Part shown: positions 1 to 64,000 of the stretch, in pieces
Position numbering within the stretch: the first letter of the stretch is position 1
How the letters are laid out: every line of letters begins with the position of its first letter
Assembly: GCF_023016805.1 (NCBI RefSeq)
Contig: NZ_JALKCH010000004.1
Location: 124,001 to 188,000 of the forward strand
DNA from: Ancylobacter crimeensis
GTDB lineage: Bacteria > Pseudomonadota > Alphaproteobacteria > Rhizobiales > Xanthobacteraceae
Length of the DNA stretch: 64,000 bases
Reading direction: 5' to 3'
Made by a program: the position numbers and the translations under genes
Notes under the pieces: generated by a model
The model's input: only the letters and a program-made list of their open reading frames with translations
What the model was told of the DNA's origin: nothing
Databases searched by the model: none

Positions 1-1
1 C

Positions 2-706
2 GTGTCGAAGCTGTTCTACGAACAGGGCCGCGGCTTCACCGCCAAGCATTTCCACGGGTTGCGCAAGCTGCGCAATTTCGGAGCCTATCTGCCGGTCGGC
101 TTCGCCTGCATTTGCGGGCTGGCCCTTCTTGCGAAGGTGCTGCGCCCGCTCAGTCCCTCTTTCTGGTCGCCCCGCTTCTCGCTTTTCGTGACGACGCTCT
201 ATCTGGCCGCGCCGGCACTCCTGGTGAATGGCGTGCTCAAGACCGCGATCGGCCGGCCGCGCCCGGCCAATATCGTGGAGTTCGGCGGTTCGTCGTCCTT
301 CGTCACGGCCTGGGCGATCGGTGACGAGGCCCTGCGCAACCGGTCCTTCGTGTCCGGCGAGGCGGCGCTGGTGGCCTGCCTGCTGCCGATCGCGCTGATG
401 ACCCCGCCGCGCTGGCGGCCCCTCGCGGTGACGGGAGCGTTGGCGTTCCTCGGTGCGGTTTCGCTGAACCGCATCGCCTTTGGCGGGCATTTCCTCTCCG
501 ATGTGCTCATCGCCATCGGACTGACCCTCGCCATCGGCCTGTGGCTGAAGGGGCTGTTCTATGACTGGACCCCGCCCGCGCTGACCGACGCAGCGCTGGA
601 AACACGCCTCAGCCGGATCGGGATCGACGTGCATCACCACGCCCGCGCCGGTGTGCTGGCCCTGCGGGCCGGCTTCGCGCGGCTGGCGCGCCGCACCGCG
701 ACCTGA
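2..706 (+). CDS. PAP2-family membrane phosphatase, 5' end cut by the window
   Basis: Lipid phosphatase of the PAP2/phosphatidic acid phosphatase superfamily, probably acting on a lipid phosphate or pyrophosphate at the inner membrane. The three signature blocks appear in order: KTAIGRPRP, then SFVSGEA (in place of the usual PSGH), then NRIAFGGHFLSD with the R...H...D triad. Hydrophobic stretches between them fit a multi-pass protein. The reading frame is open at base 1 and the visible GTG has no ribosome-binding site in view, so the true N-terminus is probably upstream. The next gene is a convergent glycosyltransferase, which hints at envelope glycolipid chemistry, but the substrate is unknown. 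Confidence 0.8.
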   Translation: MSKLFYEQGRGFTAKHFHGLRKLRNFGAYLPVGFACICGLALLAKVLRPLSPSFWSPRFSLFVTTLYLAAPALLVNGVLKTAIGRPRPANIVEFGGSSSFVTAWAIGDEALRNRSFVSGEAALVACLLPIALMTPPRWRPLAVTGALAFLGAVSLNRIAFGGHFLSDVLIAIGLTLAIGLWLKGLFYDWTPPALTDAALETRLSRIGIDVHHHARAGVLALRAGFARLARRTAT

Positions 707-919
707 GCCTTCTGCCGCCGTTCCCGGAGCCTGACGCGCGTCTGCCGTCATGTGGACCCCGGCAGGGTTGTGAACTCCCGGCGGGATGTCGCCGGAGCGT
801 GTTCGCGAACGGGCGTCCCAGCGCGCCGAGGGCGATCCTGTCGCTTCATGCAGAATCCGTGCGCAGAATCCGCCCCCTCGGCCATTCGTCCGCAATGACC
901 CGAAGGGTCGGCGCGGCCG

Positions 920-1699
920 TCACGGCACGACGCGGCCGTCCTCTGCGATGCGGCTGTCCTCGGCGATGCGCGGCTTCAGCGTGCGCCGGCGCAGCCAGGT
1001 AACGCCGATCAGGTCGTAAATGCCGATCAGGGCGCGGCCGAGATTGGTGTATTTCGAGGTGCCGGCGAGGCGGTCGCGGTCGCCCACCGGCACATAGGCC
1101 ACCTCATGCCCGTAGCTGAGGAACAGCGCGGGCAGATAGCGGTGCATCGAGGTGAAGAAGGGCAGCAGCAGGAAGGCATCGCGCCGATAGACCTTGATGC
1201 CGCAGCCGGTGTCCGGGCACTCGTCCTTCAGCATCCAGGCGCGCAGCCCGTTGGCGAAGCGCGAAGCCCAGCGTCGCGAGCCGGTGGCGAGCCTCTTCGC
1301 GCGGATGCCGCCGACCAGCGCCGGCTCGCCTTCTTCCCCAGCCTCCGGTCTGCCGAGCCGGGCCAGCAAATGGGGAATGTCGGCGGGCACGTTCTGGCCG
1401 TCGCCATCCATGGTGGCGATGATGGGAAAACGCGCCGCCAGCACGCCGGAACGCAACGCTGCGCTCTGCCCGGCGCGGGTGGCGTGGCGCAGGTAGCGCA
1501 GCTTGGGAAAGGTGGCGAGCAGCGCCTTCACCTCGGCGCCGGTGCCGTCCGCACTGCAATCGTCCACCACGATCACCTCGCCGAGGTCGCCGTCCGCTAT
1601 GGCCGCGAATGTCTCGGTGACGAGGCGGCCGATATTGCCGGCCTCCTCGAAGGCGGGAATGACGACGGAAACGCGCGGCGCGCCGGCAACAGAGGGCAT
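920..1699 (-). CDS. Family 2 glycosyltransferase, dolichyl-phosphate-mannose-synthase-like
   Basis: A 259-residue GT-A fold transferase that should move a sugar from a nucleotide donor, often onto a polyprenyl phosphate. Visible motifs are the N-terminal VSVVIPAFEEAGNI strand, the donor-binding VDDCSADGT, and the metal-binding ATMDGDGQN (DxD-like). A late SKYTNLGRALIG stretch is typical of the DPM1/ArnC/GtrB group. Unlike ArnC or GtrB it has no clear C-terminal pair of membrane helices, so it is probably cytosolic or peripheral. It converges on the PAP2 gene across about 210 bases that hold no gene. The start has only a weak ribosome-binding site. Confidence 0.85.
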   Translation of the reverse strand: MPSVAGAPRVSVVIPAFEEAGNIGRLVTETFAAIADGDLGEVIVVDDCSADGTGAEVKALLATFPKLRYLRHATRAGQSAALRSGVLAARFPIIATMDGDGQNVPADIPHLLARLGRPEAGEEGEPALVGGIRAKRLATGSRRWASRFANGLRAWMLKDECPDTGCGIKVYRRDAFLLLPFFTSMHRYLPALFLSYGHEVAYVPVGDRDRLAGTSKYTNLGRALIGIYDLIGVTWLRRRTLKPRIAEDSRIAEDGRVVP

Positions 1700-2210
1700 A
1701 GAGGTCGATCCTGGAATGGCCTTTCCGGCCGCCGGAAGCCACTAGCATGACAATTGTGACGGTGCGACGGTGCACTTCATCTGCCGCAACGGCAATTGTG
1801 CGCATCGCGGCAGAGTGTTGCCGCAGCCGGCACGATGCAGCCGTTCATGAGATGTTGGTCTGGAATCGCGCCGCACACACGCGGACGTGATGAAGCCGCC
1901 TTCTTCGCACATGCGGCAGAGTGTCTTTCGTCTTTGGTCGTATTCGGCGCGATTGTTGCGGCGCGGTGCGGGGTTGGGCGCCCTATCCGGGGATTTTCCG
2001 CCGGGCGCGGAAATATTTCCCACGTTGTATTCGCATGAATATTGCGTTGACGACGCTGCAAGAGCCGTCGCAGTCTTCGCTCCGAAGGTCGCAGCCCCGC
2101 GCGGACTACCGCGAGACCTGCGTCCGAAACCGCGGCGCCCCGCTTCCCGCAAGCCGGGGATGACACGCGGAAGGGACGCTTCAATCGGCCCGAATCCCAG
2201 GAGGAAGCCA
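1700..2210 (+). promoter_or_regulatory. 511-base upstream region of the aldehyde dehydrogenase, rich in short repeats
   Basis: No gene is evident. The region holds several short ordered repeats: CAATTGTG at 1751-1758 and 1793-1800; a tandem GACGGTGC at 1758-1765 and 1766-1773; the inverted repeat TGCCG-CAA-CGGCA at 1782-1794; GCGGCAGAGTGT at 1807-1818 and again at 1913-1924; and a hairpin-forming TTTCCGC/GCGGAAA pair at 1995-2001 and 2007-2013. Their clustering between divergent genes suggests regulator sites for the dehydrogenase, for example an enhancer array. I could not find a convincing sigma-54 or sigma-70 core promoter. An AGGAGG ribosome-binding site sits just before the ATG at 2211. 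Confidence 0.4.
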
Positions 2211-3731
<1,521 letters not shown>

Positions 3732-3750
3732 GCCGCGCTGCCTGTCGTCA

Positions 3751-3780
3751 GGGCCGGCGTGGGTTTTCCCGCGCCGGCCC
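3751..3780 (+). terminator. Hairpin between the aldehyde dehydrogenase and DUF779 genes
   Basis: A perfect 9-base stem, GGGCCGGCG (3751-3759) with CGCCGGCCC (3772-3780). A further GGG/CCC pairing across one mismatch closes on a TTTT loop. No U-tract follows, so it may stabilise or attenuate mRNA between the two genes rather than fully terminate. Confidence 0.5.
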
Positions 3781-3805
3781 GCCTGTTCCCGCTGGAGGAG
3801 TGGTT

Positions 3806-4186
3806 ATGGTCGCCCGCGTCGAGATCACCCCGGCCGCCGCCGAGCTCGTCGAGCGGCTGAAGGCCCAGCACGGGCCGCTGATGTTCCACCAGTCCGGCGG
3901 CTGCTGCGATGGCTCGGCGCCGATGTGCTACCCGGCCGGCGATTTCCGTCTCGGCCCGCAGGACGTGAAGCTCGGCACCATCGCCGGCTGCGATTTTCAT
4001 ATCGGCGCCGCGCAGTTCGAATATTGGCAGCACACCCAGCTCATCATCGACGTGGTGCCCGGCCGCGGCTCGGGCTTCTCGGTCGAGGCGCCGGAAGGGG
4101 TGCGCTTCCTCACCCGCTCGCGCGTCTTCACCGATGCCGAGGTCGAGGCGCTGGAAAAGGAAGGCCCGCCCGCACGAGCGGCCTGA
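3806..4186 (+). CDS. DUF779 family protein, partner of the aldehyde dehydrogenase
   Basis: A 126-residue soluble protein of the DUF779 family, which commonly lies beside ExaC/AldB-type aldehyde dehydrogenases. Its biochemical role is not known to me. The conserved SGGCCDGSAPMCY block near the N-terminus has three Cys that could bind metal or take part in redox chemistry. Later come DFHI and FEYW, then a hydrophobic LIIDVVPGRGSGFS strand. The start at ATG 3806 follows GGAGGAG with good spacing. It is probably cotranscribed with the dehydrogenase through the intervening hairpin. Confidence 0.85.
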   Translation: MVARVEITPAAAELVERLKAQHGPLMFHQSGGCCDGSAPMCYPAGDFRLGPQDVKLGTIAGCDFHIGAAQFEYWQHTQLIIDVVPGRGSGFSVEAPEGVRFLTRSRVFTDAEVEALEKEGPPARAA

Positions 4187-4223
4187 AAAGCCTGCCCCCT
4201 GAGACGATGCGCACCGGCGTGGC

Positions 4224-4991
4224 TCAGGCCGGATGTGCCGCCTGCGCCTCGTGCACGGACATGCGGCGCCCGGGGCGTTCCTGCGGGAACAGCCCGTCGA
4301 GCCAGGAGCCGAACACCGCGCCGGCGACGCGGGCCGCATCCGGGTGACGGGCGATGCCGGCCTGCCGCAGCGCGGCGACGTCGATCCTTGCGACGCCGAG
4401 TTCGACGCTGTGGCCGACATACCATTCCTCCAGCTCGCGCGCGTCCGCCTCCAGATGGAACTGGAGGCCGAGCCCGCAGCGGCCGAAGGAAAAGGCCTGG
4501 TTCTCATAGAGTTCGTTGAAGGCGAGCCGTTTCGCGCCGCGGGGCAGGTCGAAGGTGTCGCCATGCCAGTGCAGAACCTGCGTACCGGCTTCCGCGAGCG
4601 GCGCCAGCGGCGAACGGTGCCCCTCGCGCGTGAGGGCGAGGCTTCCCCAGCCGATCTCCTTCTGCGGCCCTGCGAACACCGGCGCGCCGAGCGCGGCGGC
4701 CATGAGCTGCGCGCCGAGGCAGATGCCGAGGGTCGGTTTGTGGCGGGCGAGACGGTGCTCGATGAGGGCGATCTCGCGCGTCAGGAAGGGAAAGGCGTGC
4801 GCGTCGCCGACCCCGATCGGTCCGCCCAGCACGATGACGAGGTCGGCATTGGCGATGGAGCGATGGCCGAGATCGTCGGTCGCCGCCTCGCAATAGGCGA
4901 TGTCCCACCCCGCCGCGTCGAGCACGCCGGCGAGCAGCCCCAGATCCTCGAACGCGACATGGCGCACCGCGACCACCGACCGCCGTTTCAT
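4224..4991 (-). CDS. Class I glutamine amidotransferase-like protein
   Basis: A 255-residue stand-alone class I glutamine amidotransferase domain, similar in form to the glutaminase part of GMP synthase. The nucleophile elbow GICLGAQL carries the catalytic Cys, and the His-Glu pair is in QFHLE, so the triad looks intact and ammonia release from glutamine is plausible. The acceptor substrate is unknown. The frame is open for 29 codons further upstream, but ATG 4991 has a GAGGAAGAGAGG ribosome-binding site and fits the domain start. It lies downstream of the ModE-like gene on the same strand with a 93-base gap, possibly one transcript. Confidence 0.82.
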   Translation of the reverse strand: MKRRSVVAVRHVAFEDLGLLAGVLDAAGWDIAYCEAATDDLGHRSIANADLVIVLGGPIGVGDAHAFPFLTREIALIEHRLARHKPTLGICLGAQLMAAALGAPVFAGPQKEIGWGSLALTREGHRSPLAPLAEAGTQVLHWHGDTFDLPRGAKRLAFNELYENQAFSFGRCGLGLQFHLEADARELEEWYVGHSVELGVARIDVAALRQAGIARHPDAARVAGAVFGSWLDGLFPQERPGRRMSVHEAQAAHPA

Positions 4992-5084
4992 ATCTGGCCT
5001 CTCTTCCTCGCAGATGCGAACGTTATATCCAATGAAGCATAACGAGCAACGGCAAAACGCTCGTCCCGGCAGCCGCACGGCGTT

Positions 5085-5471
5085 TCAGGGAGTGGCGTCC
5101 GCGCCGAGGGGAGCGGTGTCCGCGGCGTCGCGCGCGCGCATCTCGTCCTGAAGGGCGTCGAGATGCGGGGCGGCGGCCTGCGCCGCGACGCGCTCGATCA
5201 TCCGGTAGCGGGCGATGAGCTGCTCGCCGAAGGGGGTAAGCCGGGCCCCGCCGCCATGGCGCCCGCCGGTCTGCGACACCACCACCGGCTGGCCGAACAC
5301 CTGCCCCATGCTGTCCACCAGCTCCCACGCCCGGCGATAGGACATCTTCATCGCCCGGCCGGCCGCCGAGATCGAGCCGGTGCGGCCGATCCATTCGAGA
5401 AGGTCGATCTTGCCCGGCCCGATGCGGCCTTGCGGGTCGAGGTCGATGCGGATGCTGAGACGGGCCATCAT
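5085..5471 (-). CDS. ModE-type winged-helix (LysR-like HTH) regulator without TOBE domains
   Basis: A 128-residue protein made almost only of the ModE N-terminal DNA-binding domain. The visible block GKIDLLEWIGRTGSISAAG leads into a recognition-helix region with SYRRAWELVD, and GGRHGGGARLT marks the wing. Full ModE has C-terminal molybdate-binding TOBE domains; these are absent, so it may not sense molybdate itself. The neighbours, a DUF2478 NTPase and TrmO, support a molybdenum-related context. A perfect palindrome AGTCTAGACT lies 25 bases upstream of the start and could be its own operator. The substrate or metal sensed is not shown by the sequence. Confidence 0.8.
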   Translation of the reverse strand: MMARLSIRIDLDPQGRIGPGKIDLLEWIGRTGSISAAGRAMKMSYRRAWELVDSMGQVFGQPVVVSQTGGRHGGGARLTPFGEQLIARYRMIERVAAQAAAPHLDALQDEMRARDAADTAPLGADATP

Positions 5472-5496
5472 GTCCGGGAGCTGTAACGACGTCTAC

Positions 5497-5506
5497 AGTC
5501 TAGACT
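5497..5506. promoter_or_regulatory. Palindrome upstream of the ModE-like gene
   Basis: AGTCTAGACT is a perfect 10-base palindrome, preceded by a further GTCTAC half-site at 5491-5496. It lies between the end of the DUF2478 gene and the start of the ModE-like gene. It does not match the classical enterobacterial ModE operator, so autoregulation is only a guess. Confidence 0.35.
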
Positions 5507-5546
5507 CGGTCGAAGCTGGCGATCCGTCAATCATCCGTCCAGCTTA

Positions 5547-6149
5547 TCATTCCGCCGCGATGCGTGCGGCGGGAGCAGCGGCGCGCACTGCGTGCCACCA
5601 CGCATCGAGAATCGCATCGTCCGGCGGGGCGAAGCCGGCGAGCGGGCCGGCAAACCGGGCCCATGCCGGAGCGAAGGAGGGGGCGACCGCCGTCAGCACC
5701 GGCACGCCGCGCCCGACCGCGGCGGCGAAGGCATCGCCCAGCCCGCCGCGCTCGGCTTCCAGCTTGCCGAATTTGCTGATGACGGCGAGTTCGCATCCCC
5801 CGGCGATGGTGTCCATCAGCGCCGCGCAGGCCGCGACCACCCCCGAGGCGTCGAGATGGCAGGCGGTGGCGCAGGGGCCGAGATCCTGGTCGATACGGAA
5901 GAGGCGGCCGCCGGAAAGCTCGCGTAGACTGTAGCCGGTGCAGCCGGAGCCCGGGGCCTTGCCTGCGTTGCCCGCTCCGTCCGCCTTGCTCCGATCGGGC
6001 TCTTGCCCGATCCTCTCCTCGATGAGGCCGGCGACCTCGACGCCCTCGGCCCGCCGCCGCGCCACGAAGGCCGCCATCGTCGCCTGGATGCGGGCGCTTG
6101 TCGCGCCCTGCAAGGCGAGGATGCGGGGCCAGGCGTTGGGTGGGGTCAT
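5547..6149 (-). CDS. DUF2478 family nucleotide-binding protein (molybdenum-associated NTPase)
   Basis: A 200-residue protein resembling DUF2478, a family often found beside molybdate-transport or molybdenum-cofactor genes and thought to be an NTPase. The N-terminal ALQGATSARIQ sits where a P-loop would be, but the canonical GxxxxGKS/T lysine is not obvious. Later blocks are GLIEERIG, LGPCATACHLD and ELAVISKFGKLEAE, the last characteristic of the family. ATG 6149 was chosen because the family N-terminus starts there. The open frame upstream is uninformative. It is divergent from trmO and upstream of the ModE-like regulator on the same strand. Confidence 0.75.
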   Translation of the reverse strand: MTPPNAWPRILALQGATSARIQATMAAFVARRRAEGVEVAGLIEERIGQEPDRSKADGAGNAGKAPGSGCTGYSLRELSGGRLFRIDQDLGPCATACHLDASGVVAACAALMDTIAGGCELAVISKFGKLEAERGGLGDAFAAAVGRGVPVLTAVAPSFAPAWARFAGPLAGFAPPDDAILDAWWHAVRAAAPAARIAAE

Positions 6150-6270
6150 GCGGATGATCCGGGCAGGACGAACGAACGGGATGGCGTGAAAAGCTGTGTC
6201 GCGCCAGATATAGCTGAATGTCGGTCCGGCTCCAATGCCGGGTTGCACCGGCAGCAGGGGAGGCGGGCCG

Positions 6271-6762
6271 ATGGTACGCGAGGACGAGATTCGAGCCGCG
6301 GAGCGGGCGATCGAATGGCCGGAGGCGGTGGATGCCGGGCTGGTCTTCATCGGGCGCATCCGCACGCCGTGGACCTCCCGGCTGGAATGCCCGCGGCAGG
6401 GCCGGACCGATGGCCCGCTCTGCCGCATCGACGTCGACGGGCCGTGGCAGGAGGCGCTGGCCGGCATCGAAGAGTATGAGCGGCTGGAGGTACTGTATTG
6501 GCTGCACCGCTCGCGGCGCGACCTCATCCTGCAGAGCCCGCGCAATGACGGAGAGACGCGCGGCACCTTCGCCCTGCGTTCGCCGGTGCGGCCGAATCCG
6601 ATCGGCACCTCCATCGTGGCGCTGGAAGGAATCGAGGACGGCACGCTGCTGGTGCGAGGGCTCGATTGCCTCGACCTCACCCCGCTGATCGACATCAAGC
6701 CCGACCGCAGCCTGTTCGTGCCGCTGGCCCCGCCGCAGAAGGGCGATTTCGAGACGGGCTGA
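6271..6762 (+). CDS. trmO: TrmO/TsaA family tRNA (N6-threonylcarbamoyladenosine37-N6) methyltransferase
   Basis: A 163-residue TrmO/TsaA-family protein (formerly YaeB, VirR). The enzyme family uses S-adenosylmethionine to methylate t6A37 in tRNA. Diagnostic pieces are an N-terminal RTPW, the [12 protein letters not shown] block, SPVRPNPIG and DIKPD. ATG 6271 follows CAGGGGAGG. Compared with E. coli TrmO the protein is short and lacks the C-terminal extension. Short stand-alone TsaA proteins near molybdenum genes may have other substrates, so the exact target is uncertain. It diverges from the DUF2478 gene across 121 bases. Confidence 0.8.
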
Positions 6763-6872
6763 GATGGAGCTTCACGGGGGGCGCGTCACAACGACGGGAG
6801 GTCACGCGGCCTGCCGCCGCGCGGCCAGGTCGCGGACCATCTGGCGCGACCGTCACGAGAGCGCATCCCCTC

Positions 6873-6950
6873 ATGAAAATGTATCTGGCCGGCCTGATCA
6901 CCGCCTTTCTTCCGGCGCTGATCACCTTTGCCCTCGCTTCGCTGGCCTGA
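6873..6950 (+). CDS. Possible 25-residue hydrophobic peptide
   Basis: ATG 6873 opens a 25-codon frame encoding a single hydrophobic helix (begins MKMYLAGLITAFLPALI, ends ALASLA). Support is only the amphipathic, membrane-like composition and a clean ATG/TGA. The upstream GAGAGCG is a poor ribosome-binding site. It faces the better supported small gene at 6973-7074. It may be chance. Confidence 0.2.
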   Translation: MKMYLAGLITAFLPALITFALASLA

Positions 6951-6972
6951 GCAGCCGACGCGGGCGGTCCGG

Positions 6973-7074
6973 CTACGGCGCAGCGTAGCGCCCTCCGAGA
7001 AAGCGGAACATCGCCAGTATGAGCCGTCCCAGCAGCGTGAGGAGGCTGAGAAGCTCGTCGATGGTTCCTGTCAT
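6973..7074 (-). CDS. Predicted 33-residue small membrane protein
   Basis: The start ATG (7072-7074) is preceded by a near-ideal AGGAGAGGA Shine-Dalgarno at seven to eight bases. It opens a 33-codon frame beginning MTGTIDELLSLLTLLGRLI and ending GGRYAAP before TAG. The central 20 or so residues are hydrophobic with a positively charged end, as in single-pass small membrane proteins. It lies downstream of the MocR gene on the same strand, about 130 bases from its stop. I know of no family. The ribosome-binding site is the main support; conservation was not tested. Confidence 0.42.
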   Translation of the reverse strand: MTGTIDELLSLLTLLGRLILAMFRFLGGRYAAP

Positions 7075-7203
7075 GGGGTCCTCTCCTGCGCGACGCGCCG
7101 TAATGCGTCGCCGGCATGGTGTGGGCGGCTCCGGCGGCCCCACCCGCCGGTCTCCTGCGCGGCCATACCCCCGGCCTGTGGCGATGGCGAGGCAGGGCGG
7201 CGA

Positions 7204-8715
7204 TCAGGCGCCGTGTCCAGCCCGGCGGGCGTCCGTGAGGATGTCCGCCAGCACGGCGATGCCCTCGTCGATCTGGCTTTCGCCGAAGGCGCTGAAGCCC
7301 ATCGTGATCAGATCGTCCATCTCCGCCTCGCGCGCCAGTGCGGCGATGGGCAGGATCTCCAGTCCCCGCCGCGCCGCCGCCTGCGCGATCTGCCGCGCGC
7401 TGAGGCCGGGCGCGAGGCGGACGATGATCTCCATGCCCGTGTTGGTGGGGCTGGCGGTCATCCATGGTGCAAGATGCGTGGCGATGGCGTCCAGCAGATA
7501 GTCCTGTCGCTGTGCATAGAGCCGGCGCATCCGTCGTACATGGGCGGCGAGGTGGCCTTCCTCCATGAAACGCGCGACCAGCGCCTGCTCGAACATCGGC
7601 GAATAGCGCCCGACCACGGTGCGCGCCGCGACGAAGGGCTCCACCAGCGCATCCGGCAGCACCGCGAAGCCGAGGCGAAGGCCGGGGAACAGCATCTTGC
7701 TGAAGGTGCCGAAATAAAGGACGCGACCTTCCCGGTCGAGCGCGTGGAGAGCGGGCATGGGACGGCCGGCATAGCGGAACTCGGTGTCGTAATCGTCCTC
7801 CAGAATCCACGCGCCGGCACCACTTGCCCATTGCAGCAGGGCATGACGGCGCTCAAGGCTCAATTCCATCCCGAGCGGGAACTGCTTGGAGGGCGAGACA
7901 TAGGCGAGGCGCGCATCGGGGGCGCGGGCAATGCCCTCGCCGACCAGCAGGCCCTCCTCGTCGACCGGCACCGCCACCGGCACGGCGCCGGCCGCCGTGG
8001 CGGAGGCGTAGATGCCGTCATAGCCGGGATCCTCGCACCACACGCTCTCGCCGGGCGTGAGGAGGATACGGCAGGCGAGATCGACCGCGTGCTGCGCGCC
8101 CGCGAAGATGACGATGTTCTGCGGCCCGCAGGTGAGCCCGCGGCTTAGCGCGACATGCTCGGCAATGGCGATGCGCAGCGGCTCGTAACCCTGCGGGTCG
8201 CCCTCGCCGAGCAGTTCGCCCGCCGTCTCCGGGTCGAGGGACCGGTAGAGCCCGGCGGCGAGGCTCGCCCAGCGCTGCACGGGGAACATGTCCACCGCCG
8301 GGAAATTGGCGCGGAACGGCACCGGCCGGCGCATGTGGCGCAGGGTGAGCGGCACATTGGTGATGGCGGTGCTCGGCGCCAACGAGCCGTTGAGCTGGCC
8401 GGCGGCCCGGATCGCGGGGTTGATGCGCGCAGGCGCCTTGGCCGGCCTTTGCTCGGGCAGCTCGCGCGCGACATAGGTGCCCGATCCCGTCTGCGGCTGC
8501 AGGAAGCCTTCGGAGATGAGATTGTCGAAGGCGAGCAGCACGGTGTTGCGGGAGACGCCGAGCAGGCGCGCGAAATCGCGGGTGGAGGGCAGCTTCTCCC
8601 CCGGCTTGAGCGCGCCGCCCGCGATCTTCTCCACCAACCCGCTATAGAGCTGGCGGTGCAGCGGGGCGTCCGCGTCCCGCCCGATGTCGAGTGCCAGTGA
8701 ATCCAGCAGGTGCAT
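7204..8715 (-). CDS. MocR/PdxR family regulator (GntR HTH fused to PLP aminotransferase fold)
   Basis: A 503-residue MocR-type transcription factor. Residues 15-85 form the GntR winged helix (LHRQLYSGLVEKI, LPSTRDFARLLGVSRNT). The rest is a class I aminotransferase fold with ILEDDYDTEFRY (Asp for the pyridine nitrogen) and the PLP lysine in GTFSKMLFPG (K340). Such proteins use PLP or its adduct with an amine as effector, and often control PLP, GABA, taurine or amine genes. Here it is the last gene of the minus-strand arm carrying the polyamine-type importer and the aminotransferase, so a role in regulating that locus is likely. GGGGAGA precedes the chosen ATG. Confidence 0.88.
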   Translation of the reverse strand: MHLLDSLALDIGRDADAPLHRQLYSGLVEKIAGGALKPGEKLPSTRDFARLLGVSRNTVLLAFDNLISEGFLQPQTGSGTYVARELPEQRPAKAPARINPAIRAAGQLNGSLAPSTAITNVPLTLRHMRRPVPFRANFPAVDMFPVQRWASLAAGLYRSLDPETAGELLGEGDPQGYEPLRIAIAEHVALSRGLTCGPQNIVIFAGAQHAVDLACRILLTPGESVWCEDPGYDGIYASATAAGAVPVAVPVDEEGLLVGEGIARAPDARLAYVSPSKQFPLGMELSLERRHALLQWASGAGAWILEDDYDTEFRYAGRPMPALHALDREGRVLYFGTFSKMLFPGLRLGFAVLPDALVEPFVAARTVVGRYSPMFEQALVARFMEEGHLAAHVRRMRRLYAQRQDYLLDAIATHLAPWMTASPTNTGMEIIVRLAPGLSARQIAQAAARRGLEILPIAALAREAEMDDLITMGFSAFGESQIDEGIAVLADILTDARRAGHGA

Positions 8716-8786
8716 GATGTCTCCCCGACCGGTGCCGCCGGAGAAACGCAAGTTCCGCGCCATCGCCTTCGCGCTTTCGCGCCGGC

Positions 8787-9608
8787 TCACACCGCGCTGC
8801 GTTCGCGCTCCGGCCGGTGGCCGAAGGTGACGAGGCCGGTCATCATCAGCACGAACATGATGCCCAGCAGCAGGAACACCACGAGGTTCACGCAGGTCGC
8901 CAGCGCGTAGAGTTCCGGCTTCACGCCGTAGCGCAGCGCGCCCCAGGCGGCGGAGGGCAGAGTGGGCGTCGCGCCGAGGAGATAGAACGAGATCTCCAGA
9001 TTGTTGAACGCCATGATGAAGGTGACGATGAAGGCACCGAGCAGTCCCGGCCAGACGAGCGGCAGCGTCACCTCGAAGAAGGTGCGCGCCGGGCTCGCCC
9101 CGAACACCATCGCCGCATCGTCGAGCCGCCAGTCGTAACGGTAGAGCTGGGTGGCGATGATGAGCAGCGCATAGCTGAAGCAGTGCACCACATTGGCGAG
9201 CACGGCGGACACCATGTTGCCCTGCAGGCCGAGGAACAGGCCGTTGAAGATCAGCGAGGAGATGCCGAGCAGCACCTCGGCGATGAAGAGCGGAGCGATG
9301 AACAGCGCGAGGTAGAGCGGCGCCCGCCGCCCGGCATGGCGCATCAGTCCGATAGTCGCGAGGCCGGCCAGCGCGGTGGCGATGGTCGCGGAGGCGAAGC
9401 CGATGATGAGGCTGTTGCCGAGCGCGGTCTGGTACAACGAGCTGGCGAACAGGCGCTGCATGGTGTCCAGCGTCCATTTCGGCGGATAGGGGAAGATCGA
9501 GTTCCGCGCGAAGCTGGCCAGCCCGATGTGGAGGATCGGCAGATAGAGGAACAGATAGGTCAGCACGACGATCGACAGCAGCGCGATCTTGCCCGGTTTC
9601 ACCCGCAT
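8787..9608 (-). CDS. ABC transporter permease, PotC-like
   Basis: A 273-residue inner-membrane permease of the spermidine/putrescine type. It has a hydrophobic N-terminus (LLSIVVLTYLFLYLPI) and five to six predicted helices. The cytoplasmic coupling motif EAA appears as DAAMVFGASPARTFFEVTLPL. It is the second of two permeases. Its ATG lies just after the stop of the first permease, with GGGAGGGG as ribosome-binding site. With the ATPase, the first permease and the TAT-exported binding protein it forms a complete importer. The substrate is unknown; the linked aminotransferase suggests an amine. Confidence 0.88.
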   Translation of the reverse strand: MRVKPGKIALLSIVVLTYLFLYLPILHIGLASFARNSIFPYPPKWTLDTMQRLFASSLYQTALGNSLIIGFASATIATALAGLATIGLMRHAGRRAPLYLALFIAPLFIAEVLLGISSLIFNGLFLGLQGNMVSAVLANVVHCFSYALLIIATQLYRYDWRLDDAAMVFGASPARTFFEVTLPLVWPGLLGAFIVTFIMAFNNLEISFYLLGATPTLPSAAWGALRYGVKPELYALATCVNLVVFLLLGIMFVLMMTGLVTFGHRPERERSAV

Positions 9609-9609
9609 C

Positions 9610-10470
9610 TCATCCCCTCCCGAAGCCGGTGAAGCCGGTGCGCCGCAGATCGACGAGCCGCGCGACGATGACGACCAGCAGCACCGACACCGCGAACAGC
9701 ACCACACCCATCGCCGCGCCGAGCGCCCAGGTGCCGCTTTCGCCGAATTGCTGCGCCATCGCCATGCCGTAGAGCGTGCCGTTCGGACCGCCGAGGAAGC
9801 GGGGCGCCAGCGTGGCGGAGAGGCACGGAATGAAGCACAGGGCAAAGCCGATCAGCGTGCCGAACAGGTTCAGCGGCCAGGTGACCTCGATGAAGGCGCG
9901 CGCCGGGCTGGCGCCAAAGATCTTGGCGGCGTCGATCAGGCGCTGGTCGAAATTGAGCAGTGACAGGTAGATGACCGTCACCACGATGGGCAGGTACAGA
10001 TAGACGAGGCCGATGGCGCTCGCGACATTGGTGTACATGATGACCCGGAGCGGCGCCGCGCCCAGCGCCATCAGCACCCCGTTCAGCAGGCCGATCGGTC
10101 CGAGCAGGCCCTGCAATGCGATGATGCGCAGCACCTCGCCGGTGAGGAACGGCACCGCGAAGCCCAGCGTCAGCAGCAGCCGGTAGCGCCCGCCATAGAG
10201 GATGATGGCATAGGCGATCGGCCAGGCGAGAGCCGTGCAGATGAGCGACACCACGCTTGCCATGACGAGCGAGCGGACGAGGAAGGTCATGTAGGCGCCT
10301 TCGGTCGCCAGCACATGATAATTGCCGAGATTGAACTCGCGGATGATGTGGTAGCTCTCGGTGCGCCACACGCTGAGCACCAGCATGGAGAGCAGCGGCA
10401 GCACGAACAGCGCGACGAGGAAGGCGGTCGGCAGGCCGAGGAAAAGCGCAGGGGCGAGGCGTGCCTTCAT
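9610..10470 (-). CDS. ABC transporter permease, PotB-like
   Basis: A 286-residue inner-membrane permease with an N-terminal signal-anchor helix, six predicted membrane segments and the EAA-type loop DAAKIFGASPARAFIEVTWPL that docks onto the ATPase. It is the first permease of the importer. The start ATG overlaps the TGA of the ATPase gene (TGATG arrangement), indicating translational coupling; a GTG one codon earlier is possible. Family resemblance is to polyamine/opine permeases (PotB), as for the other components. Confidence 0.88.
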   Translation of the reverse strand: MKARLAPALFLGLPTAFLVALFVLPLLSMLVLSVWRTESYHIIREFNLGNYHVLATEGAYMTFLVRSLVMASVVSLICTALAWPIAYAIILYGGRYRLLLTLGFAVPFLTGEVLRIIALQGLLGPIGLLNGVLMALGAAPLRVIMYTNVASAIGLVYLYLPIVVTVIYLSLLNFDQRLIDAAKIFGASPARAFIEVTWPLNLFGTLIGFALCFIPCLSATLAPRFLGGPNGTLYGMAMAQQFGESGTWALGAAMGVVLFAVSVLLVVIVARLVDLRRTGFTGFGRG

Positions 10471-11549
10471 CACGGCTCTCCCGTCGCGGAGAAGAGGTCG
10501 ACGTCGCTCTTGTCCCAGAAGGCGACCACATCGGTGCCCGCGCTGAACTCGGCCTCGCTGCGCGGCCGGCTGGCGACGATCTCGCCGCCGGCCCAGCCGA
10601 GCACATATTCGGCATAGGCCCCGCGCAGGATGACATGACGGATGGTGGCCGCGAGCGCGTTGGCGGCCGGGGCGTCGCCCGGCGTCGCGGGCTTGAGGCG
10701 GATCTTCTCGTTCTTCACATAGGCTGCCGCGCGGCTTCCCGCCGGCAGGCCGGGATGGTGTGGCGCCTCGATAACGATGCCCTCGCCGCGCAGCGTGGTG
10801 GTGTCGCCCGCGGCCGCGGCCAGCCCCTCGAAGCGGTTGGAGCGGCCGACGAACTGCGCGATGAAGGCGGTCTTCGGCCGGTCATAGATATCGGTGCGCG
10901 CGGCGAAATCCTCGATGCGCCCGCCACGGACGACCGCGATGCGGTCGCTCATGCTCAGCGCCTCTTCCTGGTTGTGGGTGACATAGATGAAGGGGATGCC
11001 GAGCGCCGTCTGGTGCTTGCGGATCTCGACCTCCATCTCCTGCCGCAATTCGCGATCGAGATTGGCGAGCGGTTCGTCGAGCAGCAGCACCTTCGGCCGC
11101 CCGACGAGGCCGCGGCCCAGCGCGACGCGCTGCTGCTGGCCGCCGGAGAGCTGGTTGGGATAGCGCTTCTCCAGCCCGCGCAAGGCGAGGATACCGAGCA
11201 CCCACTCCACCCGCTCCTCGATCTCGCCCTTGGGCAGCTTGAGCATGCGAAGAGGGAAGGCGAGGTTCTCGTAGACGGTGCGGTGGGGGAACAGCAGGAA
11301 TTCCTGGAACACCATCGCCACCCCGCGCCGGTGCGGCGGCAGGTGGGTGACATCCTCGCCATCGATGAGCACGCGGCCCTGGGTCGGCGTCTCCAGCCCG
11401 GCGATGATGCGCAGAAGCGTCGTCTTGCCGGAGCCGCTGGGGCCGAGCAGCGACACGAATTCGTGCTTCTCGATCGCCATGGTGACGCGATCGACCGCCC
11501 AGACGCTCCCATACTGCTTGGATACGCCGTCGAGGGTTATGTAGGCCAC
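10470..11549 (-). CDS. ABC transporter ATP-binding protein, PotA-like
   Basis: A 359-residue importer ATPase. Walker A is GPSGSGKTT, the signature is LSGGQQQR, Walker B is [12 protein letters not shown] and the switch is VTHNQ. After residue 240 comes a C-terminal TOBE-like regulatory domain (NRFEGLAAA and following), as in PotA/UgpC. The start is taken as GTG 11549, from where the protein aligns with the family ([14 protein letters not shown]), with GGGAG upstream. A longer frame to ATG 11681 is open but Arg/Pro-rich and unlikely. It couples directly to the PotB-like gene. Confidence 0.88.
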
Positions 11550-11706
11550 GCCGCACTCCCGGTGTGCAAGGGGACAGAAGGCGGAAGGCCCCGACGGCGG
11601 ATGCGCCCGGGCCTGGGCCGCCCGGCGAACGCGTGCGCGCCGGGTGGGCCGTCTCGCCATGGTGTCGCGCCGCTCCCGCACGGGGAACGGCGCGGCCGCG
11701 GTCCGC

Positions 11707-12906
11707 TCAGGCGGCCTGCATGCGCGACCAGACGCGCTCCCACTTCTCCGGCGAAGAGGGCTGGTCGAACATGTACATGCTGGCCAGTTCCTCGGTGCGG
11801 TCCATGAGGAACAGCTTCTGTTCCTCCGGGGTCGAGATCGCGCGCAGGTCGATGGTCGCGGAGGAACCGGCGACGAGCGAGATCTTCTTGATGTTCTCGG
11901 GCGCGAGGAAGGTGTTCATGAAGTCGTGGCAGATGTCGAGCATGGCCGGGTCGGTCACGCCCGAGGTCACCAGCCAGGTATCGACCCAGCCGAGGCCGCC
12001 TTCCTTCGGCACCAGCTGGTGCGCGAAGTCGAGGTCGATCTCGCCCTTTTCCTTCTTCTGGGTGAGCACGCGATAGACCTGCGCGAATTCCGGCGCGGCG
12101 ACGATGGCGCCGCTCTCCAGAAGCTGCTGCAGCGTGGTGTTGTCCTGATAGCGGGTGAGCAGCAGCGGCTTCTGCTGGATCAGCAGCTTCTCGACCTCGG
12201 CCAGCTCTTCATCCGTCAGCACATAGGGGTTGAACGACTTGCCGTCGGGGCGCGGCTTGTCCTTGGTGCCCATGCGGGTGGCGACGAGGATGCCGGCGAG
12301 GGCGATGTTCTCCTCGAAGCGGGCGCTGGTGGCGAGCCGGCCGGAGAAGGCCGGGTCGAACAGCGCCTCGATGCTCTGCACCTTCTCCTTCGGCATGCCG
12401 GCGGTGTTGTAGGTCGTGCCGTAGCTGCCCCAGCACCAGGTGACGCCGAAATGCTGGCCGTTGGCCTCGTCGGTCAGCAGCTTGTAACGCTCCGGCTTGA
12501 ACACCGGATAGACATTCGCGGTGTTGGGGATCTTGCCGTAGTCGATGGCGCGGATCAGTTTCTCGCGGAAATACAGGCCCGGCCAGAAGCCATCCGCCTG
12601 AACAAGGTCGAAATCCTTGGTGCCGCCGACGCGCAGCTTGTTGTAGGCCTCGGAATTCCCGTCGAAGAAGGTCGGCGAGAACTTGATCTTGTGCTTCTCC
12701 TCGAAGGCCCCCACGATTTCGGGAACCGCATAGACCTCCCACATCAGCGCGCGAAGCTGAGCCGGCGCCGCCGAGGCGGGCCGGATATAGGGCGCGGCGA
12801 TCGCCGTCGCTGCGCCGGCCGCAAGGGTCTTGAGCACCGTGCGGCGGTTGATGGACGTGGCGGAGGGGACCGCCGTGTCGAACGGACTGCACTTCGAATG
12901 GGTCAT
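11707..12906 (-). CDS. Extracellular solute-binding protein, PotD-like, TAT-exported
   Basis: Periplasmic binding protein of the polyamine/opine ABC importer, 399 residues. The N-terminus carries a twin-arginine signal (NRRTVLKTLAAGAAT) and a likely cleavage after PASA. The mature part begins with QLRALMWEVY and EEKHKIKFSP, followed by an aromatic-rich domain typical of the PotD/PotF group. ATG 12906 is chosen with AGAGGG about ten bases upstream; a GTG two codons earlier also exists. About 200 bases with a GC hairpin separate it from the aminotransferase. The ligand cannot be read from sequence. Confidence 0.87.
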   Translation of the reverse strand: MTHSKCSPFDTAVPSATSINRRTVLKTLAAGAATAIAAPYIRPASAAPAQLRALMWEVYAVPEIVGAFEEKHKIKFSPTFFDGNSEAYNKLRVGGTKDFDLVQADGFWPGLYFREKLIRAIDYGKIPNTANVYPVFKPERYKLLTDEANGQHFGVTWCWGSYGTTYNTAGMPKEKVQSIEALFDPAFSGRLATSARFEENIALAGILVATRMGTKDKPRPDGKSFNPYVLTDEELAEVEKLLIQQKPLLLTRYQDNTTLQQLLESGAIVAAPEFAQVYRVLTQKKEKGEIDLDFAHQLVPKEGGLGWVDTWLVTSGVTDPAMLDICHDFMNTFLAPENIKKISLVAGSSATIDLRAISTPEEQKLFLMDRTEELASMYMFDQPSSPEKWERVWSRMQAA

Positions 12907-13069
12907 GGCCACGCCCTCTGGTTTTTAAGGTTGCGGGATCTGGTCCCGGCGGGCCCGGCCTTGTGGCGTTTCCTCCCGGCGCGGTCGCCCGCTCCGGTAT
13001 TCCGGCTTCTGGAAGGTTTGCGGGGCGGTCTGGCGCCGCCCTCGTTCCGGCACGTTGGTGTTCCTTTCG

Positions 13070-13090
13070 CCGCGCCCGCCCGGGGCGCGG
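13070..13090 (-). terminator. GC-rich hairpin between the aminotransferase and binding-protein genes
   Basis: CCGCGCCC (13070-13077) pairs with GGGCGCGG (13083-13090) around a five-base loop, about 20 bases downstream of the aminotransferase stop. No U-run follows, so partial termination or 3' end stabilisation is more likely than full termination. Confidence 0.45.
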
Positions 13091-13109
13091 CCGGTCCTTC
13101 GGTCGCGGC

Positions 13110-14051
13110 TCAGGCCGCGGCCTTGAAGGGGTTCTCGGCATCGGCATAGTTGACCGGCGTCATGTGCCAGCCTTCCTTGTGCTTGCGCCAATACGTCTCC
13201 TTCAGCTTCGCGCTGATCGGGCCCGGACGGTCATTGCCGTAGATGCGGTCATTGACGCGGGCGCACGGCATCACGCCGCCGGCGGTGGTGGTGGTGAATA
13301 CCTCGTCGGCATCCATCAGGTCGTCGAAGGTGATGGGGCCGATCACCGGCTGGAGGCCGAGCTCCGGGCAGAGGTCGAGCACCGACAGGCGGGTCACGCC
13401 TTCCAGCGCGCCGCGGTCCGGCGTGATGACCTTGTCGTCCTTCACGATGAAGACGTTGAAGCCCGAGCCTTCGGTCAGGAAGCCGTCCTGGTCGAGCAGG
13501 ATGGCGGTGTCGAAGCCCTTGTCGAGCGCCTCGAACATGCCGCGGGTGAAGTCGCGCCACATGTAGTTCTTCAGCGTCGGGTCGAGCGATTTCGGCGAGA
13601 TGCGCGGCACCGAGGCGACCAGCAGATGCGCGCCGCGCTCCTGCACGTCCGGCTTGATCACGTCCACCCACGGCACCGCATAGGCGATGAAGGTGTTGGC
13701 GCAGTCGAGCGGATTGCGCGAGCCATAGACCTTCGGCACGCCGCGGGTGGAGATCATGGCCACGAAGGCGTCCTTCAGCCCGCTGAGCGCGACCACCCGG
13801 CCGAGGATGTGGCGCATCTCCTCGCGGGTCACGCCCGGATCGAGTCGATAGCCGGCAAGCGACTTGTGGAAGCGGTCGAGATGGTCCTCGAGGCGGAAGA
13901 AGCCGCCATCGGTGACGTGCACCACGTCATAGGTCACGTCCGAATGCACGAAGCCCCAGTCGCCGACCGGAATGCGGGCCTCGGAGATGGGGACATAGAC
14001 GCCGTTCATATAGGCGGCGCCCTTGGAATAGTCCGGGGTCGGCTCGGTCAT
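13110..14051 (-). CDS. PLP class IV aminotransferase, (R)-amine-transaminase-like
   Basis: A 313-residue fold-type IV transaminase. The catalytic lysine is in DPTLKNYMW (K161), the PLP-nitrogen Glu is in LTEGSGFN (E194) and the phosphate cup is TTTAGGVMP. The N-terminal FVHSDVTYDV and FFRLEDHLDRF blocks resemble (R)-selective amine transaminases more than branched-chain or D-alanine enzymes. Where the Aspergillus terreus enzyme has Glu117 and Arg128, I read Ala98 and Tyr109, so carboxylate handling may differ. The start has AAGGAGA. It lies between a DeoR regulator and a polyamine-type importer, suggesting amination or deamination of the imported compound. Confidence 0.85.
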   Translation of the reverse strand: MTEPTPDYSKGAAYMNGVYVPISEARIPVGDWGFVHSDVTYDVVHVTDGGFFRLEDHLDRFHKSLAGYRLDPGVTREEMRHILGRVVALSGLKDAFVAMISTRGVPKVYGSRNPLDCANTFIAYAVPWVDVIKPDVQERGAHLLVASVPRISPKSLDPTLKNYMWRDFTRGMFEALDKGFDTAILLDQDGFLTEGSGFNVFIVKDDKVITPDRGALEGVTRLSVLDLCPELGLQPVIGPITFDDLMDADEVFTTTTAGGVMPCARVNDRIYGNDRPGPISAKLKETYWRKHKEGWHMTPVNYADAENPFKAAA

Positions 14052-14203
14052 CGCGTTCTCCTTCTCAAGCCGCCGGTCTCACGGGGATGCGGCGGGGTTC
14101 GGAAGGCAGCTTTCCCCCGAATGGCTCCCCCAAAAAGCACCGCTTTGCCGGAAAAGGACGGGGCCACTTCGAAAGGCCAGCCCTGCGGGGTGAATGGGAC
14201 GGT

Positions 14204-14986
14204 TCATGTCGCAGCTCCCGCGAGGAGCACCTCGACACCGTCCGCGATCAGCCGGTCGGCCATCGCGGCGGGCGGCGGGGCGTCGGTCACCAGCCGGTCG
14301 ATTTCCGCGAGCGGCGCGACCGAGAAGATGCCGGCGCCGGCGAATTTGGAGCCGTCCGCCAGCACGGTGACGCTGCGCGCCTGCCGGATCATCATCCGGG
14401 CGATCTCGGCCTCGGCCTCGTCGAAGTCCGATACGCCGTCCCGCCCGATCGCGCCGATGGTGAGCACCGCATGGAGCGCGTGGAAGCGCTGAAGCTGCTC
14501 GATCGCGATAGGCCCCAGATTCTCCCCGCCGCTCTCGCGGTAGCGTCCGCCGATGAGGAAGACGGTGCTGCCTTCGCCCCGCGCGGCCAGCGCCGCGATC
14601 GGGGTGGAGTTGGTGATCACGGTAAGGCCGCGGGCGAGGGCGAGTTCCTCGGCGAAGCACAGCGTGGTGGTGCCGGTGTCGACGAAGAGCGAATCTCCCG
14701 GCCGGAACAGTGCCGCCGCCCGCCGTGCGATGGCTCGCTTGGCCGGCCCGTTCTCCCGGAGGCGTTCGCTAAAGGGGCCCTCCGCCACCCGGCCCTGGCT
14801 TCCCGGCTCGGGCAGGCTGGCGCCGCCATGGACCTTGCGCAGCCAGCCGCGCCCGTCGAGTTCGGCGAGGTCGCGGCGGATGGTCTCGCGCGAGGCGGCG
14901 AGCTGTTCCGCGAGCGCGTCGACGCTCATCCGCTCATGCTGGCGAACGAGTTCGACGATCCTGTCCCTGCGCTGCCGGGGTGTCAT
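14204..14986 (-). CDS. DeoR/GlpR family transcriptional regulator
   Basis: A 260-residue sugar-phosphate-responsive repressor. The N-terminal helix-turn-helix is seen in MTPRQRRDRIVELVRQH, DALAEQLAASRETIRRDL and VHGGA. The effector domain has the DeoR signature blocks FVDTGTTTLCFAEEL, VITNS and DGSKF. It is divergent from the GlpA-like/FAD/FGGY-kinase operon across 102 bases containing two inverted repeats. It also heads the aminotransferase and importer arm, so it probably controls both, with the kinase product as a likely inducer. This is inference from family behaviour. Confidence 0.88.
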   Translation of the reverse strand: MTPRQRRDRIVELVRQHERMSVDALAEQLAASRETIRRDLAELDGRGWLRKVHGGASLPEPGSQGRVAEGPFSERLRENGPAKRAIARRAAALFRPGDSLFVDTGTTTLCFAEELALARGLTVITNSTPIAALAARGEGSTVFLIGGRYRESGGENLGPIAIEQLQRFHALHAVLTIGAIGRDGVSDFDEAEAEIARMMIRQARSVTVLADGSKFAGAGIFSVAPLAEIDRLVTDAPPPAAMADRLIADGVEVLLAGAAT

Positions 14987-15000
14987 GGCGATGACCGAAG

Positions 15001-15038
15001 CATCATAAATGATGATTGAATGGTCATATCTATTGACC
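15001..15038. promoter_or_regulatory. Two inverted repeats in the deoR/dehydrogenase divergent region
   Basis: CATCAT-AA-ATGATG at 15001-15014 is a perfect inverted repeat. GGTCA at 15022-15026 pairs with TGACC at 15034-15038 across seven bases. Both lie between the divergent starts at 14986 and 15089 and are candidate operators for the DeoR protein. Confidence 0.5.
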
Positions 15039-15088
15039 GATCAGTCAAGAAGGGTAGAGAGTCTTTTTCGAAGCGTTCCGGGTCAGGC

Positions 15089-16480
15089 ATGGGTGCGGGT
15101 GTGGTTGCGGATGTTGCGGTGATCGGTGCCGGCGCGGTGGGCTGCGCCGTGGCGCGCCGCTTCGCTCTCGACGGGGCATCCGTGCTGTTGCTGGAGAAGG
15201 GTGCCGACCTGCTCTCCGGCGCCAGCAAGGCGAACAGCGCGATTCTGCACACCGGCTTCGACGCGCCGCCCGGCAGCGTCGAGCTTGCCTGCATGCAGGC
15301 GGGCTATCGCGAATATCTGGCGATCCGAGAGGGGTTCAACCTGCCCGTTCTGGAGACCGGCGCCATGGTGGTCGCGTGGTCGCGGGCGGAGGAGGCGGCG
15401 CTTCCCGCCATCGCGGCGCAGGCGGTGGGAAACGGCGTCGAGGATGTGCGGCTGCTCACGGCTGCCGAGATTGCGGAGCGCGAGCCGCATCTGGCGCCCG
15501 CCCGCGCTGCGCTGCTGGTGCCCGGCGAGCATGTGATCGACCCCTGGTCGCCGTTCCTCGCCTATCTCCGGCAGGCGACGGCGCTCGGCGCACGGCTGAG
15601 CTTTTCCACCGAGGTGACGGGCGGGACATTCAACGGCGAGGTCTGGACTCTCGATACCACGCGCGGGGCCTTTCGTGCCCGTTCGGTCATCAACTGCGCC
15701 GGGCTGTTCGGCGACCGCATCGAGGCGCTATTGCTGGGCGCGGCGCATTTCGAGATCCGGCCGCGCAAGGGCCAGTTCGTGGTGTTCGACAAGGCGGCGA
15801 GCGCGCTGCTGCGCAGCATCGTGCTGCCGGTGCCGACCGAGCGTACCAAAGGTGTCGTGCTGTGCCGAACGGCTTTCGGCAATGTGCTGGTCGGCCCCAC
15901 GGCCGAGGAGCAGCAGGACCGCGAGCACGCCGCGACCGATGGCGCCACCCTTCAGGCTCTCATCCGCCGCGCGGTGGAGATGGTGCCGGCGCTCGCCCGC
16001 ATGGATGTCACCGCGACCTATGCCGGGTTGCGGCCGGCGAGCGAGGAAAAGCATTACCGCATCGTCGCGCGCCCGGAGCTGCGCTGGATCACGGTCGGCG
16101 GCATCCGCTCGACCGGGCTGACGGCGTCGCTCGGCATCGCGCAGCATGTGGCACGGCTGTACCGGGACACGAAGGAGGCCAAGCATCATCTCCCCTCACG
16201 CCTCGCGCCGTCCGTTTCCATGCCGAATCTCGCCGAGCATCTGCCGCGCGACTGGCAGTCCCCGGGCCATGGCGGGATCGTCTGCCATTGCGAGCTGGTG
16301 ACGTTGCGCGAGATCGAGGCCGCATTGGGCGGCGAGGTGCCGGCACGCGATTTCGGCGGCCTGCGCCGTCGCACCCGCTGCGCCATGGGCCGCTGTCAGG
16401 GCTTCGGCTGCCTCGGTCGCCTGGCCGAGCTGACGCGCGGGCGGCTCCAAGTGCCACTTGCCGAGGGTGGCGGCTCATGA
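15089..16480 (+). CDS. GlpA-like FAD-dependent dehydrogenase with C-terminal BFD-type [2Fe-2S] domain
   Basis: A 463-residue flavoprotein of the DAO/GlpA/L-2-hydroxyglutarate dehydrogenase group. The FAD-binding Rossmann motif is VIGAGAVGCAVARR, followed by LLLEKGADLLSGASKANSAI. The C-terminal region has a bacterioferritin-associated-ferredoxin-like module (IVCHCELVTLREIE, then CAMGRCQGFGC) with four Cys suited to a [2Fe-2S] cluster, as in anaerobic glycerol-3-phosphate dehydrogenase subunit A. It probably oxidises a polyol phosphate made by the downstream kinase. ATG 15089 gives the family N-terminus; the open frame to 15020 has no support. It overlaps the next gene by four bases. Confidence 0.85.
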   Translation: MGAGVVADVAVIGAGAVGCAVARRFALDGASVLLLEKGADLLSGASKANSAILHTGFDAPPGSVELACMQAGYREYLAIREGFNLPVLETGAMVVAWSRAEEAALPAIAAQAVGNGVEDVRLLTAAEIAEREPHLAPARAALLVPGEHVIDPWSPFLAYLRQATALGARLSFSTEVTGGTFNGEVWTLDTTRGAFRARSVINCAGLFGDRIEALLLGAAHFEIRPRKGQFVVFDKAASALLRSIVLPVPTERTKGVVLCRTAFGNVLVGPTAEEQQDREHAATDGATLQALIRRAVEMVPALARMDVTATYAGLRPASEEKHYRIVARPELRWITVGGIRSTGLTASLGIAQHVARLYRDTKEAKHHLPSRLAPSVSMPNLAEHLPRDWQSPGHGGIVCHCELVTLREIEAALGGEVPARDFGGLRRRTRCAMGRCQGFGCLGRLAELTRGRLQVPLAEGGGS

Positions 16481-17697
16481 TCGAAGCGTGCGACGTGCTC
16501 GTCGTCGGTGCCGGCCCGGCCGGCCTCGCGGCGGCGACCCGGCTGCGCGAGCGCGGCCTCGGCACTGTGGTCGTGATCGACCGGGATCCGTTGCCCGGCG
16601 GCATTCCCCGGCATTGCGGGCACTCGCCCTTCGGGATGCGGGAGTTCGCCCGCATCCTCACGGGTCCCGCCTATGCGCAGGCGCTGGCGGACCGGGCCCG
16701 CAAGGCGGGCGTCGAACTCCGGCTCGCCACCACGCTGGTCGGCATCGACCGGGGGCAGCCGCTGGTCGCGACCGTGACCTCGGATGCCGGCATGGCACGT
16801 CTGATGCCGCAGCGTATCCTGTTGGCGACCGGCGTGCGCGAGACGCCGCGCTCGGCCCGGCTCATCGGCGGCGACCGCCCGCTGGGTGTGATGACGACCG
16901 GGGCCCTCCAGCTTCTCGCCGAGCGCGGGCTCTCGCCTTTCCGCCGCCCGGTGATCGTGGGCAGCGAACTCGTGGCGTTGTCGGCGCTGCTGACCTGCCG
17001 TTCCATCGGCGCCCGGCCGGTCGCGATGATCGAGGCCGATGAGCGTCCTACGACGCGCCGGCCTTTCCTGCTGCTGCCGCGCCTGCTTGGGGTTCCGGTG
17101 CGCTATGGCGCGGCCTTGGCGCGGATCGAAGGTGTCTCGCGGGTCGAGGCGGTGACGCTGGACCATGCCGATGGCGCGATGGAGCGCCTTGCCTGCGACG
17201 GCGTGGTGCTGACCGGGCGCTTCACGCCGGAAGCGACGATGGTGCGGGCCGCCGGTCTGGAGATCGACCCGGGCACGCGGGGGCCCTCCATCGACCAGCT
17301 CGGCCGCACCAGCGACCGCCGCGTGCTGGCCGCCGGAAATCTGCTGCATCCGGTGGAAACCGCCGGGCGCTGCTGGGCGGAGGCGCGGATGATCGCCGAC
17401 GGCCTTGCCGACGACCTCCTCGGGAGCAGCCAGGGCCATGAGACGCCGGTGGAGGTGCAGGCTGGTCCGGGCATTGCTTATGTCGTCCCGCAGCGCCTCG
17501 CCGGCTCGGCGCCCGGCATGGGAAGGCTGCAGATTCGCGTCGGCGGCGCCCGGAACGGCCGGATCGTGGTGGGCACGGATGACGGACAGGTGGCGGCGCG
17601 GCCCCGCGCGCGGCTTCTTCCCGAACGGCGGATCGACATGGCGATCCCAGCCTTGGCGGAAGGGGTGAGGCGGTTGCGGGTCGGTATCGAGGAATAG
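16477..17697 (+). CDS. NAD(P)/FAD-dependent oxidoreductase, partner of the GlpA-like protein
   Basis: A 406-residue pyridine-nucleotide-disulphide-type flavoprotein. The N-terminal VLVVGAGPAGLAAATRL binds FAD, GGIPRHCGHSPFGM follows, and ATGVRETPRSARL is the usual second FAD contact; a late VLAAGNLLHPVETAGRC block closes the FAD domain. The C-terminal YVVPQRL stretch is typical of oxidoreductases paired with GlpA-like subunits. It probably passes electrons between the GlpA-like [2Fe-2S] protein and NAD or the quinone pool. Translation is coupled by ATGA overlap. There is no GlpC-like membrane anchor nearby, unlike in glpABC. Confidence 0.8.
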   Translation: MIEACDVLVVGAGPAGLAAATRLRERGLGTVVVIDRDPLPGGIPRHCGHSPFGMREFARILTGPAYAQALADRARKAGVELRLATTLVGIDRGQPLVATVTSDAGMARLMPQRILLATGVRETPRSARLIGGDRPLGVMTTGALQLLAERGLSPFRRPVIVGSELVALSALLTCRSIGARPVAMIEADERPTTRRPFLLLPRLLGVPVRYGAALARIEGVSRVEAVTLDHADGAMERLACDGVVLTGRFTPEATMVRAAGLEIDPGTRGPSIDQLGRTSDRRVLAAGNLLHPVETAGRCWAEARMIADGLADDLLGSSQGHETPVEVQAGPGIAYVVPQRLAGSAPGMGRLQIRVGGARNGRIVVGTDDGQVAARPRARLLPERRIDMAIPALAEGVRRLRVGIEE

Positions 17698-17701
17698 CGC
17701 C

Positions 17702-19138
17702 ATGCGGGTCGTTGCGATCGACCAGGGAACGACCTCGACCCGCGCACTGGTGCTCGATACCGCGACGGGTGCTGCCGACATCGCTCACATCGTCCGCCAC
17801 GCGACCTTTCATCCGCAGGCGGGATGGGTGGAGCAGGATGCGGCGGAACTCCTCGCCAATGTCCGCGCCTGCCTTGCCGCGGCGGGCACGGCGGACGCGG
17901 TGGCGCTCGCCAATCAGGGCGAGAGCTGTCTCGCCTGGGACGCGGTGAGCGGGGAACCGCTGTCGCCCGTCATCGTCTGGCAGGACAACCGGACGGCGGC
18001 AAGGCTGGGCGGTCTTGCGGACGCCCCGCCCGAGATCGCCCGGAGCAGCGGGCTGCCGCTCGATGCCTATTTCTCTGCCTCGAAACTGGCGTGGCTGCTC
18101 GACAACGTGCCGGCGGTGGGCGCAGCGGCGCGGGCAGGGCGGCTGCGGCTCGGCACCACGGATGCGTTTTTTCTCGACCGGCTGGCCGGCAGCTTTTCCA
18201 CCGACCCGACCACCGCCTCGCGCACGTCGCTGATGAACCTCGCGACCTGTGCGTGGGACCCGGAGCTGTGCCGTCTGTTCGGCGTGCCCATGGCGGCGCT
18301 GCCGCAGATCCGGCCGAGTGCGGGTGTGCGGGGCCGGATCGCCGGGGCGCCGGTGCTCGCTGCGCTGGTGGATCAGCAGGCCTCCCTCTATGGGCATGGC
18401 TGCCGCATGCCGGGCGCGGCGAAGATCACCTTTGGCACCGGGGCCTTCGCGCTGGCGGTGACGGGGGGCGACATCATCCGCGCGAAAGGCGAGGGGTTGC
18501 TGCCGACGGTGGCGTGGAGCACCGCATCGCAGACCACCTATGCGCTGGATGGCGGCGTCTACGATGCCGGCTCCGCGGTCGAATGGGCCATCCGCATCGG
18601 CGTGCTCGACGAGGTCAGCCAGCTCGATCGGTTCGACGCGCCGGCCGCCATCGACCGCGGCCTCGTATTCGTGCCCGCTTTGTCGGGCCTTGCCTGTCCG
18701 CATTGGGACCGCACGGCCGCCGCCATGTGGCTCGGCATGAGCGGGGCGACGACGCGGGCCGATCTCCGGCAGGCGCTCGTCGAGGGCATCGCGCTGCGCA
18801 CAGCGGAGGTGGTGGCCGCCATCGACCGGCATGTCCAGCTTGGTGTTCTGCCCGCGCAGGCCATCTCCATCGACGGAGGACTGAGCCGCAGCGGCTATTT
18901 CTGCCGGTTCCTCGCCGATGTGCTGGGGCGGCAGGTGGTGCGCAGCGCCTTTAGCGAGCGCACCGCCTATGGCGCCGCCCTGCTCGCGGCGGCGGCGATG
19001 GGCGCCGAGGTCGTCCCCTTGACGGCGCCTGAGGAGACTCTTGCGCCGACCCATGCGGGTGCGCGCAAACGGGAGGAGAGGCGCGCGCGTTTCGCCGAGG
19101 CGGTGAGGCGCTGCCGGGAGTGGCGGGGCATCGCGTGA
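17702..19138 (+). CDS. FGGY-family carbohydrate kinase, glycerol-kinase-like with altered substrate site
   Basis: A 478-residue actin-fold kinase. The N-terminal phosphate-1 loop is VAIDQGTTSTRAL, and ITFGTGAFAL and IDGGLSRSGYF are the later nucleotide motifs. Compared with E. coli GlpK, the glycerol contacts Glu84, Trp103, Tyr135 and Asp245 appear kept (E74, W93, Y123, D224), but Arg83 is replaced by Gly (G73 in NQGES). This suggests a related polyol or ketose rather than, or besides, glycerol. The gene starts four bases after the oxidoreductase stop and ends the operon. The protein is slightly shorter than GlpK. Confidence 0.88.
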   Translation: MRVVAIDQGTTSTRALVLDTATGAADIAHIVRHATFHPQAGWVEQDAAELLANVRACLAAAGTADAVALANQGESCLAWDAVSGEPLSPVIVWQDNRTAARLGGLADAPPEIARSSGLPLDAYFSASKLAWLLDNVPAVGAAARAGRLRLGTTDAFFLDRLAGSFSTDPTTASRTSLMNLATCAWDPELCRLFGVPMAALPQIRPSAGVRGRIAGAPVLAALVDQQASLYGHGCRMPGAAKITFGTGAFALAVTGGDIIRAKGEGLLPTVAWSTASQTTYALDGGVYDAGSAVEWAIRIGVLDEVSQLDRFDAPAAIDRGLVFVPALSGLACPHWDRTAAAMWLGMSGATTRADLRQALVEGIALRTAEVVAAIDRHVQLGVLPAQAISIDGGLSRSGYFCRFLADVLGRQVVRSAFSERTAYGAALLAAAAMGAEVVPLTAPEETLAPTHAGARKREERRARFAEAVRRCREWRGIA

Positions 19139-19193
19139 AGATGGGGTAACGCAGGGCTTCCGCACGCCAGCGCGGCTCCCCCGGCGCGATGTT

Positions 19194-19904
19194 CTAGTTG
19201 CGAGGCGTCCGGGCCGCGGCGTCCTGCCCGGCCATGTTGTTGGGTCCCCGGCTGCTCCATGAGAGATGTACCCCGGCCTGCTCAACGGCGGGCATGGCGG
19301 CCAGCGCGCCCTTCATCATCATGTTCACCGCGAGGGCGGCGAGCAGCAGGCCCGCGCCCCTGTTCATCACATGGAGCCGGCGGTTGGTGAGCCGCCCGCG
19401 CAGAAGAGCCGCGGTGATGCTCAACAGGATCCACCAACCGAAGGAGCCGAGAAAGACGCCGGCGGCCAGCAGCACCTGCGTGGTCCCATGATCGAGGAAG
19501 GCGGGCGCGGCGGCCGCAAAGAGGATAGGCGTGACGGGATTGAGGAAGCCGAATCCGACGGCACCGCAATAGGCCGAGGCAAGGTTGCGGCGGCTCTCCG
19601 CCGCGCATGGCAGCACCGGGCTGCGCCGCAAGACCCGGACCGAAAACACGAGGAGGACCAGCCCGGAAGCCAGTGACAGCAGCGCCGCATCTGACCAGAG
19701 CGCGACGAAGGCCGTTCCGCAGCCGGCGACCAGCGCGCCATAGGTGAGGTGCACCGTGGCGACACCGAGACCGGTGACGAGGCCGGTCAGCCATCCGGCG
19801 GCGATGGTGCGCTGGATACACAGCATGCTCGCCGGGCCGATCGGCGCGGCGATGGACAGTCCCACGCCGGCACCCGTAAGTATGGCGGTGGCGAAGAGAG
19901 TCAT
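19194..19904 (-). CDS. LysE/RhtB family amino-acid exporter
   Basis: A 236-residue inner-membrane protein with about six predicted helices. The family motif GLSIAAPIGPASMLCIQRTIA is seen at residues 15-35, and FLNPVTPILFAAA further in. The family exports amino acids or related small amines. It converges on the FGGY kinase gene with a 55-base gap. The C-terminal 30 residues are polar and not typical of the family. No LysG-like regulator adjoins it, so the substrate is unknown. Confidence 0.85.
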   Translation of the reverse strand: MTLFATAILTGAGVGLSIAAPIGPASMLCIQRTIAAGWLTGLVTGLGVATVHLTYGALVAGCGTAFVALWSDAALLSLASGLVLLVFSVRVLRRSPVLPCAAESRRNLASAYCGAVGFGFLNPVTPILFAAAAPAFLDHGTTQVLLAAGVFLGSFGWWILLSITAALLRGRLTNRRLHVMNRGAGLLLAALAVNMMMKGALAAMPAVEQAGVHLSWSSRGPNNMAGQDAAARTPRN

Positions 19905-20415
19905 GGGCGTTTTCCGCCCCGAAACGCCCGCCGGAATCCGGCTTGATCCTTCGCCACCGCCTTGTGGCTGCGTCCAACCTTGCCCGCCTCAGCGGAGGCC
20001 GCAGCCACAACCTGAATCGATCCGCATCGCATCGGAAAACGCCCCCGCACGGATAACAGACCGGGCGGCGGGCGCGTTTATTCGCGGGCGCGGCGATTTT
20101 TTTGCGGGCGGGGACGTTGCCGCGAATAAAACGCGGGTTCTTCCGGTCCTGTCTTCAATCAGCAGGTTGTGGAGTCGACGGAATGCCTCGGCCGCAGTGG
20201 AACGCATGGAAAGCCGAATGAGCCGATGGTATGAAAACGACCGGCATTGCCGTTCCTACGATCGCGCTCGTCGGTTTTCAGGCCGATTGGTCACGATGGA
20301 AGCCATTCATGCACCTCGCGCCGCATCTGCCGGAGATTTCGTTGCAGGTGCGGCCGGCCCGGTCTGACGGTAGTGAGGCCGGCCTGTGAGATGGCGTTTC
20401 CGACCGAGGGATTCC
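19905..20415 (+). other. Intergenic region upstream of the ECF sigma factor
   Basis: About 510 bases with no supported gene. It contains a long imperfect hairpin at 20073-20135 and, further in, TGAAAACGA at 20232-20240 facing CGGTTTTCA at 20272-20280. I do not see a clear GAAC-type ECF promoter, so autoregulation of the sigma factor cannot be claimed. Confidence 0.4.
20073..20135. repeat. Long inverted repeat (hairpin) upstream of the ECF sigma gene
   Basis: CGCGTTTATTCGCGG at 20073-20087 pairs with CCGCGAATAAAACGCG at 20120-20135; the right arm has one extra A, giving a one-base bulge. The loop includes a run of seven T at about 20097-20103. It could be a structured leader, a terminator for a transcript from the left, or a binding site. 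Confidence 0.6.
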
Positions 20416-20958
20416 GTGCCGCCCCAGCAGGAGCAGCCGAGTTTCGAGCAGGTCGTGCTGCCCAATCTCGACGCCGCCTACAATCTCGCGCGATGGCTGG
20501 TCCGCGATGCGCAGCTGGCGGAGGACGTGGTGCAAGACTCCGTGGTGCGGGGACTGACCTATTTCGCTTCCTTTCGCGGCGGCGATCCGCGGGCGTGGCT
20601 CATGCGCATCGTGCGCAACACCGCCTATACGGCACTCGCCGCCCGCCAGCAGGCATTGCGGCACACGGATGCCCGCGAGATGACGGCGGACGAGCAGGTG
20701 CTGAACGTTCCGGACCCCGGCGCGAATCCGGAAGCCGCGCTCTCCGGGGCCGAGGACGCCGAGCGCCTGACCGATGCGCTCCGCGCCTTGCCGCCGGAAC
20801 TGCGCGAGTGTCTCGTGCTCAAGGAACTTGAAGAGCTGTCCTATAAACAGATCGCGCAGATCACCGGCGTGCCGATCGGCACGGTCATGTCCCGGCTGTG
20901 GCGCGCCCGCAAGATGCTGATGGGCGCGGCAGGGGAGGGAGGCGAGCATGATTCCTGA
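20416..20958 (+). CDS. ECF-family RNA polymerase sigma factor
   Basis: A 180-residue sigma-70 family factor with only regions 2 and 4. Region 2 is seen in AAYNLARWLVRDAQLAEDVVQDSVVRGL and PRAWLMRIVRN; region 4 in LRALPPELRECLVLKELEELSYKQIAQITGVPIGTVMSRLWRAR. The start is taken as GTG 20416, with GAGGG five bases upstream; a GTG at 20386 would add ten residues. It overlaps the anti-sigma gene by 11 bases, so the two should be made together. Which genes it controls is not visible here. Confidence 0.9.
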   Translation: MPPQQEQPSFEQVVLPNLDAAYNLARWLVRDAQLAEDVVQDSVVRGLTYFASFRGGDPRAWLMRIVRNTAYTALAARQQALRHTDAREMTADEQVLNVPDPGANPEAALSGAEDAERLTDALRALPPELRECLVLKELEELSYKQIAQITGVPIGTVMSRLWRARKMLMGAAGEGGEHDS

Positions 20959-21694
20959 CAACTGCGCCTCCATGCACCTGCTGATCCAGGCCGATGTCGA
21001 TGGCGAGCTGGAACCGGCCGAGGCGGCGCGCGTGGCCGCTCATCTGGAGATCTGTCCCTCCTGCGCCCGGCTGCAGCAGCGCCTGCTCAGCCTGTCGTCC
21101 CGCATGCATGGACTGCCGCGCCACCGTGCGCCCGAGCTGCTGCGTGAGGCGGTGCGCACGCGGCTGGCGAAGGAGGCCGCGGGCAAGGGCGGCGGCGGCC
21201 GCTGGCGGCGCGCCGCACTCGGTGCGGCCGGCGTTGCGCTTGCCGCTTCTCTTGCCGCTTCCCTCATGCTGTTCGCCCTGCTGCCGCGTGGCGATGCTAT
21301 GCCGGACTGGATCGTCGCTGCGCATATCCGGGCGCTCCAGCCCGATCACCTGATGGACGTGGCGTCGAGCGAGCAGCACACCGTCAAACCCTGGTTCGCC
21401 GGCCGGCTTCCTTTTTCGCCACCGGTGAAGGACCTCACGCAGGCCGGCTTCCCGCTGATCGGCGGACGGCTGGACTATCTGCCCGGGCACACCGCCGGGA
21501 CGCTGGTTTACAAGCGGCGGGAGCACATCATCGACCTCTTCATCTGGCCTGCCGGCGACGAGGCGTTCGTAAGCGGCTCGGGCGCGCGTGACGGTTATAA
21601 TTTCGTGCGCTGGAAGGCGGGAGGCATGGTGTTCTGGGCCGTGTCCGACCTGAATGCGGGGGAGCTGGAGGAATTCGCGGCGCTGTGGAGATGA
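20948..21694 (+). CDS. Anti-sigma factor with zinc-binding HxxxCxxC motif
   Basis: A 248-residue membrane-bound anti-sigma factor. The N-terminal zinc-binding anti-sigma domain has HLEICPSC (HxxxCxxC). A single membrane helix follows (AALGAAGVALAASLAASLMLFALL, about residues 90-113), then a periplasmic domain of about 130 residues. This matches ECF partners that hold the sigma factor until an envelope signal arrives. The periplasmic part has repeated aromatic and charged segments (TLVYKRREHIIDLF, VRWKAGGMVFWAVSD) as in the ChrR/YlaD-like membrane regulators. The signal is unknown. Confidence 0.85.
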   Translation: MIPDNCASMHLLIQADVDGELEPAEAARVAAHLEICPSCARLQQRLLSLSSRMHGLPRHRAPELLREAVRTRLAKEAAGKGGGGRWRRAALGAAGVALAASLAASLMLFALLPRGDAMPDWIVAAHIRALQPDHLMDVASSEQHTVKPWFAGRLPFSPPVKDLTQAGFPLIGGRLDYLPGHTAGTLVYKRREHIIDLFIWPAGDEAFVSGSGARDGYNFVRWKAGGMVFWAVSDLNAGELEEFAALWR

Positions 21695-21867
21695 ACGGAC
21701 CGGAAGGGACGGCGATTGCCTGCCGACCGATTTCCTGCCGGCGCTGACGGAATTTTCGGCAGGGCGGGGGCGCAAGGCGCGCGCGCTATCCTATGTTTAG
21801 TTGCGCGGACAGGTGCGGCGGCTACCGTCGCGCCAAGGCCCGTACCGCAGATGTCGAGGAGATGCCG

Positions 21868-22083
21868 ATGCCGACCGATCCCGCCCCGCAGCCGCCGTCC
21901 ATGGCAAGCGCTGCCGAACTCGACCGCCGCATCGCCGATGTGCGGGAGAACATGCGCGTGCTGACCGAGCAGGCCGCAGCCTATTCCGGTGCCGGCGACG
22001 AGAATTTCACGGCCGACCGCCTGGCCGAACAGCAGGAACTGCTCGACAGGCTCACCGCCGAGCGGGAACAGCTGGAAGGCTGA
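21868..22083 (+). CDS. Small coiled-coil protein of unknown function
   Basis: A 71-residue hydrophilic protein, largely helical: SAAELDRRIADVRENMRVL and ADRLAEQQELLDRLTAEREQ have heptad-like spacing. Residues 1-14 are Pro-rich. Two ATGs (21862, 21868) are in frame; the GAGGAG at 21856-21861 fits the second better. Its stop codon lies inside the first units of a heptanucleotide tandem repeat. I do not recognise a family with certainty. Confidence 0.6.
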   Translation: MPTDPAPQPPSMASAAELDRRIADVRENMRVLTEQAAAYSGAGDENFTADRLAEQQELLDRLTAEREQLEG

Positions 22084-22123
22084 AGGCTGAAGGCTGAAGG
22101 CTGAAGGCTGAAGGCTGAAGGCT
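22075..22123. repeat. Seven tandem copies of the heptanucleotide GAAGGCT
   Basis: Seven perfect copies of a 7-base unit, beginning in the last codons of the small coiled-coil gene and running past its TGA. Because the unit contains TGA and its length is not a multiple of three, stops appear in all three forward frames. Copy changes would not alter that protein. On the opposite strand the repeat is open, but no gene is supported there. Confidence 0.9.
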
Positions 22124-22203
22124 GAGCATCAGCTCCGGCAGACTGGCGGCGCCTGGTCTGGTCGATATCCTGTTGCGGCGGTGGCCGGTTCTTCAACGCT
22201 GGA

Positions 22204-22228
22204 GGCCGGCGACGTTCCGCCGCCGGCC
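22204..22228. terminator. Hairpin between convergent genes
   Basis: GGCCGGCG (22204-22211) pairs perfectly with CGCCGGCC (22221-22228) around a nine-base loop. It lies between the ends of the coiled-coil gene and the EF-hand gene, so it could act in both directions. No U-tract is present. Confidence 0.45.
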
Positions 22229-22252
22229 ATCCGGATCCGTATGAGACAGGGC

Positions 22253-22666
22253 CTATTTCACCAGCACCAGAATGAGCTGCTGGCCGGCCTTGGAGTCGAG
22301 CTCCTTCACGGTCAGCTTGCCATCCTTGTTCTTGTCCGCGGCATTGAAGCGGGCGCGGACGATGCCGAGCCACTCGTCCATTTCCAGCGTCTGGTCGCCG
22401 TCCTTATTGACCTTGGCCCAGTCCTTCTTGGTCAGGCGGCCTTCGGTTTCGTCCGGCTCAAGCGTTGTGTCGCCGTCGGGGTTGATGGCCGAGAACAGCT
22501 TGGTACCGAGGTCGATAGCCTCCTGCACGGTGAGCGTGTCGGTCGGCTTCTTGCCCGCGGCAGCGAGCACGTCGGCCGCGCTCGCGGCGAGCGCGGGCGC
22601 AGCAAGGCCGGTCGCGACGAGGCCGGCAAGGCCGATCGCGGCGGAAAGACGAAGAAGGCGAGACAT
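22253..22666 (-). CDS. Periplasmic EF-hand calcium-binding protein
   Basis: A 137-residue secreted protein. A Sec signal peptide (MSRLLRLSAAIGLAGLVATG, cleavage near ALA-AS) precedes three EF-hand-like loops: NPDGDTTLEPDE, NKDGDQTLEMDE and DKNKDGKLTVKE. It probably binds calcium in the periplasm; a sensor or buffer role is a guess. ATG 22666 is chosen because the signal peptide begins there; a longer frame exists. The neighbouring genes give no functional hint. Confidence 0.85.
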   Translation of the reverse strand: MSRLLRLSAAIGLAGLVATGLAAPALAASAADVLAAAGKKPTDTLTVQEAIDLGTKLFSAINPDGDTTLEPDETEGRLTKKDWAKVNKDGDQTLEMDEWLGIVRARFNAADKNKDGKLTVKELDSKAGQQLILVLVK

Positions 22667-22850
22667 GGGAGGCGCTCCATTTATAAGAATTATATAAGAG
22701 CATATCGCGACCCGCCGTGACGCCGGCAAGACGGCACGGGAGCATAGCGCGAAAACGTCGCACCTCCTTCACGGTTCCGCCGCTTCAGTGCAAAAGCTCC
22801 GGAAGGTTCGACGGGATGCTCCCCTTTCGGCGTATTCTTTCCGGCAGGGC

Positions 22851-23759
22851 TCAGGCCGGTGTGTGCGGCCGCCCGATGGGTGCCTGATATTGCGGAATGA
22901 GCTCGATACGCGGCGCGTAGGATCCGGTCGCTACCAGCATGCGCAGATGGGCGGCGATGTCCTCCATCGGCGCCAGCCAGACATCGCCCCGTGCGACGAT
23001 CTCCTCGAGGAAGCGCGCCGCCTCGTGCCAGCGGGCGAGCCGGCCGGTGGCGAAGGGGTGGCACACCGCGACCCATAGCGCGCCGTGCTGGTAGGCCGCC
23101 TCGAATTCCTCCCGATAGATGCGCCAGCCATCGGAAGGCGCGCGGATCGGCATCAGGTAGCCGAGGTCGCCAGACTGGACGAATTGCGGCCAGTCGTCGA
23201 GGCCCCAATGGCTCGGCAGTTCCACCAGCCGCCGGCCGTCGCGCCGGCTCTCGATGAGATAGGGCAGGTCGTCGCCCATCAGCGAGGCATCATAGGCGAA
23301 GCCGCGATCCAGCAGCAGGTCCAGCGAATGGGAGGAAAAACGATACGTCGGCGCGCGCCAGCCGCGTGGCGCCCGGCCGGTCATGCGCAGGTGCACCTCG
23401 GTCGAGACATCGAGCCAGTGGGCCTGTTCCTCCAGGCCGGCGAGCTGGGGATTTTCGTGGATGTAGCCGTGATGGCCGATCTCGTGGCCGCCCGCGAGAA
23501 TGGTTTCCACCGCGCGGGGATACTGCTCCATGCACCAGGCGGGCAGATAGAAGGTCTGCCGGATGCCGAGCCGACGATAGGTCTCCACGATGCGCGGCAC
23601 CGCCACCTCCGGCCCGTAGCGCAGCATCGACACCTGCGCGACCCGGTTGTGCCCGTCATCGGGGAAGGCGAGATGGATGAGGCTGTCGGCATCCATGTCG
23701 AAGGTCAGGCAGGCGGCGCATTTCGCTCCGTTCGGCCAGGGGATGGGATTGGCGATCAT
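22851..23759 (-). CDS. Polysaccharide-deacetylase-fold hydrolase, PuuE-like
   Basis: A 302-residue NodB-fold hydrolase. Metal-binding and catalytic blocks are LTFDMDADS, HEIGHHGYIHEN, RAPTYRFSSH and a C-terminal VCHPF. The arrangement resembles PuuE-type allantoinases and cyclic-imide or peptidoglycan deacetylases lacking a signal peptide, so action on a cytosolic amide is likelier than on cell-wall sugar. It follows an agmatinase-family gene on the same strand, about 170 bases away, which favours nitrogen-compound catabolism. ATG 23759 was chosen; the open frame upstream is Arg-rich. Confidence 0.8.
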   Translation of the reverse strand: MIANPIPWPNGAKCAACLTFDMDADSLIHLAFPDDGHNRVAQVSMLRYGPEVAVPRIVETYRRLGIRQTFYLPAWCMEQYPRAVETILAGGHEIGHHGYIHENPQLAGLEEQAHWLDVSTEVHLRMTGRAPRGWRAPTYRFSSHSLDLLLDRGFAYDASLMGDDLPYLIESRRDGRRLVELPSHWGLDDWPQFVQSGDLGYLMPIRAPSDGWRIYREEFEAAYQHGALWVAVCHPFATGRLARWHEAARFLEEIVARGDVWLAPMEDIAAHLRMLVATGSYAPRIELIPQYQAPIGRPHTPA

Positions 23760-23933
23760 GGTCGGGCTCCGGAAGCTGTCCGCCGGGTGAGGCAAGGCGC
23801 GTGCAAGGATGGCAGGCGGGCGTTCACGTACTGCCCGCCCGCGGCGGCGTTTGCGGCTGCCGCCCCGCCGAAACATCCCTTTCGCGAACCGGGATGGCCG
23901 GAGACTGGCCCGGCCATGGCGGAATCAACCGTC

Positions 23934-24911
23934 TCACACCCCCCGGGCATGCATGATGCGGCCGATGAGGTTCATCAGGATTTGCGCGGCGAGGATGGCG
24001 GTAGTGCCGGTGTGATCGTAGTCGGGCGCCACTTCCACGAGATCGACGCCCACGATGGTGCCGCGCTTCGCCAGTCCGGCCAGCATCTCCAGCACCTCGT
24101 AATAGACGAAGCCACCATGGCTGGGCGTGCCGGTGCCGGGCGCGATGGAGGGATCGAAGCCGTCGATGTCGATGGTCACGTAGTAGCGCGCGCCGGCGGG
24201 AATCCGCTCCAGCACCGCCTCGACCCCCAGCTTGCGGATCTGCCGCACCGAGAGGATGTCGGAGCCCATGGAGCGGGCGGCCTCGTAGCCCTCCTTCGCG
24301 GTGGAGGACACGTTGCGGATGCCGAGCTGGGACAGGCCGCTGACATAGGGCTTCTCGGCGGCGCGGCGCATGGGGTTGCCGTGACCGTAGCGCACGCCGT
24401 GGCGCTCGTCGACGAAATCGAGATGGGCGTCGAACTGCACGAGGTGGATGGGCCCGTTCTTCGCGCAGTCCTCGTCGAAGGCGTTGATGCAGGGAATGTT
24501 GATCGAGTGATCGCCACCCAGCACCACCGGCAGCGCGCCCGCCTTCAGGATGGCGCGCACCCCGGCCTCGATGCCGGCATGGCTCTGCATGGTGTCGGTG
24601 TGCACGATGTCGGCATCGCCGATATCCACCACCCTCACGCTCTCCGCCGGCAGATAGGTCACGTCGTCCTCATGGTCATAGGCGCCGCCATGGCCGAAGG
24701 AGAACAGGGTGGAGGCCTCGCGGATGGAGCGTGGGCCGAGCCGGGCGCCGGCGCGCCACTGGGTGCCGAAATCGAAGGGCGCGCCCATGACCGCGACATC
24801 GGCGTCGATGGCATTCCAGTCGGCGACATAAGGATATTTGCCGAAGGTACAGATGCCGACGAAGGGCAGGTTGAGGCGTCCGGTGTCGTAGCTGTTCGGC
24901 GTGTTGGCCAT
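23934..24911 (-). CDS. Agmatinase-family ureohydrolase
   Basis: A 325-residue arginase/agmatinase-fold enzyme. The dinuclear manganese site is intact: VVLGGDHSIN, FDAHLDF and DIDGFDPSIAPGTG. It should release urea from a guanidino compound such as agmatine or guanidinobutyrate; sequence alone does not fix the substrate. The N-terminal FGKYPYVADW insert is typical of bacterial SpeB-like proteins of this clade. It is divergent from an aldo/keto reductase over 182 bases and upstream of the PuuE-like gene. No arginine decarboxylase is in view. Confidence 0.88.
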   Translation of the reverse strand: MANTPNSYDTGRLNLPFVGICTFGKYPYVADWNAIDADVAVMGAPFDFGTQWRAGARLGPRSIREASTLFSFGHGGAYDHEDDVTYLPAESVRVVDIGDADIVHTDTMQSHAGIEAGVRAILKAGALPVVLGGDHSINIPCINAFDEDCAKNGPIHLVQFDAHLDFVDERHGVRYGHGNPMRRAAEKPYVSGLSQLGIRNVSSTAKEGYEAARSMGSDILSVRQIRKLGVEAVLERIPAGARYYVTIDIDGFDPSIAPGTGTPSHGGFVYYEVLEMLAGLAKRGTIVGVDLVEVAPDYDHTGTTAILAAQILMNLIGRIMHARGV

Positions 24912-25093
24912 GATGGAATCCTACGCGGCGGGTGAACCGCCCGCAAACTGGCGCGGAACGGCGCGCGGTAAAAGAGCCAGATGCCGGGGGATGCATCGGC
25001 GGATGGCGAGGTTTGGGGTTGCCATCCTCCCATCCCCTCCGCGGGCCGCGCCCTATATGCTCATTACCGTCTCCGGATGCGAGGAAGTCCACC

Positions 25094-26122
25094 ATGCGCT
25101 ATCGCCCGCTCGGCCCCAGCGGCCTGTTCGTTTCCGAACTCTGCCTCGGCACCATGACCTTTGGCGGCGACGAGGGGATCTGGGGGCAGATCGGGCGGCT
25201 CGACCAGCAGGAGGCGGATGAGCTGGTGAAGGCGGCGCTCGACGCCGGCATCAACTTCATCGACACCGCCAATGTCTATGCCGAGGGCCGCAGCGAGAGC
25301 ATTCTCGGCCAGTCGCTTCGCAATCTCGGGGTAGCGCGCGACGATGTGGTGGTGGCCACCAAGGTGTTCGGCGCCGTCGGCACCGGCCCGAACCAGCGGG
25401 GCGCCTCGCGCCGGCACATCCTCTCGGCCTGTCAGACGAGCCTGTCCCGGCTCGGGCTCGACCATATCGACCTCTACCAGATCCACGGCTTCGATCCGAA
25501 GACGCCCATCGCCGAGACGCTGGAGGCGCTCGACACGCTCGTGCGCCATGGCCATGTCCGCTATATCGGCCTGTCGAACTGGGCGGCATGGCAGGTGGTG
25601 AAGGCGGTCGGCATTGCGGAGGCGCGCAAGCTGGCGCCGCTCCTCTCGCTGCAGGCCTATTACACCCTGATCGGCCGCGACCTCGAACGCGAGATCGTTC
25701 CGATGCTGAAGGCGGAGGGGCTCGGCCTCATGGTGTGGAGCCCGCTGGCGGGCGGTTACCTCTCCGGCAAATACCAGCGCGACGCCGCCGGCGGCCTGAC
25801 CGGCGCGGATGGCCGGCGCGCGACCTTCGATTTTCCGCCGGTGAATGTGGAGCGGGGTGAGGCGGCGCTCGCCGTAATGCGTCGGCTCGCCGAGACCCGC
25901 AAGGTGACGGTGGCACAGATCGCGCTGGCATGGCTGCTGCATCAGGAGGTCGTCACCACCGTCATCATCGGGGCGAAGCGGGCGGACCAGCTCGCCGACA
26001 ACATCGCCGCGACGCAGGTGAGCCTCGACGCCGACGAATTATTGGCGCTCGACGCCGCCACCCGGCTGCCGGCGGAATATCCGGGGTGGATGCTGGAGCG
26101 GCAGGGGACGATCCGGGCCTGA
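25094..26122 (+). CDS. Aldo/keto reductase
   Basis: A 342-residue TIM-barrel NADPH-dependent oxidoreductase. The catalytic tetrad is visible: Asp and Tyr in FIDTANVYAEG, Lys in VVATKVFG and His in LYQIHGFD. The C-terminal NADP-binding VIIGAKRADQLADNI is also present. It is close to the AKR11/YajO group reducing aldehydes and ketones. GAGGAAG precedes ATG 25094. It stands alone, divergent from the ureohydrolase. The physiological substrate is unknown. Confidence 0.88.
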   Translation: MRYRPLGPSGLFVSELCLGTMTFGGDEGIWGQIGRLDQQEADELVKAALDAGINFIDTANVYAEGRSESILGQSLRNLGVARDDVVVATKVFGAVGTGPNQRGASRRHILSACQTSLSRLGLDHIDLYQIHGFDPKTPIAETLEALDTLVRHGHVRYIGLSNWAAWQVVKAVGIAEARKLAPLLSLQAYYTLIGRDLEREIVPMLKAEGLGLMVWSPLAGGYLSGKYQRDAAGGLTGADGRRATFDFPPVNVERGEAALAVMRRLAETRKVTVAQIALAWLLHQEVVTTVIIGAKRADQLADNIAATQVSLDADELLALDAATRLPAEYPGWMLERQGTIRA

Positions 26123-26253
26123 AGGCGGAAACCGGATGGCGGTCGACGCCGTCGGCACGATGATGGCATGCGTGGATCTGCGCGGCAGCGTGCTCTGACC
26201 CGCCGCAATTCCTGTGCAGGTCGCACAGAAAATTCCGCGCTCGGAGAACGAAA

Positions 26254-26267
26254 GTCGCATATGCGAC
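26254..26267. promoter_or_regulatory. Perfect 14-base palindrome between the aldo/keto reductase and tRNA-Met
   Basis: GTCGCATATGCGAC is a perfect palindrome lying 130 bases past the aldo/keto reductase stop. A further GGTCGCA occurs at about 26219-26225. It is a possible protein-binding site, but no gene starts nearby on either strand that it would clearly serve. Confidence 0.35.
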
Positions 26268-26365
26268 CTTGCGACCCCGGCAAAAGCCGCATGGCAGGCC
26301 GCACCCTCCCGGGGCGTTCTGACTTGCTTACTATTCGTTAAATTGCTGAAATATATCGGATTTAT

Positions 26366-26442
26366 TGGTAGCGGAGGAGGGACTTGAACCCCCGACCCCA
26401 GGATTATGATTCCCGTGCTCTAACCAACTGAGCTACTCCGCC
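26366..26442 (-). tRNA. tRNA-Met (CAT)
   Basis: A 77-nucleotide cloverleaf on the minus strand: acceptor GGCGGAG pairing with CTCCGCT (ending in a G-U), D arm GCTC...GAGC, anticodon stem CGGGA/TCCTG with loop ATCATAA, and T arm GGGGG-TTCAAGT-CCCTC. The CCA end is encoded. The anticodon is CAT. The overall form fits elongator tRNA-Met; an isoleucine tRNA later modified to lysidine cannot be excluded by anticodon alone. An AT-rich stretch borders its 3' side. Confidence 0.93.
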
Positions 26443-26563
26443 CCAAAGGCGCCGGTTGCCCAGCCGTCCTTTCAAGGTGGCGCGGATATAAGGAAGGGGG
26501 TGGCGGCGTGTCAAGCGGGGCGCGGGCGCTGTCCCCGGATCGTCGGTGCCGGGCGGGCCGGAC

Positions 26564-27118
26564 CTACCAGCGCGGGGCGGGCGGCAGGCTTTGGCCGATC
26601 TCGTGCAGCCGGCGGCGGGTGCCGGGCGTGGTGTCGGCAGGAAGCTGGTCGAGCGGGAAGAAGCGGGCGTCGGCGATCTCGCGATTCGGCAGGCGCAGCA
26701 GGCCCATCCGGTAGCGCTCCACGACGAACACGACGACATGGTCGCGTCGGGACAGGAACGAGTTGAAGAAGATGCCGTGCAGCCGGGGCTCGCCCAGAGG
26801 CTCGACGGCGGTTTCCTCTTCCAGTTCACGGGCGAGAGCCTCGCGCACCGTCTCCCCGGCCTCGACACCGCCGCCGGGAAACTGCCAGCCGGCGACATAG
26901 GTGTGGCGTACCAGCAGCACGGCGCCATCCGGGCGCAGCACGACGGCGCGCACGCCCAGCGTGACGCCCTTGAACAAGCGCTGCCACCAGCGCGCGATGC
27001 CGGGCAGGCGGGTGCGACGGGGCTGGCGGATGGCGGGGATGAACGGCTCGGGCGCACCTCCGGCTTCCTTCGCCCGCCGGGGGCTGATATGGAAACGGCC
27101 GTGTTCGTTCTCGCCCAT
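26564..27118 (-). CDS. Nudix hydrolase
   Basis: A 184-residue Nudix protein that should cleave a nucleoside diphosphate linked to another group. The Nudix box is complete: GGVEAGETVREALARELEEE, followed by T. Before it come TLGVRAVVLRPDGAVLLVRHTY and GWQFPGG. The start is uncertain: ATG 27118 has GAGGA upstream but would overlap the divergent metallophosphoesterase start by 30 bases; a start nearer residue 45 without a good codon is the alternative. A substrate cannot be assigned. Confidence 0.82.
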   Translation of the reverse strand: MGENEHGRFHISPRRAKEAGGAPEPFIPAIRQPRRTRLPGIARWWQRLFKGVTLGVRAVVLRPDGAVLLVRHTYVAGWQFPGGGVEAGETVREALARELEEETAVEPLGEPRLHGIFFNSFLSRRDHVVVFVVERYRMGLLRLPNREIADARFFPLDQLPADTTPGTRRRLHEIGQSLPPAPRW

Positions 27119-28039
27119 TTCACCGATCCTCATCTCGGCCCGCTGCCCCGCGCGCGACTCGCAGAGCTTGCGAGCAAACGTGCGCTCGGCTTCATCAACT
27201 GGCGCCGCGGTCGCCGTAAACGCTACGCAGCGGGTACGATCGAGCTTCTGGTCGAGGACATCAAGTCCATTGCACCCGATCATATCGCGGTGACCGGCGA
27301 TCTGGTGAATGTCGGCCTGCCCGCCGAGTACCAGACCGGCCTTGCCTTCCTTCGATCGCTGGGCACGGGACGGGACGTCACCGTCATTCCGGGTAATCAC
27401 GATGCCTATGTGCGCTCCACCGCGCATTATGCGCTGCTGAACTGGGGCGACTATATGCGCGGCGACGATGCCGCGCTGGAGGGCGTCACGGCGGAGGAGG
27501 CGTTCCCCTTCGTGCGCCGGCGCGGCGATGTGGCGCTGGTCGGGGTGTCGAGCGCGATCCCGACCCATCCTTTCATGGCGACCGGTCGGGTGGGGCATGC
27601 CCAGATGGAACGCCTCGCCCGTGTTCTCGATGAGCTTGGCCGGCAAGGCTTGTTCCGGGTGGTGCTCATCCATCATCCGCCGTGCGGCTCCCGCCCCAGC
27701 CACAAGCGGCTGATCGACGCCGAGGCTTTCCGCGCCTGCCTTGCGCGGCACGGGGCTGAACTGGTGCTCTGCGGCCATGATCATCGGCCGATGGTGGAGC
27801 AGCTTCCCGGTCCCGGCGGGCGACTGGTGCCGGTCGTGGAGGCGCCCTCCGCCGCCGCGGGGCCGGACGACAAGCGCTGGCCGGGGGGCTATCACCTCTA
27901 TCGCATCTCCCGGGAAGGCGAGAGTGCGAACGGGATCTGGCGCTGCGAGATGGAGGCACGTGGCTTCGCGCCGGGTGATCCGCTCGTGGCGACGCGCACC
28001 GTGCGGGTGCTCACCGGACCGCTGCGCACGGTATCCTGA
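27089..28039 (+). CDS. Calcineurin-like metallophosphoesterase
   Basis: A 316-residue cytosolic phosphoesterase. All five metal-ligand blocks are visible: HFTDPHLG, VTGDLVN, IPGNHDAY, LIHHPP and CGHDHRP. It is similar in form to the 3',5'-cyclic nucleotide phosphodiesterase (CpdA) group, but that assignment is not secure. ATG 27089 lacks a strong ribosome-binding site. It starts inside the 5' end of the divergent Nudix gene. Next, 18 bases on, is an FMN-dependent hydroxyacid dehydrogenase, probably in the same transcript. Confidence 0.85.
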   Translation: METAVFVLAHFTDPHLGPLPRARLAELASKRALGFINWRRGRRKRYAAGTIELLVEDIKSIAPDHIAVTGDLVNVGLPAEYQTGLAFLRSLGTGRDVTVIPGNHDAYVRSTAHYALLNWGDYMRGDDAALEGVTAEEAFPFVRRRGDVALVGVSSAIPTHPFMATGRVGHAQMERLARVLDELGRQGLFRVVLIHHPPCGSRPSHKRLIDAEAFRACLARHGAELVLCGHDHRPMVEQLPGPGGRLVPVVEAPSAAAGPDDKRWPGGYHLYRISREGESANGIWRCEMEARGFAPGDPLVATRTVRVLTGPLRTVS

Positions 28040-28057
28040 GCGGGCGGGGAGAACGGC

Positions 28058-29155
28058 ATGGCGACGCGCTACGATATTCCTTCGCACATCGCCTCCGTGA
28101 CCGATTACGAGCCGATCGCGCGCGAGCGCCTGCCGGCGGACGCCTTCGCCTATATTTCCGGCGCCGCGGCGGATGAATTGACGCTGGCCCGCAACCGTAC
28201 CGCCTTCGATGCGCTGGCGCTGAAGAGCCGTGTGCTGGCGGATCTGCGCGGAGGCGGCACGGCGCTGTCGCTGTTCGGCTGTGACTTCGTCCACCCCATC
28301 CTCGTCGCGCCGAGCGGACGGCATCGGCTCTGCGACCCGCATGGGGAGCTTGCCACGCTGGTGGGAGCGGGGGGCGCGAAAGCCGGCATGGTGGTGAGCA
28401 CGGAGGCCGACATCCGGCTGGAGGAACTCGCCGCCGCGGCCACGGCGCCGCTGTGGTTCCAGCTTTATGTGCAGCATGACCGGGCCTACACGCTCGATGT
28501 CGTGCGCCGGGCCGAGCAGGCAGGTTACCGGGCGCTGGTGGTGACGGTGGATGCGCCGGTGCACGGGCTGCGCAACCGGGAGCTCCGGGCTGGCTATCGC
28601 GGACCGAAGCTGTCGGAATTCGCCAACCTCGCCGGTCTGCACACCACCCATTTCGCTCATGCCGACCTTGGTGAAAGCCTCATGTTCGGCGGTTATCTCG
28701 AGGCCGTTCCGGTGTGGGAGGACATCGCCCGGCTGCGGCGGGCGACGAAGCTGCCGCTTATCCTCAAGGGCATCATGGCGCCGGAAGATGCGCAGCGCGC
28801 GCTGGAGCTCGGCGTCGACGGGATCATCGTTTCCAACCATGGCGGGCGCGTGCTGGACAGCCAGCCGGCCAGCATCGAGGCGCTGCCCGCCGTGGTGCGC
28901 GAGGTGGCGGGCCGTGTTCCGGTGCTGATGGACGGCGGCATCCGGCGCGGCACAGACGTGCTGAAGGCGCTGGCGCTGGGCGCCGCGGCGGTGCTGGTAG
29001 GCCGGCCCGTTCTCTATGGGCTTGCGGTGGCCGGGCCGGCCGGCGTCGCCCATGTGCTCCATCTGCTGCGCTGCGAGCTGGAGATAGCGATGGTGCTGAC
29101 CGGCTGCCGCACGCTGTCCGACATCGGGCCGCAGGTGCTGTGGCAGCCGGGCTGA
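28058..29155 (+). CDS. FMN-dependent alpha-hydroxy acid dehydrogenase/oxidase (LldD/glycolate oxidase family)
   Basis: A 365-residue TIM-barrel flavoenzyme that oxidises an L-2-hydroxy acid. Family blocks are YISGAAADELTL, QLYVQHDR, VTVDAPVHGLRNRELR, the FMN Lys in LILKGIM, the catalytic SNHGGRVLDSQP and the phosphate-binding MDGGIRRGTDVLKALALGA and VLVGRP. All active-site residues appear kept. It is somewhat shorter than LldD and lacks the membrane-binding loop, so it may be a soluble oxidase. The substrate could be lactate, mandelate or a related acid. Confidence 0.88.
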   Translation: MATRYDIPSHIASVTDYEPIARERLPADAFAYISGAAADELTLARNRTAFDALALKSRVLADLRGGGTALSLFGCDFVHPILVAPSGRHRLCDPHGELATLVGAGGAKAGMVVSTEADIRLEELAAAATAPLWFQLYVQHDRAYTLDVVRRAEQAGYRALVVTVDAPVHGLRNRELRAGYRGPKLSEFANLAGLHTTHFAHADLGESLMFGGYLEAVPVWEDIARLRRATKLPLILKGIMAPEDAQRALELGVDGIIVSNHGGRVLDSQPASIEALPAVVREVAGRVPVLMDGGIRRGTDVLKALALGAAAVLVGRPVLYGLAVAGPAGVAHVLHLLRCELEIAMVLTGCRTLSDIGPQVLWQPG

Positions 29156-29165
29156 GGCCGGTTCT

Positions 29166-29774
29166 TCAGTAGAGCGTGGCCTTGTAGCGCTCCAGCATCT
29201 CGGTCTGCGTCTCGGCGGTAGCGAGGCCCAGTTGGTCGCGCAGCATTTCGCCCATGCTTGGCAGGCTATCGCGGGGCACGAAATGCTCAGCGTCCCATGC
29301 CTTTGAGCGCATGAAGGCCTTGGCGCAGTGCAGATACGCCTCCTGCACGGTGATGCGCAGCATGGTGACCGGGCGTCTGCCTTCCGCCATTCCGGCATCG
29401 AGCAGGTTGGGATCAGTACGGATTTCGGCGGTGCCGTTCACGCGCAGCGTCTCGTCGATACCGGGAATGAGGAAGAGCAGTCCGACCGCCGGATTGCCGA
29501 GAATGTTGGTGAGGCTGTCGAGACGGTTGTTGCCCGGCCGGTCCGGCACCAGCAGGGTCTGCGCATCGAAAATCCGTACGAAGCCGGCGGCGTCGCCGCG
29601 CGGGGTCACGTCGGCGCGGCCGTCGGTGCCGTAGGTCGCCAGCATCATCAGCGGCGAGAGACCGATGAAGTGCCGGCAATGGTGGTCGAGTGCGAGCAGC
29701 ACCTTGTTGAGACTGCGCTCGCGCGGGGCGGGATAGAGAGCGCGCAGCGCCTCGATGGACGTGATGCGGGTCAC
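29166..29774 (-). CDS. Pyridoxamine 5'-phosphate oxidase-like FMN-binding protein (MSMEG_1061 family)
   Basis: A 202-residue split-barrel flavoprotein. The N-terminal part carries SPLMMLATYGTDGRADVTPRG, and VPDRPGNNRLDSL and PAVGLLFLIPG follow, the arrangement of the FMN-binding pyridoxamine-oxidase-like MSMEG_1061 group, whose function is unclear. It begins at a GTG whose GAGGAGA ribosome-binding site overlaps the phnF stop codon, so it is translationally coupled to phnF. That link suggests a role with phosphonate metabolism, but none is established. It converges on the hydroxyacid dehydrogenase. Confidence 0.8.
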   Translation of the reverse strand: MTRITSIEALRALYPAPRERSLNKVLLALDHHCRHFIGLSPLMMLATYGTDGRADVTPRGDAAGFVRIFDAQTLLVPDRPGNNRLDSLTNILGNPAVGLLFLIPGIDETLRVNGTAEIRTDPNLLDAGMAEGRRPVTMLRITVQEAYLHCAKAFMRSKAWDAEHFVPRDSLPSMGEMLRDQLGLATAETQTEMLERYKATLY

Positions 29775-29786
29775 CGGTATGTCTCC

Positions 29787-30545
29787 TCAGCTCTTGACGA
29801 TGAGCTGTACGCGATCGGCCGCGAAGCGGGAACGGGTGTACTGGATCGGCAGCCGCCTGGCGTCGCCATTGACGCTTTCCACCACCATGACCACCCGGCC
29901 GGCGGGGAGGGCAAGGAGGGTGCGTTCGGTCTCATCGGCAAGACGCGCGGTCACGCGCGTCTCAAGACGGCGGTAATCGCCGAGGCCGAGCGCTTCCAGC
30001 GCGCGGGTGATGGAGCCGGTGGCAGCGACGAGAAATTCCAGGTCCTTGCAGCGATCGGCGACGTACCAGTGGGTGCCGCACACGACCGGAACGCCATCGG
30101 CCTCGCGCACGATCTCGATGCGCAGCAGCTCGGTCCCGTGGGGGATCTTCAGGCGCTCGGCAATGTCGCGCGGGGCGGGTTCGCGCTGTGACGAGAGGAA
30201 ACGGCCGCCCGGCGCGCGGCCTTCGCTCGAGACGATCTCGGAGAAGCGGGTGCGGGCGCCGATGGCGTAGTGCAGCGGGACCTCCTTCACGAAGGTGCCG
30301 CGGCCGGGCGTGGCCTCGATGACGCCCTGCTCGGTCAGCACGCCGAGCGCGCGGCGCAGGGTGTGGCGGTTGACCCCGAAGCGCTCGGCGAGTTCGGCTT
30401 CGGTCGGCAGGCGGGCGCCGGGCGCGAGGCGGCCTTCCGCGATCTCGGCCGTGATGGCTTCGGCGATCTGTTTCCAGAGCGAGACACCGCTGCCGCGGGC
30501 GACGCCGGAACCATCCGTCATCGTACTGTTATCGGTCTCGCCCAT
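29787..30545 (-). CDS. phnF: PhnF, GntR/HutC-family regulator of phosphonate metabolism
   Basis: A 252-residue repressor. Residues 18-85 are the GntR winged helix (LWKQIAEAITAEIAEG, LPTEAELAERFGVNRHTLRRAL, GRGTFV), followed by a HutC/UTRA effector domain (ERLKIPHGTELLRIE, ESVNGDARRLPIQYTRSRF). It diverges from phnG, with a nested palindrome between them that is its probable operator. The start has GGGAGGG. The effector is likely a C-P lyase substrate or intermediate. A flavoprotein gene is coupled to its 3' end. Confidence 0.88.
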   Translation of the reverse strand: MGETDNSTMTDGSGVARGSGVSLWKQIAEAITAEIAEGRLAPGARLPTEAELAERFGVNRHTLRRALGVLTEQGVIEATPGRGTFVKEVPLHYAIGARTRFSEIVSSEGRAPGGRFLSSQREPAPRDIAERLKIPHGTELLRIEIVREADGVPVVCGTHWYVADRCKDLEFLVAATGSITRALEALGLGDYRRLETRVTARLADETERTLLALPAGRVVMVVESVNGDARRLPIQYTRSRFAADRVQLIVKS

Positions 30546-30582
30546 TCTCCCTCCCCGAAGATTTGTTGCGACGCGTGATTGC

Positions 30583-30610
30583 CTATTTGTCTATATTAAT
30601 ATACAAATAG
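30583..30610. promoter_or_regulatory. Probable PhnF operator in the phnF-phnG intergenic region
   Basis: CTATTTGT (30583-30590) and ACAAATAG (30603-30610) are perfect inverted arms 12 bases apart. The centre contains a second perfect palindrome, TATATTAATATA (30592-30603). This AT-rich island stands out from GC-rich surroundings and lies 42 bases before phnG, suitable for repressing both directions. Confidence 0.6.
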
Positions 30611-30651
30611 CAGGCCGTCCAGCGGAGCCATCAAGGGACCAGAAGCCGCTC

Positions 30652-31122
30652 ATGACCGTTGCATCTCCATCCGCCGCCCCGGAGCGCCAGAGCGCGCGAC
30701 AGGCTCTCATGGCGGTGCTCGCCCGCGCCGGAAAAGGCGAGCTCGACGCCATTCTCGACCAGCTTGCGCCGATCCCCGCGGTGCAGGATCTGCGCGCGCC
30801 GGAGATTGGCCTCGTCATGCTCCGCGGGCGGATCGGCGGCGATGGCGCCGCCTTCAACCTTGGTGAGGCGACGGTGAGCCGTGCCGCGATCCGGCTGGAG
30901 GGTGGAGCGCCGGGTTTCTCCTATCGCCTCGGTCGCTCTCCCGCCTCGGCCCGTGTCGCGGCGGTCATCGATGCGCTGTGGCAGGACGAGGCGCGCCGCG
31001 CCGCGGTCGAGGCCGCTCTGGTGCCGCTGCGCGCGCGGCTGGCCGAAGGGGCCGCGACCGTGCGGGCCGAGACGGCCGCGACCAAGGTCGACTTCTTCAC
31101 CCTCGTGCGCGGAGAGGATTGA
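30652..31122 (+). CDS. phnG: PhnG, subunit of the carbon-phosphorus lyase core complex
   Basis: A 156-residue subunit of the PhnGHIJ core, which attaches methylphosphonate-type substrates to ribose triphosphate and cleaves the C-P bond. Family blocks seen are RQALMAVLARA, GLVMLRGRIGGDGAAFNLGEATVSRAAIRL and a YRLGR near the middle. It opens the phnGHIJKLMN run after the PhnF operator. The ribosome-binding site is weak. The N-terminal ten residues are unlike the family core and variable in general. Confidence 0.92.
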   Translation: MTVASPSAAPERQSARQALMAVLARAGKGELDAILDQLAPIPAVQDLRAPEIGLVMLRGRIGGDGAAFNLGEATVSRAAIRLEGGAPGFSYRLGRSPASARVAAVIDALWQDEARRAAVEAALVPLRARLAEGAATVRAETAATKVDFFTLVRGED

Positions 31123-31125
31123 GCG

Positions 31126-31773
31126 ATGCACATGGTTTGCGCGATCACGCCGGTGCCCACCCTCCCGGCAGCCGTGCCGGGTCCCGGCTTTGCCGATCCC
31201 GTGTTCGGCGCTCAGGCCGTCTTTCGCGCCGTGATGAACGCGCTGGCGCGGCCGGGGCGTCCCGCCGCACTCGTCGCGGGCTTCACCCCGCCGGTTCCGC
31301 TGACGCCGGAAGCGGCTGCCGTGGTTCTGGCGCTGTGCGACCATGAGACGCCGATCTGGCTCGATGCTCCGCTCGCGGCAGTGCCCGAGGTTGCGGCCTT
31401 CCTGCGCTTTCACACCGGCGCACCGGTGGTGACCGACCCGGCGGCGGCACGCTTCGCGCTGATCGCCGACCCGATGGGGATGCCGGATCTCGCCGCTTTC
31501 CCCACCGGCACGCCGGACTATCCCGATGCCTCGGCGACGCTGGTGCTGCAAGTCTCCGGCCTTGCGGATGCCGGGACCGACGCGGTTTCGCTCCATCTGG
31601 AAGGCCCGGGCGTGAAGGGGGCCGAGCGCATCGCCGCCGGCCCGCTGCCGGCCGATCTGGCCCGGCGCCTCGCCGCCAATCGCAGGCTGTTTCCACGCGG
31701 GGTCGATCTCATTCTCGCGGCGCCCGGCGCGGTGGTCGGGCTGCCGCGTTCGACGCTGGTTCGGGAGGGCTGA
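31126..31773 (+). CDS. phnH: PhnH, subunit of the carbon-phosphorus lyase core complex
   Basis: A 215-residue PLP-transferase-fold subunit of the core complex; the fold is kept but PLP is not bound in characterised members. Visible blocks are PGFADPVFGAQAVFRAVMNALARPG near the N-terminus (given here as DPVFGAQAVFRAVMNALARP), FLRFHTGAPV and VDLILAAPGAVVGLPRST at the end. GAGGA precedes ATG 31126, three bases after the phnG stop. The size is as expected. Confidence 0.92.
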   Translation: MHMVCAITPVPTLPAAVPGPGFADPVFGAQAVFRAVMNALARPGRPAALVAGFTPPVPLTPEAAAVVLALCDHETPIWLDAPLAAVPEVAAFLRFHTGAPVVTDPAAARFALIADPMGMPDLAAFPTGTPDYPDASATLVLQVSGLADAGTDAVSLHLEGPGVKGAERIAAGPLPADLARRLAANRRLFPRGVDLILAAPGAVVGLPRSTLVREG

Positions 31774-31775
31774 CC

Positions 31776-32858
31776 ATGTATGTCGCAGCCAAGGGTGGCG
31801 AAAAGGCGATCCGCAACGCGCACAGGCTGCTGGCCAAGCGCCGGCGCGGCAATCGCAACCTGCCGGATATCGGCCTTGCCCAGATCGCCGAGCAACTGGC
31901 GCTGGCGGTCGACCGGGTGATGGCGGAAGGCTCGCTCTATGACGCCGAGCTTGCCGCGCTGGCGGTGAAGCAGGCGCGGGGCGATCTCATCGAGGCGATC
32001 TTCCTGATCCGCGCCTTCCGCACCACGCTGCCGCGCTTCGGCGCGAGCACGCCGGTCGACACCGGGGCCATGCTGGTTCGCCGGCGCGTCTCCGCCACCT
32101 TCAAGGACCTGCCGGGCGGCCAGCTTCTGGGTCCGACCTTCGACTACACCCACCGCCTGCTCGGTGCCGGTCTGGGCGAAGGCGGAGAGGCGGAGATGAT
32201 GCCCGCTGAACCCGAGGCCATGCCGCGCGTCACCGACCTGCTCGGGGCGGACGGGCTCATCGAGCCGGCACCGGCGGAGGAGGGGGAGGAACCCTTCGAC
32301 ATCACCCGCGCGCCGGTCGCCTTCCCGGTGGACCGGGCGACGCGCCTTCAGATGCTGGCGCGGGGCGACGAGGGCTATCTGCTGGCGCTCGGCTACTCCA
32401 CCCAGCGTGGTTTCGGGCGCACCCATCCCTTTGTCGGCGAAATTCGCTTCGGCGATGTCGAGGTTTCGTTCTTCGCCGAGGAACTCGGTTTCGAGGTCTC
32501 GCCCGGCACCGTGCAACTCACCGAATGCCAGATGGTGACGCAGTTCACCGGATCGGCCAGCACGCCGCCGCAGTTCACCCGGGGATATGGCCTCGTCTTC
32601 GGCCAATGCGAGCGCAAGGCGATGTCGATGGCACTCGTCGAGCGCGCCCTGCGCTGGGCGGAACTCGGCGAGGAGAAGGGCGCTCCGGCGCAGGACGAGG
32701 AATTCGTCCTCGCCCACAGCGACAACGTGCAGGCGACTGGCTTCGTCGAGCATCTGAAGCTGCCGCACTACGTCGATTTCCAGGCCGAACTCGACCTCGT
32801 GCGCCGGATGCGGGCGGAGCGCGAGGCCGCCGCAAGCCTGAAGGAGGCCGCGGAATGA
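31776..32858 (+). CDS. phnI: PhnI, subunit of the carbon-phosphorus lyase core complex
   Basis: A 360-residue subunit that, with PhnG, H and L, forms the ribose-triphosphate phosphonate intermediate. The protein opens MYVAAKGGEKAIRNAHRLL, typical of PhnI, and contains DLPGGQLLGPTFDYTHRLL and QRGFGRTHPFVGEIRFGDV. Its stop overlaps the phnJ start (ATGA), giving translational coupling. GGGAGGG lies before the ATG. Nothing unusual. Confidence 0.93.
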   Translation: MYVAAKGGEKAIRNAHRLLAKRRRGNRNLPDIGLAQIAEQLALAVDRVMAEGSLYDAELAALAVKQARGDLIEAIFLIRAFRTTLPRFGASTPVDTGAMLVRRRVSATFKDLPGGQLLGPTFDYTHRLLGAGLGEGGEAEMMPAEPEAMPRVTDLLGADGLIEPAPAEEGEEPFDITRAPVAFPVDRATRLQMLARGDEGYLLALGYSTQRGFGRTHPFVGEIRFGDVEVSFFAEELGFEVSPGTVQLTECQMVTQFTGSASTPPQFTRGYGLVFGQCERKAMSMALVERALRWAELGEEKGAPAQDEEFVLAHSDNVQATGFVEHLKLPHYVDFQAELDLVRRMRAEREAAASLKEAAE

Positions 32859-33769
32859 ACGCGATGGTGACGGGTTCCGAGGCGGAGATGCCGGAGATCG
32901 GCTACAACTTCGCCTATCTCGACGAGCAGACCAAGCGCATGATCCGCCGGGCGATCCTGAAGGCGATCGCCATTCCCGGCTATCAGGTGCCCTTCGCCGC
33001 CCGCGAGATGCCGATGCCCTATGGCTGGGGCACCGGCGGGGTGCAGGTGACGGCCGCCGTTCTGGGGCCAGACGACGTGCTCAAGGTCATCGACCAGGGC
33101 GCGGACGACACCACCAATGCGGTCGCCATCCGCGGCTTCTTCGAGAAGACGGCGCGTGTCGCCACCACCACCCGCACGGGGGAGGCGAGCGTCATCCAGA
33201 CCCGCCATCGCATTCCCGAGCAGAAGCTCAGCGAGGACCAGATCCTGGTCTACCAGGTGCCGATCCCCGAGCCGCTGCGCTTTCTCGAGCCTCGCGAGAC
33301 CGAGACCCGCGAGCTCCACGCGCTGGCTGAATACGGCCTGATGCATGTGAAGCTCTATGAGGACATCGCCCGGCACGGCCACATCGCCACCACCTACGCC
33401 TATCCGGTCGAGGTGGCGGGCCGCTATGTGATGGACCCGTCGCCAATCCCGAAATTCGACAATCCGAAGATGGACGATTGCCCGGCGCTGCAACTGTTCG
33501 GCGCCGGCCGCGAGAAGCGCATCTACGCCATCCCGCCCTATACGCGGGTCGTCTCGCTCGATTTCGAGGACCATCCCTTCGAGGTGCAGCACTTCGCCAA
33601 GCCCTGCGCCATGTGCGGTGCGCGCGGCGTCTATCTCGACGAGGTGATCCTCGACGACCGCGGCGGCCGGATGTTCGTCTGCTCCGACACCGATCACTGC
33701 GAGACGCGGCAGGCTGAGGGTCACCACGGCGAGATGTGGGGCGGCATGCTCGCGGAGGACGCACGATGA
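32855..33769 (+). CDS. phnJ: PhnJ, radical SAM carbon-phosphorus lyase
   Basis: The catalytic subunit that cleaves the C-P bond to release an alkane and ribose cyclic phosphate. In the 304-residue protein the iron-sulphur cysteines keep the PhnJ-specific CX2CX21CX5C spacing: C251, C254, C276 and C282 (CAMCGARG, FVCSDTDHC). The N-terminal region with YNFAYLDEQTKRMIRRAILK and PMPYGWGTGG is also typical. Coupled at both ends to phnI and phnK by ATGA overlaps. All catalytic elements appear intact. Confidence 0.95.
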   Translation: MNAMVTGSEAEMPEIGYNFAYLDEQTKRMIRRAILKAIAIPGYQVPFAAREMPMPYGWGTGGVQVTAAVLGPDDVLKVIDQGADDTTNAVAIRGFFEKTARVATTTRTGEASVIQTRHRIPEQKLSEDQILVYQVPIPEPLRFLEPRETETRELHALAEYGLMHVKLYEDIARHGHIATTYAYPVEVAGRYVMDPSPIPKFDNPKMDDCPALQLFGAGREKRIYAIPPYTRVVSLDFEDHPFEVQHFAKPCAMCGARGVYLDEVILDDRGGRMFVCSDTDHCETRQAEGHHGEMWGGMLAEDAR

Positions 33770-34551
33770 CGACAACCAGCGAAAAGCCCCTCCTCGTCGC
33801 CGAAGGGCTCGGCAAGATGTACGGCACGCGGCTCGGCTGCCGCGACGTGTCCTTCAGCCTCTATCCCGGCGAGGTGCTGGCGGTGGTGGGTGAATCGGGG
33901 TCCGGCAAATCGACCCTGCTCGGCCTGCTCTCCACCGAACTCGCCGCGAGTTCGGGACGCGTGCTCTATCGCATGCGAGACGGCACGCTGACCGACCTCG
34001 CGACCCTCGGTCCGGCGGAGCGGCGGCTGCTGATGCGCACCGACTGGGGCCTCGTGCGGCAGAACCCGGCCGATGGACTGCGCATGGCGGTCTCGGCGGG
34101 CGGCAATGTCGGCGAGCGGCTGATGGCGGTCGGCTGGCGGCACTACGGGAATATCCGCGAGGAGGCGCTGGACTGGCTCGGCCGCGTCGAGATCGCGGCG
34201 GACCGGATCGACGACGACCCGCGCGCTTTTTCCGGCGGCATGCGCCAGCGCCTGCAGATCGCCCGCAACCTCGTGACGCGCCCGCGCCTCGTCTTCATGG
34301 ACGAGCCGACCGGCGGGCTCGACGTCTCGGTGCAGGCGCGGCTGCTCGACCTCATCCGTTCGCTGGTGGCGGAACTGGGGCTCGCGGTCATCATCGTGAC
34401 GCACGACCTCGCCGTGGCACGGCTGCTCTCCCATCGCACGCTGGTGATGCGGCAGGGGCGGGTGATCGAGACCGGGTTGACCGACCAGGTGCTCGACGAT
34501 CCGCGCGAGCCCTATACGCAGTTGCTCGTCTCCTCGGTTCTGGCGGCGTGA
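33766..34551 (+). CDS. phnK: PhnK, ABC-type ATPase of the C-P lyase complex
   Basis: A 261-residue ABC ATPase that binds the PhnGHIJ core rather than a membrane transporter. Walker A is GESGSGKST, the signature is FSGGMRQR, Walker B is LVFMDEPTGGLD and the switch is VTHDL. The order phnJ-phnK-phnL supports the call over an oligopeptide importer ATPase, which it resembles. It overlaps phnJ by four bases. Confidence 0.93.
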   Translation: MTTTSEKPLLVAEGLGKMYGTRLGCRDVSFSLYPGEVLAVVGESGSGKSTLLGLLSTELAASSGRVLYRMRDGTLTDLATLGPAERRLLMRTDWGLVRQNPADGLRMAVSAGGNVGERLMAVGWRHYGNIREEALDWLGRVEIAADRIDDDPRAFSGGMRQRLQIARNLVTRPRLVFMDEPTGGLDVSVQARLLDLIRSLVAELGLAVIIVTHDLAVARLLSHRTLVMRQGRVIETGLTDQVLDDPREPYTQLLVSSVLAA

Positions 34552-34565
34552 AAGGCGGGATGAAC

Positions 34566-35264
34566 ATGACACCTCTTCTCTCGGCCTCCGGCCTTTCCAA
34601 GACCTTCGTGCTGCATCTGCGCGAAGGCGCACGGCTGCCGGTGGTGGCGCATGCGGCGTTCGAGGTGTTCGCCGGTGAATGCGTGGCGCTGGGCGGCCCG
34701 TCGGGCGCCGGAAAGAGCTCGCTGCTCAAGATGGTCTACGGCAATTACCGCACCGATGCCGGTGCGATCCGGGTGCGCGACGGCGCCGAGACGGTGGATG
34801 TCGCTACCGCCGAGCCGCGCCGGCTGCTGCGCCTGCGGGCAACGACCATCGGCTATGTCAGCCAGTTCCTGCGGGTGATTCCGCGTGTCGGTGCACGCGA
34901 CGTCGTTGCCGAGCCGCTCGTCGTTGACGGGGCGGCACCGGACGAGGCGCGGGAACGGGCCGGTGCGCTGCTCGCCCGGCTCAATCTGCCGGAGCGGCTG
35001 TGGAGCCTGCCGCCCGCCACCTTTTCGGGCGGCGAGCAGCAGCGCGTGAACATCGCGCGCGGGCTCATCGCCCATCGTCCGCTGCTCCTGATGGACGAAC
35101 CGACCGCCTCGCTCGACGCTGCAAATCGAGCGGTGGTGGTGGAGCTGATCGAAGAGAAGAAGCGCGCCGGCGTCGGCATTCTCGGCATCTTCCACGATGC
35201 CGAGGTGCGCGAGGCGGTGTGCGACCGGGTGATCGACGTCACCGCCTTCCAGGCGGCGGCCTGA
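34566..35264 (+). CDS. phnL: PhnL, ABC-type ATPase of the C-P lyase complex
   Basis: A 232-residue ABC ATPase needed with PhnI for formation of the phosphonylated intermediate. Walker A is GPSGAGKSS, the signature is FSGGEQQR, Walker B is LLLMDEPTASLD and the switch is IFHDAEVRE. ATG 34566 is favoured because AAGGCGGG lies seven to eight bases upstream; ATG 34560 is possible. The gap to phnK is 14 bases. Confidence 0.93.
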   Translation: MTPLLSASGLSKTFVLHLREGARLPVVAHAAFEVFAGECVALGGPSGAGKSSLLKMVYGNYRTDAGAIRVRDGAETVDVATAEPRRLLRLRATTIGYVSQFLRVIPRVGARDVVAEPLVVDGAAPDEARERAGALLARLNLPERLWSLPPATFSGGEQQRVNIARGLIAHRPLLLMDEPTASLDAANRAVVVELIEEKKRAGVGILGIFHDAEVREAVCDRVIDVTAFQAAA

Positions 35265-35282
35265 CGGTAAGGAACCAGGGAT

Positions 35283-36431
35283 ATGACCGAAACGGTGTTT
35301 GCCAATGCCAATCTCGTGCTGCCGGACCAGGTGGTGCGAGGGAACGTGGTGGTGCGCGAGGGACGGATCGCCGAGATCGGCGAAGGCACGGCGCCGGCCG
35401 GTGCCGTCGATCTGAAGGGCGACTATCTCATTCCCGGCCTCGTCGAGTTGCACACCGATCATGTCGAGACCCATCTGTTCCCGCGGCCGCGGGTGAAGTG
35501 GAACGCGCTTGCCGCGGTGCTGGCCTATGACGCGCAGATCGCCGCATCCGGCATCACCACCGTGTTCGATTCGCTCCGCGTCTGGCCCGACACCCGCGTC
35601 GTCGGCGTCGACGGCGATGCCGCCGAACTGGCCTCGACCATCAAGGGCGCCGGTCGCGAAGGGCTGCTGCGCGCCGAGCATCTGGTGCATCTGCGCTGCG
35701 AGGTGGCGGCGGACGGGGTGGTGGAGGATGCGCAGGCATTGATGGAGGCCGGTGATGTGCGCCTCATCTCGCTGATGGACCACACGCCGGGCCAGCGGCA
35801 GTTCCTCACCGAGGAGCATTTCCGCAGCTATTACATGAAGAAGAGCGGGATCACCGCCGCCGAGATGGACGTGATCGTGGCGGCGCGGCTGGACGCCCAT
35901 ATCCGCCACGCCCGGCCAAACCGGATGCGTCTCGTCGAGCTCGCCCATGAGCGCGACATCGTGCTGGCGAGCCACGACGATGCCACCGTGGCCCATGTCG
36001 CCGAGGCGCGCGAGGACGGCATCGCCATCGCCGAATTCCCGACCACGCTGGAGGCGGCGCGCGGCTCGCACGAGGTCGGCATCAAGGTGCTGATGGGGGC
36101 GCCCAATGTGGTGCGTGGCGGTTCCCATGCCGGCAACATCGCCGCCGGGATGCTCGCCGAGGCGGGGGTTCTGGATATCCTGTCGTCCGATTATGTGCCT
36201 GCCAGCCTGCTGATGGGTGCCTTCGCGCTGGCGCGGGAAACCGATGGCCGCGCGATGCTGCCGCTGCCGGAGGCGATCCGCCTCGTCACCGCCAACCCGG
36301 CCGAGGCGGTTGGCCTGACGGATCGCGGCCGGCTCGCCACTGGCCTGCGCGCCGATCTGGTGCAGGTCGCGATGGTGGGCGACGTGCCGGCCGTGCGCCG
36401 GGTGTGGCGTTCCGGCGAGCGGGTTTCGTGA
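35283..36431 (+). CDS. phnM: PhnM, alpha-D-ribose 1-methylphosphonate 5-triphosphate diphosphatase
   Basis: A 382-residue amidohydrolase that removes pyrophosphate from the ribose-triphosphate phosphonate before C-P cleavage. Metal ligands are in LVELHTDHVETH, with further His in LMDHTPGQRQF and LASHDDATV and a late ILSSDYVPASLL. AAGGAACCAGGG precedes the ATG. It follows phnL after 18 bases and abuts phnN, in the normal order. Confidence 0.93.
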   Translation: MTETVFANANLVLPDQVVRGNVVVREGRIAEIGEGTAPAGAVDLKGDYLIPGLVELHTDHVETHLFPRPRVKWNALAAVLAYDAQIAASGITTVFDSLRVWPDTRVVGVDGDAAELASTIKGAGREGLLRAEHLVHLRCEVAADGVVEDAQALMEAGDVRLISLMDHTPGQRQFLTEEHFRSYYMKKSGITAAEMDVIVAARLDAHIRHARPNRMRLVELAHERDIVLASHDDATVAHVAEAREDGIAIAEFPTTLEAARGSHEVGIKVLMGAPNVVRGGSHAGNIAAGMLAEAGVLDILSSDYVPASLLMGAFALARETDGRAMLPLPEAIRLVTANPAEAVGLTDRGRLATGLRADLVQVAMVGDVPAVRRVWRSGERVS

Positions 36432-36439
36432 GCGGACCG

Positions 36440-37048
36440 ATGACGAAGTGTGAGGCGGTGGAAAGCGGGACACTCGACGAGGTCCGGTCCGAGGCGGAGA
36501 TAAGGAACGGCACGCTCGTCTTCGTGGTCGGCCCCTCGGGCGCCGGCAAGGACACGCTGTTGAACCATGCGCGCGCGCATTTCGCGCGGCGGCCGGCCGG
36601 CCGATCCGTGGTTTTCGCGCGGCGCCTCATCACCCGGCCCGCCGACGCGACCGAGGACCATTGCGAGATCGGGCCCGATGCCTTCGAGGCGGGCGTCTCG
36701 GGAGATCGCTTCGCCCTGTCTTGGCGCGCCAACGGGCTCGGCTATGCCCTGGGCCCGGAATGTCGGGAATGGCTGGCGGCGGGCCGGGTGGTCGCCGCCA
36801 ATGGTTCGCGCGCCGCCGTGACGCAGGCGGTGGCGCGCTTTGCCGACGTGCGTGTGGTGCTGGTGACCGCGCCGGCCGAGGTGCTGGCGATGCGCCTTGC
36901 CTCGCGCGGGCGGGAAACGGCCGGCGATGTCCTGGCTCGCCTGAAGAGGGCGCCCAGCCTCGATGTGGCTCCGGCATTGACCATCATGAACGACGGCGAG
37001 ATCGCAGCGGCCGGCGAGACGCTGATAGGCTATCTGTCGACGCTGTAA
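36440..37048 (+). CDS. phnN: PhnN, ribose 1,5-bisphosphate phosphokinase
   Basis: Converts ribose 1,5-bisphosphate to PRPP, closing the C-P lyase pathway. The protein has about 202 residues with a guanylate-kinase-like fold: VVGPSGAGKDTLL is the P-loop, ARRLITRP the substrate loop and SWRANGLGYALG a family block. The start may instead be GTG 36428, which overlaps the phnM stop and would add four residues. It is the last gene of the operon. Together with prs at the right edge, two PRPP-forming genes lie in this window. Confidence 0.9.
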   Translation: MTKCEAVESGTLDEVRSEAEIRNGTLVFVVGPSGAGKDTLLNHARAHFARRPAGRSVVFARRLITRPADATEDHCEIGPDAFEAGVSGDRFALSWRANGLGYALGPECREWLAAGRVVAANGSRAAVTQAVARFADVRVVLVTAPAEVLAMRLASRGRETAGDVLARLKRAPSLDVAPALTIMNDGEIAAAGETLIGYLSTL

Positions 37049-37078
37049 GCGCCGGTGCGGCGTCGTTCATCCGGCCGA

Positions 37079-37354
37079 TCATTGCCGATATTGCTGGATC
37101 CGCGTCGTGCGCAGGCCGGCGAGGCCGTGGCGGTCGATCGAGGCCTGCCAGGACAGGAATTCCTCGGTGGTCAATGTATAGCGCCGGCAGGCCTCTTCGA
37201 GGCTCAGAAGACCGCCGCGCACGGCTGCGACCACCTCGGCCTTGCGCCGGATCACCCAGCGCTTGGTCTCCGGCGGAGGCAGGTCGGCAATGGTCAGCGG
37301 ACTTCCATCCGGCCCGATCACATATTTGACCCTCGGGCGATAGGGTTCGGTCAT
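37079..37354 (-). CDS. sciP: SciP, CtrA inhibitory protein (DUF1153)
   Basis: A 91-residue helix-turn-helix protein almost certainly orthologous to Caulobacter SciP, which binds CtrA and blocks its transcriptional activation in G1 cells. The core reads YRPRVKYVIGPDGSPLTIAD, then LPPPETKRWVIRRKAEVVAAV and SLEEACRRYTLTTEEFLSWQ, nearly invariant in alphaproteobacteria. The start at 37354 matches the family N-terminus; ATG 37378 is upstream. It converges on phnN with a 30-base gap. A GANTC methylation site lies upstream. Confidence 0.93.
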   Translation of the reverse strand: MTEPYRPRVKYVIGPDGSPLTIADLPPPETKRWVIRRKAEVVAAVRGGLLSLEEACRRYTLTTEEFLSWQASIDRHGLAGLRTTRIQQYRQ

Positions 37355-37692
37355 GGTACGCTCACTCGGGATACCCAATGGAGGTAACCCTACACATCGA
37401 GCATGAAGATTTCCCTAAGCGAATCACGGTGTTGCGCGTGGTTTCTCTGTTAAGATCCGAGAAACTTTTCGCAGCGACACCACTACCGGGAAACCATCGA
37501 TGCCCGAGCCTTCCGCTGGCTCGCCCGTGCCTGTCGCGGGCGAGAGCTGCGGCAGCAATGGATGTGCGGATGCTTGCGTCCCGTACGAGGGGTGCCTAAA
37601 ACCGGCCATTGCACCTATATTGGCTTTTCGACCCCGCCCTGCGGCACCACGCCGTCTCCAGCCTGCGCGCTGCGCAACGTGATGACCCGCCG
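37355..37692. promoter_or_regulatory. Divergent region between sciP and mnmA
   Basis: 338 bases with no other supported gene. GAATC at 37421-37425 is a GANTC site for the CcrM methylase, 67 bases upstream of the sciP start. TTAAG at 37450-37454 could be a half CtrA box, but the second half seven bases on is not matched. Nothing else stands out. Confidence 0.4.
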
Positions 37693-38880
37693 ATGATCCG
37701 TCTCGACGACAGCGACCGTGACCCGTGCCAGACCCGTGTGGTCGTGGCCATGTCGGGCGGCGTCGATTCCTCTGTGGTCGCGGCGCTCTATGCCAAGGCA
37801 GGCTATGAGGTGATCGGGGTCACCCTGCAGCTCTACGATCATGGCGAGGCGATGCATCATCGTCCCGGCGCCTGCTGCGCGGGGCAGGACATCTACGACG
37901 CCCGCACCGTGTGCGAGCGGCTGGGCATCCCTCATTACGTGTTGGATTACGAGAGCCGCTTCCGCCACGAGGTGATCGAGCGCTTCGCGGACAGCTATGC
38001 CTCGGGCGAGACACCCATTCCGTGCGTCGAGTGCAACCGCACCATCAAGTTCCGCGATCTGCTGGAGACGGCGCGCGATCTGGGGGCCGATCTGTTCGCG
38101 ACCGGCCACTACGTCACCAGCCGGGCGCTGCCGGGCGGCGGGCGTGGGCTGTTCCGTCCCGAGGACGAGAACCGCGACCAGAGCTATTTCCTCTATGCCA
38201 CCACGCCCGAGCAGATCGAGATGCTGCGCTTTCCGCTTGGCGAGACCACCAAGCCGGAGGTGCGTGCGCTGGCCGAGCAGTTCGGTCTGAAGGTGGCCGA
38301 CAAGCCGGACAGTCAGGATATCTGCTTCGTACCCACGGGACGCTATACTGACATTGTCGAAAGGCTGCGTCCCGAGGCCGCCGAGCCGGGGGAGATCGTG
38401 CATCTCGACGGGCGGGTGCTGGGCCAGCATTCCGGGGTGATGCGCTACACGATCGGGCAGCGGAAGGGGCTGGGCATTGCCGCCTCGGAGCCGCTCTATG
38501 TGGTGGGCATCGACGCGCGCCAGCGCCGCGTGGTGGTGGGCCCGCGCACGGCGCTCGGCATCACCGTGGTGCGGGTCGACGCGATCAACTGGCTGGGCGA
38601 CGAGCCGCTTGCCGAGGCGACCGAGGCCGGACGCGAGATCTTCGTGAAGGTGCGCTCCACCCGCGCGCCGGTTGCCGGCCATCTGGCGTGGGAACCGGAC
38701 GGAGCGATCGCGGTTCATCTTCTTGCCGCTGAGGAAGGCGTCGCTCCGGGGCAGGCCTGCGTTTTCTACGCGGATGGCGGGGCGCATGCGCGCCTGCTTG
38801 GGGGCGGGGTCATCCGTCGCGGAAAAGGCGCCTTCACGCCGCTGACACGGGACAGCACAATGATGGCGTCCGTTCCGTAG
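37693..38880 (+). CDS. mnmA: MnmA, tRNA 2-thiouridylase
   Basis: A 395-residue PP-loop enzyme that thiolates U34 of Lys, Glu and Gln tRNAs. The P-loop is [11 protein letters not shown], with [12 protein letters not shown] and the redox Cys pair C111 (IPCVECN) and C211 (SQDICFVP). The C-terminal half has the barrel blocks [11 protein letters not shown] and VVGPR. The start at ATG 37693 gives the family N-terminus; the upstream open frame is not conserved. The ribosome-binding site is weak. Probably alone or with pmtA. Confidence 0.92.
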
Positions 38881-38925
38881 ATTCGCTCGTGCCAGCGTGC
38901 CAAGGGCCGCGTTCCAGGGGGAAAG

Positions 38926-39612
38926 ATGTCGACCGATCTCGACCGCAGCACCGTCGAAGAGGCCTATGCGCGCTGGGCGCCCATCTATGATGTCGTTTTC
39001 GGCGCGGTGTTCGAGCCGGGCCGCAGAATGGCGATGGCCCAGGCGGAGAAGATCGGCGGCCGCATCCTCGAATTCGGCGTGGGCACCGGCATCGCCCTAC
39101 CGCATTACCGCCGCACCAATCGGGTCGTCGGCGTCGATATCTCCGAACCCATGCTGCAGAAGGCGCGCGAGCGGGTGGAGAAGGAAAGGCTCGATCATGT
39201 CGAAGGCCTTTGCCTCATGGATGGCGCGCAGATGGGGTTTGCCGACGCCTCCTTCGACATCGCCATCGCGCAGTTCGTGATCACCGTGGTGCCGCAGCCC
39301 GAGGAGACGCTGGACGAACTCGCGCGCGTGCTGCGGCCGGGCGGCGAGATCATCCTGGTGAACCATCTCGGTGCCGAGGACGGGGTGCGCGCCTCTTTCG
39401 AGCGCTGGTTCGCCCGCCGGGCCCGAAAGCTCGGCTGGCGCCCCGAATTCCAGCTCGCCCGCCTGCGGGACTGGGCCCTGAAGAACGGCACGGTCGAGAT
39501 GGTGACCCCGCGCAATGTGGCGCTGGGCATGTACACCATGGTGCGCTTCCGCAAACTGGACGTGACCTGCGCGGCGGGCGGCTCCGTCGAACGCGTTGCT
39601 CTGGCCGGCTGA
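38926..39612 (+). CDS. pmtA: PmtA-like phospholipid N-methyltransferase
   Basis: A 228-residue class I SAM methyltransferase. The SAM-binding motif is RILEFGVGTGIALPHY and the acidic loop is VVGVDISEPML. The N-terminal YARWAPIYDVVFGAVFEPGR and the late PRNVALGMYTMVRFRK are typical of the PmtA group, which converts phosphatidylethanolamine to phosphatidylcholine in Rhizobiales. No membrane helix is expected, since PmtA binds membranes peripherally. AGGGGGAAAG precedes the ATG. Ubiquinone methyltransferase is the main alternative. Confidence 0.75.
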   Translation: MSTDLDRSTVEEAYARWAPIYDVVFGAVFEPGRRMAMAQAEKIGGRILEFGVGTGIALPHYRRTNRVVGVDISEPMLQKARERVEKERLDHVEGLCLMDGAQMGFADASFDIAIAQFVITVVPQPEETLDELARVLRPGGEIILVNHLGAEDGVRASFERWFARRARKLGWRPEFQLARLRDWALKNGTVEMVTPRNVALGMYTMVRFRKLDVTCAAGGSVERVALAG

Positions 39613-39621
39613 GGCGCGTTC

Positions 39622-40590
39622 CTAGATCCATCCCAGTTGCGGACCCACCGGCACGATGCCGGTTGGGTTGATGGTCTTGTGGCTCTCGTAATAGTGCCGC
39701 TTGATGTGGGTGATGTTCACCGTCTCGCGCACGCCCGGAACGTCCAGCAAGCGGCGGAAATAAGCGTAGAGGTTCGGATAATCCGCGATGCGGCGGATGT
39801 TGCACTTGAAATGTCCGACATAGACCGGGTCGAACCGCACCAGCGTGGTGAACAACCGCCAGTCCGCCTCCGTCAATCGGTTGCCGACGAGGGTGGAGGC
39901 GCCGCCAAGCAGGGCGTCGAGCTGGTCCAGTTTGGCGAAGAGCGCGGTGACGGCGGTTTCATAGGCCGCCTGCCGGGTCGCGAAGCCGGCCTTGTAGACG
40001 CCATTGTTCACCGCGTCGTACACGCCCGCATTCATCGCGTCGATGTCCGGGAGCAGGTCTGCGGGACAATAGTCCTCCTTCGCGTCGGTGAAGGCGTCGA
40101 AGGCGCTGTTGAACATGCGGATGATCTCCGCCGATTCATTGCTCACGATGGTGCGGCGTGAGCGATCCCACAGCACCGGGACGGTGACACGACCGGAATA
40201 ATGCGGGTCGGCCTCCAGATACACCTCGTAGAGCCGCTGCTTGCCGAGCACCTCGTCGCGCGTCGCGCCGGGCGAGAGGCCGCCCGCGCCGTCATGAAAC
40301 ACCCAGCCTTCCTCGCCCATATGCGGATCGACGATGGAGACGGAGATCACGTCCTCCAGCTTCTTGAGCTTGCGGAAGATGAGGGTGCGGTGCGCCCATG
40401 GGCAGGCCAGCGAGACATAGAGGTGATAGCGCCCAGTCTCGGCCGGGAAACCGCCTTCGCCGGAGGGGCCGGGGCTGCCATCGGCTGTCACCCAGTTGCG
40501 GAAGCGGGTGACGGTGCGCTCGAACCGCCCCCCGGTCTTGCTGGTGTCGTACCATTGATCCGACCATTTGCCGTCGACCAGAAGACCCAT
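39622..40590 (-). CDS. yqjG: Glutathionyl-hydroquinone reductase (YqjG/ECM4 family)
   Basis: A 322-residue Xi-class glutathione transferase that reduces glutathionyl-hydroquinones. The catalytic Cys is in LACPWAHRT (C63), and the family-specific VPVLWDRSRRTIVSNESAEIIRM block follows in two parts (VPVLWDRS, IVSNESAEIIRM). The C-terminal helical domain has EADWRLFTTLVRFDPVYVGHF (DWRLFTTLVRFDPVYVGHF). AAGGAGCAGG lies before the ATG. It converges on pmtA with nine bases between. Confidence 0.88.
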   Translation of the reverse strand: MGLLVDGKWSDQWYDTSKTGGRFERTVTRFRNWVTADGSPGPSGEGGFPAETGRYHLYVSLACPWAHRTLIFRKLKKLEDVISVSIVDPHMGEEGWVFHDGAGGLSPGATRDEVLGKQRLYEVYLEADPHYSGRVTVPVLWDRSRRTIVSNESAEIIRMFNSAFDAFTDAKEDYCPADLLPDIDAMNAGVYDAVNNGVYKAGFATRQAAYETAVTALFAKLDQLDALLGGASTLVGNRLTEADWRLFTTLVRFDPVYVGHFKCNIRRIADYPNLYAYFRRLLDVPGVRETVNITHIKRHYYESHKTINPTGIVPVGPQLGWI

Positions 40591-40943
40591 CGTCCTGCTC
40601 CTTCGCTGTGATGCCGGACCATAACGCGGCAGGTGGCGGTGCGATGCCCCCGATCATGTGCGGCGGCGAAGGATCGGTCTTGCAGGACTGCAGGAAGGCG
40701 CCGTGGGGTGCCGACGAACTCTCGACGGCGGCGATGGCCTGTGCTATCCGGCCGGACCTTCGAGGAACCGATCGGTCATGAGCTTCCGGCGCTGCCAGCG
40801 ACGACGAGACGAACGAGCCCGCGTTTTCGCGCGCGCCGTGCCGTTCGCCCGCGCCTGAGCTTCGCCCCTCGAAGCGTCGCGGCCGGGCGCGTCCTGCCGG
40901 CATCCGGAGAGATGCCGTTGCCCGACCTGCTCCCGAGTGTTCC
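40591..40943 (+). other. Intergenic region with no feature seen
   Basis: 353 bases between the divergent starts of the hydroquinone reductase and the GNAT gene. Several open frames cross it but all have Arg/Pro-rich translations without a ribosome-binding site. I found no clear promoter, hairpin or repeat. Confidence 0.5.
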
Positions 40944-41459
40944 ATGACCGACCTGTCCATCACCCTCCTGCCCGAAAGCCCTGCGAACGACGCCGCCATC
41001 GAACGGCTGGTCGATCGCACCTTCGGACCCGGCCGCTTCGCCCGGACCGCCTACCGGCTGAGGGAGAACAACCCGCACCGGCGCGACCTCTCCTTCACCG
41101 CCTTCATCGGCACCATGCTGGTGGGTTCGGTGCGGCTGACGCCCATCCTGATCGGCACCGAACCGGCGCTGCTGCTCGGCCCACTCACGGTGGAGCCGCC
41201 CTTCCGTTCCCACGGCATTGGCCGGCGGCTGGTCGAGCGCTCGCTGGAAGCGGCGAAGGCGGCCGGTGCGAGCCTCGTGCTGCTGGTGGGCGACGAACCC
41301 TATTACGGCCGGATGGGCTTCCGCCATGTCGGTCGCGGCAAGGTTACGCTGCCGGGCCCGGTCGATCCCCGGCGGGTGTTACTGTGCACGCTGGACGGTC
41401 GCGATCCGGCCAGCGTCGAAGGCATGGTCGCACCCACCCGTGCGGTCGAAGCTGCCTGA
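40944..41459 (+). CDS. GNAT-family N-acetyltransferase
   Basis: A 171-residue acetyltransferase with the GNAT fold. The acetyl-CoA pyrophosphate loop is FRSHGIGRRLVERSLEAA, preceded by LLLGPLTVEPP and followed by VLLVGDEPYYGRMGFRHV, the YhbS-type arrangement. Substrate unknown. The ribosome-binding site is weak (GAG eight bases away). Monocistronic by position, converging on a membrane-protein operon. Confidence 0.82.
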   Translation: MTDLSITLLPESPANDAAIERLVDRTFGPGRFARTAYRLRENNPHRRDLSFTAFIGTMLVGSVRLTPILIGTEPALLLGPLTVEPPFRSHGIGRRLVERSLEAAKAAGASLVLLVGDEPYYGRMGFRHVGRGKVTLPGPVDPRRVLLCTLDGRDPASVEGMVAPTRAVEAA

Positions 41460-41490
41460 GCCGCATAGCCGGATCTGGCCGGGGTGGGCC

Positions 41491-43557
41491 TCACCGCCCC
41501 TCGCGTGCCCACGCCGCTGCAATGCCCGCCATCAGGATGAGCAGGCCCGACAGTCCGGCGAAGAGGGGAAACAGGCCAAGCCCGCGCACGACCGAAACGT
41601 CGCGCATCGCAAGCCCCATCCAGTCCTCGCCGGCATAGCGATCGCCGGAACGCACCGCGACCACGCGCGGCACGCCGCCGGTCATGTCCGCCATCCGCCA
41701 GACCCCGCCATGGGTGGCGGCTGCGATGGGTGACAGCGTTTCCGCGGTGCTGGTGACCTCGGCGAACTCCTTGGGGTTCAGCGGGCCGACATTGACCAGC
41801 GCCGAGAGCTTGCCGTCGGTCGCGCGCCACAGCCCGAGTCCATCGGCGGGAAAGGAGGCGCGGAAGATGCCGGGGCCGTCCGGCTGGAGCGTCATCGTCC
41901 GGATCTGGCCAGTCGGCGTGGTGACGGTGACGGGCGCGACGCTGTCGCCCATGGTCTGGCGCTCGATCACGAGGTCGGGCCCGCGTGCCACCAGCGTGAG
42001 GCGTTCTTCCTCCAGCTCCGGCTCCTTCATCAGCCAGTGCGAGAGCCGGCGGAGCAGGTCGATATAGGGCCCTCCGCCCTCATAGCCGCGCGCCCAGAGC
42101 CAGAAATGATCGGAGAGCAGCAGCGCGACCCGACCCTGCTCGACCTGGTTCAGCAGCAGCACCGGGCGGTTGCCGGGCCCGTCCAGCACGCTGGTTCCCT
42201 TGGCATTCACGGTGTCGACCACGCGAAAGAACGGGCTCCAGCGCGGCGGGTTCTGGTCCGAGCCCGGAAGGTCGCGCGTGACCGGATGGCGGCGGCCGGC
42301 ATCGGTGAGATGGGCGCGATAGGGCTCTTCCGTCATGTGGCCCGTCGGCTCGGCGGGCAAGATGGATTCCAGCGGGGTCTGATAGATCGAACCGTCCGAG
42401 ATGTAATCCGTGCCAGCCGCGACCAGAACGGCGCCGCCCTCGCGAACATAGCGCACGATGTTGTCGAAATAGATCATCGGCAGCACGCCCTGCTGAGCGT
42501 AACGGTCGAAGATGATGAGATCGAAATCCTTGATCTTCTGCTGGAACAGCTCGCGCGTCGGGAAGGCGATCAGCGAGAGTTCGTTGATCGGGGTGCCGTC
42601 CTGCTTTTCCGGCGGACGCAGGATGGTGAAGTGCACAAGGTCGACATTGGCGTCGGATTTCAGGAGGTTGCGCCAGGTTCGCTCGCCGACATGGGGCTCG
42701 CCCGAAACCAGCAGCACGCGCAGCTTGTCGCGCACGCCGTCGATGGACAGTGCGGCGCGGTTGTTCACCGGCGTCAGCTCCCCCTCGAGCCCGGCCGCCT
42801 CGATCTCCACGATGTTGCTGCCGGCATGGGTGATCGGTATCTGCACCTCGGCCGGCTGGCCGGCGGTGACGGTCGCCTGCGCCACCACCTCGCCGTCGCG
42901 CCGTACCGTAACGGGAACCTGCGCCTGCGCCGGCGCGCCCTCGTCCACCACCTTGTAGCCGACCGTCTGGCTCTGCCCGACAATGCCGAAGCGCGGCGTC
43001 GATGTCAGGGCGACGCGCCGGTCGCGCTCGCCGGCATGACCGGAGATGATGGCGTGCACCGGCGCCTTGAAGCCGAGCGCGGCAGCGGTGGCGGGAATGT
43101 CGTGCACCCGCCCGTCGGTCAGAAAGATCGCACCCGCCACACGCTCGGGCGGCACGTCCGCGAGACCGGCATTCAGTGCGGTGAAGAGGCGGGTGCCGTC
43201 GACATCGCCCGCACCGCTGCCGGCCTCGATCCAGCGCACCTCGGCGCCGGGCAGGCGGGCAAGGCGTTCCTTCAGCTCGGCGCGTGCCGCCTCTGTCATG
43301 GCGGTCCGGTCGCCGAAATCCTGGCTCGCGCTCTTGTCCACGACTACGGCGACCACGGTGGACAGCGGCTCGCGCTCCTCGCGGGTGAGCGAGGGATTGG
43401 CGAGTGCCAGCACTGCGAGCAACAGGGCCAGTCCGCGCAGCAGCGCGCCTCGGCTGCGGCCGAGCAGGAGCAGGGCGGTGAGCACGAGCGCGACCGCAAC
43501 GGCGGCTGCCAGCCAGGGCAGGGGGATCAGCGGATCGAAGCCGAGTCCGAGATTCAT
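41491..43557 (-). CDS. Large membrane protein with vWA-like and glutamine-amidotransferase-like regions
   Basis: A 688-residue protein. Two N-terminal helices (PWLAAAVAVALVLTALLLL, LALLLAVLALANPSL) precede a VVAVVVDKSASQDF segment resembling a von Willebrand A metal site, a beta-sandwich stretch, and a class I amidotransferase-like domain (LLVSGEPHVGERTWRNLL, LIIFDRYAQQGV) that seems to lack the catalytic Cys. A final helix (GLFPLFAGLSGLLILMAGIA) anchors the C-terminus. It is the last gene of the MoxR-DUF58-DUF4159 operon and is commonly found there. Its function is unknown; cell-envelope chaperoning with the MoxR ATPase is an inference. Confidence 0.75.
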   Translation of the reverse strand: MNLGLGFDPLIPLPWLAAAVAVALVLTALLLLGRSRGALLRGLALLLAVLALANPSLTREEREPLSTVVAVVVDKSASQDFGDRTAMTEAARAELKERLARLPGAEVRWIEAGSGAGDVDGTRLFTALNAGLADVPPERVAGAIFLTDGRVHDIPATAAALGFKAPVHAIISGHAGERDRRVALTSTPRFGIVGQSQTVGYKVVDEGAPAQAQVPVTVRRDGEVVAQATVTAGQPAEVQIPITHAGSNIVEIEAAGLEGELTPVNNRAALSIDGVRDKLRVLLVSGEPHVGERTWRNLLKSDANVDLVHFTILRPPEKQDGTPINELSLIAFPTRELFQQKIKDFDLIIFDRYAQQGVLPMIYFDNIVRYVREGGAVLVAAGTDYISDGSIYQTPLESILPAEPTGHMTEEPYRAHLTDAGRRHPVTRDLPGSDQNPPRWSPFFRVVDTVNAKGTSVLDGPGNRPVLLLNQVEQGRVALLLSDHFWLWARGYEGGGPYIDLLRRLSHWLMKEPELEEERLTLVARGPDLVIERQTMGDSVAPVTVTTPTGQIRTMTLQPDGPGIFRASFPADGLGLWRATDGKLSALVNVGPLNPKEFAEVTSTAETLSPIAAATHGGVWRMADMTGGVPRVVAVRSGDRYAGEDWMGLAMRDVSVVRGLGLFPLFAGLSGLLILMAGIAAAWAREGR

Positions 43558-43597
43558 CGTCCGCCTTTCTCAGGTCGGCACGAGATGGGCAGGTTCC

Positions 43598-46447
43598 TCA
43601 TTGGCCGAGCCTTTCCAGCAGGGCCGGCACGTGAACCTGATCGGCCTTGTAGTTTCCAGTAAGCACATACATCACGAAATTGACCCCAGCCCGAAAGGCA
43701 AGCTCGCGCTGGCGGGGTTCTTCCTCCGACACCGGAAGGGAAGGCTGGCCGTCCTCATTCACCGCCCAAGCCCCCGCAAGGTCGTTGGAGGTGATGATGA
43801 TGGGCGAGACGCCGTCGCCCGCGCGGACCGGGCGTTCTTCGCCTTCCTCCTGCGCCGGGAGGGCCTCGACGAAGGTCTGGCCGCTGGCGAAGCGACCGGG
43901 AAAGTCGCGCAACAGATAGAACGCCTTGGTCAGCACATGGTCGCGGGGCACCGGTTCCAGCTCGGGGATGTCGAGGCCGGCAAGGATGGCGCGTAGCGCG
44001 TCATTGGCGGGCGAACCGGCGCCGTTGGAGCCGGGCAGCACCGTCTCGGCGTCGCGGGTGTCGAACAGGATGGTGCCGCCCTGCTTCATGAAGGCGTCGA
44101 TCTTCGCCAGCGCGGCAGGGCTTGGCTTGGCCGCATTGGGCAGCACGGGCCAGTAGAGCAGGGGGAAGAAGGAAAGCTCATCCTTCGCCGGATCGACGCC
44201 CATCGGCTCGCCGGCTTCCAGCGCCGTGCGCTCGCCAAGAAAGTCGGTCAGCCCCTTGAGTCCGGAGCGGCTGATCGCATCGGTTTCGGCATCGCCGGTG
44301 ACGACATAGGCGAGCCGCGTGGCACTGGTGGCCTTCATCGCGAAGTCGAGCTGTTCCGGCGTCTGCTGCGCGGCAGGAGCAGTGTTGCCGGGAGAACCGG
44401 CGGTCTGAGCGCTCGCCTCGGGCGCGGGTGGCGCCAGCATGCTGATGGCGAGCGCGAGGAGCAAAGAGGCAGCATGGACCCGACGCGGTCGCAGACGTGC
44501 GAGTCCGCCGCCGATCAGGAACACGATCAGCGCATCGAGCACCAACAGGGCGAAGAGCGCGATCAGCACCGGTGCCCGCAGGTCGCGTGGCGCGACGTCG
44601 CGGTAGGCTTCCACCCGTCCCAGTCCGGCGAGGTCGAGCGGCCGCAGCCGGTCGGCGGGGAGGAGTGCATTCACCGCGACGAGGCCGTCGGAGGGACCGT
44701 AGAAGCCGGGTGGATGATCGGCGCTCGCCCGGCCCTTGAAGCCGGCGGGCAGGGCTTTTGCGGTCGGCGGCACGGACGAGAAGGCGCCGAACCCGTCCAG
44801 TACCCGGTTCGGCGCAATGGTCTCGCCAATGGGTGTTCCGCCGCCCTCGGCGGCCTCCGCCGCGCTGCTGCCGCCCAGTGCCACGACCCGGCGCAGCATC
44901 TCGACGAAGCTGCCGGAGAGCGGCAGATCCGACCATGTGGTGTCGGCGGTCACGTGGAACAGCACCAGCATCCCCTTGCCCCGCGGCTCGCCGGTGACGA
45001 GCGGAGTGCCGTCGGTGAGCGCGGCCCAGGTGCGGGAGGCGAGCAGCCCGTCCGGCTCGGCGAGCACCTGACGCTGCACGGTCACGTCATTCGGCACCGC
45101 GATGTCGCGGAATGGACCATCGGCCGAAAAGCTTCCCAGCTTCTGCGGTTGCTCCCACGAGAGCGAACCGCCCAGCGTGCGTCCGCCGCGGCGCAACGTC
45201 ACCGGCACGAGGCGATCGTCGCTGTTGGCTAGCCGCGGTCCGGCGAAGCGGACGAGAACGCCGCCGCCCTCGATCCAGCGCTGCAGGCGCTGCTCGGCCT
45301 CGGGCGGGATGGTGCCAATGTCGGACAGCACGATGACCGGCAGCTTGGCGTCGATGAATCCGCCGATGGCTTCGGCCGAACCGTGGCCCTCGGAGGTCCG
45401 CACATCGGCAAAGGGGCCGAGTGCTCGGGACAGATAATAGGAGGGCGCGAGCAAGGGCTGGCGCTGGTCCGCATTCACGCCGGAGACAAGGCCGACGGTG
45501 CGGCGGCGCCAGCGCTCGTCAAGAAGCTGCACGGCTCCGGCGGACTCCTCGCCGGCAATCTCGATGCGCGCGACCTCGTTGCGGATCTCGACCGGCATGT
45601 CGAACCGGGCCTGTGTCTCCAGTGCCCCCGGCTCGAAGTTGAACGGGGCTTCGCCGAGTGCGAGACCGCGCATGTCCAGCGCGCGGACCGTGCCGGAACG
45701 GGCGGTCTGTTCGCGGTCGGTACGCAGGACCGCGACGCTCAGCGCGTCGATCGCGTTCTCGGCGCCGGCAAGCGCCAGCGGCTCTGCAAGACCACCAGCC
45801 ATGGTAACCAGCGGACGCGGGCCGACGATCCGCTTGAGTTCGCCCATCGCCGCATCATCGCCATCGAGGGTGGTGGCATCGGAGAGATAGACCACCGAGG
45901 CGTCGGGCGCATTGGCCAGTGCCTTCTCCAGATTGGCGAAGGCGGCGGCGCGGTCCGGAACGTAGGGAACGGGGGCGAGGGTGCGCAGCCGGTCGCGCGC
46001 CTGATTGGCGCGCAGCACCTGAGGATCAACCGCCGTCGTTCCGGTCGGGACGAGCACGATCCCACGATTGGCGAGGTCGGCGTCGGCCACGATCCCCTCG
46101 GCAGCGGCGCGGCGTCTCTCCCAGGTCGAGGCCGCCGGCCAGCCGCTGTCGATGAGCAGCACGACCGGCCCGGTGGCCGGCGGACCCGCGGCGGGCGGAT
46201 TCCAGATGGGACCAGCGGCGGCGAAGATCACCAGTGCCGCCAGCACCAGCCGCAGCAAGGTGAGCCACCACGGCATGCGGGCGGGCGTCTCCTCCTTTGG
46301 CGGCAGGTCGAGGAGAAGGCGGGTCGGGGCGAAGGAGATGCGGCGCGGGCGCGGTGGGACGAGCCGCAGCAGGTACCACAGCAGCGGCAGGCCGATGAGT
46401 GCAGTCAGGATGATCGGGGTGGTAAAGGCGAGCGGAAGACCCAGCAT
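43598..46447 (-). CDS. BatA/DUF4159 domain membrane protein
   Basis: A 949-residue inner-membrane protein. The N-terminus is a BatA-like aerotolerance domain (LPLLWYLLRLVPPRPRRISFAP in part: WYLLRLVPPRPRRISF) with two helices. A long extracytoplasmic region follows, then more helices (VLIALFALLVLDALIVFLIG at roughly 640-660). The C-terminal 220 residues are DUF4159: FPLLYWPVLP, MKQGGTILFDTRDAE, LTKAFYLLRDFPGR. Its ATG overlaps the DUF58 stop by one base. It is likely to work with the MoxR ATPase and DUF58 protein on envelope integrity. Confidence 0.82.
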   Translation of the reverse strand: MLGLPLAFTTPIILTALIGLPLLWYLLRLVPPRPRRISFAPTRLLLDLPPKEETPARMPWWLTLLRLVLAALVIFAAAGPIWNPPAAGPPATGPVVLLIDSGWPAASTWERRRAAAEGIVADADLANRGIVLVPTGTTAVDPQVLRANQARDRLRTLAPVPYVPDRAAAFANLEKALANAPDASVVYLSDATTLDGDDAAMGELKRIVGPRPLVTMAGGLAEPLALAGAENAIDALSVAVLRTDREQTARSGTVRALDMRGLALGEAPFNFEPGALETQARFDMPVEIRNEVARIEIAGEESAGAVQLLDERWRRRTVGLVSGVNADQRQPLLAPSYYLSRALGPFADVRTSEGHGSAEAIGGFIDAKLPVIVLSDIGTIPPEAEQRLQRWIEGGGVLVRFAGPRLANSDDRLVPVTLRRGGRTLGGSLSWEQPQKLGSFSADGPFRDIAVPNDVTVQRQVLAEPDGLLASRTWAALTDGTPLVTGEPRGKGMLVLFHVTADTTWSDLPLSGSFVEMLRRVVALGGSSAAEAAEGGGTPIGETIAPNRVLDGFGAFSSVPPTAKALPAGFKGRASADHPPGFYGPSDGLVAVNALLPADRLRPLDLAGLGRVEAYRDVAPRDLRAPVLIALFALLVLDALIVFLIGGGLARLRPRRVHAASLLLALAISMLAPPAPEASAQTAGSPGNTAPAAQQTPEQLDFAMKATSATRLAYVVTGDAETDAISRSGLKGLTDFLGERTALEAGEPMGVDPAKDELSFFPLLYWPVLPNAAKPSPAALAKIDAFMKQGGTILFDTRDAETVLPGSNGAGSPANDALRAILAGLDIPELEPVPRDHVLTKAFYLLRDFPGRFASGQTFVEALPAQEEGEERPVRAGDGVSPIIITSNDLAGAWAVNEDGQPSLPVSEEEPRQRELAFRAGVNFVMYVLTGNYKADQVHVPALLERLGQ

Positions 46448-47385
46448 CAGGCAGGTTCCCTCTCGCTCGGCGCGTCATCGGGCGCCCGCACCGCCGGTTG
46501 TGGCGCTCCGCCGCTCATGCGGGCATGGAGCGCGAGCAGCAGCTCGGTGGCGGGGCGGTCGGTGCGGTGGATGAGGAAGGTCCAGTTGTGACGCTCGGCC
46601 TCCCGCCGGATCGCGGTGCGGTGCAGGTCGACGCGGGCGACATAGTCCTCGCGCAACGTTTCCGCGCGCCCGATGGTGAGGCGGGTGCCGCTTTCCGGCT
46701 CCCGGAATTCGACGCGGCCGGTATAGGGGAAGGTTTCTTCCACCGGATCGCAGACCTGCACCACATGGCCGTGAGCGCCGGAGGCGGAGAGCGAGACGAG
46801 GCTCGCCACCACCTCCGGCGTCGGGCTCCACAGGTCGCCCAGCACCACCACTTCGGCGAGCGGGGACGGCGAGAAGGACGGGGGCAGGCTGTCGGGCAGG
46901 CTTGCCGCGTGAACGAGAGATTCGGCCATCTTCTCCACGATGTTGCGGCTCGCGGATGGGCGCATCACGCCGGGAATGCCGACGCGCTCGCCGCCGCGCA
47001 CCAGGAGGTCGGCCAGGGCGAAGGCGACCACCAGCGCCCGGTCGCGCTTCGTTTCCCGCGCCAGCGGCGAGGCGAACACCATGGAGGGCGACAGATCCGG
47101 CCAGATCCAGACGGTGTGGGCTGCCTCCCATTCCCGCTCGCGGACATAGAGATGATCGTCGCGGGCGGAGCGGCGCCAGTCGACGCGGTTGGAGGGCTCG
47201 CCATCCACGAAGCGGCGGTATTGCCAGAAATTCTCGCCGGCACCGGCGCGGCGGCGGCCATGCACGCCGTGATAGACGGTGGCCGCGATCCGGCGCGCCT
47301 CCAGTACCAGCCGGGGCATGGCGGCGACCAGGCTGGCGGCACTCTGGGCCGCGCTCTGGACGGCGGTGTCGGCGTCGCGCTCCAA
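46447..47385 (-). CDS. DUF58 domain protein (BatB/YeaD-like partner of MoxR)
   Basis: A DUF58 protein of about 312 residues. The family core is GRRRAGAGENFWQYRRFVDGE, seen as AGAGENFWQYRRFVDGE, and VDWRRSARDDHLYVREREWE, followed by a vWA-like fold (TVWIWPDLSPSMVF). I prefer TTG 47385, which has GGGAGCGGAG upstream and avoids a 53-base overlap with the MoxR gene; ATG 47457 is the alternative. Situated between moxR-like and DUF4159 genes in the standard alphaproteobacterial order. Confidence 0.85.
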   Translation of the reverse strand: MERDADTAVQSAAQSAASLVAAMPRLVLEARRIAATVYHGVHGRRRAGAGENFWQYRRFVDGEPSNRVDWRRSARDDHLYVREREWEAAHTVWIWPDLSPSMVFASPLARETKRDRALVVAFALADLLVRGGERVGIPGVMRPSASRNIVEKMAESLVHAASLPDSLPPSFSPSPLAEVVVLGDLWSPTPEVVASLVSLSASGAHGHVVQVCDPVEETFPYTGRVEFREPESGTRLTIGRAETLREDYVARVDLHRTAIRREAERHNWTFLIHRTDRPATELLLALHARMSGGAPQPAVRAPDDAPSEREPA

Positions 47386-47404
47386 TCTCCGCTCCCGACC
47401 CGGC

Positions 47405-48415
47405 TCAGCCGATCTTGCCGACGAGGCGGGCGATGAGGCCCGACACCGTCTCGCCATCGGCGCGCGCCGCGAAGGTCAGGGCCATGCGGTGCTTCAGCAC
47501 GGGCTCGGCCAATGCTGCGACATCGTCCAGCGACGGCGCATAGCGGCCGTCCAGCAGCGCCCGGGCGCGCACCGCCAGCATGAGCGACTGCGAGGCGCGC
47601 GGTCCCGGCCCCCAGGCGATGAAGCGGCCGAGTTCGCCGGCTTCCGGGCCGGGACGGGCCGAGCGCACGAGGGTAAGGATCGCCTCCACCACCGATTCGC
47701 CGACCGGCAGCCGCCGGACCAGCCGCTGGGCGCTCGCGAGGTCTTCCGCGGTCATCACCGCGCGGGGTTTTGTTTCCTCTGCGCTGGTGGTGTCGAACAG
47801 GATGCGGCGCTCGGCATCGCGGTCGGGATAGTCGACGTCGATCTCCATGAGGAAGCGGTCGAGCTGGGCTTCCGGCAGGGGATAGGTGCCTTCCTGCTCC
47901 AGCGGGTTCTGGGTTGCCAGAACGTGGAAGGGCTTCGGCAGGTCGTGCCGCTGGCCGGCCACGGTGACATGACCTTCCTGCATCGACTGCAGCAGGGCGG
48001 ACTGGGTGCGCGGCGAGGCGCGGTTGATCTCGTCCGCCATCAGCAACTGGGCGAAGACCGGGCCGGGTATGAAGCGGAAGGAGCGGCGTCCGCCCGCGCT
48101 TTCCTCCAGCACCTCGGCGCCGAGAATGTCGGATGGCATCAGGTCCGGGGTGAACTGCACCCGGCGAGCATCAAGGCCGAGCACCGTGCCGAGAGTCTCC
48201 ACCAGCTTGGTCTTGGCGAGGCCCGGCACGCCGACCAGCAGCCCGTGTCCGCCCGACAGGATGGTGATGAGCGCACGCTCCACCACCTTCTCCTGCCCGA
48301 AGATCACCGTGCCGATGCCGGCGCGCGCGGCACGGACATTGGCGGCCGTGGTTTCCGCATTGCGGATGATCATGGCGTCGAGAGACTCGAAGGTTTCGCC
48401 GGTCGCCGTCGTCAT
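47405..48415 (-). CDS. MoxR-family AAA+ ATPase
   Basis: A 336-residue AAA+ chaperone-like ATPase. Walker A is GVPGLAKTK (Ala replaces the usual Gly before Lys, as in many MoxR proteins), Walker B is LLMADEINRASP, sensor 1 is VLATQNPLEQEGTYPLPEAQLDRF (seen as ATQNPLEQEGTYPLPEAQL), and RFIPGPVF is family-typical. MoxR proteins help assemble metalloenzymes or envelope complexes with vWA proteins, supplied here by the following genes. AAGGAG precedes ATG 48415. Confidence 0.9.
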   Translation of the reverse strand: MTTATGETFESLDAMIIRNAETTAANVRAARAGIGTVIFGQEKVVERALITILSGGHGLLVGVPGLAKTKLVETLGTVLGLDARRVQFTPDLMPSDILGAEVLEESAGGRRSFRFIPGPVFAQLLMADEINRASPRTQSALLQSMQEGHVTVAGQRHDLPKPFHVLATQNPLEQEGTYPLPEAQLDRFLMEIDVDYPDRDAERRILFDTTSAEETKPRAVMTAEDLASAQRLVRRLPVGESVVEAILTLVRSARPGPEAGELGRFIAWGPGPRASQSLMLAVRARALLDGRYAPSLDDVAALAEPVLKHRMALTFAARADGETVSGLIARLVGKIG

Positions 48416-48622
48416 GTCCGCTCCTTGAGCCCGTCCAAACCGATGCCGGGATGCTGCATCGCAGATGCCTGTCCCGGCTGCCATGCAGCCTGCGTGCCGC
48501 CGGCCTCTGGAAGGGACCTGCGGATGTGCGTGGCTGCCAGCTTACGCTATCTTGGCCTCGCGTCACCCATGGGGCAGGGCATCACGACTGCGCGATGATC
48601 TGCTCTTCCCAAGAAAAGTTTA

Positions 48623-49195
48623 ATGGATACAGCAGCTTCAACCCGTTTCGACCAGCTTATGAGTGCCGTGCGCGCGTCAACGACGCGCGGGGCGGCGCCG
48701 GTAGAACGCTGGAATCCACCCGATTGTGGCGAAATCGACATCGCCATCGACGGCGAGGGGCGCTGGTCCTATCGCAGCTCGCCGATCGAGCGTGTCGGTC
48801 TCGTCAAGCTGTTCGCCTCGGTGCTGAGGAAGGACGGGGAGCGTTATGTGCTGGTGACGCCGGTGGAGAAGCTGGGCATCCGGGTGGAGGACGTACCGTT
48901 TCTCGCCGTGGACATGGCGAGCGAGACGACCGGGCAGGGCGAGCAGCTCGTCTTCCGCACCAGCCTCGACGATCTCGTGCGCTGCGATGGCGAGCATCCG
49001 CTGCGTTTTGCGGTGGATGCGGGCAATGGGGGGCTGAAGCCCTATATCAGGGTGCGCGGGGAGCTGTGGGCCCGGCTCTCGCGCTCCGTGACGCTTGAAC
49101 TCGTCGAGCACGCGGAGGAGCGAATCGTCGACGGCGTGGCGAGGATCGGCGTCGCGTCCGCCGGTTCGTTCTTCCCCATCGACCCCGCCGCCTGA
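48623..49195 (+). CDS. DUF1285 family protein
   Basis: A 190-residue cytosolic protein of DUF1285. Visible family blocks are CGEIDIAIDGEGRWSYRSSPI, KDGERYVLVTPVEKLGI, VEDVPFLAVDM and RFAVDAGNGGLKPYI. Function unknown to me. It leads a four-gene run with NudL, DUF6111 and the CCA-adding enzyme, an order conserved in many alphaproteobacteria, and is divergent from the MoxR operon over 207 bases. The ribosome-binding site is AAGAAAAG. Confidence 0.85.
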   Translation: MDTAASTRFDQLMSAVRASTTRGAAPVERWNPPDCGEIDIAIDGEGRWSYRSSPIERVGLVKLFASVLRKDGERYVLVTPVEKLGIRVEDVPFLAVDMASETTGQGEQLVFRTSLDDLVRCDGEHPLRFAVDAGNGGLKPYIRVRGELWARLSRSVTLELVEHAEERIVDGVARIGVASAGSFFPIDPAA

Positions 49196-49221
49196 AGCCG
49201 TCTCCCGAAGTCGAACTCGAA

Positions 49222-49896
49222 ATGACCGCATCCCTGCCGCCGGCCGAACCGTCCACCATCCTCGCCGCCGAGGGCTCTCTGCCGCTCGCCGATTTCGTCG
49301 AACGAGCGCGGCGGCGGTTGTTTCATGCCGCTCCAGTGACGGGAGAGGCGGCGCGGGGCGACCATGATCTCACGCCGCAGTTTCGCGGGATGGTCGATCC
49401 GTCGCGGATGCGCGACGCGGCGGTGCTGGTCCCCGTGATGGCCCGGCCCGAGCCGACCGTGCTTCTCACACTGCGCTCCGCCCATCTGTCCAGCCATGCC
49501 GGGCAGATCGCCTTTCCCGGCGGCAAGATCGAGCCCTTCGACGAGGGGCCTGCCGGTGCGGCGCTGCGCGAAGCGCAGGAGGAGGTCGGCCTCGATCCCG
49601 CTCGCGTGACCCCGCTCGGCTATCTCGACGCCTATCTGACGCGCACCGCTTTCCGCATCGTACCGGTGGTGGCGCTTGTCGATGCCGCTGCCGAGCTGAC
49701 GATCAACCGGGATGAGGTGGACGAAGCCTTCGAGGTGCCGCTCGGTTTCCTGATGGCGCCCGGGAACCACCAGCGCCATTCCCGTCAGAGCGATGGCCTG
49801 ACGCGGATGTTCCACGCGATGGCCTATGAAGATCGCTTCATCTGGGGCGTGACGGCGGGCATCCTGCGCAACCTCTATGAGAGGATCTACGGCTGA
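49222..49896 (+). CDS. CoA pyrophosphatase, Nudix family (NudL-like)
   Basis: A 224-residue Nudix hydrolase expected to split coenzyme A into 4'-phosphopantetheine and adenosine 3',5'-bisphosphate. The CoA-specific upstream motif is present: LLTLRSAHLSSHAGQIAFPG; the Nudix box follows, GGKIEPFDEGPAGAALREAQ then EEVGL. The stop overlaps the next start by one base. The N-terminal 60 residues are outside the catalytic fold. Confidence 0.85.
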   Translation: MTASLPPAEPSTILAAEGSLPLADFVERARRRLFHAAPVTGEAARGDHDLTPQFRGMVDPSRMRDAAVLVPVMARPEPTVLLTLRSAHLSSHAGQIAFPGGKIEPFDEGPAGAALREAQEEVGLDPARVTPLGYLDAYLTRTAFRIVPVVALVDAAAELTINRDEVDEAFEVPLGFLMAPGNHQRHSRQSDGLTRMFHAMAYEDRFIWGVTAGILRNLYERIYG

Positions 49897-50159
49897 TGCT
49901 GCGGATCGCGATCACCGAGATCCTGCTGTTCGTCGCGCCGTTCGTGGCGTTCGGCCTCTATCTGCGCTTCGGCCGCGGCATCGACCGGATGCTTGCCGGG
50001 TGGTCGACCCGTGCCTTCGCGGTGTGCACCCTTGTCGCGTTGCTGCTGGTCGCGCTCAGCCTTTATCTGCTGGAGTGGGAGAACCGCGGTCCGACACAGG
50101 GGCGCTACGTACCACCCACATGGCAGAATGGCGTTCTCGTGCCGGGGCATATCGAATGA
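49896..50159 (+). CDS. Small membrane protein (DUF6111-like)
   Basis: An 87-residue protein with two membrane helices (EILLFVAPFVAFGLYLRFG and FAVCTLVALLLVALSLYLL) and a polar tail with TQGRYVPPTW. This matches the small membrane proteins found between nudL and cca in Hyphomicrobiales. Coupled to both neighbours: its ATG shares a base with the nudL stop and its TGA overlaps the cca start. Function unknown. Confidence 0.75.
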   Translation: MLRIAITEILLFVAPFVAFGLYLRFGRGIDRMLAGWSTRAFAVCTLVALLLVALSLYLLEWENRGPTQGRYVPPTWQNGVLVPGHIE

Positions 50160-51388
50160 ATCCGTTGATCGCGGCCCATCCCGATCTTGATCGCGTCTTT
50201 GCCGTGCTCAACGGGGAGGGGGAAGAGGTGCGCATCGTCGGCGGCGCCGTGCGCGACGTTCTGCTCGGCCTCGGCACGCGGTTCGACATCGACCTCGCCA
50301 CCACGGCGCTGCCGCAGGAGGTGGTACGGCGGGGAGAGGCGGCGGGGCTGAAGGTGGTGCCGACAGGGATCGAGCACGGCACGGTCACGCTCGTCTCCGG
50401 GGGCATACCCTATGAGGTGACGACGCTGCGCGAGGATGTCGAGACCGACGGTCGCCATGCGCGCGTGGTGTTCGGGCGCGACTGGTCACAGGATGCGGCA
50501 CGGCGCGATTTCACGATGAATGCGCTGTACATGGATCGCGATGGGGCGGTGCTGGACCTCTTCGGGGGTGAGGCCGATGCCAGGGCCGGGCGGGTGCGCT
50601 TCATCGGCGATCCGCTGGCGCGGATCCGGGAGGACTATCTGCGCATCCTGCGCCTGTTCCGTTTCCACGCCTCCTATGGGCGCGGCCCGATCGATGCGGC
50701 GGCGCTGGCGGCGTCCATCGAGGGCCACGACGGTCTCGCCCAACTGTCGCGCGAGCGGGTGCGCGCCGAACTGATGAAGCTCCTCGTGGCACCGCGCGGC
50801 GCCGAAACGCTCGCCGAGATGGAGCGGGCCGGATTGCTGCTGCCGGTGTTGGGCAGTGCGGCGGGCATGCCCGATGTGGCGGCGGTCGAGCGGCTGGCGG
50901 CGATCGAGCGGCATCTCCGCCTTGATGCGGATTCGGTGCGCCGCCTTGGTGCCCTGCTGGCCTCGGCGCCGGAGGATGTCGAGCGGTTGCGCGAGGGGCT
51001 GCGCCTGTCCAATGCCGAGGCGAAGCGGCTGGAGGCGATCGCCGATCCGCGCCTCGCCCTCGATCCCTCGACCACGGATCTCGAGCGTTGCGCCGCGCTC
51101 TATCACATGGGCGCGGAGCCTTATCGCGACCGGGTTCTGGTGGACTTCGCCCGCTCCGGCGCGGCGTCGGACGACATCGACTGGAACGATCTTGCCCGCC
51201 TGCCGGAGCTGTGGACGGCGCCGAAATTCCCGCTGAACGGCGGAGCCTTCCTCGCGCGCGGCATCCCGCCCGGCCCTGAGGTCGGCGTAACGCTGCGGCG
51301 CGCCGAGGCCTTGTGGATCGAGCGCGGCTTTCCGGAAGATCCGCTCGCCCTCGTCTCCATCACCCGCGATGCGATGGGCAAGGGCTGA
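50156..51388 (+). CDS. cca: CCA tRNA nucleotidyltransferase
   Basis: A 410-residue class II nucleotidyltransferase adding or repairing tRNA CCA ends. Head motifs are IVGGAVRDVLLG, FDIDLATTALP with the catalytic DxD, VVFGRDWSQDAARRDFTMNA and EDYLRILRLFRFHA. The C-terminal half is the helical neck and body. ATG 50156 overlaps the preceding stop. Poly(A) polymerase is the main alternative, less likely given length and the neighbours. Confidence 0.9.
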   Translation: MNPLIAAHPDLDRVFAVLNGEGEEVRIVGGAVRDVLLGLGTRFDIDLATTALPQEVVRRGEAAGLKVVPTGIEHGTVTLVSGGIPYEVTTLREDVETDGRHARVVFGRDWSQDAARRDFTMNALYMDRDGAVLDLFGGEADARAGRVRFIGDPLARIREDYLRILRLFRFHASYGRGPIDAAALAASIEGHDGLAQLSRERVRAELMKLLVAPRGAETLAEMERAGLLLPVLGSAAGMPDVAAVERLAAIERHLRLDADSVRRLGALLASAPEDVERLREGLRLSNAEAKRLEAIADPRLALDPSTTDLERCAALYHMGAEPYRDRVLVDFARSGAASDDIDWNDLARLPELWTAPKFPLNGGAFLARGIPPGPEVGVTLRRAEALWIERGFPEDPLALVSITRDAMGKG

Positions 51389-51493
51389 GCGCCTCGTCGG
51401 TTTTTTGCGGCGGGTTGTCGGAGGCGGGACATCACCCGCGTCCTTGTTTCGGACAGCGGAGCGGCGCTGTGTGAGTCAGTACAGGGGATAGAC

Positions 51494-51919
51494 ATGCCGG
51501 ATATCATGCCGACCAAGGTCAACCAGATTTTCGTCAACCTTCCCGTTCGGGATCTTCCGGCCTCGATGGCGTTCTTCCGGGCGTTGGGCTTCGACTTCAA
51601 CCCGCAATTCACCGACGCCAACGCGGCCTGCCTCGTGCTGGGCGAGAATTTCTACGCGATGCTGCTGGTGGAGGATTTCTTCAGCGGCTTTAGCAAGCTG
51701 CCGGTGCCGGACAATGCGGCGGGCAAGGAGGTGCTGGTCGCGCTCTCGGTGGATAGCCGGGCGGTGGTGGAGGATCTCGTGGCGCGGGCGATCGCCGCCG
51801 GCGGCACCGCGCCGCGCCCCGCGCAGGATCACGGCTTCATGTACGGCCACGGCTTCGAGGATATGGACGGCCATGTGTGGGAATTCTTCCACATGAGCGT
51901 CATGCCGGACCAGCGATAG
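51494..51919 (+). CDS. VOC/glyoxalase superfamily protein
   Basis: A 141-residue member of the vicinal oxygen chelate fold. The first beta-alpha-beta unit is VNQIFVNLPVRDLPASMAFF; a late GFEDMDGHVWEFF carries the usual final metal-ligand Glu. The first ligand position (usually His or Gln near FVNL) is Asn, so catalysis is uncertain. Of the PhnB-like/extradiol-like type. Start could be ATG 51506. No functional context. Confidence 0.8.
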   Translation: MPDIMPTKVNQIFVNLPVRDLPASMAFFRALGFDFNPQFTDANAACLVLGENFYAMLLVEDFFSGFSKLPVPDNAAGKEVLVALSVDSRAVVEDLVARAIAAGGTAPRPAQDHGFMYGHGFEDMDGHVWEFFHMSVMPDQR

Positions 51920-51944
51920 GCCGGCAGGACGATCCGCAGCCCGG

Positions 51945-52862
51945 TCAGGGCCACTTTACCAGTGGCGGCATGGAAGAGAGGATCGATTCCACATTGCCGC
52001 CGGTCTTCAGGCCGAACACCGTGCCGCGGTCGTAAAGCAGGTTGAACTCGACATAGCGGCCGCGACGGACGAGCTGTTCCTCGCGGTCCGCCTCGGTCCA
52101 TGGGGTCGCGTAGTTCTGGCGCACCAGATGTGGGTAGATGTCGAGAAAGGCGAGGCCGACATCGCGGGTGAAGGCGAAATCGGCCGCCCAGTCGCCGGAG
52201 TCGAGCCAGTCATAGAAGATGCCGCCGATGCCGCGCGGCTCCTTGCGGTGCGGTAGCCAGAAATATTCGTCGCACCATTCCTTGTAGCGGCCGTAATCGG
52301 CCACTTCATGCGGCATGCAGGCATTGCGCATGGCGGCGTGGAAGGCGAGCGAATCCGGGTCTTCCTGCGTGCGGCGGCGATCAAGCACCGGGGTGAGGTC
52401 GGCCCCGCCGCCGAACCACGCCTTCGACGTGACGACGAAGCGGGTGTTCATGTGCACGGCGGGCACGTTGGGATTGGTGAGGTGCGCGATGAGCGAGATG
52501 CCGGTGGCGTGGAAGCGCGGGTCTTCCTCGGCGCCGGGAATCTGTTTGCGGAACTCGGGGGCGAACTCGCCATGCACGGTGGAGCAATGCACGCCGACCT
52601 TCTCGAACAGCCGCCCGCGCATGACCGACATCACCCCGCCGCCGCCGGCCGCTCCGCTGTGGTCGGTGCGCTGCCAGGGCGTGCGGACGAAATGGCCGGC
52701 CTCGCCCGGATAGAGCTCCTCCGGCGCCTCCCGCTCCAGCGTCTCGAAGGCGGCGCAGATGCGGTCGCGCAGTTCCTCGAACCAGCCGCGGGCAAGTGCC
52801 TTTCGTTCGGTGAGCGTCTCGGGCATGCGTCCATCCGGGATCGGGGTGGCGATGTTCAGCAT
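51945..52862 (-). CDS. hemF: HemF, oxygen-dependent coproporphyrinogen III oxidase
   Basis: A 305-residue enzyme of haem synthesis that uses O2 to convert coproporphyrinogen III to protoporphyrinogen IX. Family blocks are [18 protein letters not shown] (within the limit), [49 protein letters not shown] (in part) and [27 protein letters not shown] lies before ATG 52862. Length is normal. Confidence 0.93.
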
Positions 52863-53089
52863 CGGGCTCTCCTTTCGGCGCCGGCTCGCGGTGCCGACGA
52901 TCTGAACCCGCTTCGCCTGCGGCGCCTTGATCCGGCGCAATCGCGCCGTCGCGTGCCGTCAGGCAGGAACCGCATTAAGCGGCCTGAGCGGGAGGGGCAA
53001 GACGGAATGCCTGCGGCAGCACGCCCCGGCGGTCGCCGGCAAGGTGCGGACACCATACTGGCGCCGCAAGGTGCAGCTAGGGCAGCTTG

Positions 53090-54952
53090 ATGTTCACCCG
53101 CCTGTTCTCCGCCTTCGAATCGGTCATCGACCCGTTCCGGTCCGCTCCCACCGCGCGGCCGCCCGTCGGGCTGCTCGCCTTCTACTGGCATTTCGTACGG
53201 CAGGCGGGGTGGGTGTTTGTGGCGGCGCTCGGCGCGGCGTTGCTGGTCGCGATCATCGAAGTGTCGCTGTTCCGCTATGTCGGCCGGATCGTCGATCTGG
53301 TGCAGGGCTCGACACCGCAGAGCATCTTCGCCGACCATTCCGGCCTGCTGCTCTGGATGGCCTTCGTCGTCGTGGTGGCGCGCCCGCTCGCCAATGGGCT
53401 GCACGATCTGCTGATCCGGCAGTCCATCACCGGGAATGTCGGGCCGCTGATCCGCTGGCAGTCCTATCGCTGGGTTGTGCGCCAGAGCGTCGGCTTCTTC
53501 AGCAACGACTTCGCCGGGCGCATTGCCGCGCGAGTGCTGCAGGCGGGCCCGGCGATTCGCGGCTCGGTGGTCGATGTCATCGACGCGCTCTGGTACGCAG
53601 GCATCTATGCCGGCAGCGCGGTCGTGCTGTTCGCCGAGGCGGACTGGCGGCTCGCCGTGCCGATGGCGGCGTGGATCGCCTCCTACATCGTTGCGCTGCG
53701 GTTCTTCATTCCGCGCATCCGGGCGCTTTCCCTGAGCACGTCGGAGAGTAATTCCGCCCTCACCGGCCGCATCGTCGACAGCTACACCAACATCCTCACC
53801 GTGAAGCTGTTCGCCCATGCGGACCGGGAGGACCGCTATGTGCGCGACGCACTGGCCCGCAATGTCGACGACAACCGCAACCAGCAGCGCCAGATCACGC
53901 GCATGGCGTTTGCCATCAGCGTGCTGAACAGCGTCATGCTGGGCTCCGTGGGTGGGCTTGGCGTGTGGCTGTGGTCGATCGGCGCGATCAATCTCGGCGC
54001 CATCGCTCTTTCAACCGGGCTTGCCATCCGCATCACCAACATGTCCGGCTGGATCATGTGGGTGGTGACCGGCGTGTTCGAGAATGTCGGCACGGTTCAG
54101 GAGGCGATCCTTTCGATTTCCGCCCCCCATGAGGTGACGGACCGGCCGGATGCGCGTGCGCTGGCTGTGACGAAGGGCGAGATCCGGTTCGAGAACCTCG
54201 CCTTCCACTATGGCAGGGGCTCCGGCGTGATCGAAGGCTTGAACCTCACCCTGACGCCGGGCGAGCGCGTGGGTCTTGTTGGTCATTCCGGCGCCGGCAA
54301 GTCGACGCTGATGAGCCTGCTGTTGCGCTTCTATGATCCCGAGGGCGGCCGCATCCTGATCGACGGGCAGGACATCGCGGCGGTCTCGCAGGAGAGCCTG
54401 CGGGGGCAGATCGGCGTGGTGACGCAGGACACCTCCCTGCTGCACCGCTCGGTGCGCGACAACATCGCCTATGGCCGTCCCGACGCCGGTGAGGATGCGA
54501 TTCGCGCGGCGGTATGCCGGGCCCATGCGGAGGATTTCGTCGATACTCTGGTCGATCCGCAAGGGCGCAGCGGGCTCGACGCCCATGTCGGCGAGCGGGG
54601 CGTGAAACTTTCGGGCGGCCAGAGGCAGCGCATAGCCATTGCCCGCGTGCTGCTGAAAGACGCGCCGATCCTCGTGCTCGACGAGGCGACCTCGGCGCTT
54701 GATTCGGAGATCGAGGCGGCGATTCAGGCCAATCTCGACGAACTGATGGACGGCAAGACCGTCATCGCCATCGCCCATCGGCTTTCCACCATCGCCCGCA
54801 TGGACCGGCTGGTGGTGATGGAGCAGGGGCGGATCGTCGAAACCGGCAGCCATGCCGAACTGATCGCGCGGGGTGGAGTCTATGCCCGGCTGTGGCAGCG
54901 CCAGTCCGGCGGTTTTCTGGAGGCGGACGAGGACGCAGCGGCGGCGGAGTGA
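53090..54952 (+). CDS. ABC exporter, fused permease and ATPase
   Basis: A 620-residue half-transporter that should function as a dimer. Six membrane helices lie in residues 25-330 (for example FVAALGAALLVAIIEVSLF and LLLWMAFVVVVARPLANGL). The ATPase has Walker A GHSGAGKST, signature LSGGQRQR, Walker B ILVLDEATSALD and the IAHRLST switch. It is a multidrug/lipid-type exporter of the MsbA/LmrA kind; substrate unknown. It converges on trmL with 13 bases between. TTG 53087 precedes the chosen ATG. Confidence 0.88.
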   Translation: MFTRLFSAFESVIDPFRSAPTARPPVGLLAFYWHFVRQAGWVFVAALGAALLVAIIEVSLFRYVGRIVDLVQGSTPQSIFADHSGLLLWMAFVVVVARPLANGLHDLLIRQSITGNVGPLIRWQSYRWVVRQSVGFFSNDFAGRIAARVLQAGPAIRGSVVDVIDALWYAGIYAGSAVVLFAEADWRLAVPMAAWIASYIVALRFFIPRIRALSLSTSESNSALTGRIVDSYTNILTVKLFAHADREDRYVRDALARNVDDNRNQQRQITRMAFAISVLNSVMLGSVGGLGVWLWSIGAINLGAIALSTGLAIRITNMSGWIMWVVTGVFENVGTVQEAILSISAPHEVTDRPDARALAVTKGEIRFENLAFHYGRGSGVIEGLNLTLTPGERVGLVGHSGAGKSTLMSLLLRFYDPEGGRILIDGQDIAAVSQESLRGQIGVVTQDTSLLHRSVRDNIAYGRPDAGEDAIRAAVCRAHAEDFVDTLVDPQGRSGLDAHVGERGVKLSGGQRQRIAIARVLLKDAPILVLDEATSALDSEIEAAIQANLDELMDGKTVIAIAHRLSTIARMDRLVVMEQGRIVETGSHAELIARGGVYARLWQRQSGGFLEADEDAAAAE

Positions 54953-54965
54953 CGGCACAACTCCC

Positions 54966-55448
54966 TCAACCGCCGGTCTGACGGAGCGCTTCGCCAAGGA
55001 TCATGGCGCCGGCGAGGGCGACATTGAGCGAGCGGGCGCCCGGCATCATCGGAATGACGATCCGCGCATCCGCCGTCGAGTGCACGTCATCGGGGACGCC
55101 GGCGCTTTCGCGGCCGAGCATCAGGATGTCGCCCGGACGAAAGGCGTAGGCAGTGTAGGGGATGGCCCCGCCTGTGCTGCACAGCACAAGGCAGCGCCGC
55201 TCGGCTCTTCGCCAATCCTCGAACGCGGTGAAGGATGCGTGGCGATGGATCGCGGCGCGATCCAGATAATCCATTCCCGCCCGTCTGAAGCCGGCGTCGC
55301 CGACCGGAAATCCAGCAGGTTCAATAATATGCAGGCAAACATCCAGGCATGCCGCGGCGCGTGCGAGGGTGCCGGCATTCTGCGCGATGTCCGGCTGGTA
55401 GAGCGCGAGGGCGGGGCGAAGCCCGGCAGGAGCGGAGCGTTCCGGCAT
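54966..55448 (-). CDS. trmL: TrmL, tRNA (cytidine/uridine-34 2'-O)-methyltransferase
   Basis: A 160-residue SPOUT methyltransferase acting on the wobble base of leucine tRNAs. Visible blocks are ALYQPDIAQNAGTLARAAA, the middle GRESAGVPDDVH and the knot MMPGARSLNVALAGAMILGE. Length and motifs match TrmL/CspR rather than TrmH. Monocistronic. Confidence 0.9.
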   Translation of the reverse strand: MPERSAPAGLRPALALYQPDIAQNAGTLARAAACLDVCLHIIEPAGFPVGDAGFRRAGMDYLDRAAIHRHASFTAFEDWRRAERRCLVLCSTGGAIPYTAYAFRPGDILMLGRESAGVPDDVHSTADARIVIPMMPGARSLNVALAGAMILGEALRQTGG

Positions 55449-55814
55449 CGATCTTCCTTAAAGACATTAATGCACTGCACAATAAAATGCGACGCTTCTG
55501 CTTTTGCTTGTGAAGTCAAGTTTCCGGTTTTGCTAGAGGGCAGGACTCACTGACGCAGCGGCCTTGTCTGGACAAGGTGGGGATAGGGTGCAATTAGAGG
55601 CAATTGAAGGTACGCGGCGCGACAGAGGGCGTCGCGGTTCCGGCCTCGCAACGCGCGAGGCCCCGAAGGCGCCCGACGACAGGCTACGGGCGCGCGTCGG
55701 ATCCCGGCAACGGGAGAGACGTCCGGCTACGGCGGGTCCTGTTTCCGCCGGAAGTGGGTCCGGGGATTGCGCGGAGCGGGCAGGCGCGCGCAGTCGAGGG
55801 AAAGGGACCCGAAC
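55449..55814 (+). other. Upstream region of petABC
   Basis: 366 bases between divergent trmL and petA. The left part is AT-richer. TTGTGA (55508-55513) and TGCTAG (55531-55536) lie 17 bases apart, but this is a poor sigma-70 match and is noted only as a possible promoter. The rest, 55600-55800, is GC-rich untranslated leader with no gene that I can support. Confidence 0.3.
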
Positions 55815-56375
55815 GTGGCATCAACCGAGACGGCGCAGACGACGCGCCGCGACTTTCTCTACATCGCGACGGGCGCGATGGGTGCGGTCGGCGCGGCGGC
55901 ACTCGTCTGGCCTTTCATCTCGCAGCTGCAGCCGGACGCATCGGTGCTGGCGCTCTCTTCGACCGAGGTCGATCTCTCCCAGATTCAGGAAGGCCAGATC
56001 GTCACGGTGAAGTGGCGCGGCAAGCCTGTCTTCGTGTGGAACCGCACCGCCGACGATGTCGCCAAGGCCAGGGATGTTCCGGTCGGCCAGCTCATCGACC
56101 CGATCGCGCGCAACGCCAACTTGCCCGCCGATGCCCCCGCGACGGACGAGAACCGCGCCGCCAAGGACAGGGAGAAGTGGCTGGTCGTCATCGGCATCTG
56201 CACCCATCTCGGCTGCGTGCCGATCGGCCATGCCGGTGAATATGACGGGTGGTTCTGCCCCTGCCACGGCTCGGAATACGACGCCGCGGGCCGAGTCCGC
56301 CGCGGGCCGGCGCCGGAGAACCTCGCCATTCCGCCCTACGCATTCGTGTCCGACACGAAGATCTCCATCGGCTGA
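55815..56375 (+). CDS. petA: PetA, Rieske iron-sulphur subunit of cytochrome bc1
   Basis: A 186-residue Rieske protein. The twin-arginine motif TRRDFLYIATGAMGAVG serves both TAT insertion and membrane anchoring. The [2Fe-2S] ligands are in CTHLGC and CPCHGSEYD, with the family G-A-P end of the cluster domain, RRGPAPENLAIPPY. The start is GTG 55815, with AGGGAAAGGGA about eight bases upstream. It is first of petABC. Confidence 0.93.
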   Translation: MASTETAQTTRRDFLYIATGAMGAVGAAALVWPFISQLQPDASVLALSSTEVDLSQIQEGQIVTVKWRGKPVFVWNRTADDVAKARDVPVGQLIDPIARNANLPADAPATDENRAAKDREKWLVVIGICTHLGCVPIGHAGEYDGWFCPCHGSEYDAAGRVRRGPAPENLAIPPYAFVSDTKISIG

Positions 56376-56396
56376 CGGCCTCAAGGGACCATTCAC

Positions 56397-57650
56397 ATGA
56401 GCGGACACGCGACATTCGAGCCGAAGAATCCCGCGCTCAAGTGGTTCGAGAGCCGGCTTCCTCTGGTTGGCCTGATTCATTCCTCCTTCATCGCCTATCC
56501 CACCCCGCGCAATCTGAACTACTGGTGGACCTTCGGCGGCATCCTCTCGCTGATGCTGGTCTGCCAGATCCTTTCGGGCGTGGTGCTGGTGATGCACTAC
56601 ACGCCGCATGTGACGCTGGCCTTCGACTCGGTCGAGCACATCATGCGCGATGTCAGCTATGGCTGGCTGATCCGCTACATCCACGCCAACGGCGCCTCGA
56701 TGTTCTTCATCGCGGTGTACATCCATATGTTCCGCGGCCTCTATTACGGGTCGTACAAGGCTCCTCGCGAAGTGCTGTGGATCCTCGGCGTGATTATCTA
56801 CCTGTTGATGATGGCGACCGGCTTCATGGGCTACGTGCTGCCGTGGGGGCAGATGAGCTTCTGGGGCGCCACCGTCATCACCAACCTGTTCTCCGCCTTC
56901 CCGGTGGTCGGGCCGACCATCGTGGAATGGCTCTGGGGCGGGTTCGCGGTCGACAACCCGACACTCAACCGCTTCTTCTCGCTGCACTATCTGCTGCCCT
57001 TCATGATCGCGGGCGTCGTCGTCCTGCACATCTGGGCGCTGCATATCGCAGGTCAGAACAACCCGACCGGCGTCGAGCCGAAGACCCCGAAGGACACCGT
57101 GCCCTTCACCCCCTACGCGACCATCAAGGACGCGTTCGGCATGGTGTGCTTCCTCATCTTCTTCGCCTGGTTCGTGTTCTACATCCCGAACTATCTCGGC
57201 CATGCGGACAACTACATTCCCGCCAATCCGCTGGTGACGCCAGCTCACATCGTGCCGGAATGGTACTACCTGCCGTTCTACGCGATGCTGCGCTCGGTGC
57301 CGGACAAGCTCGGCGGCGTGCTGACCATGTTCAGCGCGATCATCGTGCTGTTCTTCGTGCCGTGGCTCGACACCTCCAAGGTGCGCTCCGCCGCCTATCG
57401 CCCGCTCTACCGGCAGTTCTTCTGGATCTGGGTTGCGGCGTGCATCGGGCTGGGCTGGCTGGGCTCGAAGCCGGCGGAGGGCGGCTATGTCATCGCCGGG
57501 CGCGTGCTGACGGTGTATTACTTCGTCCACTTCCTCATCATCCTGCCTTTGCTCGGCCTCTTCGAGAAGCCGAAGCAGGTGCCGGCCTCGATCACCGAGG
57601 CGGTGCTGGCGAAGGGCAAGACTGCGGCCTCGCCCGCGACGACAGCGTGA
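56397..57650 (+). CDS. petB: PetB, cytochrome b of the bc1 complex
   Basis: A 417-residue integral membrane protein binding two haems b and the quinol/quinone sites. Blocks seen are [68 protein letters not shown], and the Qo-site [13 protein letters not shown]. Haem His pairs appear complete. It is a full-length cytochrome b, not fused to c1 as in Bradyrhizobium. Follows petA after 21 bases. Confidence 0.95.
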
Positions 57651-57661
57651 GCGGAGCAGGA

Positions 57662-58522
57662 ATGATGAACATGCGCTTTGCTTCCCTTCGTTCCTTCACG
57701 CTCGCCGCGCTGACGGCCGCGACGATGCTGGCCGGCACCGGCACCAGCTTCGCTCAGGACGCCCACGCGACGCCGAAGCCGCCTCGCGAAAGCTGGACCT
57801 TCGCCGGCCCGTTCGGCCATTTCGACCGTGCCCAGGTGCAGCGGGGCTTCCAGGTATTCCGCGAGGTCTGCTCGTCCTGCCATGCGGCCCACCTGTTCGC
57901 CTTCCGCAACCTCGCGCAGAAGGGCGGTCCGGAATTCTCCGAGGCGCAGGCCAAGACGGTCGCCGAATCCTTCAAGGTGCAGGACGGCCCCAACGATGCC
58001 GGCGACATGTTCGAGCGGCCCGGCCGGCTCTCGGACCGCTGGCCCTCGCCGTTCCCGAACGAACAGGCCGCCCGCGCCTCCAATGGCGGCGCCTACCCGC
58101 CGGACTTCTCGGTTCTGGCCAAGGCGCGCACCTATGAGGTCGGCTTTCCGGGCTTCCTGTTCGACATCGTGCGCCAGTATCAGGAGCAGGGGCCGGACTA
58201 CATCCACGCGCTGCTGAACGGCTACAAGGATCCGCCGGAAGGCTTCAAGGTGCCGGAGGGGGGACATTACAACGAGTTCTTCCCCGGGCACTCCATCAAG
58301 ATGCCGCCTCCGCTCTCGGCCGATCAGGTGACCTACACCGACGGTTCGCCGCAGACGGTCGAGCAGTATTCGCGGGATGTGGCGGCGTTCATGATGTGGC
58401 TCGCGGAGCCGCATCTGGAAGAACGCAAGCGCATCGGCTTCATGTCGATGATCTTCCTCATCGTCTTCGCCGGCCTGCTTTATTTCACCAAGAAGAAGAT
58501 CTGGCGGAACGTCGAGCACTGA
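57662..58522 (+). CDS. petC: PetC, cytochrome c1 of the bc1 complex
   Basis: A 286-residue protein with a Sec signal peptide (LAALTAATMLAGTGTSFA), the covalent haem site VCSSCHAAH, an axial Met likely in GHSIKMPPPL and a C-terminal membrane anchor (SMIFLIVFAGLLYFTKKK). GGAGCAGGA precedes the ATG at 57662; ATG 57665 is adjacent. Ends the pet operon, followed by a strong hairpin. Confidence 0.93.
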   Translation: MMNMRFASLRSFTLAALTAATMLAGTGTSFAQDAHATPKPPRESWTFAGPFGHFDRAQVQRGFQVFREVCSSCHAAHLFAFRNLAQKGGPEFSEAQAKTVAESFKVQDGPNDAGDMFERPGRLSDRWPSPFPNEQAARASNGGAYPPDFSVLAKARTYEVGFPGFLFDIVRQYQEQGPDYIHALLNGYKDPPEGFKVPEGGHYNEFFPGHSIKMPPPLSADQVTYTDGSPQTVEQYSRDVAAFMMWLAEPHLEERKRIGFMSMIFLIVFAGLLYFTKKKIWRNVEH

Positions 58523-58553
58523 GCGGATCTGTATTTAGCGCTCGCACCATGGA

Positions 58554-58576
58554 AAAGGGCCCCTGCGGGGCCCTTT
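58554..58576. terminator. Strong hairpin terminator after petC
   Basis: AAAGGGCCCC (58554-58563) pairs perfectly with GGGGCCCTTT (58567-58576) around a TGC loop, 31 bases after the petC stop and 14 bases past the end of the convergent MaoC gene. The A- and T-flanked arms allow rho-independent termination in both directions. Confidence 0.8.
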
Positions 58577-58590
58577 GTCGTTTGCGATGT

Positions 58591-59067
58591 TCAGGCCTCC
58601 TGCCGTTCGACGAACACGCAGTTGGTGAACGCGAAGACGAGCCGGCCATATTGATTGGTGCCCGTCTCGTGGCTGAAGACGAGGCCCCATTCCGGCCGGC
58701 TCGCGCTGGGCTTCTTCGCCGTGACCTTGCTGGCAAAGCTCAACGTGTCGCCGGCATGCACCGGCTTCAGCCATTGCAGGTCGCGAAAACCGGGGGAGGG
58801 GCCGACCCGCGGCACACGTTCGCCGCGGGCGCGCATCTGGCCATGCAGGCGCGCTTGGGCCGCCGCATGGAGGCGCGACCAGATCGCCGCCGTATGCCAT
58901 CCGGAGGCCACCAGCCCGCCGAAATGGGTGCGGGCGGCGGCCGCGGCATCCAGATGGAATGGCTGGGGATCCCAGGCGCGGGCGAAGGCAATGATCTCCG
59001 GCGCCATGAAGGTGTGGGAGCCGAGCGCTTCTTCGTCGCCGACGTCGACATCCTCGAAGAATCTCAT
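58591..59067 (-). CDS. MaoC-fold hydratase-like protein (second of a pair)
   Basis: A 158-residue hotdog-fold protein. The hydratase motif appears as AWDPQPFHLDAAAAARTHFG followed by GLVASGWHT, with the catalytic Asp and His kept. The C-terminal LQWLKPVHAGDTLSF is also typical. It probably acts on an acyl-CoA thioester. Its start overlaps the end of the upstream MaoC gene by four bases, so the two may form a heterodimer. Confidence 0.82.
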   Translation of the reverse strand: MRFFEDVDVGDEEALGSHTFMAPEIIAFARAWDPQPFHLDAAAAARTHFGGLVASGWHTAAIWSRLHAAAQARLHGQMRARGERVPRVGPSPGFRDLQWLKPVHAGDTLSFASKVTAKKPSASRPEWGLVFSHETGTNQYGRLVFAFTNCVFVERQEA

Positions 59068-59522
59068 GCGAGCCGGGCTCCCGGGTTGCGGCGGCCGAAC
59101 ATGATGGTGCCGACGAGTTCACACGCCACGGCGTCGGTTCCGTCGATGAGCTCGAAGCGGAACTTCACCAGTCCCATGTCGGGCCGGCTCTTTGAACTGC
59201 GCGTCTCCAGCACGGCCCGCCGCAGGCTCAGCACCGCGCCGGGGTGAACCGGACGGAGATAGCGGACCTCCTCCATGCCGGGTGAGCCGAGGCAATCGCA
59301 TTTGATGAGCAGGCCGTCCGCCAGCAGGCGCATGAAGATGGCGCAGATGTGCCAGCCGGACGCGGCAAGGCCGGCGAGCGGGGTCACCTCCGCCGCGGCG
59401 TCATCGAGATGAATGGGCGCAGGGTCGAAATCCCGTGCGAAGGCCACGATCTCCTCGCGGCCGACCACATAGCGCCCGCAGGTCGCAACATGACCCTCGT
59501 GGAAGTCTTCCCAGAACATCAT
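59064..59522 (-). CDS. MaoC-fold hydratase-like protein (first of a pair)
   Basis: A 152-residue hotdog-fold protein similar to the next gene. The hydratase motif is FDPAPIHLDDAAAEVTPLAG followed by LAASGWHI, with Asp and His present. EVRYLRPVHPGAVLSL is the second conserved block. Start at 59522 or the ATG one codon later. Coupled to the second MaoC gene by a four-base overlap. Substrate unknown. Confidence 0.82.
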   Translation of the reverse strand: MMFWEDFHEGHVATCGRYVVGREEIVAFARDFDPAPIHLDDAAAEVTPLAGLAASGWHICAIFMRLLADGLLIKCDCLGSPGMEEVRYLRPVHPGAVLSLRRAVLETRSSKSRPDMGLVKFRFELIDGTDAVACELVGTIMFGRRNPGARLA

Positions 59523-59643
59523 GCGCGACGTGAACTCCCCGCGGCGCGGCGTCCTTCACGGGACGCCGCTCGGTTTCGACGCGCAAGGCGCCGGGCACGA
59601 TCACACGGGAGAGCGTTGCCGGCGTCAAGTCGCCGGGCGGCAT

Positions 59644-60741
59644 TCAGGTGTTGAAGCGGAAATGCAGCACGTCGCCATCGGCGACGACATATTCCTTGCC
59701 TTCCAGCCGCAGCCGGCCGGCATCGCGGGCCCCGGCCTCGCCCTTGCCCTTCACATAGTCGTCGAAGGCGATGGTCTCGGCGCGGATGAAGCCCTTCTCG
59801 AAATCCGAATGGATAACGCCGGCCGCACCGGGGGCCTTGGTGCCGGCGGTGATGGTCCAGGCGCGAGCTTCCTTCGGGCCGACGGTGAAATAGGTCACGA
59901 GCTTCAGGAGCTCGTAGCCGGCGCGGATCACGCGGTTGAGGCCCGGCTCATCGAGGTCGATCGCCTCGAGATAGTCGGTCTGCTCCTCGGGGGGCAGCAC
60001 CGCGATCTCGCTCTCGATCTTGGCGGAGACGACGACCGCCTTCGCGCCTTCCTGGCGCGCGCGCTCGAAGACCTGGGCGGACAGGGGGTTGCCGTCCTTG
60101 GCCGAGGCCTCCTCGACATTGCAGACATAGAGCACGGGCTTGGAGGACAGCAGGCCGAGCATGCGGAAGGTGCGCTCTTCCTCGGGCTTCACGTCGACGA
60201 GGCGGGCGGGCTTGCCGTCGCGCAGCAGCGTCAGCGCGCGCTGCATGAGGTCGAGCGTCTCCTTCGCTTCCTTGTCGCCGCCCTTGGCCTTCTTCTCCAG
60301 CGCGGCGGAGCGCTTTTCCAGGCTGTCGAGATCGGCGAGCATCAGCTCGGTCTCGATGGTCTCGATGTCGGAGACCGGCGCGATCTTGCCCTCGACATGG
60401 GTGACGTCGCCGTCTTCGAAGCAGCGCACCACATGGGCGATGGCGTCGCATTCGCGGATATTGGCGAGGAACTGGTTGCCGAGGCCTTCACCCTGCGAGG
60501 CACCGCGCACGAGGCCGGCGATGTCCACGAAGGTAAGACGGGTCGGTATGATGGCCTGCGAACTGGCGATCTGCGCCAGGGTATCGAGGCGCGGATCCGG
60601 CACCGCGACGTCGCCGACATTCGGCTCGATGGTGCAGAACGGATAATTCGCCGCCTGCGCCGCCGCCGTCTGCGTTAGCGCGTTGAAGAGGGTCGACTTG
60701 CCGACATTCGGCAGGCCGACGATGCCGCATTTGAAGCCCAT
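59644..60741 (-). CDS. ychF: YchF, Obg-family ATPase/GTPase
   Basis: A 365-residue P-loop protein linked to ribosomes and stress response; it prefers ATP. The G1 loop is GIVGLPNVGKST, G3 is FVDIAGLVRGA, and the usual NKxD is replaced by NVEE, the YchF hallmark for ATP binding. A coiled coil (LEKRSAALEKKAKGGDKEAK) and a C-terminal TGS domain (KEARAWTITAGTKAPGAAG) follow. Between pth and the MaoC genes. Confidence 0.94.
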   Translation of the reverse strand: MGFKCGIVGLPNVGKSTLFNALTQTAAAQAANYPFCTIEPNVGDVAVPDPRLDTLAQIASSQAIIPTRLTFVDIAGLVRGASQGEGLGNQFLANIRECDAIAHVVRCFEDGDVTHVEGKIAPVSDIETIETELMLADLDSLEKRSAALEKKAKGGDKEAKETLDLMQRALTLLRDGKPARLVDVKPEEERTFRMLGLLSSKPVLYVCNVEEASAKDGNPLSAQVFERARQEGAKAVVVSAKIESEIAVLPPEEQTDYLEAIDLDEPGLNRVIRAGYELLKLVTYFTVGPKEARAWTITAGTKAPGAAGVIHSDFEKGFIRAETIAFDDYVKGKGEAGARDAGRLRLEGKEYVVADGDVLHFRFNT

Positions 60742-60855
60742 GGCTAAACCGTCAGTTCCGTGGTGTGCGTGTCAGGAAGCGTCCTAAGGGGGCGGACGCC
60801 GCATCGCAATGGCAAACGCCGCCTTTGCGTCTTGAATGAGCCGGCGGCGGAAGGG

Positions 60856-61458
60856 TCAGATCTTATGCGGAGCGGCAGGGTTGATGCCGCGCGCTTCCAG
60901 CACGAGATGCAGCCGGCTCTGGAATTCGTCGATCCGCCGCTGCACCAGCAGCTCGGAAAGTTCGGCGCAGCCCTCGCAGACCGCCTCGACCCAGGGGCCT
61001 TCGGCCTTGGCGAAGTCGTTCAGCACATAGGGCATGACCAGCGACTTGTCGCCCGGATGTCCGATGCCGAGCCGCACCCGCATATAGTCGTTGCCGCAAT
61101 GCGCGGTGATGGAGCGCAGCCCGTTATGGCCGGCATTGCCGCCACCGATCTTGGCGCGCACCTTGGCAGGGGCGAGGTCGAGTTCGTCGTGGAAGACCAC
61201 CACGTCGCCGAGCGCGATCTTGTAGAAGCGCTGCGCCTCGGCGACCGCGCGGCCGCTCTCGTTCATGAAGGTTTCGGGCAGCAGCGCCAGCACCTTCTCT
61301 CCCGCGATCTCACCCTCGCAGGCCGCCCCCTGGAAACGGCGGCGCCAGGGCGAAAAGCGATGGCGGCGGACGATCGCGTCCACCGCCATGAAGCCGATAT
61401 TGTGCCGGTTGCCGGCATATTTCGGGCCGGGATTGCCGAGCCCCGTGAAGAGGAACAC
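60856..61458 (-). CDS. pth: Pth, peptidyl-tRNA hydrolase
   Basis: A 200-residue enzyme that frees tRNA from prematurely released peptidyl-tRNA. Catalytic residues are in [18 protein letters not shown] (Asn, His) and [12 protein letters not shown] (Asp), with [14 protein letters not shown]. Lies 26 bases after rplY, the usual rplY-pth-ychF order. Confidence 0.94.
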
Positions 61459-61484
61459 CAGCGTCTCCCGGTCCGAACGTCAGA

Positions 61485-62117
61485 TCACTTCTTGGCCGGA
61501 GCCGCAGCTTCGGCCGCAGCAGCGGCGGCTTCGTCCGCCTCGGCTTCCTTAAGGCCCGAGGGGGCGGTGATGGTGACGAGGGTATCGTCGCCATGGCCGG
61601 CCCAGGTCACGCCCTCCGGCAGCTTGATTGCCGAGAGGTGGAACGAATCGCCGAGCTGGGCGGCCGCGAGATCGACGGTGACCGCCTCGGGAATGGCATC
61701 GGCCGGAACGTTCAGCGAGACCGAGTGGGCGACGATGTTCAGCGTGCCGCCGCGCTTGATGCCGGGGGCGTTTTCGGCGTTGGCGAAGTGCACCGGAATG
61801 TCGACCGTCAGGGTCGCGCCGGTGGCGACGCGCAGGAAGTCGACATGCTGCGGCAGGCCCTTCAGCACGTCGAGCTGATAGTCGCGCGGGATGACGCGGT
61901 GCTTGGTGCCGTCCACGTCCACGTTGAACAGCGTGGTGAGGAAGTGGCCCGCATAGATGGTGCGGTTGATTTCGGTGAAGTCGAGCGAGATGCTGACGGG
62001 CGCCTTGCCGTCGCCGTAGATCACGGCGGGCACGCGGCCGGCGCGGCGTTCAGCACGAGCGGCCCCCTTGCCGACAGTCGCGCGCGCCGTCGCCTTCAGT
62101 TCCTTGATGGCGGTCAT
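61485..62117 (-). CDS. rplY: Ribosomal protein bL25, CTC form
   Basis: A 210-residue long-form bL25 that binds 5S rRNA. The N-terminal L25 domain (ATARATVGKGAARAERRAGR, VPAVIYGDGK) is followed by the C-terminal beta domain (VDIPVHFANAENAPGIKRGG). The tail is rich in Ala, Glu and Lys. It heads the rplY-pth-ychF group. A hairpin lies about 40 bases upstream of its start. Confidence 0.94.
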   Translation of the reverse strand: MTAIKELKATARATVGKGAARAERRAGRVPAVIYGDGKAPVSISLDFTEINRTIYAGHFLTTLFNVDVDGTKHRVIPRDYQLDVLKGLPQHVDFLRVATGATLTVDIPVHFANAENAPGIKRGGTLNIVAHSVSLNVPADAIPEAVTVDLAAAQLGDSFHLSAIKLPEGVTWAGHGDDTLVTITAPSGLKEAEADEAAAAAAEAAAPAKK

Positions 62118-62153
62118 TGGCTTGATCCTTCATGGGTCGTGCCCAACGCAACA

Positions 62154-62171
62154 GGGCCGCTCGCGCGGCCC
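62154..62171 (-). terminator. Hairpin between the secreted protein gene and rplY
   Basis: GGGCCGC (62154-62160) pairs with GCGGCCC (62165-62171) around TCGC. Read on the minus strand it is followed by TGTTGCGTT, moderately U-rich. It may terminate the upstream gene or lie in the rplY leader. Confidence 0.45.
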
Positions 62172-62308
62172 GGCCCGTCAGGCGGTGCAGTTTCGAGTGT
62201 CGCCGGCGCGCCTCCAGGGGTGCGGATAGGCCGGATAACCCGCGGGCTCATAGCAGCAAAGCCGTGCGGGGGCAATGTCGGCGCGCGCATGCGGGACGCT
62301 CGCAGCCC

Positions 62309-63190
62309 TCAGAACTTGCCGAGCAGTCCGGCCTTGACGGTTTCCGTGCCCGTGGTGCCGATGGTGCGCACATGTTCGACCGACAGGAAGCGCTCGAACG
62401 GGCCGAGAGGTCCGCGCACCTCCATCGAGGTCGTCACATTCGACTGGTTGGCGAGTTCCGCCGTCATGCCGAACGTATCGCCGGGCGAGATCGCCAGCGG
62501 CATCTTGTAGGTGGTGCCGACAGCGGTGCCGTCATAGAGCGACACGCCGGTGCTCGCCGACGCGCCGACATTGCCGCTGCCATAGATGACGAGATTGTCG
62601 AGCGCGTAGTCGATCCGTCCCTTCACTTCGCCATTGCCGCTGCTGGCGGTGGCGGAGGAGAAACCGGACACCGGCGCGGTGGCCGACATGCTGGTGTTCA
62701 GGCTGACGCTCGCCGCGCCGTGCCGGTAGTCGAACTCGGTCGGGATCGTGTCGCGGCTGGCGGACGCCTTCTTCTTCGCGCGGCTCTGCAGCAGCCGCTG
62801 GATTGGCGTCGCCCCGATATAGTTCACCTTCGGCACGCTTCCGCCGCCGAGCGTCGCCCATACCGTTCCGGGCGCAGCCGGTTCAGGCGCCGCCTCATGA
62901 CCGCCTTCGGCCGACGCGGAACCCTGTTCGTCCGGAGGCGGCGGCGAGACGGTCACGGTCAGATCCGGTGGATCGCCGGCGGCATCAGCCATCGCCGCGG
63001 CATTCGCGTTCTCGACGGCCTGCTCGTAGGGGCTCGCGCTGTCTGCACCGCCGGATGGGTCGGGCACAGGGTCGGGAATGGTGATCCCGGTCCAGGGATC
63101 GAAGGGCGCCTGCGCGCGAGCCGGATGGACGGCTCCAGTGGTGGTTATGCAGGCGAGCACCAGCAGGGCGGGCAGCTCGGAGTGCTGCAT
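62309..63190 (-). CDS. Secreted protein of unknown function, possible outer-membrane beta-strand protein
   Basis: A 293-residue protein. A signal peptide (LPALLVLACITTTGAVHPARA) is followed by a Pro/Ala/Glu-rich low-complexity stretch to about residue 115. The second half has alternating polar/hydrophobic strands (GRIDYALDNLVIYGSG, TTSMEVRGPLG) and ends in Phe (GLLGKF), as many outer-membrane barrels do. I recognise no family. ATG 63190 fits the signal peptide; a longer frame runs to 63256. Sits between prs and rplY. Confidence 0.6.
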   Translation of the reverse strand: MQHSELPALLVLACITTTGAVHPARAQAPFDPWTGITIPDPVPDPSGGADSASPYEQAVENANAAAMADAAGDPPDLTVTVSPPPPDEQGSASAEGGHEAAPEPAAPGTVWATLGGGSVPKVNYIGATPIQRLLQSRAKKKASASRDTIPTEFDYRHGAASVSLNTSMSATAPVSGFSSATASSGNGEVKGRIDYALDNLVIYGSGNVGASASTGVSLYDGTAVGTTYKMPLAISPGDTFGMTAELANQSNVTTSMEVRGPLGPFERFLSVEHVRTIGTTGTETVKAGLLGKF

Positions 63191-63352
63191 CGGGCCTCCA
63201 TCGTGTTCGTTGGCGAGGCAACAGACTCGCGACGAAAGATGGACCGAACAAGGCACGCTTCCGTGAAAAATCGCGAGATCAAGGCGGTGTCAGGCCGTTT
63301 CGGCCGCGAACTGCCGAGTCATTACCCTGATCCGGTTTCGCTTTTGACGATC

Positions 63353-63373
63353 GCCATGCAAATGCTGCATGGC
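63353..63373. terminator. Inverted repeat downstream of prs
   Basis: GCCATGCA (63353-63360) and TGCATGGC (63366-63373) are perfect arms around AATGC, 16 bases beyond the prs stop on the minus strand. No U-run follows. It may be a weak terminator or a binding site before the secreted-protein gene. Confidence 0.35.
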
Positions 63374-63388
63374 AATAACGCCAGCTCC

Positions 63389-64000
<612 letters not shown>

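What the first reader, a model, noticed from the sequence alone, without database searches (positions are those of the whole stretch)
7204..19138. Two-armed locus for an unassigned amine/polyol pathway
Minus arm: DeoR, (R)-amine-transaminase-like enzyme, polyamine-type importer with TAT-exported binding protein, MocR regulator. Plus arm: GlpA-like FAD/[2Fe-2S] dehydrogenase, a second FAD oxidoreductase, FGGY kinase. The combination of importer, transaminase, kinase and phospho-polyol dehydrogenase under two regulators suggests that an amino-polyol or similar compound is imported, deaminated, phosphorylated and oxidised. I know of no described pathway with exactly this set. The two arms could also be independent neighbours.
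Basis: partly seen in the sequence, partly recalled or inferred. Interest (0 to 1): 0.7.

Follow-up and report, generated by a model that had tools for sequence, protein, structure and literature searches.

The report
Amino-alcohol module beside amine-import operon
Two gene sets that usually live apart sit back to back here: one looks like an unrecognised route for using small amino alcohols (ethanolamine- or serinol-like), built from relatives of the glycerol enzymes, and the other imports and deaminates an amine.

Summary
The genes are as described, but the locus is two units. Unit 1 is DeoR plus a GlpA-like flavoprotein, a second flavoprotein and a kinase. It is a widespread four-gene module (25 of 27 kinase loci from relatives; 526 stretches encoding the flavoprotein in named genomes, best 80 examined). 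Unit 2 is the (R)-amine-transaminase, a polyamine-type ABC importer and MocR: a separate operon, intact in 13 of 15 congeners that have it. In the genus (30 genomes) both occur in 11, unit 1 only in 9, unit 2 only in 5, neither in 5; they adjoin only here. In Methylopilaceae 4 of 18 genomes have the transaminase, and all 4 keep the same ten-gene order. One congener keeps a truncated DeoR relic beside unit 2.

Unit 1 is probably not plain glycerol metabolism. The kinase lacks GlpK signature Arg83 (Gly in 101 of 101 module kinases). Elsewhere the module travels with the ethanolamine importers EtoX or EutH, amino-acid/amine permeases or polyamine-type ABC importers, though 44 of 111 loci show none of these. 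I infer phosphorylation of a small amino alcohol, then oxidation. The genome already has ethanolamine ammonia-lyase, so I slightly favour a relative such as serinol, giving dihydroxyacetone phosphate and ammonia. No substrate is shown.

The parts
7204..8670 (-). MocR/PdxR-type regulator (GntR plus class-I aminotransferase domain); exact start codon not settled
   Evidence: NCBIfam PdxR 402 bits over cut-off 320, Pfam GntR and Aminotran_1_2; last gene of the conserved six-gene operon
8787..9608 (-). PotC/PotI-like permease
   Evidence: PRK10592 101 bits, below its cut-off 476
9610..10473 (-). PotB/PotH-like permease
   Evidence: PRK09497 124 bits, below its cut-off 348
10470..11546 (-). PotA-like ABC ATPase
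   Evidence: ABC_tran and TOBE_2; potA 312 bits, below its cut-off 355.6
11707..12912 (-). PotD/PotF-type solute-binding protein with twin-arginine leader; polyamine proximal pocket lost
   Evidence: SBP_bac_8; W-E-V-Y where a solved polyamine-binding protein has W-T-D-Y, Q at the second Asp, third Asp kept
13110..14051 (-). class-IV, (R)-amine-transaminase-like enzyme
   Evidence: PF01063 143 bits; top PDB hits amine transaminases
14134..14169 (-). conserved operator/promoter-like element upstream of the transaminase (AAGYGG direct repeats), possibly the MocR site
   Evidence: about half of its 36 positions invariant in all 18 aligned loci; only match in the window with up to 2 mismatches, 0 in 100 shuffles
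14204..14986 (-). DeoR/GlpR-family regulator; belongs to the plus-arm module
   Evidence: Pfam DeoRC and HTH_DeoR; present with the module in 97 of 111 loci
15033..15048 (.). palindrome TTGACCGATCAGTCAA between DeoR and the GlpA-like gene, probable DeoR operator
   Evidence: unique in the window (expected 0.01); TTGAC-N6-GTCAA with at most 1 mismatch in 20 of 112 upstream regions (5 of them the two-arm loci from which the pattern was taken) against 18 of 2240 random control stretches
15089..16480 (+). GlpA/GlpO-like FAD protein with BFD [2Fe-2S] domain
   Evidence: DAO 207 bits, Fer2_BFD; type-2 G3P oxidase 193 bits, below its cut-off 460; best PDB relative 4x9m, L-alpha-glycerophosphate oxidase
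16477..17697 (+). second FAD oxidoreductase (Pyr_redox_2, SoxA-alpha-like)
   Evidence: Pfam and NCBIfam soxA 65 bits; present in 106 of 111 module loci
17702..19138 (+). FGGY kinase, GlpK-like fold, NQGES in place of GlpK NQRET (Arg83 to Gly)

Best explanation
Two units. Unit 1 (DeoR and the plus arm) is a kinase-first catabolic module for a small amino alcohol of the ethanolamine class, HO-CH2-CHR-NH3+. The GlpK-like kinase phosphorylates the hydroxyl. The GlpO-like flavoprotein oxidises the carbon next to it, removing the amine (or a neighbouring hydroxyl), and passes electrons through its [2Fe-2S] domain and the second flavoprotein. With serinol as substrate the product would be dihydroxyacetone phosphate plus ammonia, needing no further enzyme. 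Unit 2 (the minus arm under MocR) imports an amine through an ABC transporter that has lost the diamine pocket, and deaminates it with an (R)-amine-transaminase-like enzyme. In genomes with both units side by side, unit 2 probably stands in for the importers (EtoX, APC, EutH) that unit 1 carries elsewhere. Shown by sequence: gene content, conservation, importer swapping, the kinase residue change, separate operator-like sites. Inferred: the substrate class, the order of reactions, the exact substrate and the link between the units.
For: Importers beside unit 1: 60 of 111 module loci have an ethanolamine- or amine-linked importer or EutB nearby (EtoX 25, EutH 13, APC 13, two-arm 4, polyamine-type ABC without AT4 5, EutB 4; overlaps exist). 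In the genus EtoX occurs in exactly the 19 kinase-bearing genomes other than the window's own, 2.7-2.8 kb from the kinase in each, and in none of the 10 without the kinase (largely one inheritance, not 19 independent events). The corrected kinase tree needs 7 gains or losses of EtoX (3 forced by well-supported branches) and 4 of APC (4 forced). In 119 Pseudomonas genomes the module is in 7; 6 of these have EutH 1.3-5.6 kb away (5 full length, 1 fragment) and the seventh has an APC permease. The EtoX-type SBP matches 4uab at E 6e-133; a characterised EtoX binds ethanolamine at Kd 7.9 uM (PMC10132767, passages), and its homologue Csal_0678 is reported to bind ethanolamine (PMC4646407, passage). 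NQGE[ST] in 101 of 101 distinct module kinases, NQRET in 4 of 4 GlpK; Arg83 is one of five GlpK signature residues (PMC3245297, passage). The two-arm kinases form one clade (SH-aLRT 98); 4 of 4 AT4-bearing Methylopilaceae genomes have both arms in the same order. The window's genome has no EtoX at E <= 1e-60.
Against: No biochemistry. 44 of 111 loci show none of the importers looked for (some are short contigs); 4 have a sugar-type ABC and 3 only another TRAP. The APC family carries many amino acids and is weak evidence. All 30 genus genomes have ethanolamine ammonia-lyase EutB, so ethanolamine needs no second route. Four of five GlpK signature residues are kept and the predicted fold is that of GlpK, so activity on glycerol is not excluded. 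Co-presence of the arms in the genus is random (Fisher p = 1.0).
Confidence: 0.55

Rival explanations
1. Unit 1 uses ethanolamine itself: ethanolamine is phosphorylated to phosphoethanolamine and oxidised to phosphoglycolaldehyde and ammonia, as a B12-independent alternative to EutBC.
For: EtoX and EutH are ethanolamine importers; EutB and EutC adjoin the module in three Salipiger loci and EutB in one Thioclava locus.
Against: EutB is in all 30 genus genomes, away from this locus in the window's genome; I saw no gene for the product phosphoglycolaldehyde recurring with the module in the neighbour clusters (only 20 representatives were scanned for families).
Confidence: 0.25
2. Unit 1 is a variant of plain glycerol use, for example for the glycerol part of phosphatidylethanolamine, which would also explain ethanolamine importers nearby.
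For: GlpK fold, 4 of 5 GlpK signature residues, GlpO-like oxidase, GlpR-like regulator.
Against: The genome has a GlpK-like gene elsewhere (40% to this kinase; NQRET type); the module kinases are a separate clade (SH-aLRT 100) and all those checked lack Arg83; EtoX or APC genes lie inside the module between DeoR and the GlpA-like gene in several lineages.
Confidence: 0.15
3. The two arms are neighbours without shared function; the ten-gene arrangement was inherited or transferred as one block.
For: Random co-presence in the genus; separate operator-like sites; unit 2 occurs alone in 5 genus genomes; unit 1 occurs without AT4 (E <= 1e-60) in 8 of 11 genomes tested outside the genus.
Against: Order kept in Methylopilaceae in 4 of 4 AT4-bearing genomes, with no EtoX, EutH or APC found within 5 kb; polyamine-type ABC importers lie beside the module in unrelated lineages too.
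Confidence: 0.35
4. One reading: import by the ABC, transamination by AT4, then phosphorylation and oxidation of the resulting ketone or aldehyde by the plus arm.
For: Both arms adjoin and all needed activities are encoded.
Against: The plus arm usually occurs without AT4 (AT4 near 0 of 27 loci; absent from 8 of 11 genomes), so it does not need a transaminated substrate; a G3P-oxidase-like enzyme would have little left to oxidise if the carbon were already a ketone (inference).
Confidence: 0.1

Closest known systems
Glycerol catabolism by GlpK with GlpA-type or type-2 G3P oxidase
   Same: Kinase fold and four of five signature residues; flavoprotein with residues aligned to H, K, R and S of the Mycoplasma oxidase; DeoR/GlpR-family regulator
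   Different: Arg83 of GlpK replaced by Gly in all module kinases checked; separate clade; scores below GlpK and type-2 oxidase cut-offs; amine-type importers; a GlpK-like gene exists elsewhere in the genome
EtoX TRAP ethanolamine uptake with gamma-glutamylation (Chromohalobacter, Phaeobacter)
   Same: The same importer family lies in the plus-arm module of many relatives
   Different: There it serves a gamma-glutamylethanolamide route (PMC10132767, passages); here it adjoins a kinase and two flavoproteins
EutBC ethanolamine ammonia-lyase
   Same: EutH adjoins the module in Pseudomonas, EutBC in Salipiger
   Different: B12 enzyme, no kinase (recalled); EutB present separately in the window's genome
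PotABCD/PotFGHI polyamine importers
   Same: ABC subunit families and binding-protein family
   Different: Proximal amine pocket replaced (two Asp lost), scores below the family cut-offs
(R)-selective amine transaminases (fold IV)
   Same: Best solved relatives over nearly the full length
   Different: Natural substrate here unknown; encoded with an ABC importer and MocR
RtxA DHAP aminotransferase (rhizobitoxine/serinol synthesis)
   Same: The same metabolite pair, serinol phosphate and DHAP (PMC3222319, passages)
   Different: A transaminase working in the opposite direction, not a flavoprotein

Membership tests
GlpK glycerol kinase | Signature residue Arg83 | tested here: not met
   Gly in 101 of 101 distinct module kinases, window included; NQRET in 4 of 4 GlpK rows (a fifth GlpK row, read in the wrong frame, was dropped)
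GlpK glycerol kinase | Glu84, Tyr135, Asp245, Phe270 | tested here: met
   Aligned columns E74, Y123, D224, F249 of the window kinase; residue roles from PMC3245297 (passage)
GlpK glycerol kinase | NCBIfam TIGR01311 cut-off | tested here: not met
   401 against 590 bits
GlpK glycerol kinase | Glycerol phosphorylation | not testable with these tools
   needs an enzyme assay
Type-2 glycerol-3-phosphate oxidase | NCBIfam NF033460 cut-off | tested here: not met
   193 against 460 bits
Type-2 glycerol-3-phosphate oxidase | Active-site His, Lys, Arg, Ser | tested here: met
   H54, K254, R315 and S341 align with 4x9m and are invariant in 11 aligned module proteins; the catalytic roles are recalled, not read
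PotFGHI/PotABCD polyamine importer | Proximal pocket Ser38, Asp39, Asp247 | tested here: not met
   E, V and Q in the window protein by alignment to 3ttl; pocket from PMC8666671 (passages); the transfer of PotF numbering to 3ttl is recalled
PotFGHI/PotABCD polyamine importer | Distal Asp278 | tested here: met
   Asp kept, same caveat on numbering
(R)-amine transaminase | Class-IV family and closest similarity to (R)-ATAs | tested here: met
   PF01063; top PDB hits amine transaminases, several named (R)-selective
(R)-amine transaminase | Activity on (R)-amines | not testable with these tools
   needs an assay
MocR/PdxR regulator | NCBIfam PdxR cut-off | tested here: met
   402 against 320 bits; the rhizopine MocR cut-off is not met (446 against 650)
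EtoX ethanolamine TRAP importer | EtoX binding protein present in the window's genome | tested here: not met
   none at E <= 1e-60; present in 19 of 29 congeners
EtoX ethanolamine TRAP importer (in relatives) | Ethanolamine-contact residues conserved | not tested
   residue list not available to me; nearly full-length match, E 6e-133, to 4uab
EtoX gamma-glutamylation pathway | Gamma-glutamylase and two dehydrogenases in the operon | not tested
   no search for these genes was made

The most novel reading that the evidence does not exclude
The plus arm is a widespread, undescribed phosphorylation-first route for serinol-type amino alcohols: a GlpK-descended amino-alcohol kinase and a GlpO-descended amino-alcohol-phosphate dehydrogenase turn serinol into dihydroxyacetone phosphate and ammonia. 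The route has repeatedly swapped importers (EtoX TRAP, EutH, APC, polyamine-type ABC) while keeping its enzymes.
Probability: 0.35. Interest if true: 0.75.

Novelty: new variant of a known kind. Interest (0 to 1): 0.6.

Why it matters
By homology the module would usually be read as glycerol kinase and glycerol-3-phosphate dehydrogenase. If it instead takes amino alcohols, those annotations mislead in many alpha- and gammaproteobacteria and some deltaproteobacteria, and bacteria have a further route for amino-alcohol nitrogen and carbon besides EutBC and gamma-glutamylation. The four-gene set is small and testable with purified enzymes, and the repeated importer swaps give a clear prediction of the substrate class.

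Tried and rejected
Single pathway across both arms: rejected as the general case by independent carriage in the genus and by plus-arm genomes without AT4. Polyamine (putrescine/spermidine) as the minus-arm substrate: disfavoured by the lost proximal residues. Plain glycerol: disfavoured, see rivals. DeoR as regulator of the minus arm: no second palindrome in the window with up to 1 mismatch, although DeoR transcription could read into AT4.

Led nowhere: paper searches for the module or for serinol/ethanolamine plus kinase listed nothing that looked like such a module (judged from listings). They cover only open-licence PMC papers. The paper by Vetting and colleagues (10.1021/bi501388y) is not held, so I cannot say that this module is absent from print. 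The catalytic-residue paper for the Mycoplasma oxidase was not found. The predicted kinase model only confirmed a GlpK fold.

Errors of mine: the window slice was taken from a wrong record and was not counted; the window row was empty for the same reason; it was put right. One GlpK outgroup row (L033) was translated on the wrong strand and disturbed the EtoX count there (8 changes, 4 forced); one search repeats the tree without it and without the duplicate L182, and its figures (7 and 3) are used here. In one search L105 and L182 are one locus, and L039 and L056 come from one genome. In the motif count only kinase matches over 380 residues and 300 bits were used. One search was given 12 loci and searched 11 (L169 not held). 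G006 has AT4 copies but no binding-protein match; it is counted as plus arm only.


Full report
Observation. The minus strand holds DeoR, a class-IV aminotransferase (AT4), a binding protein with a twin-arginine leader, three ABC subunits and a MocR/PdxR-type regulator. The plus strand holds a DAO flavoprotein with a BFD [2Fe-2S] domain, a Pyr_redox_2 flavoprotein and an FGGY kinase. The best solved relatives are amine transaminases, several named (R)-selective, for AT4, glycerol kinases for the kinase, a glycerophosphate oxidase for the DAO protein and, for the SBP, polyamine-binding proteins and the Listeria protein Lmo0810.

The plus arm with DeoR is one module. A search of 151 genomes (the window's own and relatives) separated kinase orthologues (55-62% identical, with one at 46% and one partial at 59%) from ordinary GlpK (about 35-43%). 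I fetched 27 kinase loci. In 25 of 27 the kinase, both flavoproteins and DeoR lie together, in most same-genus loci with a TRAP importer between DeoR and the GlpA-like gene; L043 ends at a contig edge before DeoR, and L059 is rearranged. None of the 27 holds AT4, the SBP, either permease or MocR within the fetched stretch (about 10 kb each side, less where a contig ends); the only minus-arm-like hits were ABC ATPases of 25-40% identity. A scan of named genomes with the DAO protein found 526 encoding stretches, of which the best 80 were kept and examined: Hyphomicrobium, Methylopila, Neorhizobium, Pseudomonas, Salipiger, Labrys, Salinicola, Devosia and some Deltaproteobacteria among others. Over 111 loci (27 plus 80 plus 4; L105 and L182 are the same locus) the kinase is present in 101, the second flavoprotein in 106 and DeoR in 97 (the window itself is not in this count).

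The minus arm is another unit. In 15 other genomes of the genus AT4 and the SBP adjoin. In 13 of these the order AT4, SBP, ATPase, two permeases, MocR is intact; one (G016) has lost the rest and its SBP gene has an internal stop, and one (G020) ends at a contig edge. None has the plus-arm enzymes within the fetched DNA (20 kb, or 7.7 kb for G020). AT4 relatives of 63-65% identity are followed by a different, only 28-46% identical, polyamine-type ABC set in four further loci (L083-L086), so the pairing of AT4 with such an importer is older than this operon. Upstream of AT4 a 36-base element with AAGYGG repeats is recognisable in all 18 loci aligned, about half of its positions invariant, with or without the plus arm. 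It occurs once in the window and may be the MocR site (inference).

Are the arms linked? Within the genus (30 genomes) both arms occur in 11, the kinase module alone in 9, the minus arm alone in 5, neither in 5; Fisher p = 1.0. Within the fetched stretches they adjoin only in the window's genome. But two Methylopila genomes carry the same ten genes in the same order, one of them with an extra amidotransferase-like gene between AT4 and DeoR. In their family, Methylopilaceae, 4 of 18 genomes have AT4 at E <= 1e-80, and all 4 have the kinase in the same ten-gene order; 2 have the kinase (66%) without AT4, with an APC permease between DeoR and the DAO gene; 12 have neither (Fisher p = 0.005, no correction for relatedness). 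The two-arm kinases form one clade, SH-aLRT 98, next to the APC-linked kinases of that family, 95. One congener (G004) keeps a 5'-truncated DeoR, 72% identical over residues 57-239, directly upstream of AT4 without the plus-arm enzymes. So the two-arm locus is probably old and has decayed in the genus, while 19 congeners carry a different, EtoX-linked plus arm elsewhere.

What does the plus arm use? The importers tell most. In the genus an EtoX-type TRAP binding protein occurs in exactly the 19 kinase-bearing genomes other than the window's own, 2.7-2.8 kb from the kinase in each, and in none of the 10 without the kinase (p = 5e-8, largely one inheritance). It matches 4uab at E 6e-133. A characterised EtoX binds ethanolamine with Kd 7.9 uM (PMC10132767, passages read), and the Chromohalobacter protein Csal_0678 binds ethanolamine (PMC4646407, passage read); that 4uab is Csal_0678 I recall. 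Among 119 Pseudomonas genomes, drawn evenly from a larger group, the module is in 7 and EutH in 16; 6 of the 7 have EutH 1.3-5.6 kb from it, one of these a fragment, and the seventh has an APC permease. EutH identity was confirmed on one representative at 382 bits. Over 111 loci: EtoX 25, EutH 13, APC 13, two-arm 4, polyamine-type ABC without AT4 5, EutB 4, other TRAP 6, sugar-type ABC 4, none found 44 (categories overlap, and some loci are short). On the corrected kinase tree EtoX needs 7 gains or losses, 3 of them forced by well-supported branches, and APC 4, all forced, so importers were swapped while the enzymes stayed.

The kinase itself. PMC3245297 (passages read) gives five GlpK signature residues: Arg83, Glu84, Tyr135, Asp245, Phe270. 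In the 10 module kinases aligned the other four are kept and Arg83 is Gly; the Gly motif holds in 101 of 101 distinct module kinases, window included. Loss of an arginine at the glycerol hydroxyls fits a substrate with an ammonium group held by the remaining Glu84 (inference). The predicted model is confident (pLDDT 90) and the 50 best fold matches shown are glycerol kinases. The DAO protein keeps the residues that align with the His, Lys, Arg and Ser of the Mycoplasma oxidase, which suggests a phosphorylated substrate; their roles are recalled.

Which amino alcohol? Every one of the 30 genus genomes has EutB, in the window's genome on another contig, so ethanolamine itself probably has a route already. 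Serinol (2-amino-1,3-propanediol) is glycerol with the middle hydroxyl replaced by an amine. Kinase and oxidase together would give dihydroxyacetone phosphate and ammonia with no further enzyme, and I saw no further enzyme recurring with the module across its lineages. The reverse conversion, DHAP to serinol phosphate, is known from RtxA (PMC3222319, passages read). I therefore rank serinol-like above ethanolamine, with low confidence.

The minus-arm importer. By alignment to a solved polyamine-binding protein, two of the three carboxylates of the PotF-type pocket are lost (V and Q), with E at a third proximal position and the distal Asp kept. In PotF, S38, D39 and D247 hold the primary amine, and the variant changed at all three showed no putrescine binding (PMC8666671, passages read). 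It is therefore probably not a polyamine importer but may still hold one ammonium group.

Regulation. The palindrome TTGACCGATCAGTCAA at 15033-15048 is unique in the window. TTGAC-N6-GTCAA with at most one mismatch is found upstream of 20 of 112 DAO genes, 5 of them the two-arm loci from which the pattern was taken, and in 18 of 2240 random stretches of the same loci. The two arms thus have separate candidate operators, although DeoR and AT4 lie on one strand, 152 bases apart, and read-through is possible.

Verdict. I found no description of the module in the searches named, which cover open-licence papers only.

Noticed in passing
L117, L126, L140, L161 and other Pseudomonas-type loci, beside EutH: A small gene of one cluster (15 loci; DUF1937, PF09152, in the one member scanned) lies beside EutH at the module, and beside the APC-linked module in L151 and L153; function unknown.
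   Followed up: partly
L106:7647-9908 and its cluster mate in L135 (Mesorhizobium composti, Kaistia adipata): A dimethylformamidase-beta-like protein (PF20254, L106 member scanned) lies between DeoR and the DAO gene; it may release an amine from an amide.
   Followed up: partly
L110-L112, L114, L115, L123, L147: A gamma-glutamyltransferase-like gene, an RraA-like gene and a polyamine-type ABC set recur beside the module; in L147 they appear to be in one operon with it (names by eye, no family scan).
   Followed up: no
L097:8528-9082, L179:4166-4888, L152, L154; window 4224-5000: A class-I glutamine-amidotransferase-like gene (31-36% to the window's) recurs at or near the module, once inserted between AT4 and DeoR.
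   Followed up: no
L108, L113, L131, L137, L141, L149, L150, L168: A protein cluster (SnoaL domain in the one member scanned, L141) lies near the module, in four of these loci with a sugar-type ABC.
   Followed up: no
L081 (G006) 7918-10863: An AT4 copy (77%) lies divergent to an aldehyde dehydrogenase that is 90% identical to the one at window 2211-3731.
   Followed up: no
L082 (G006) and L072 (G016): Decaying minus arms: the binding-protein gene is missing in one; in the other only AT4 and a binding-protein gene with an internal stop remain.
   Followed up: no
window 22851-24911: Polysaccharide-deacetylase-like and agmatinase-like genes side by side (names by eye).
   Followed up: no
window 29787-37048: Looks like a phosphonate C-P lyase cluster (GntR-type regulator, PhnK-like ATPase and others; by eye only).
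   Followed up: no
L159, L165, L171 (Deltaproteobacteria): The two module flavoproteins with DeoR and a polyamine-type ABC but no recognisable module kinase in the stretch.
   Followed up: no
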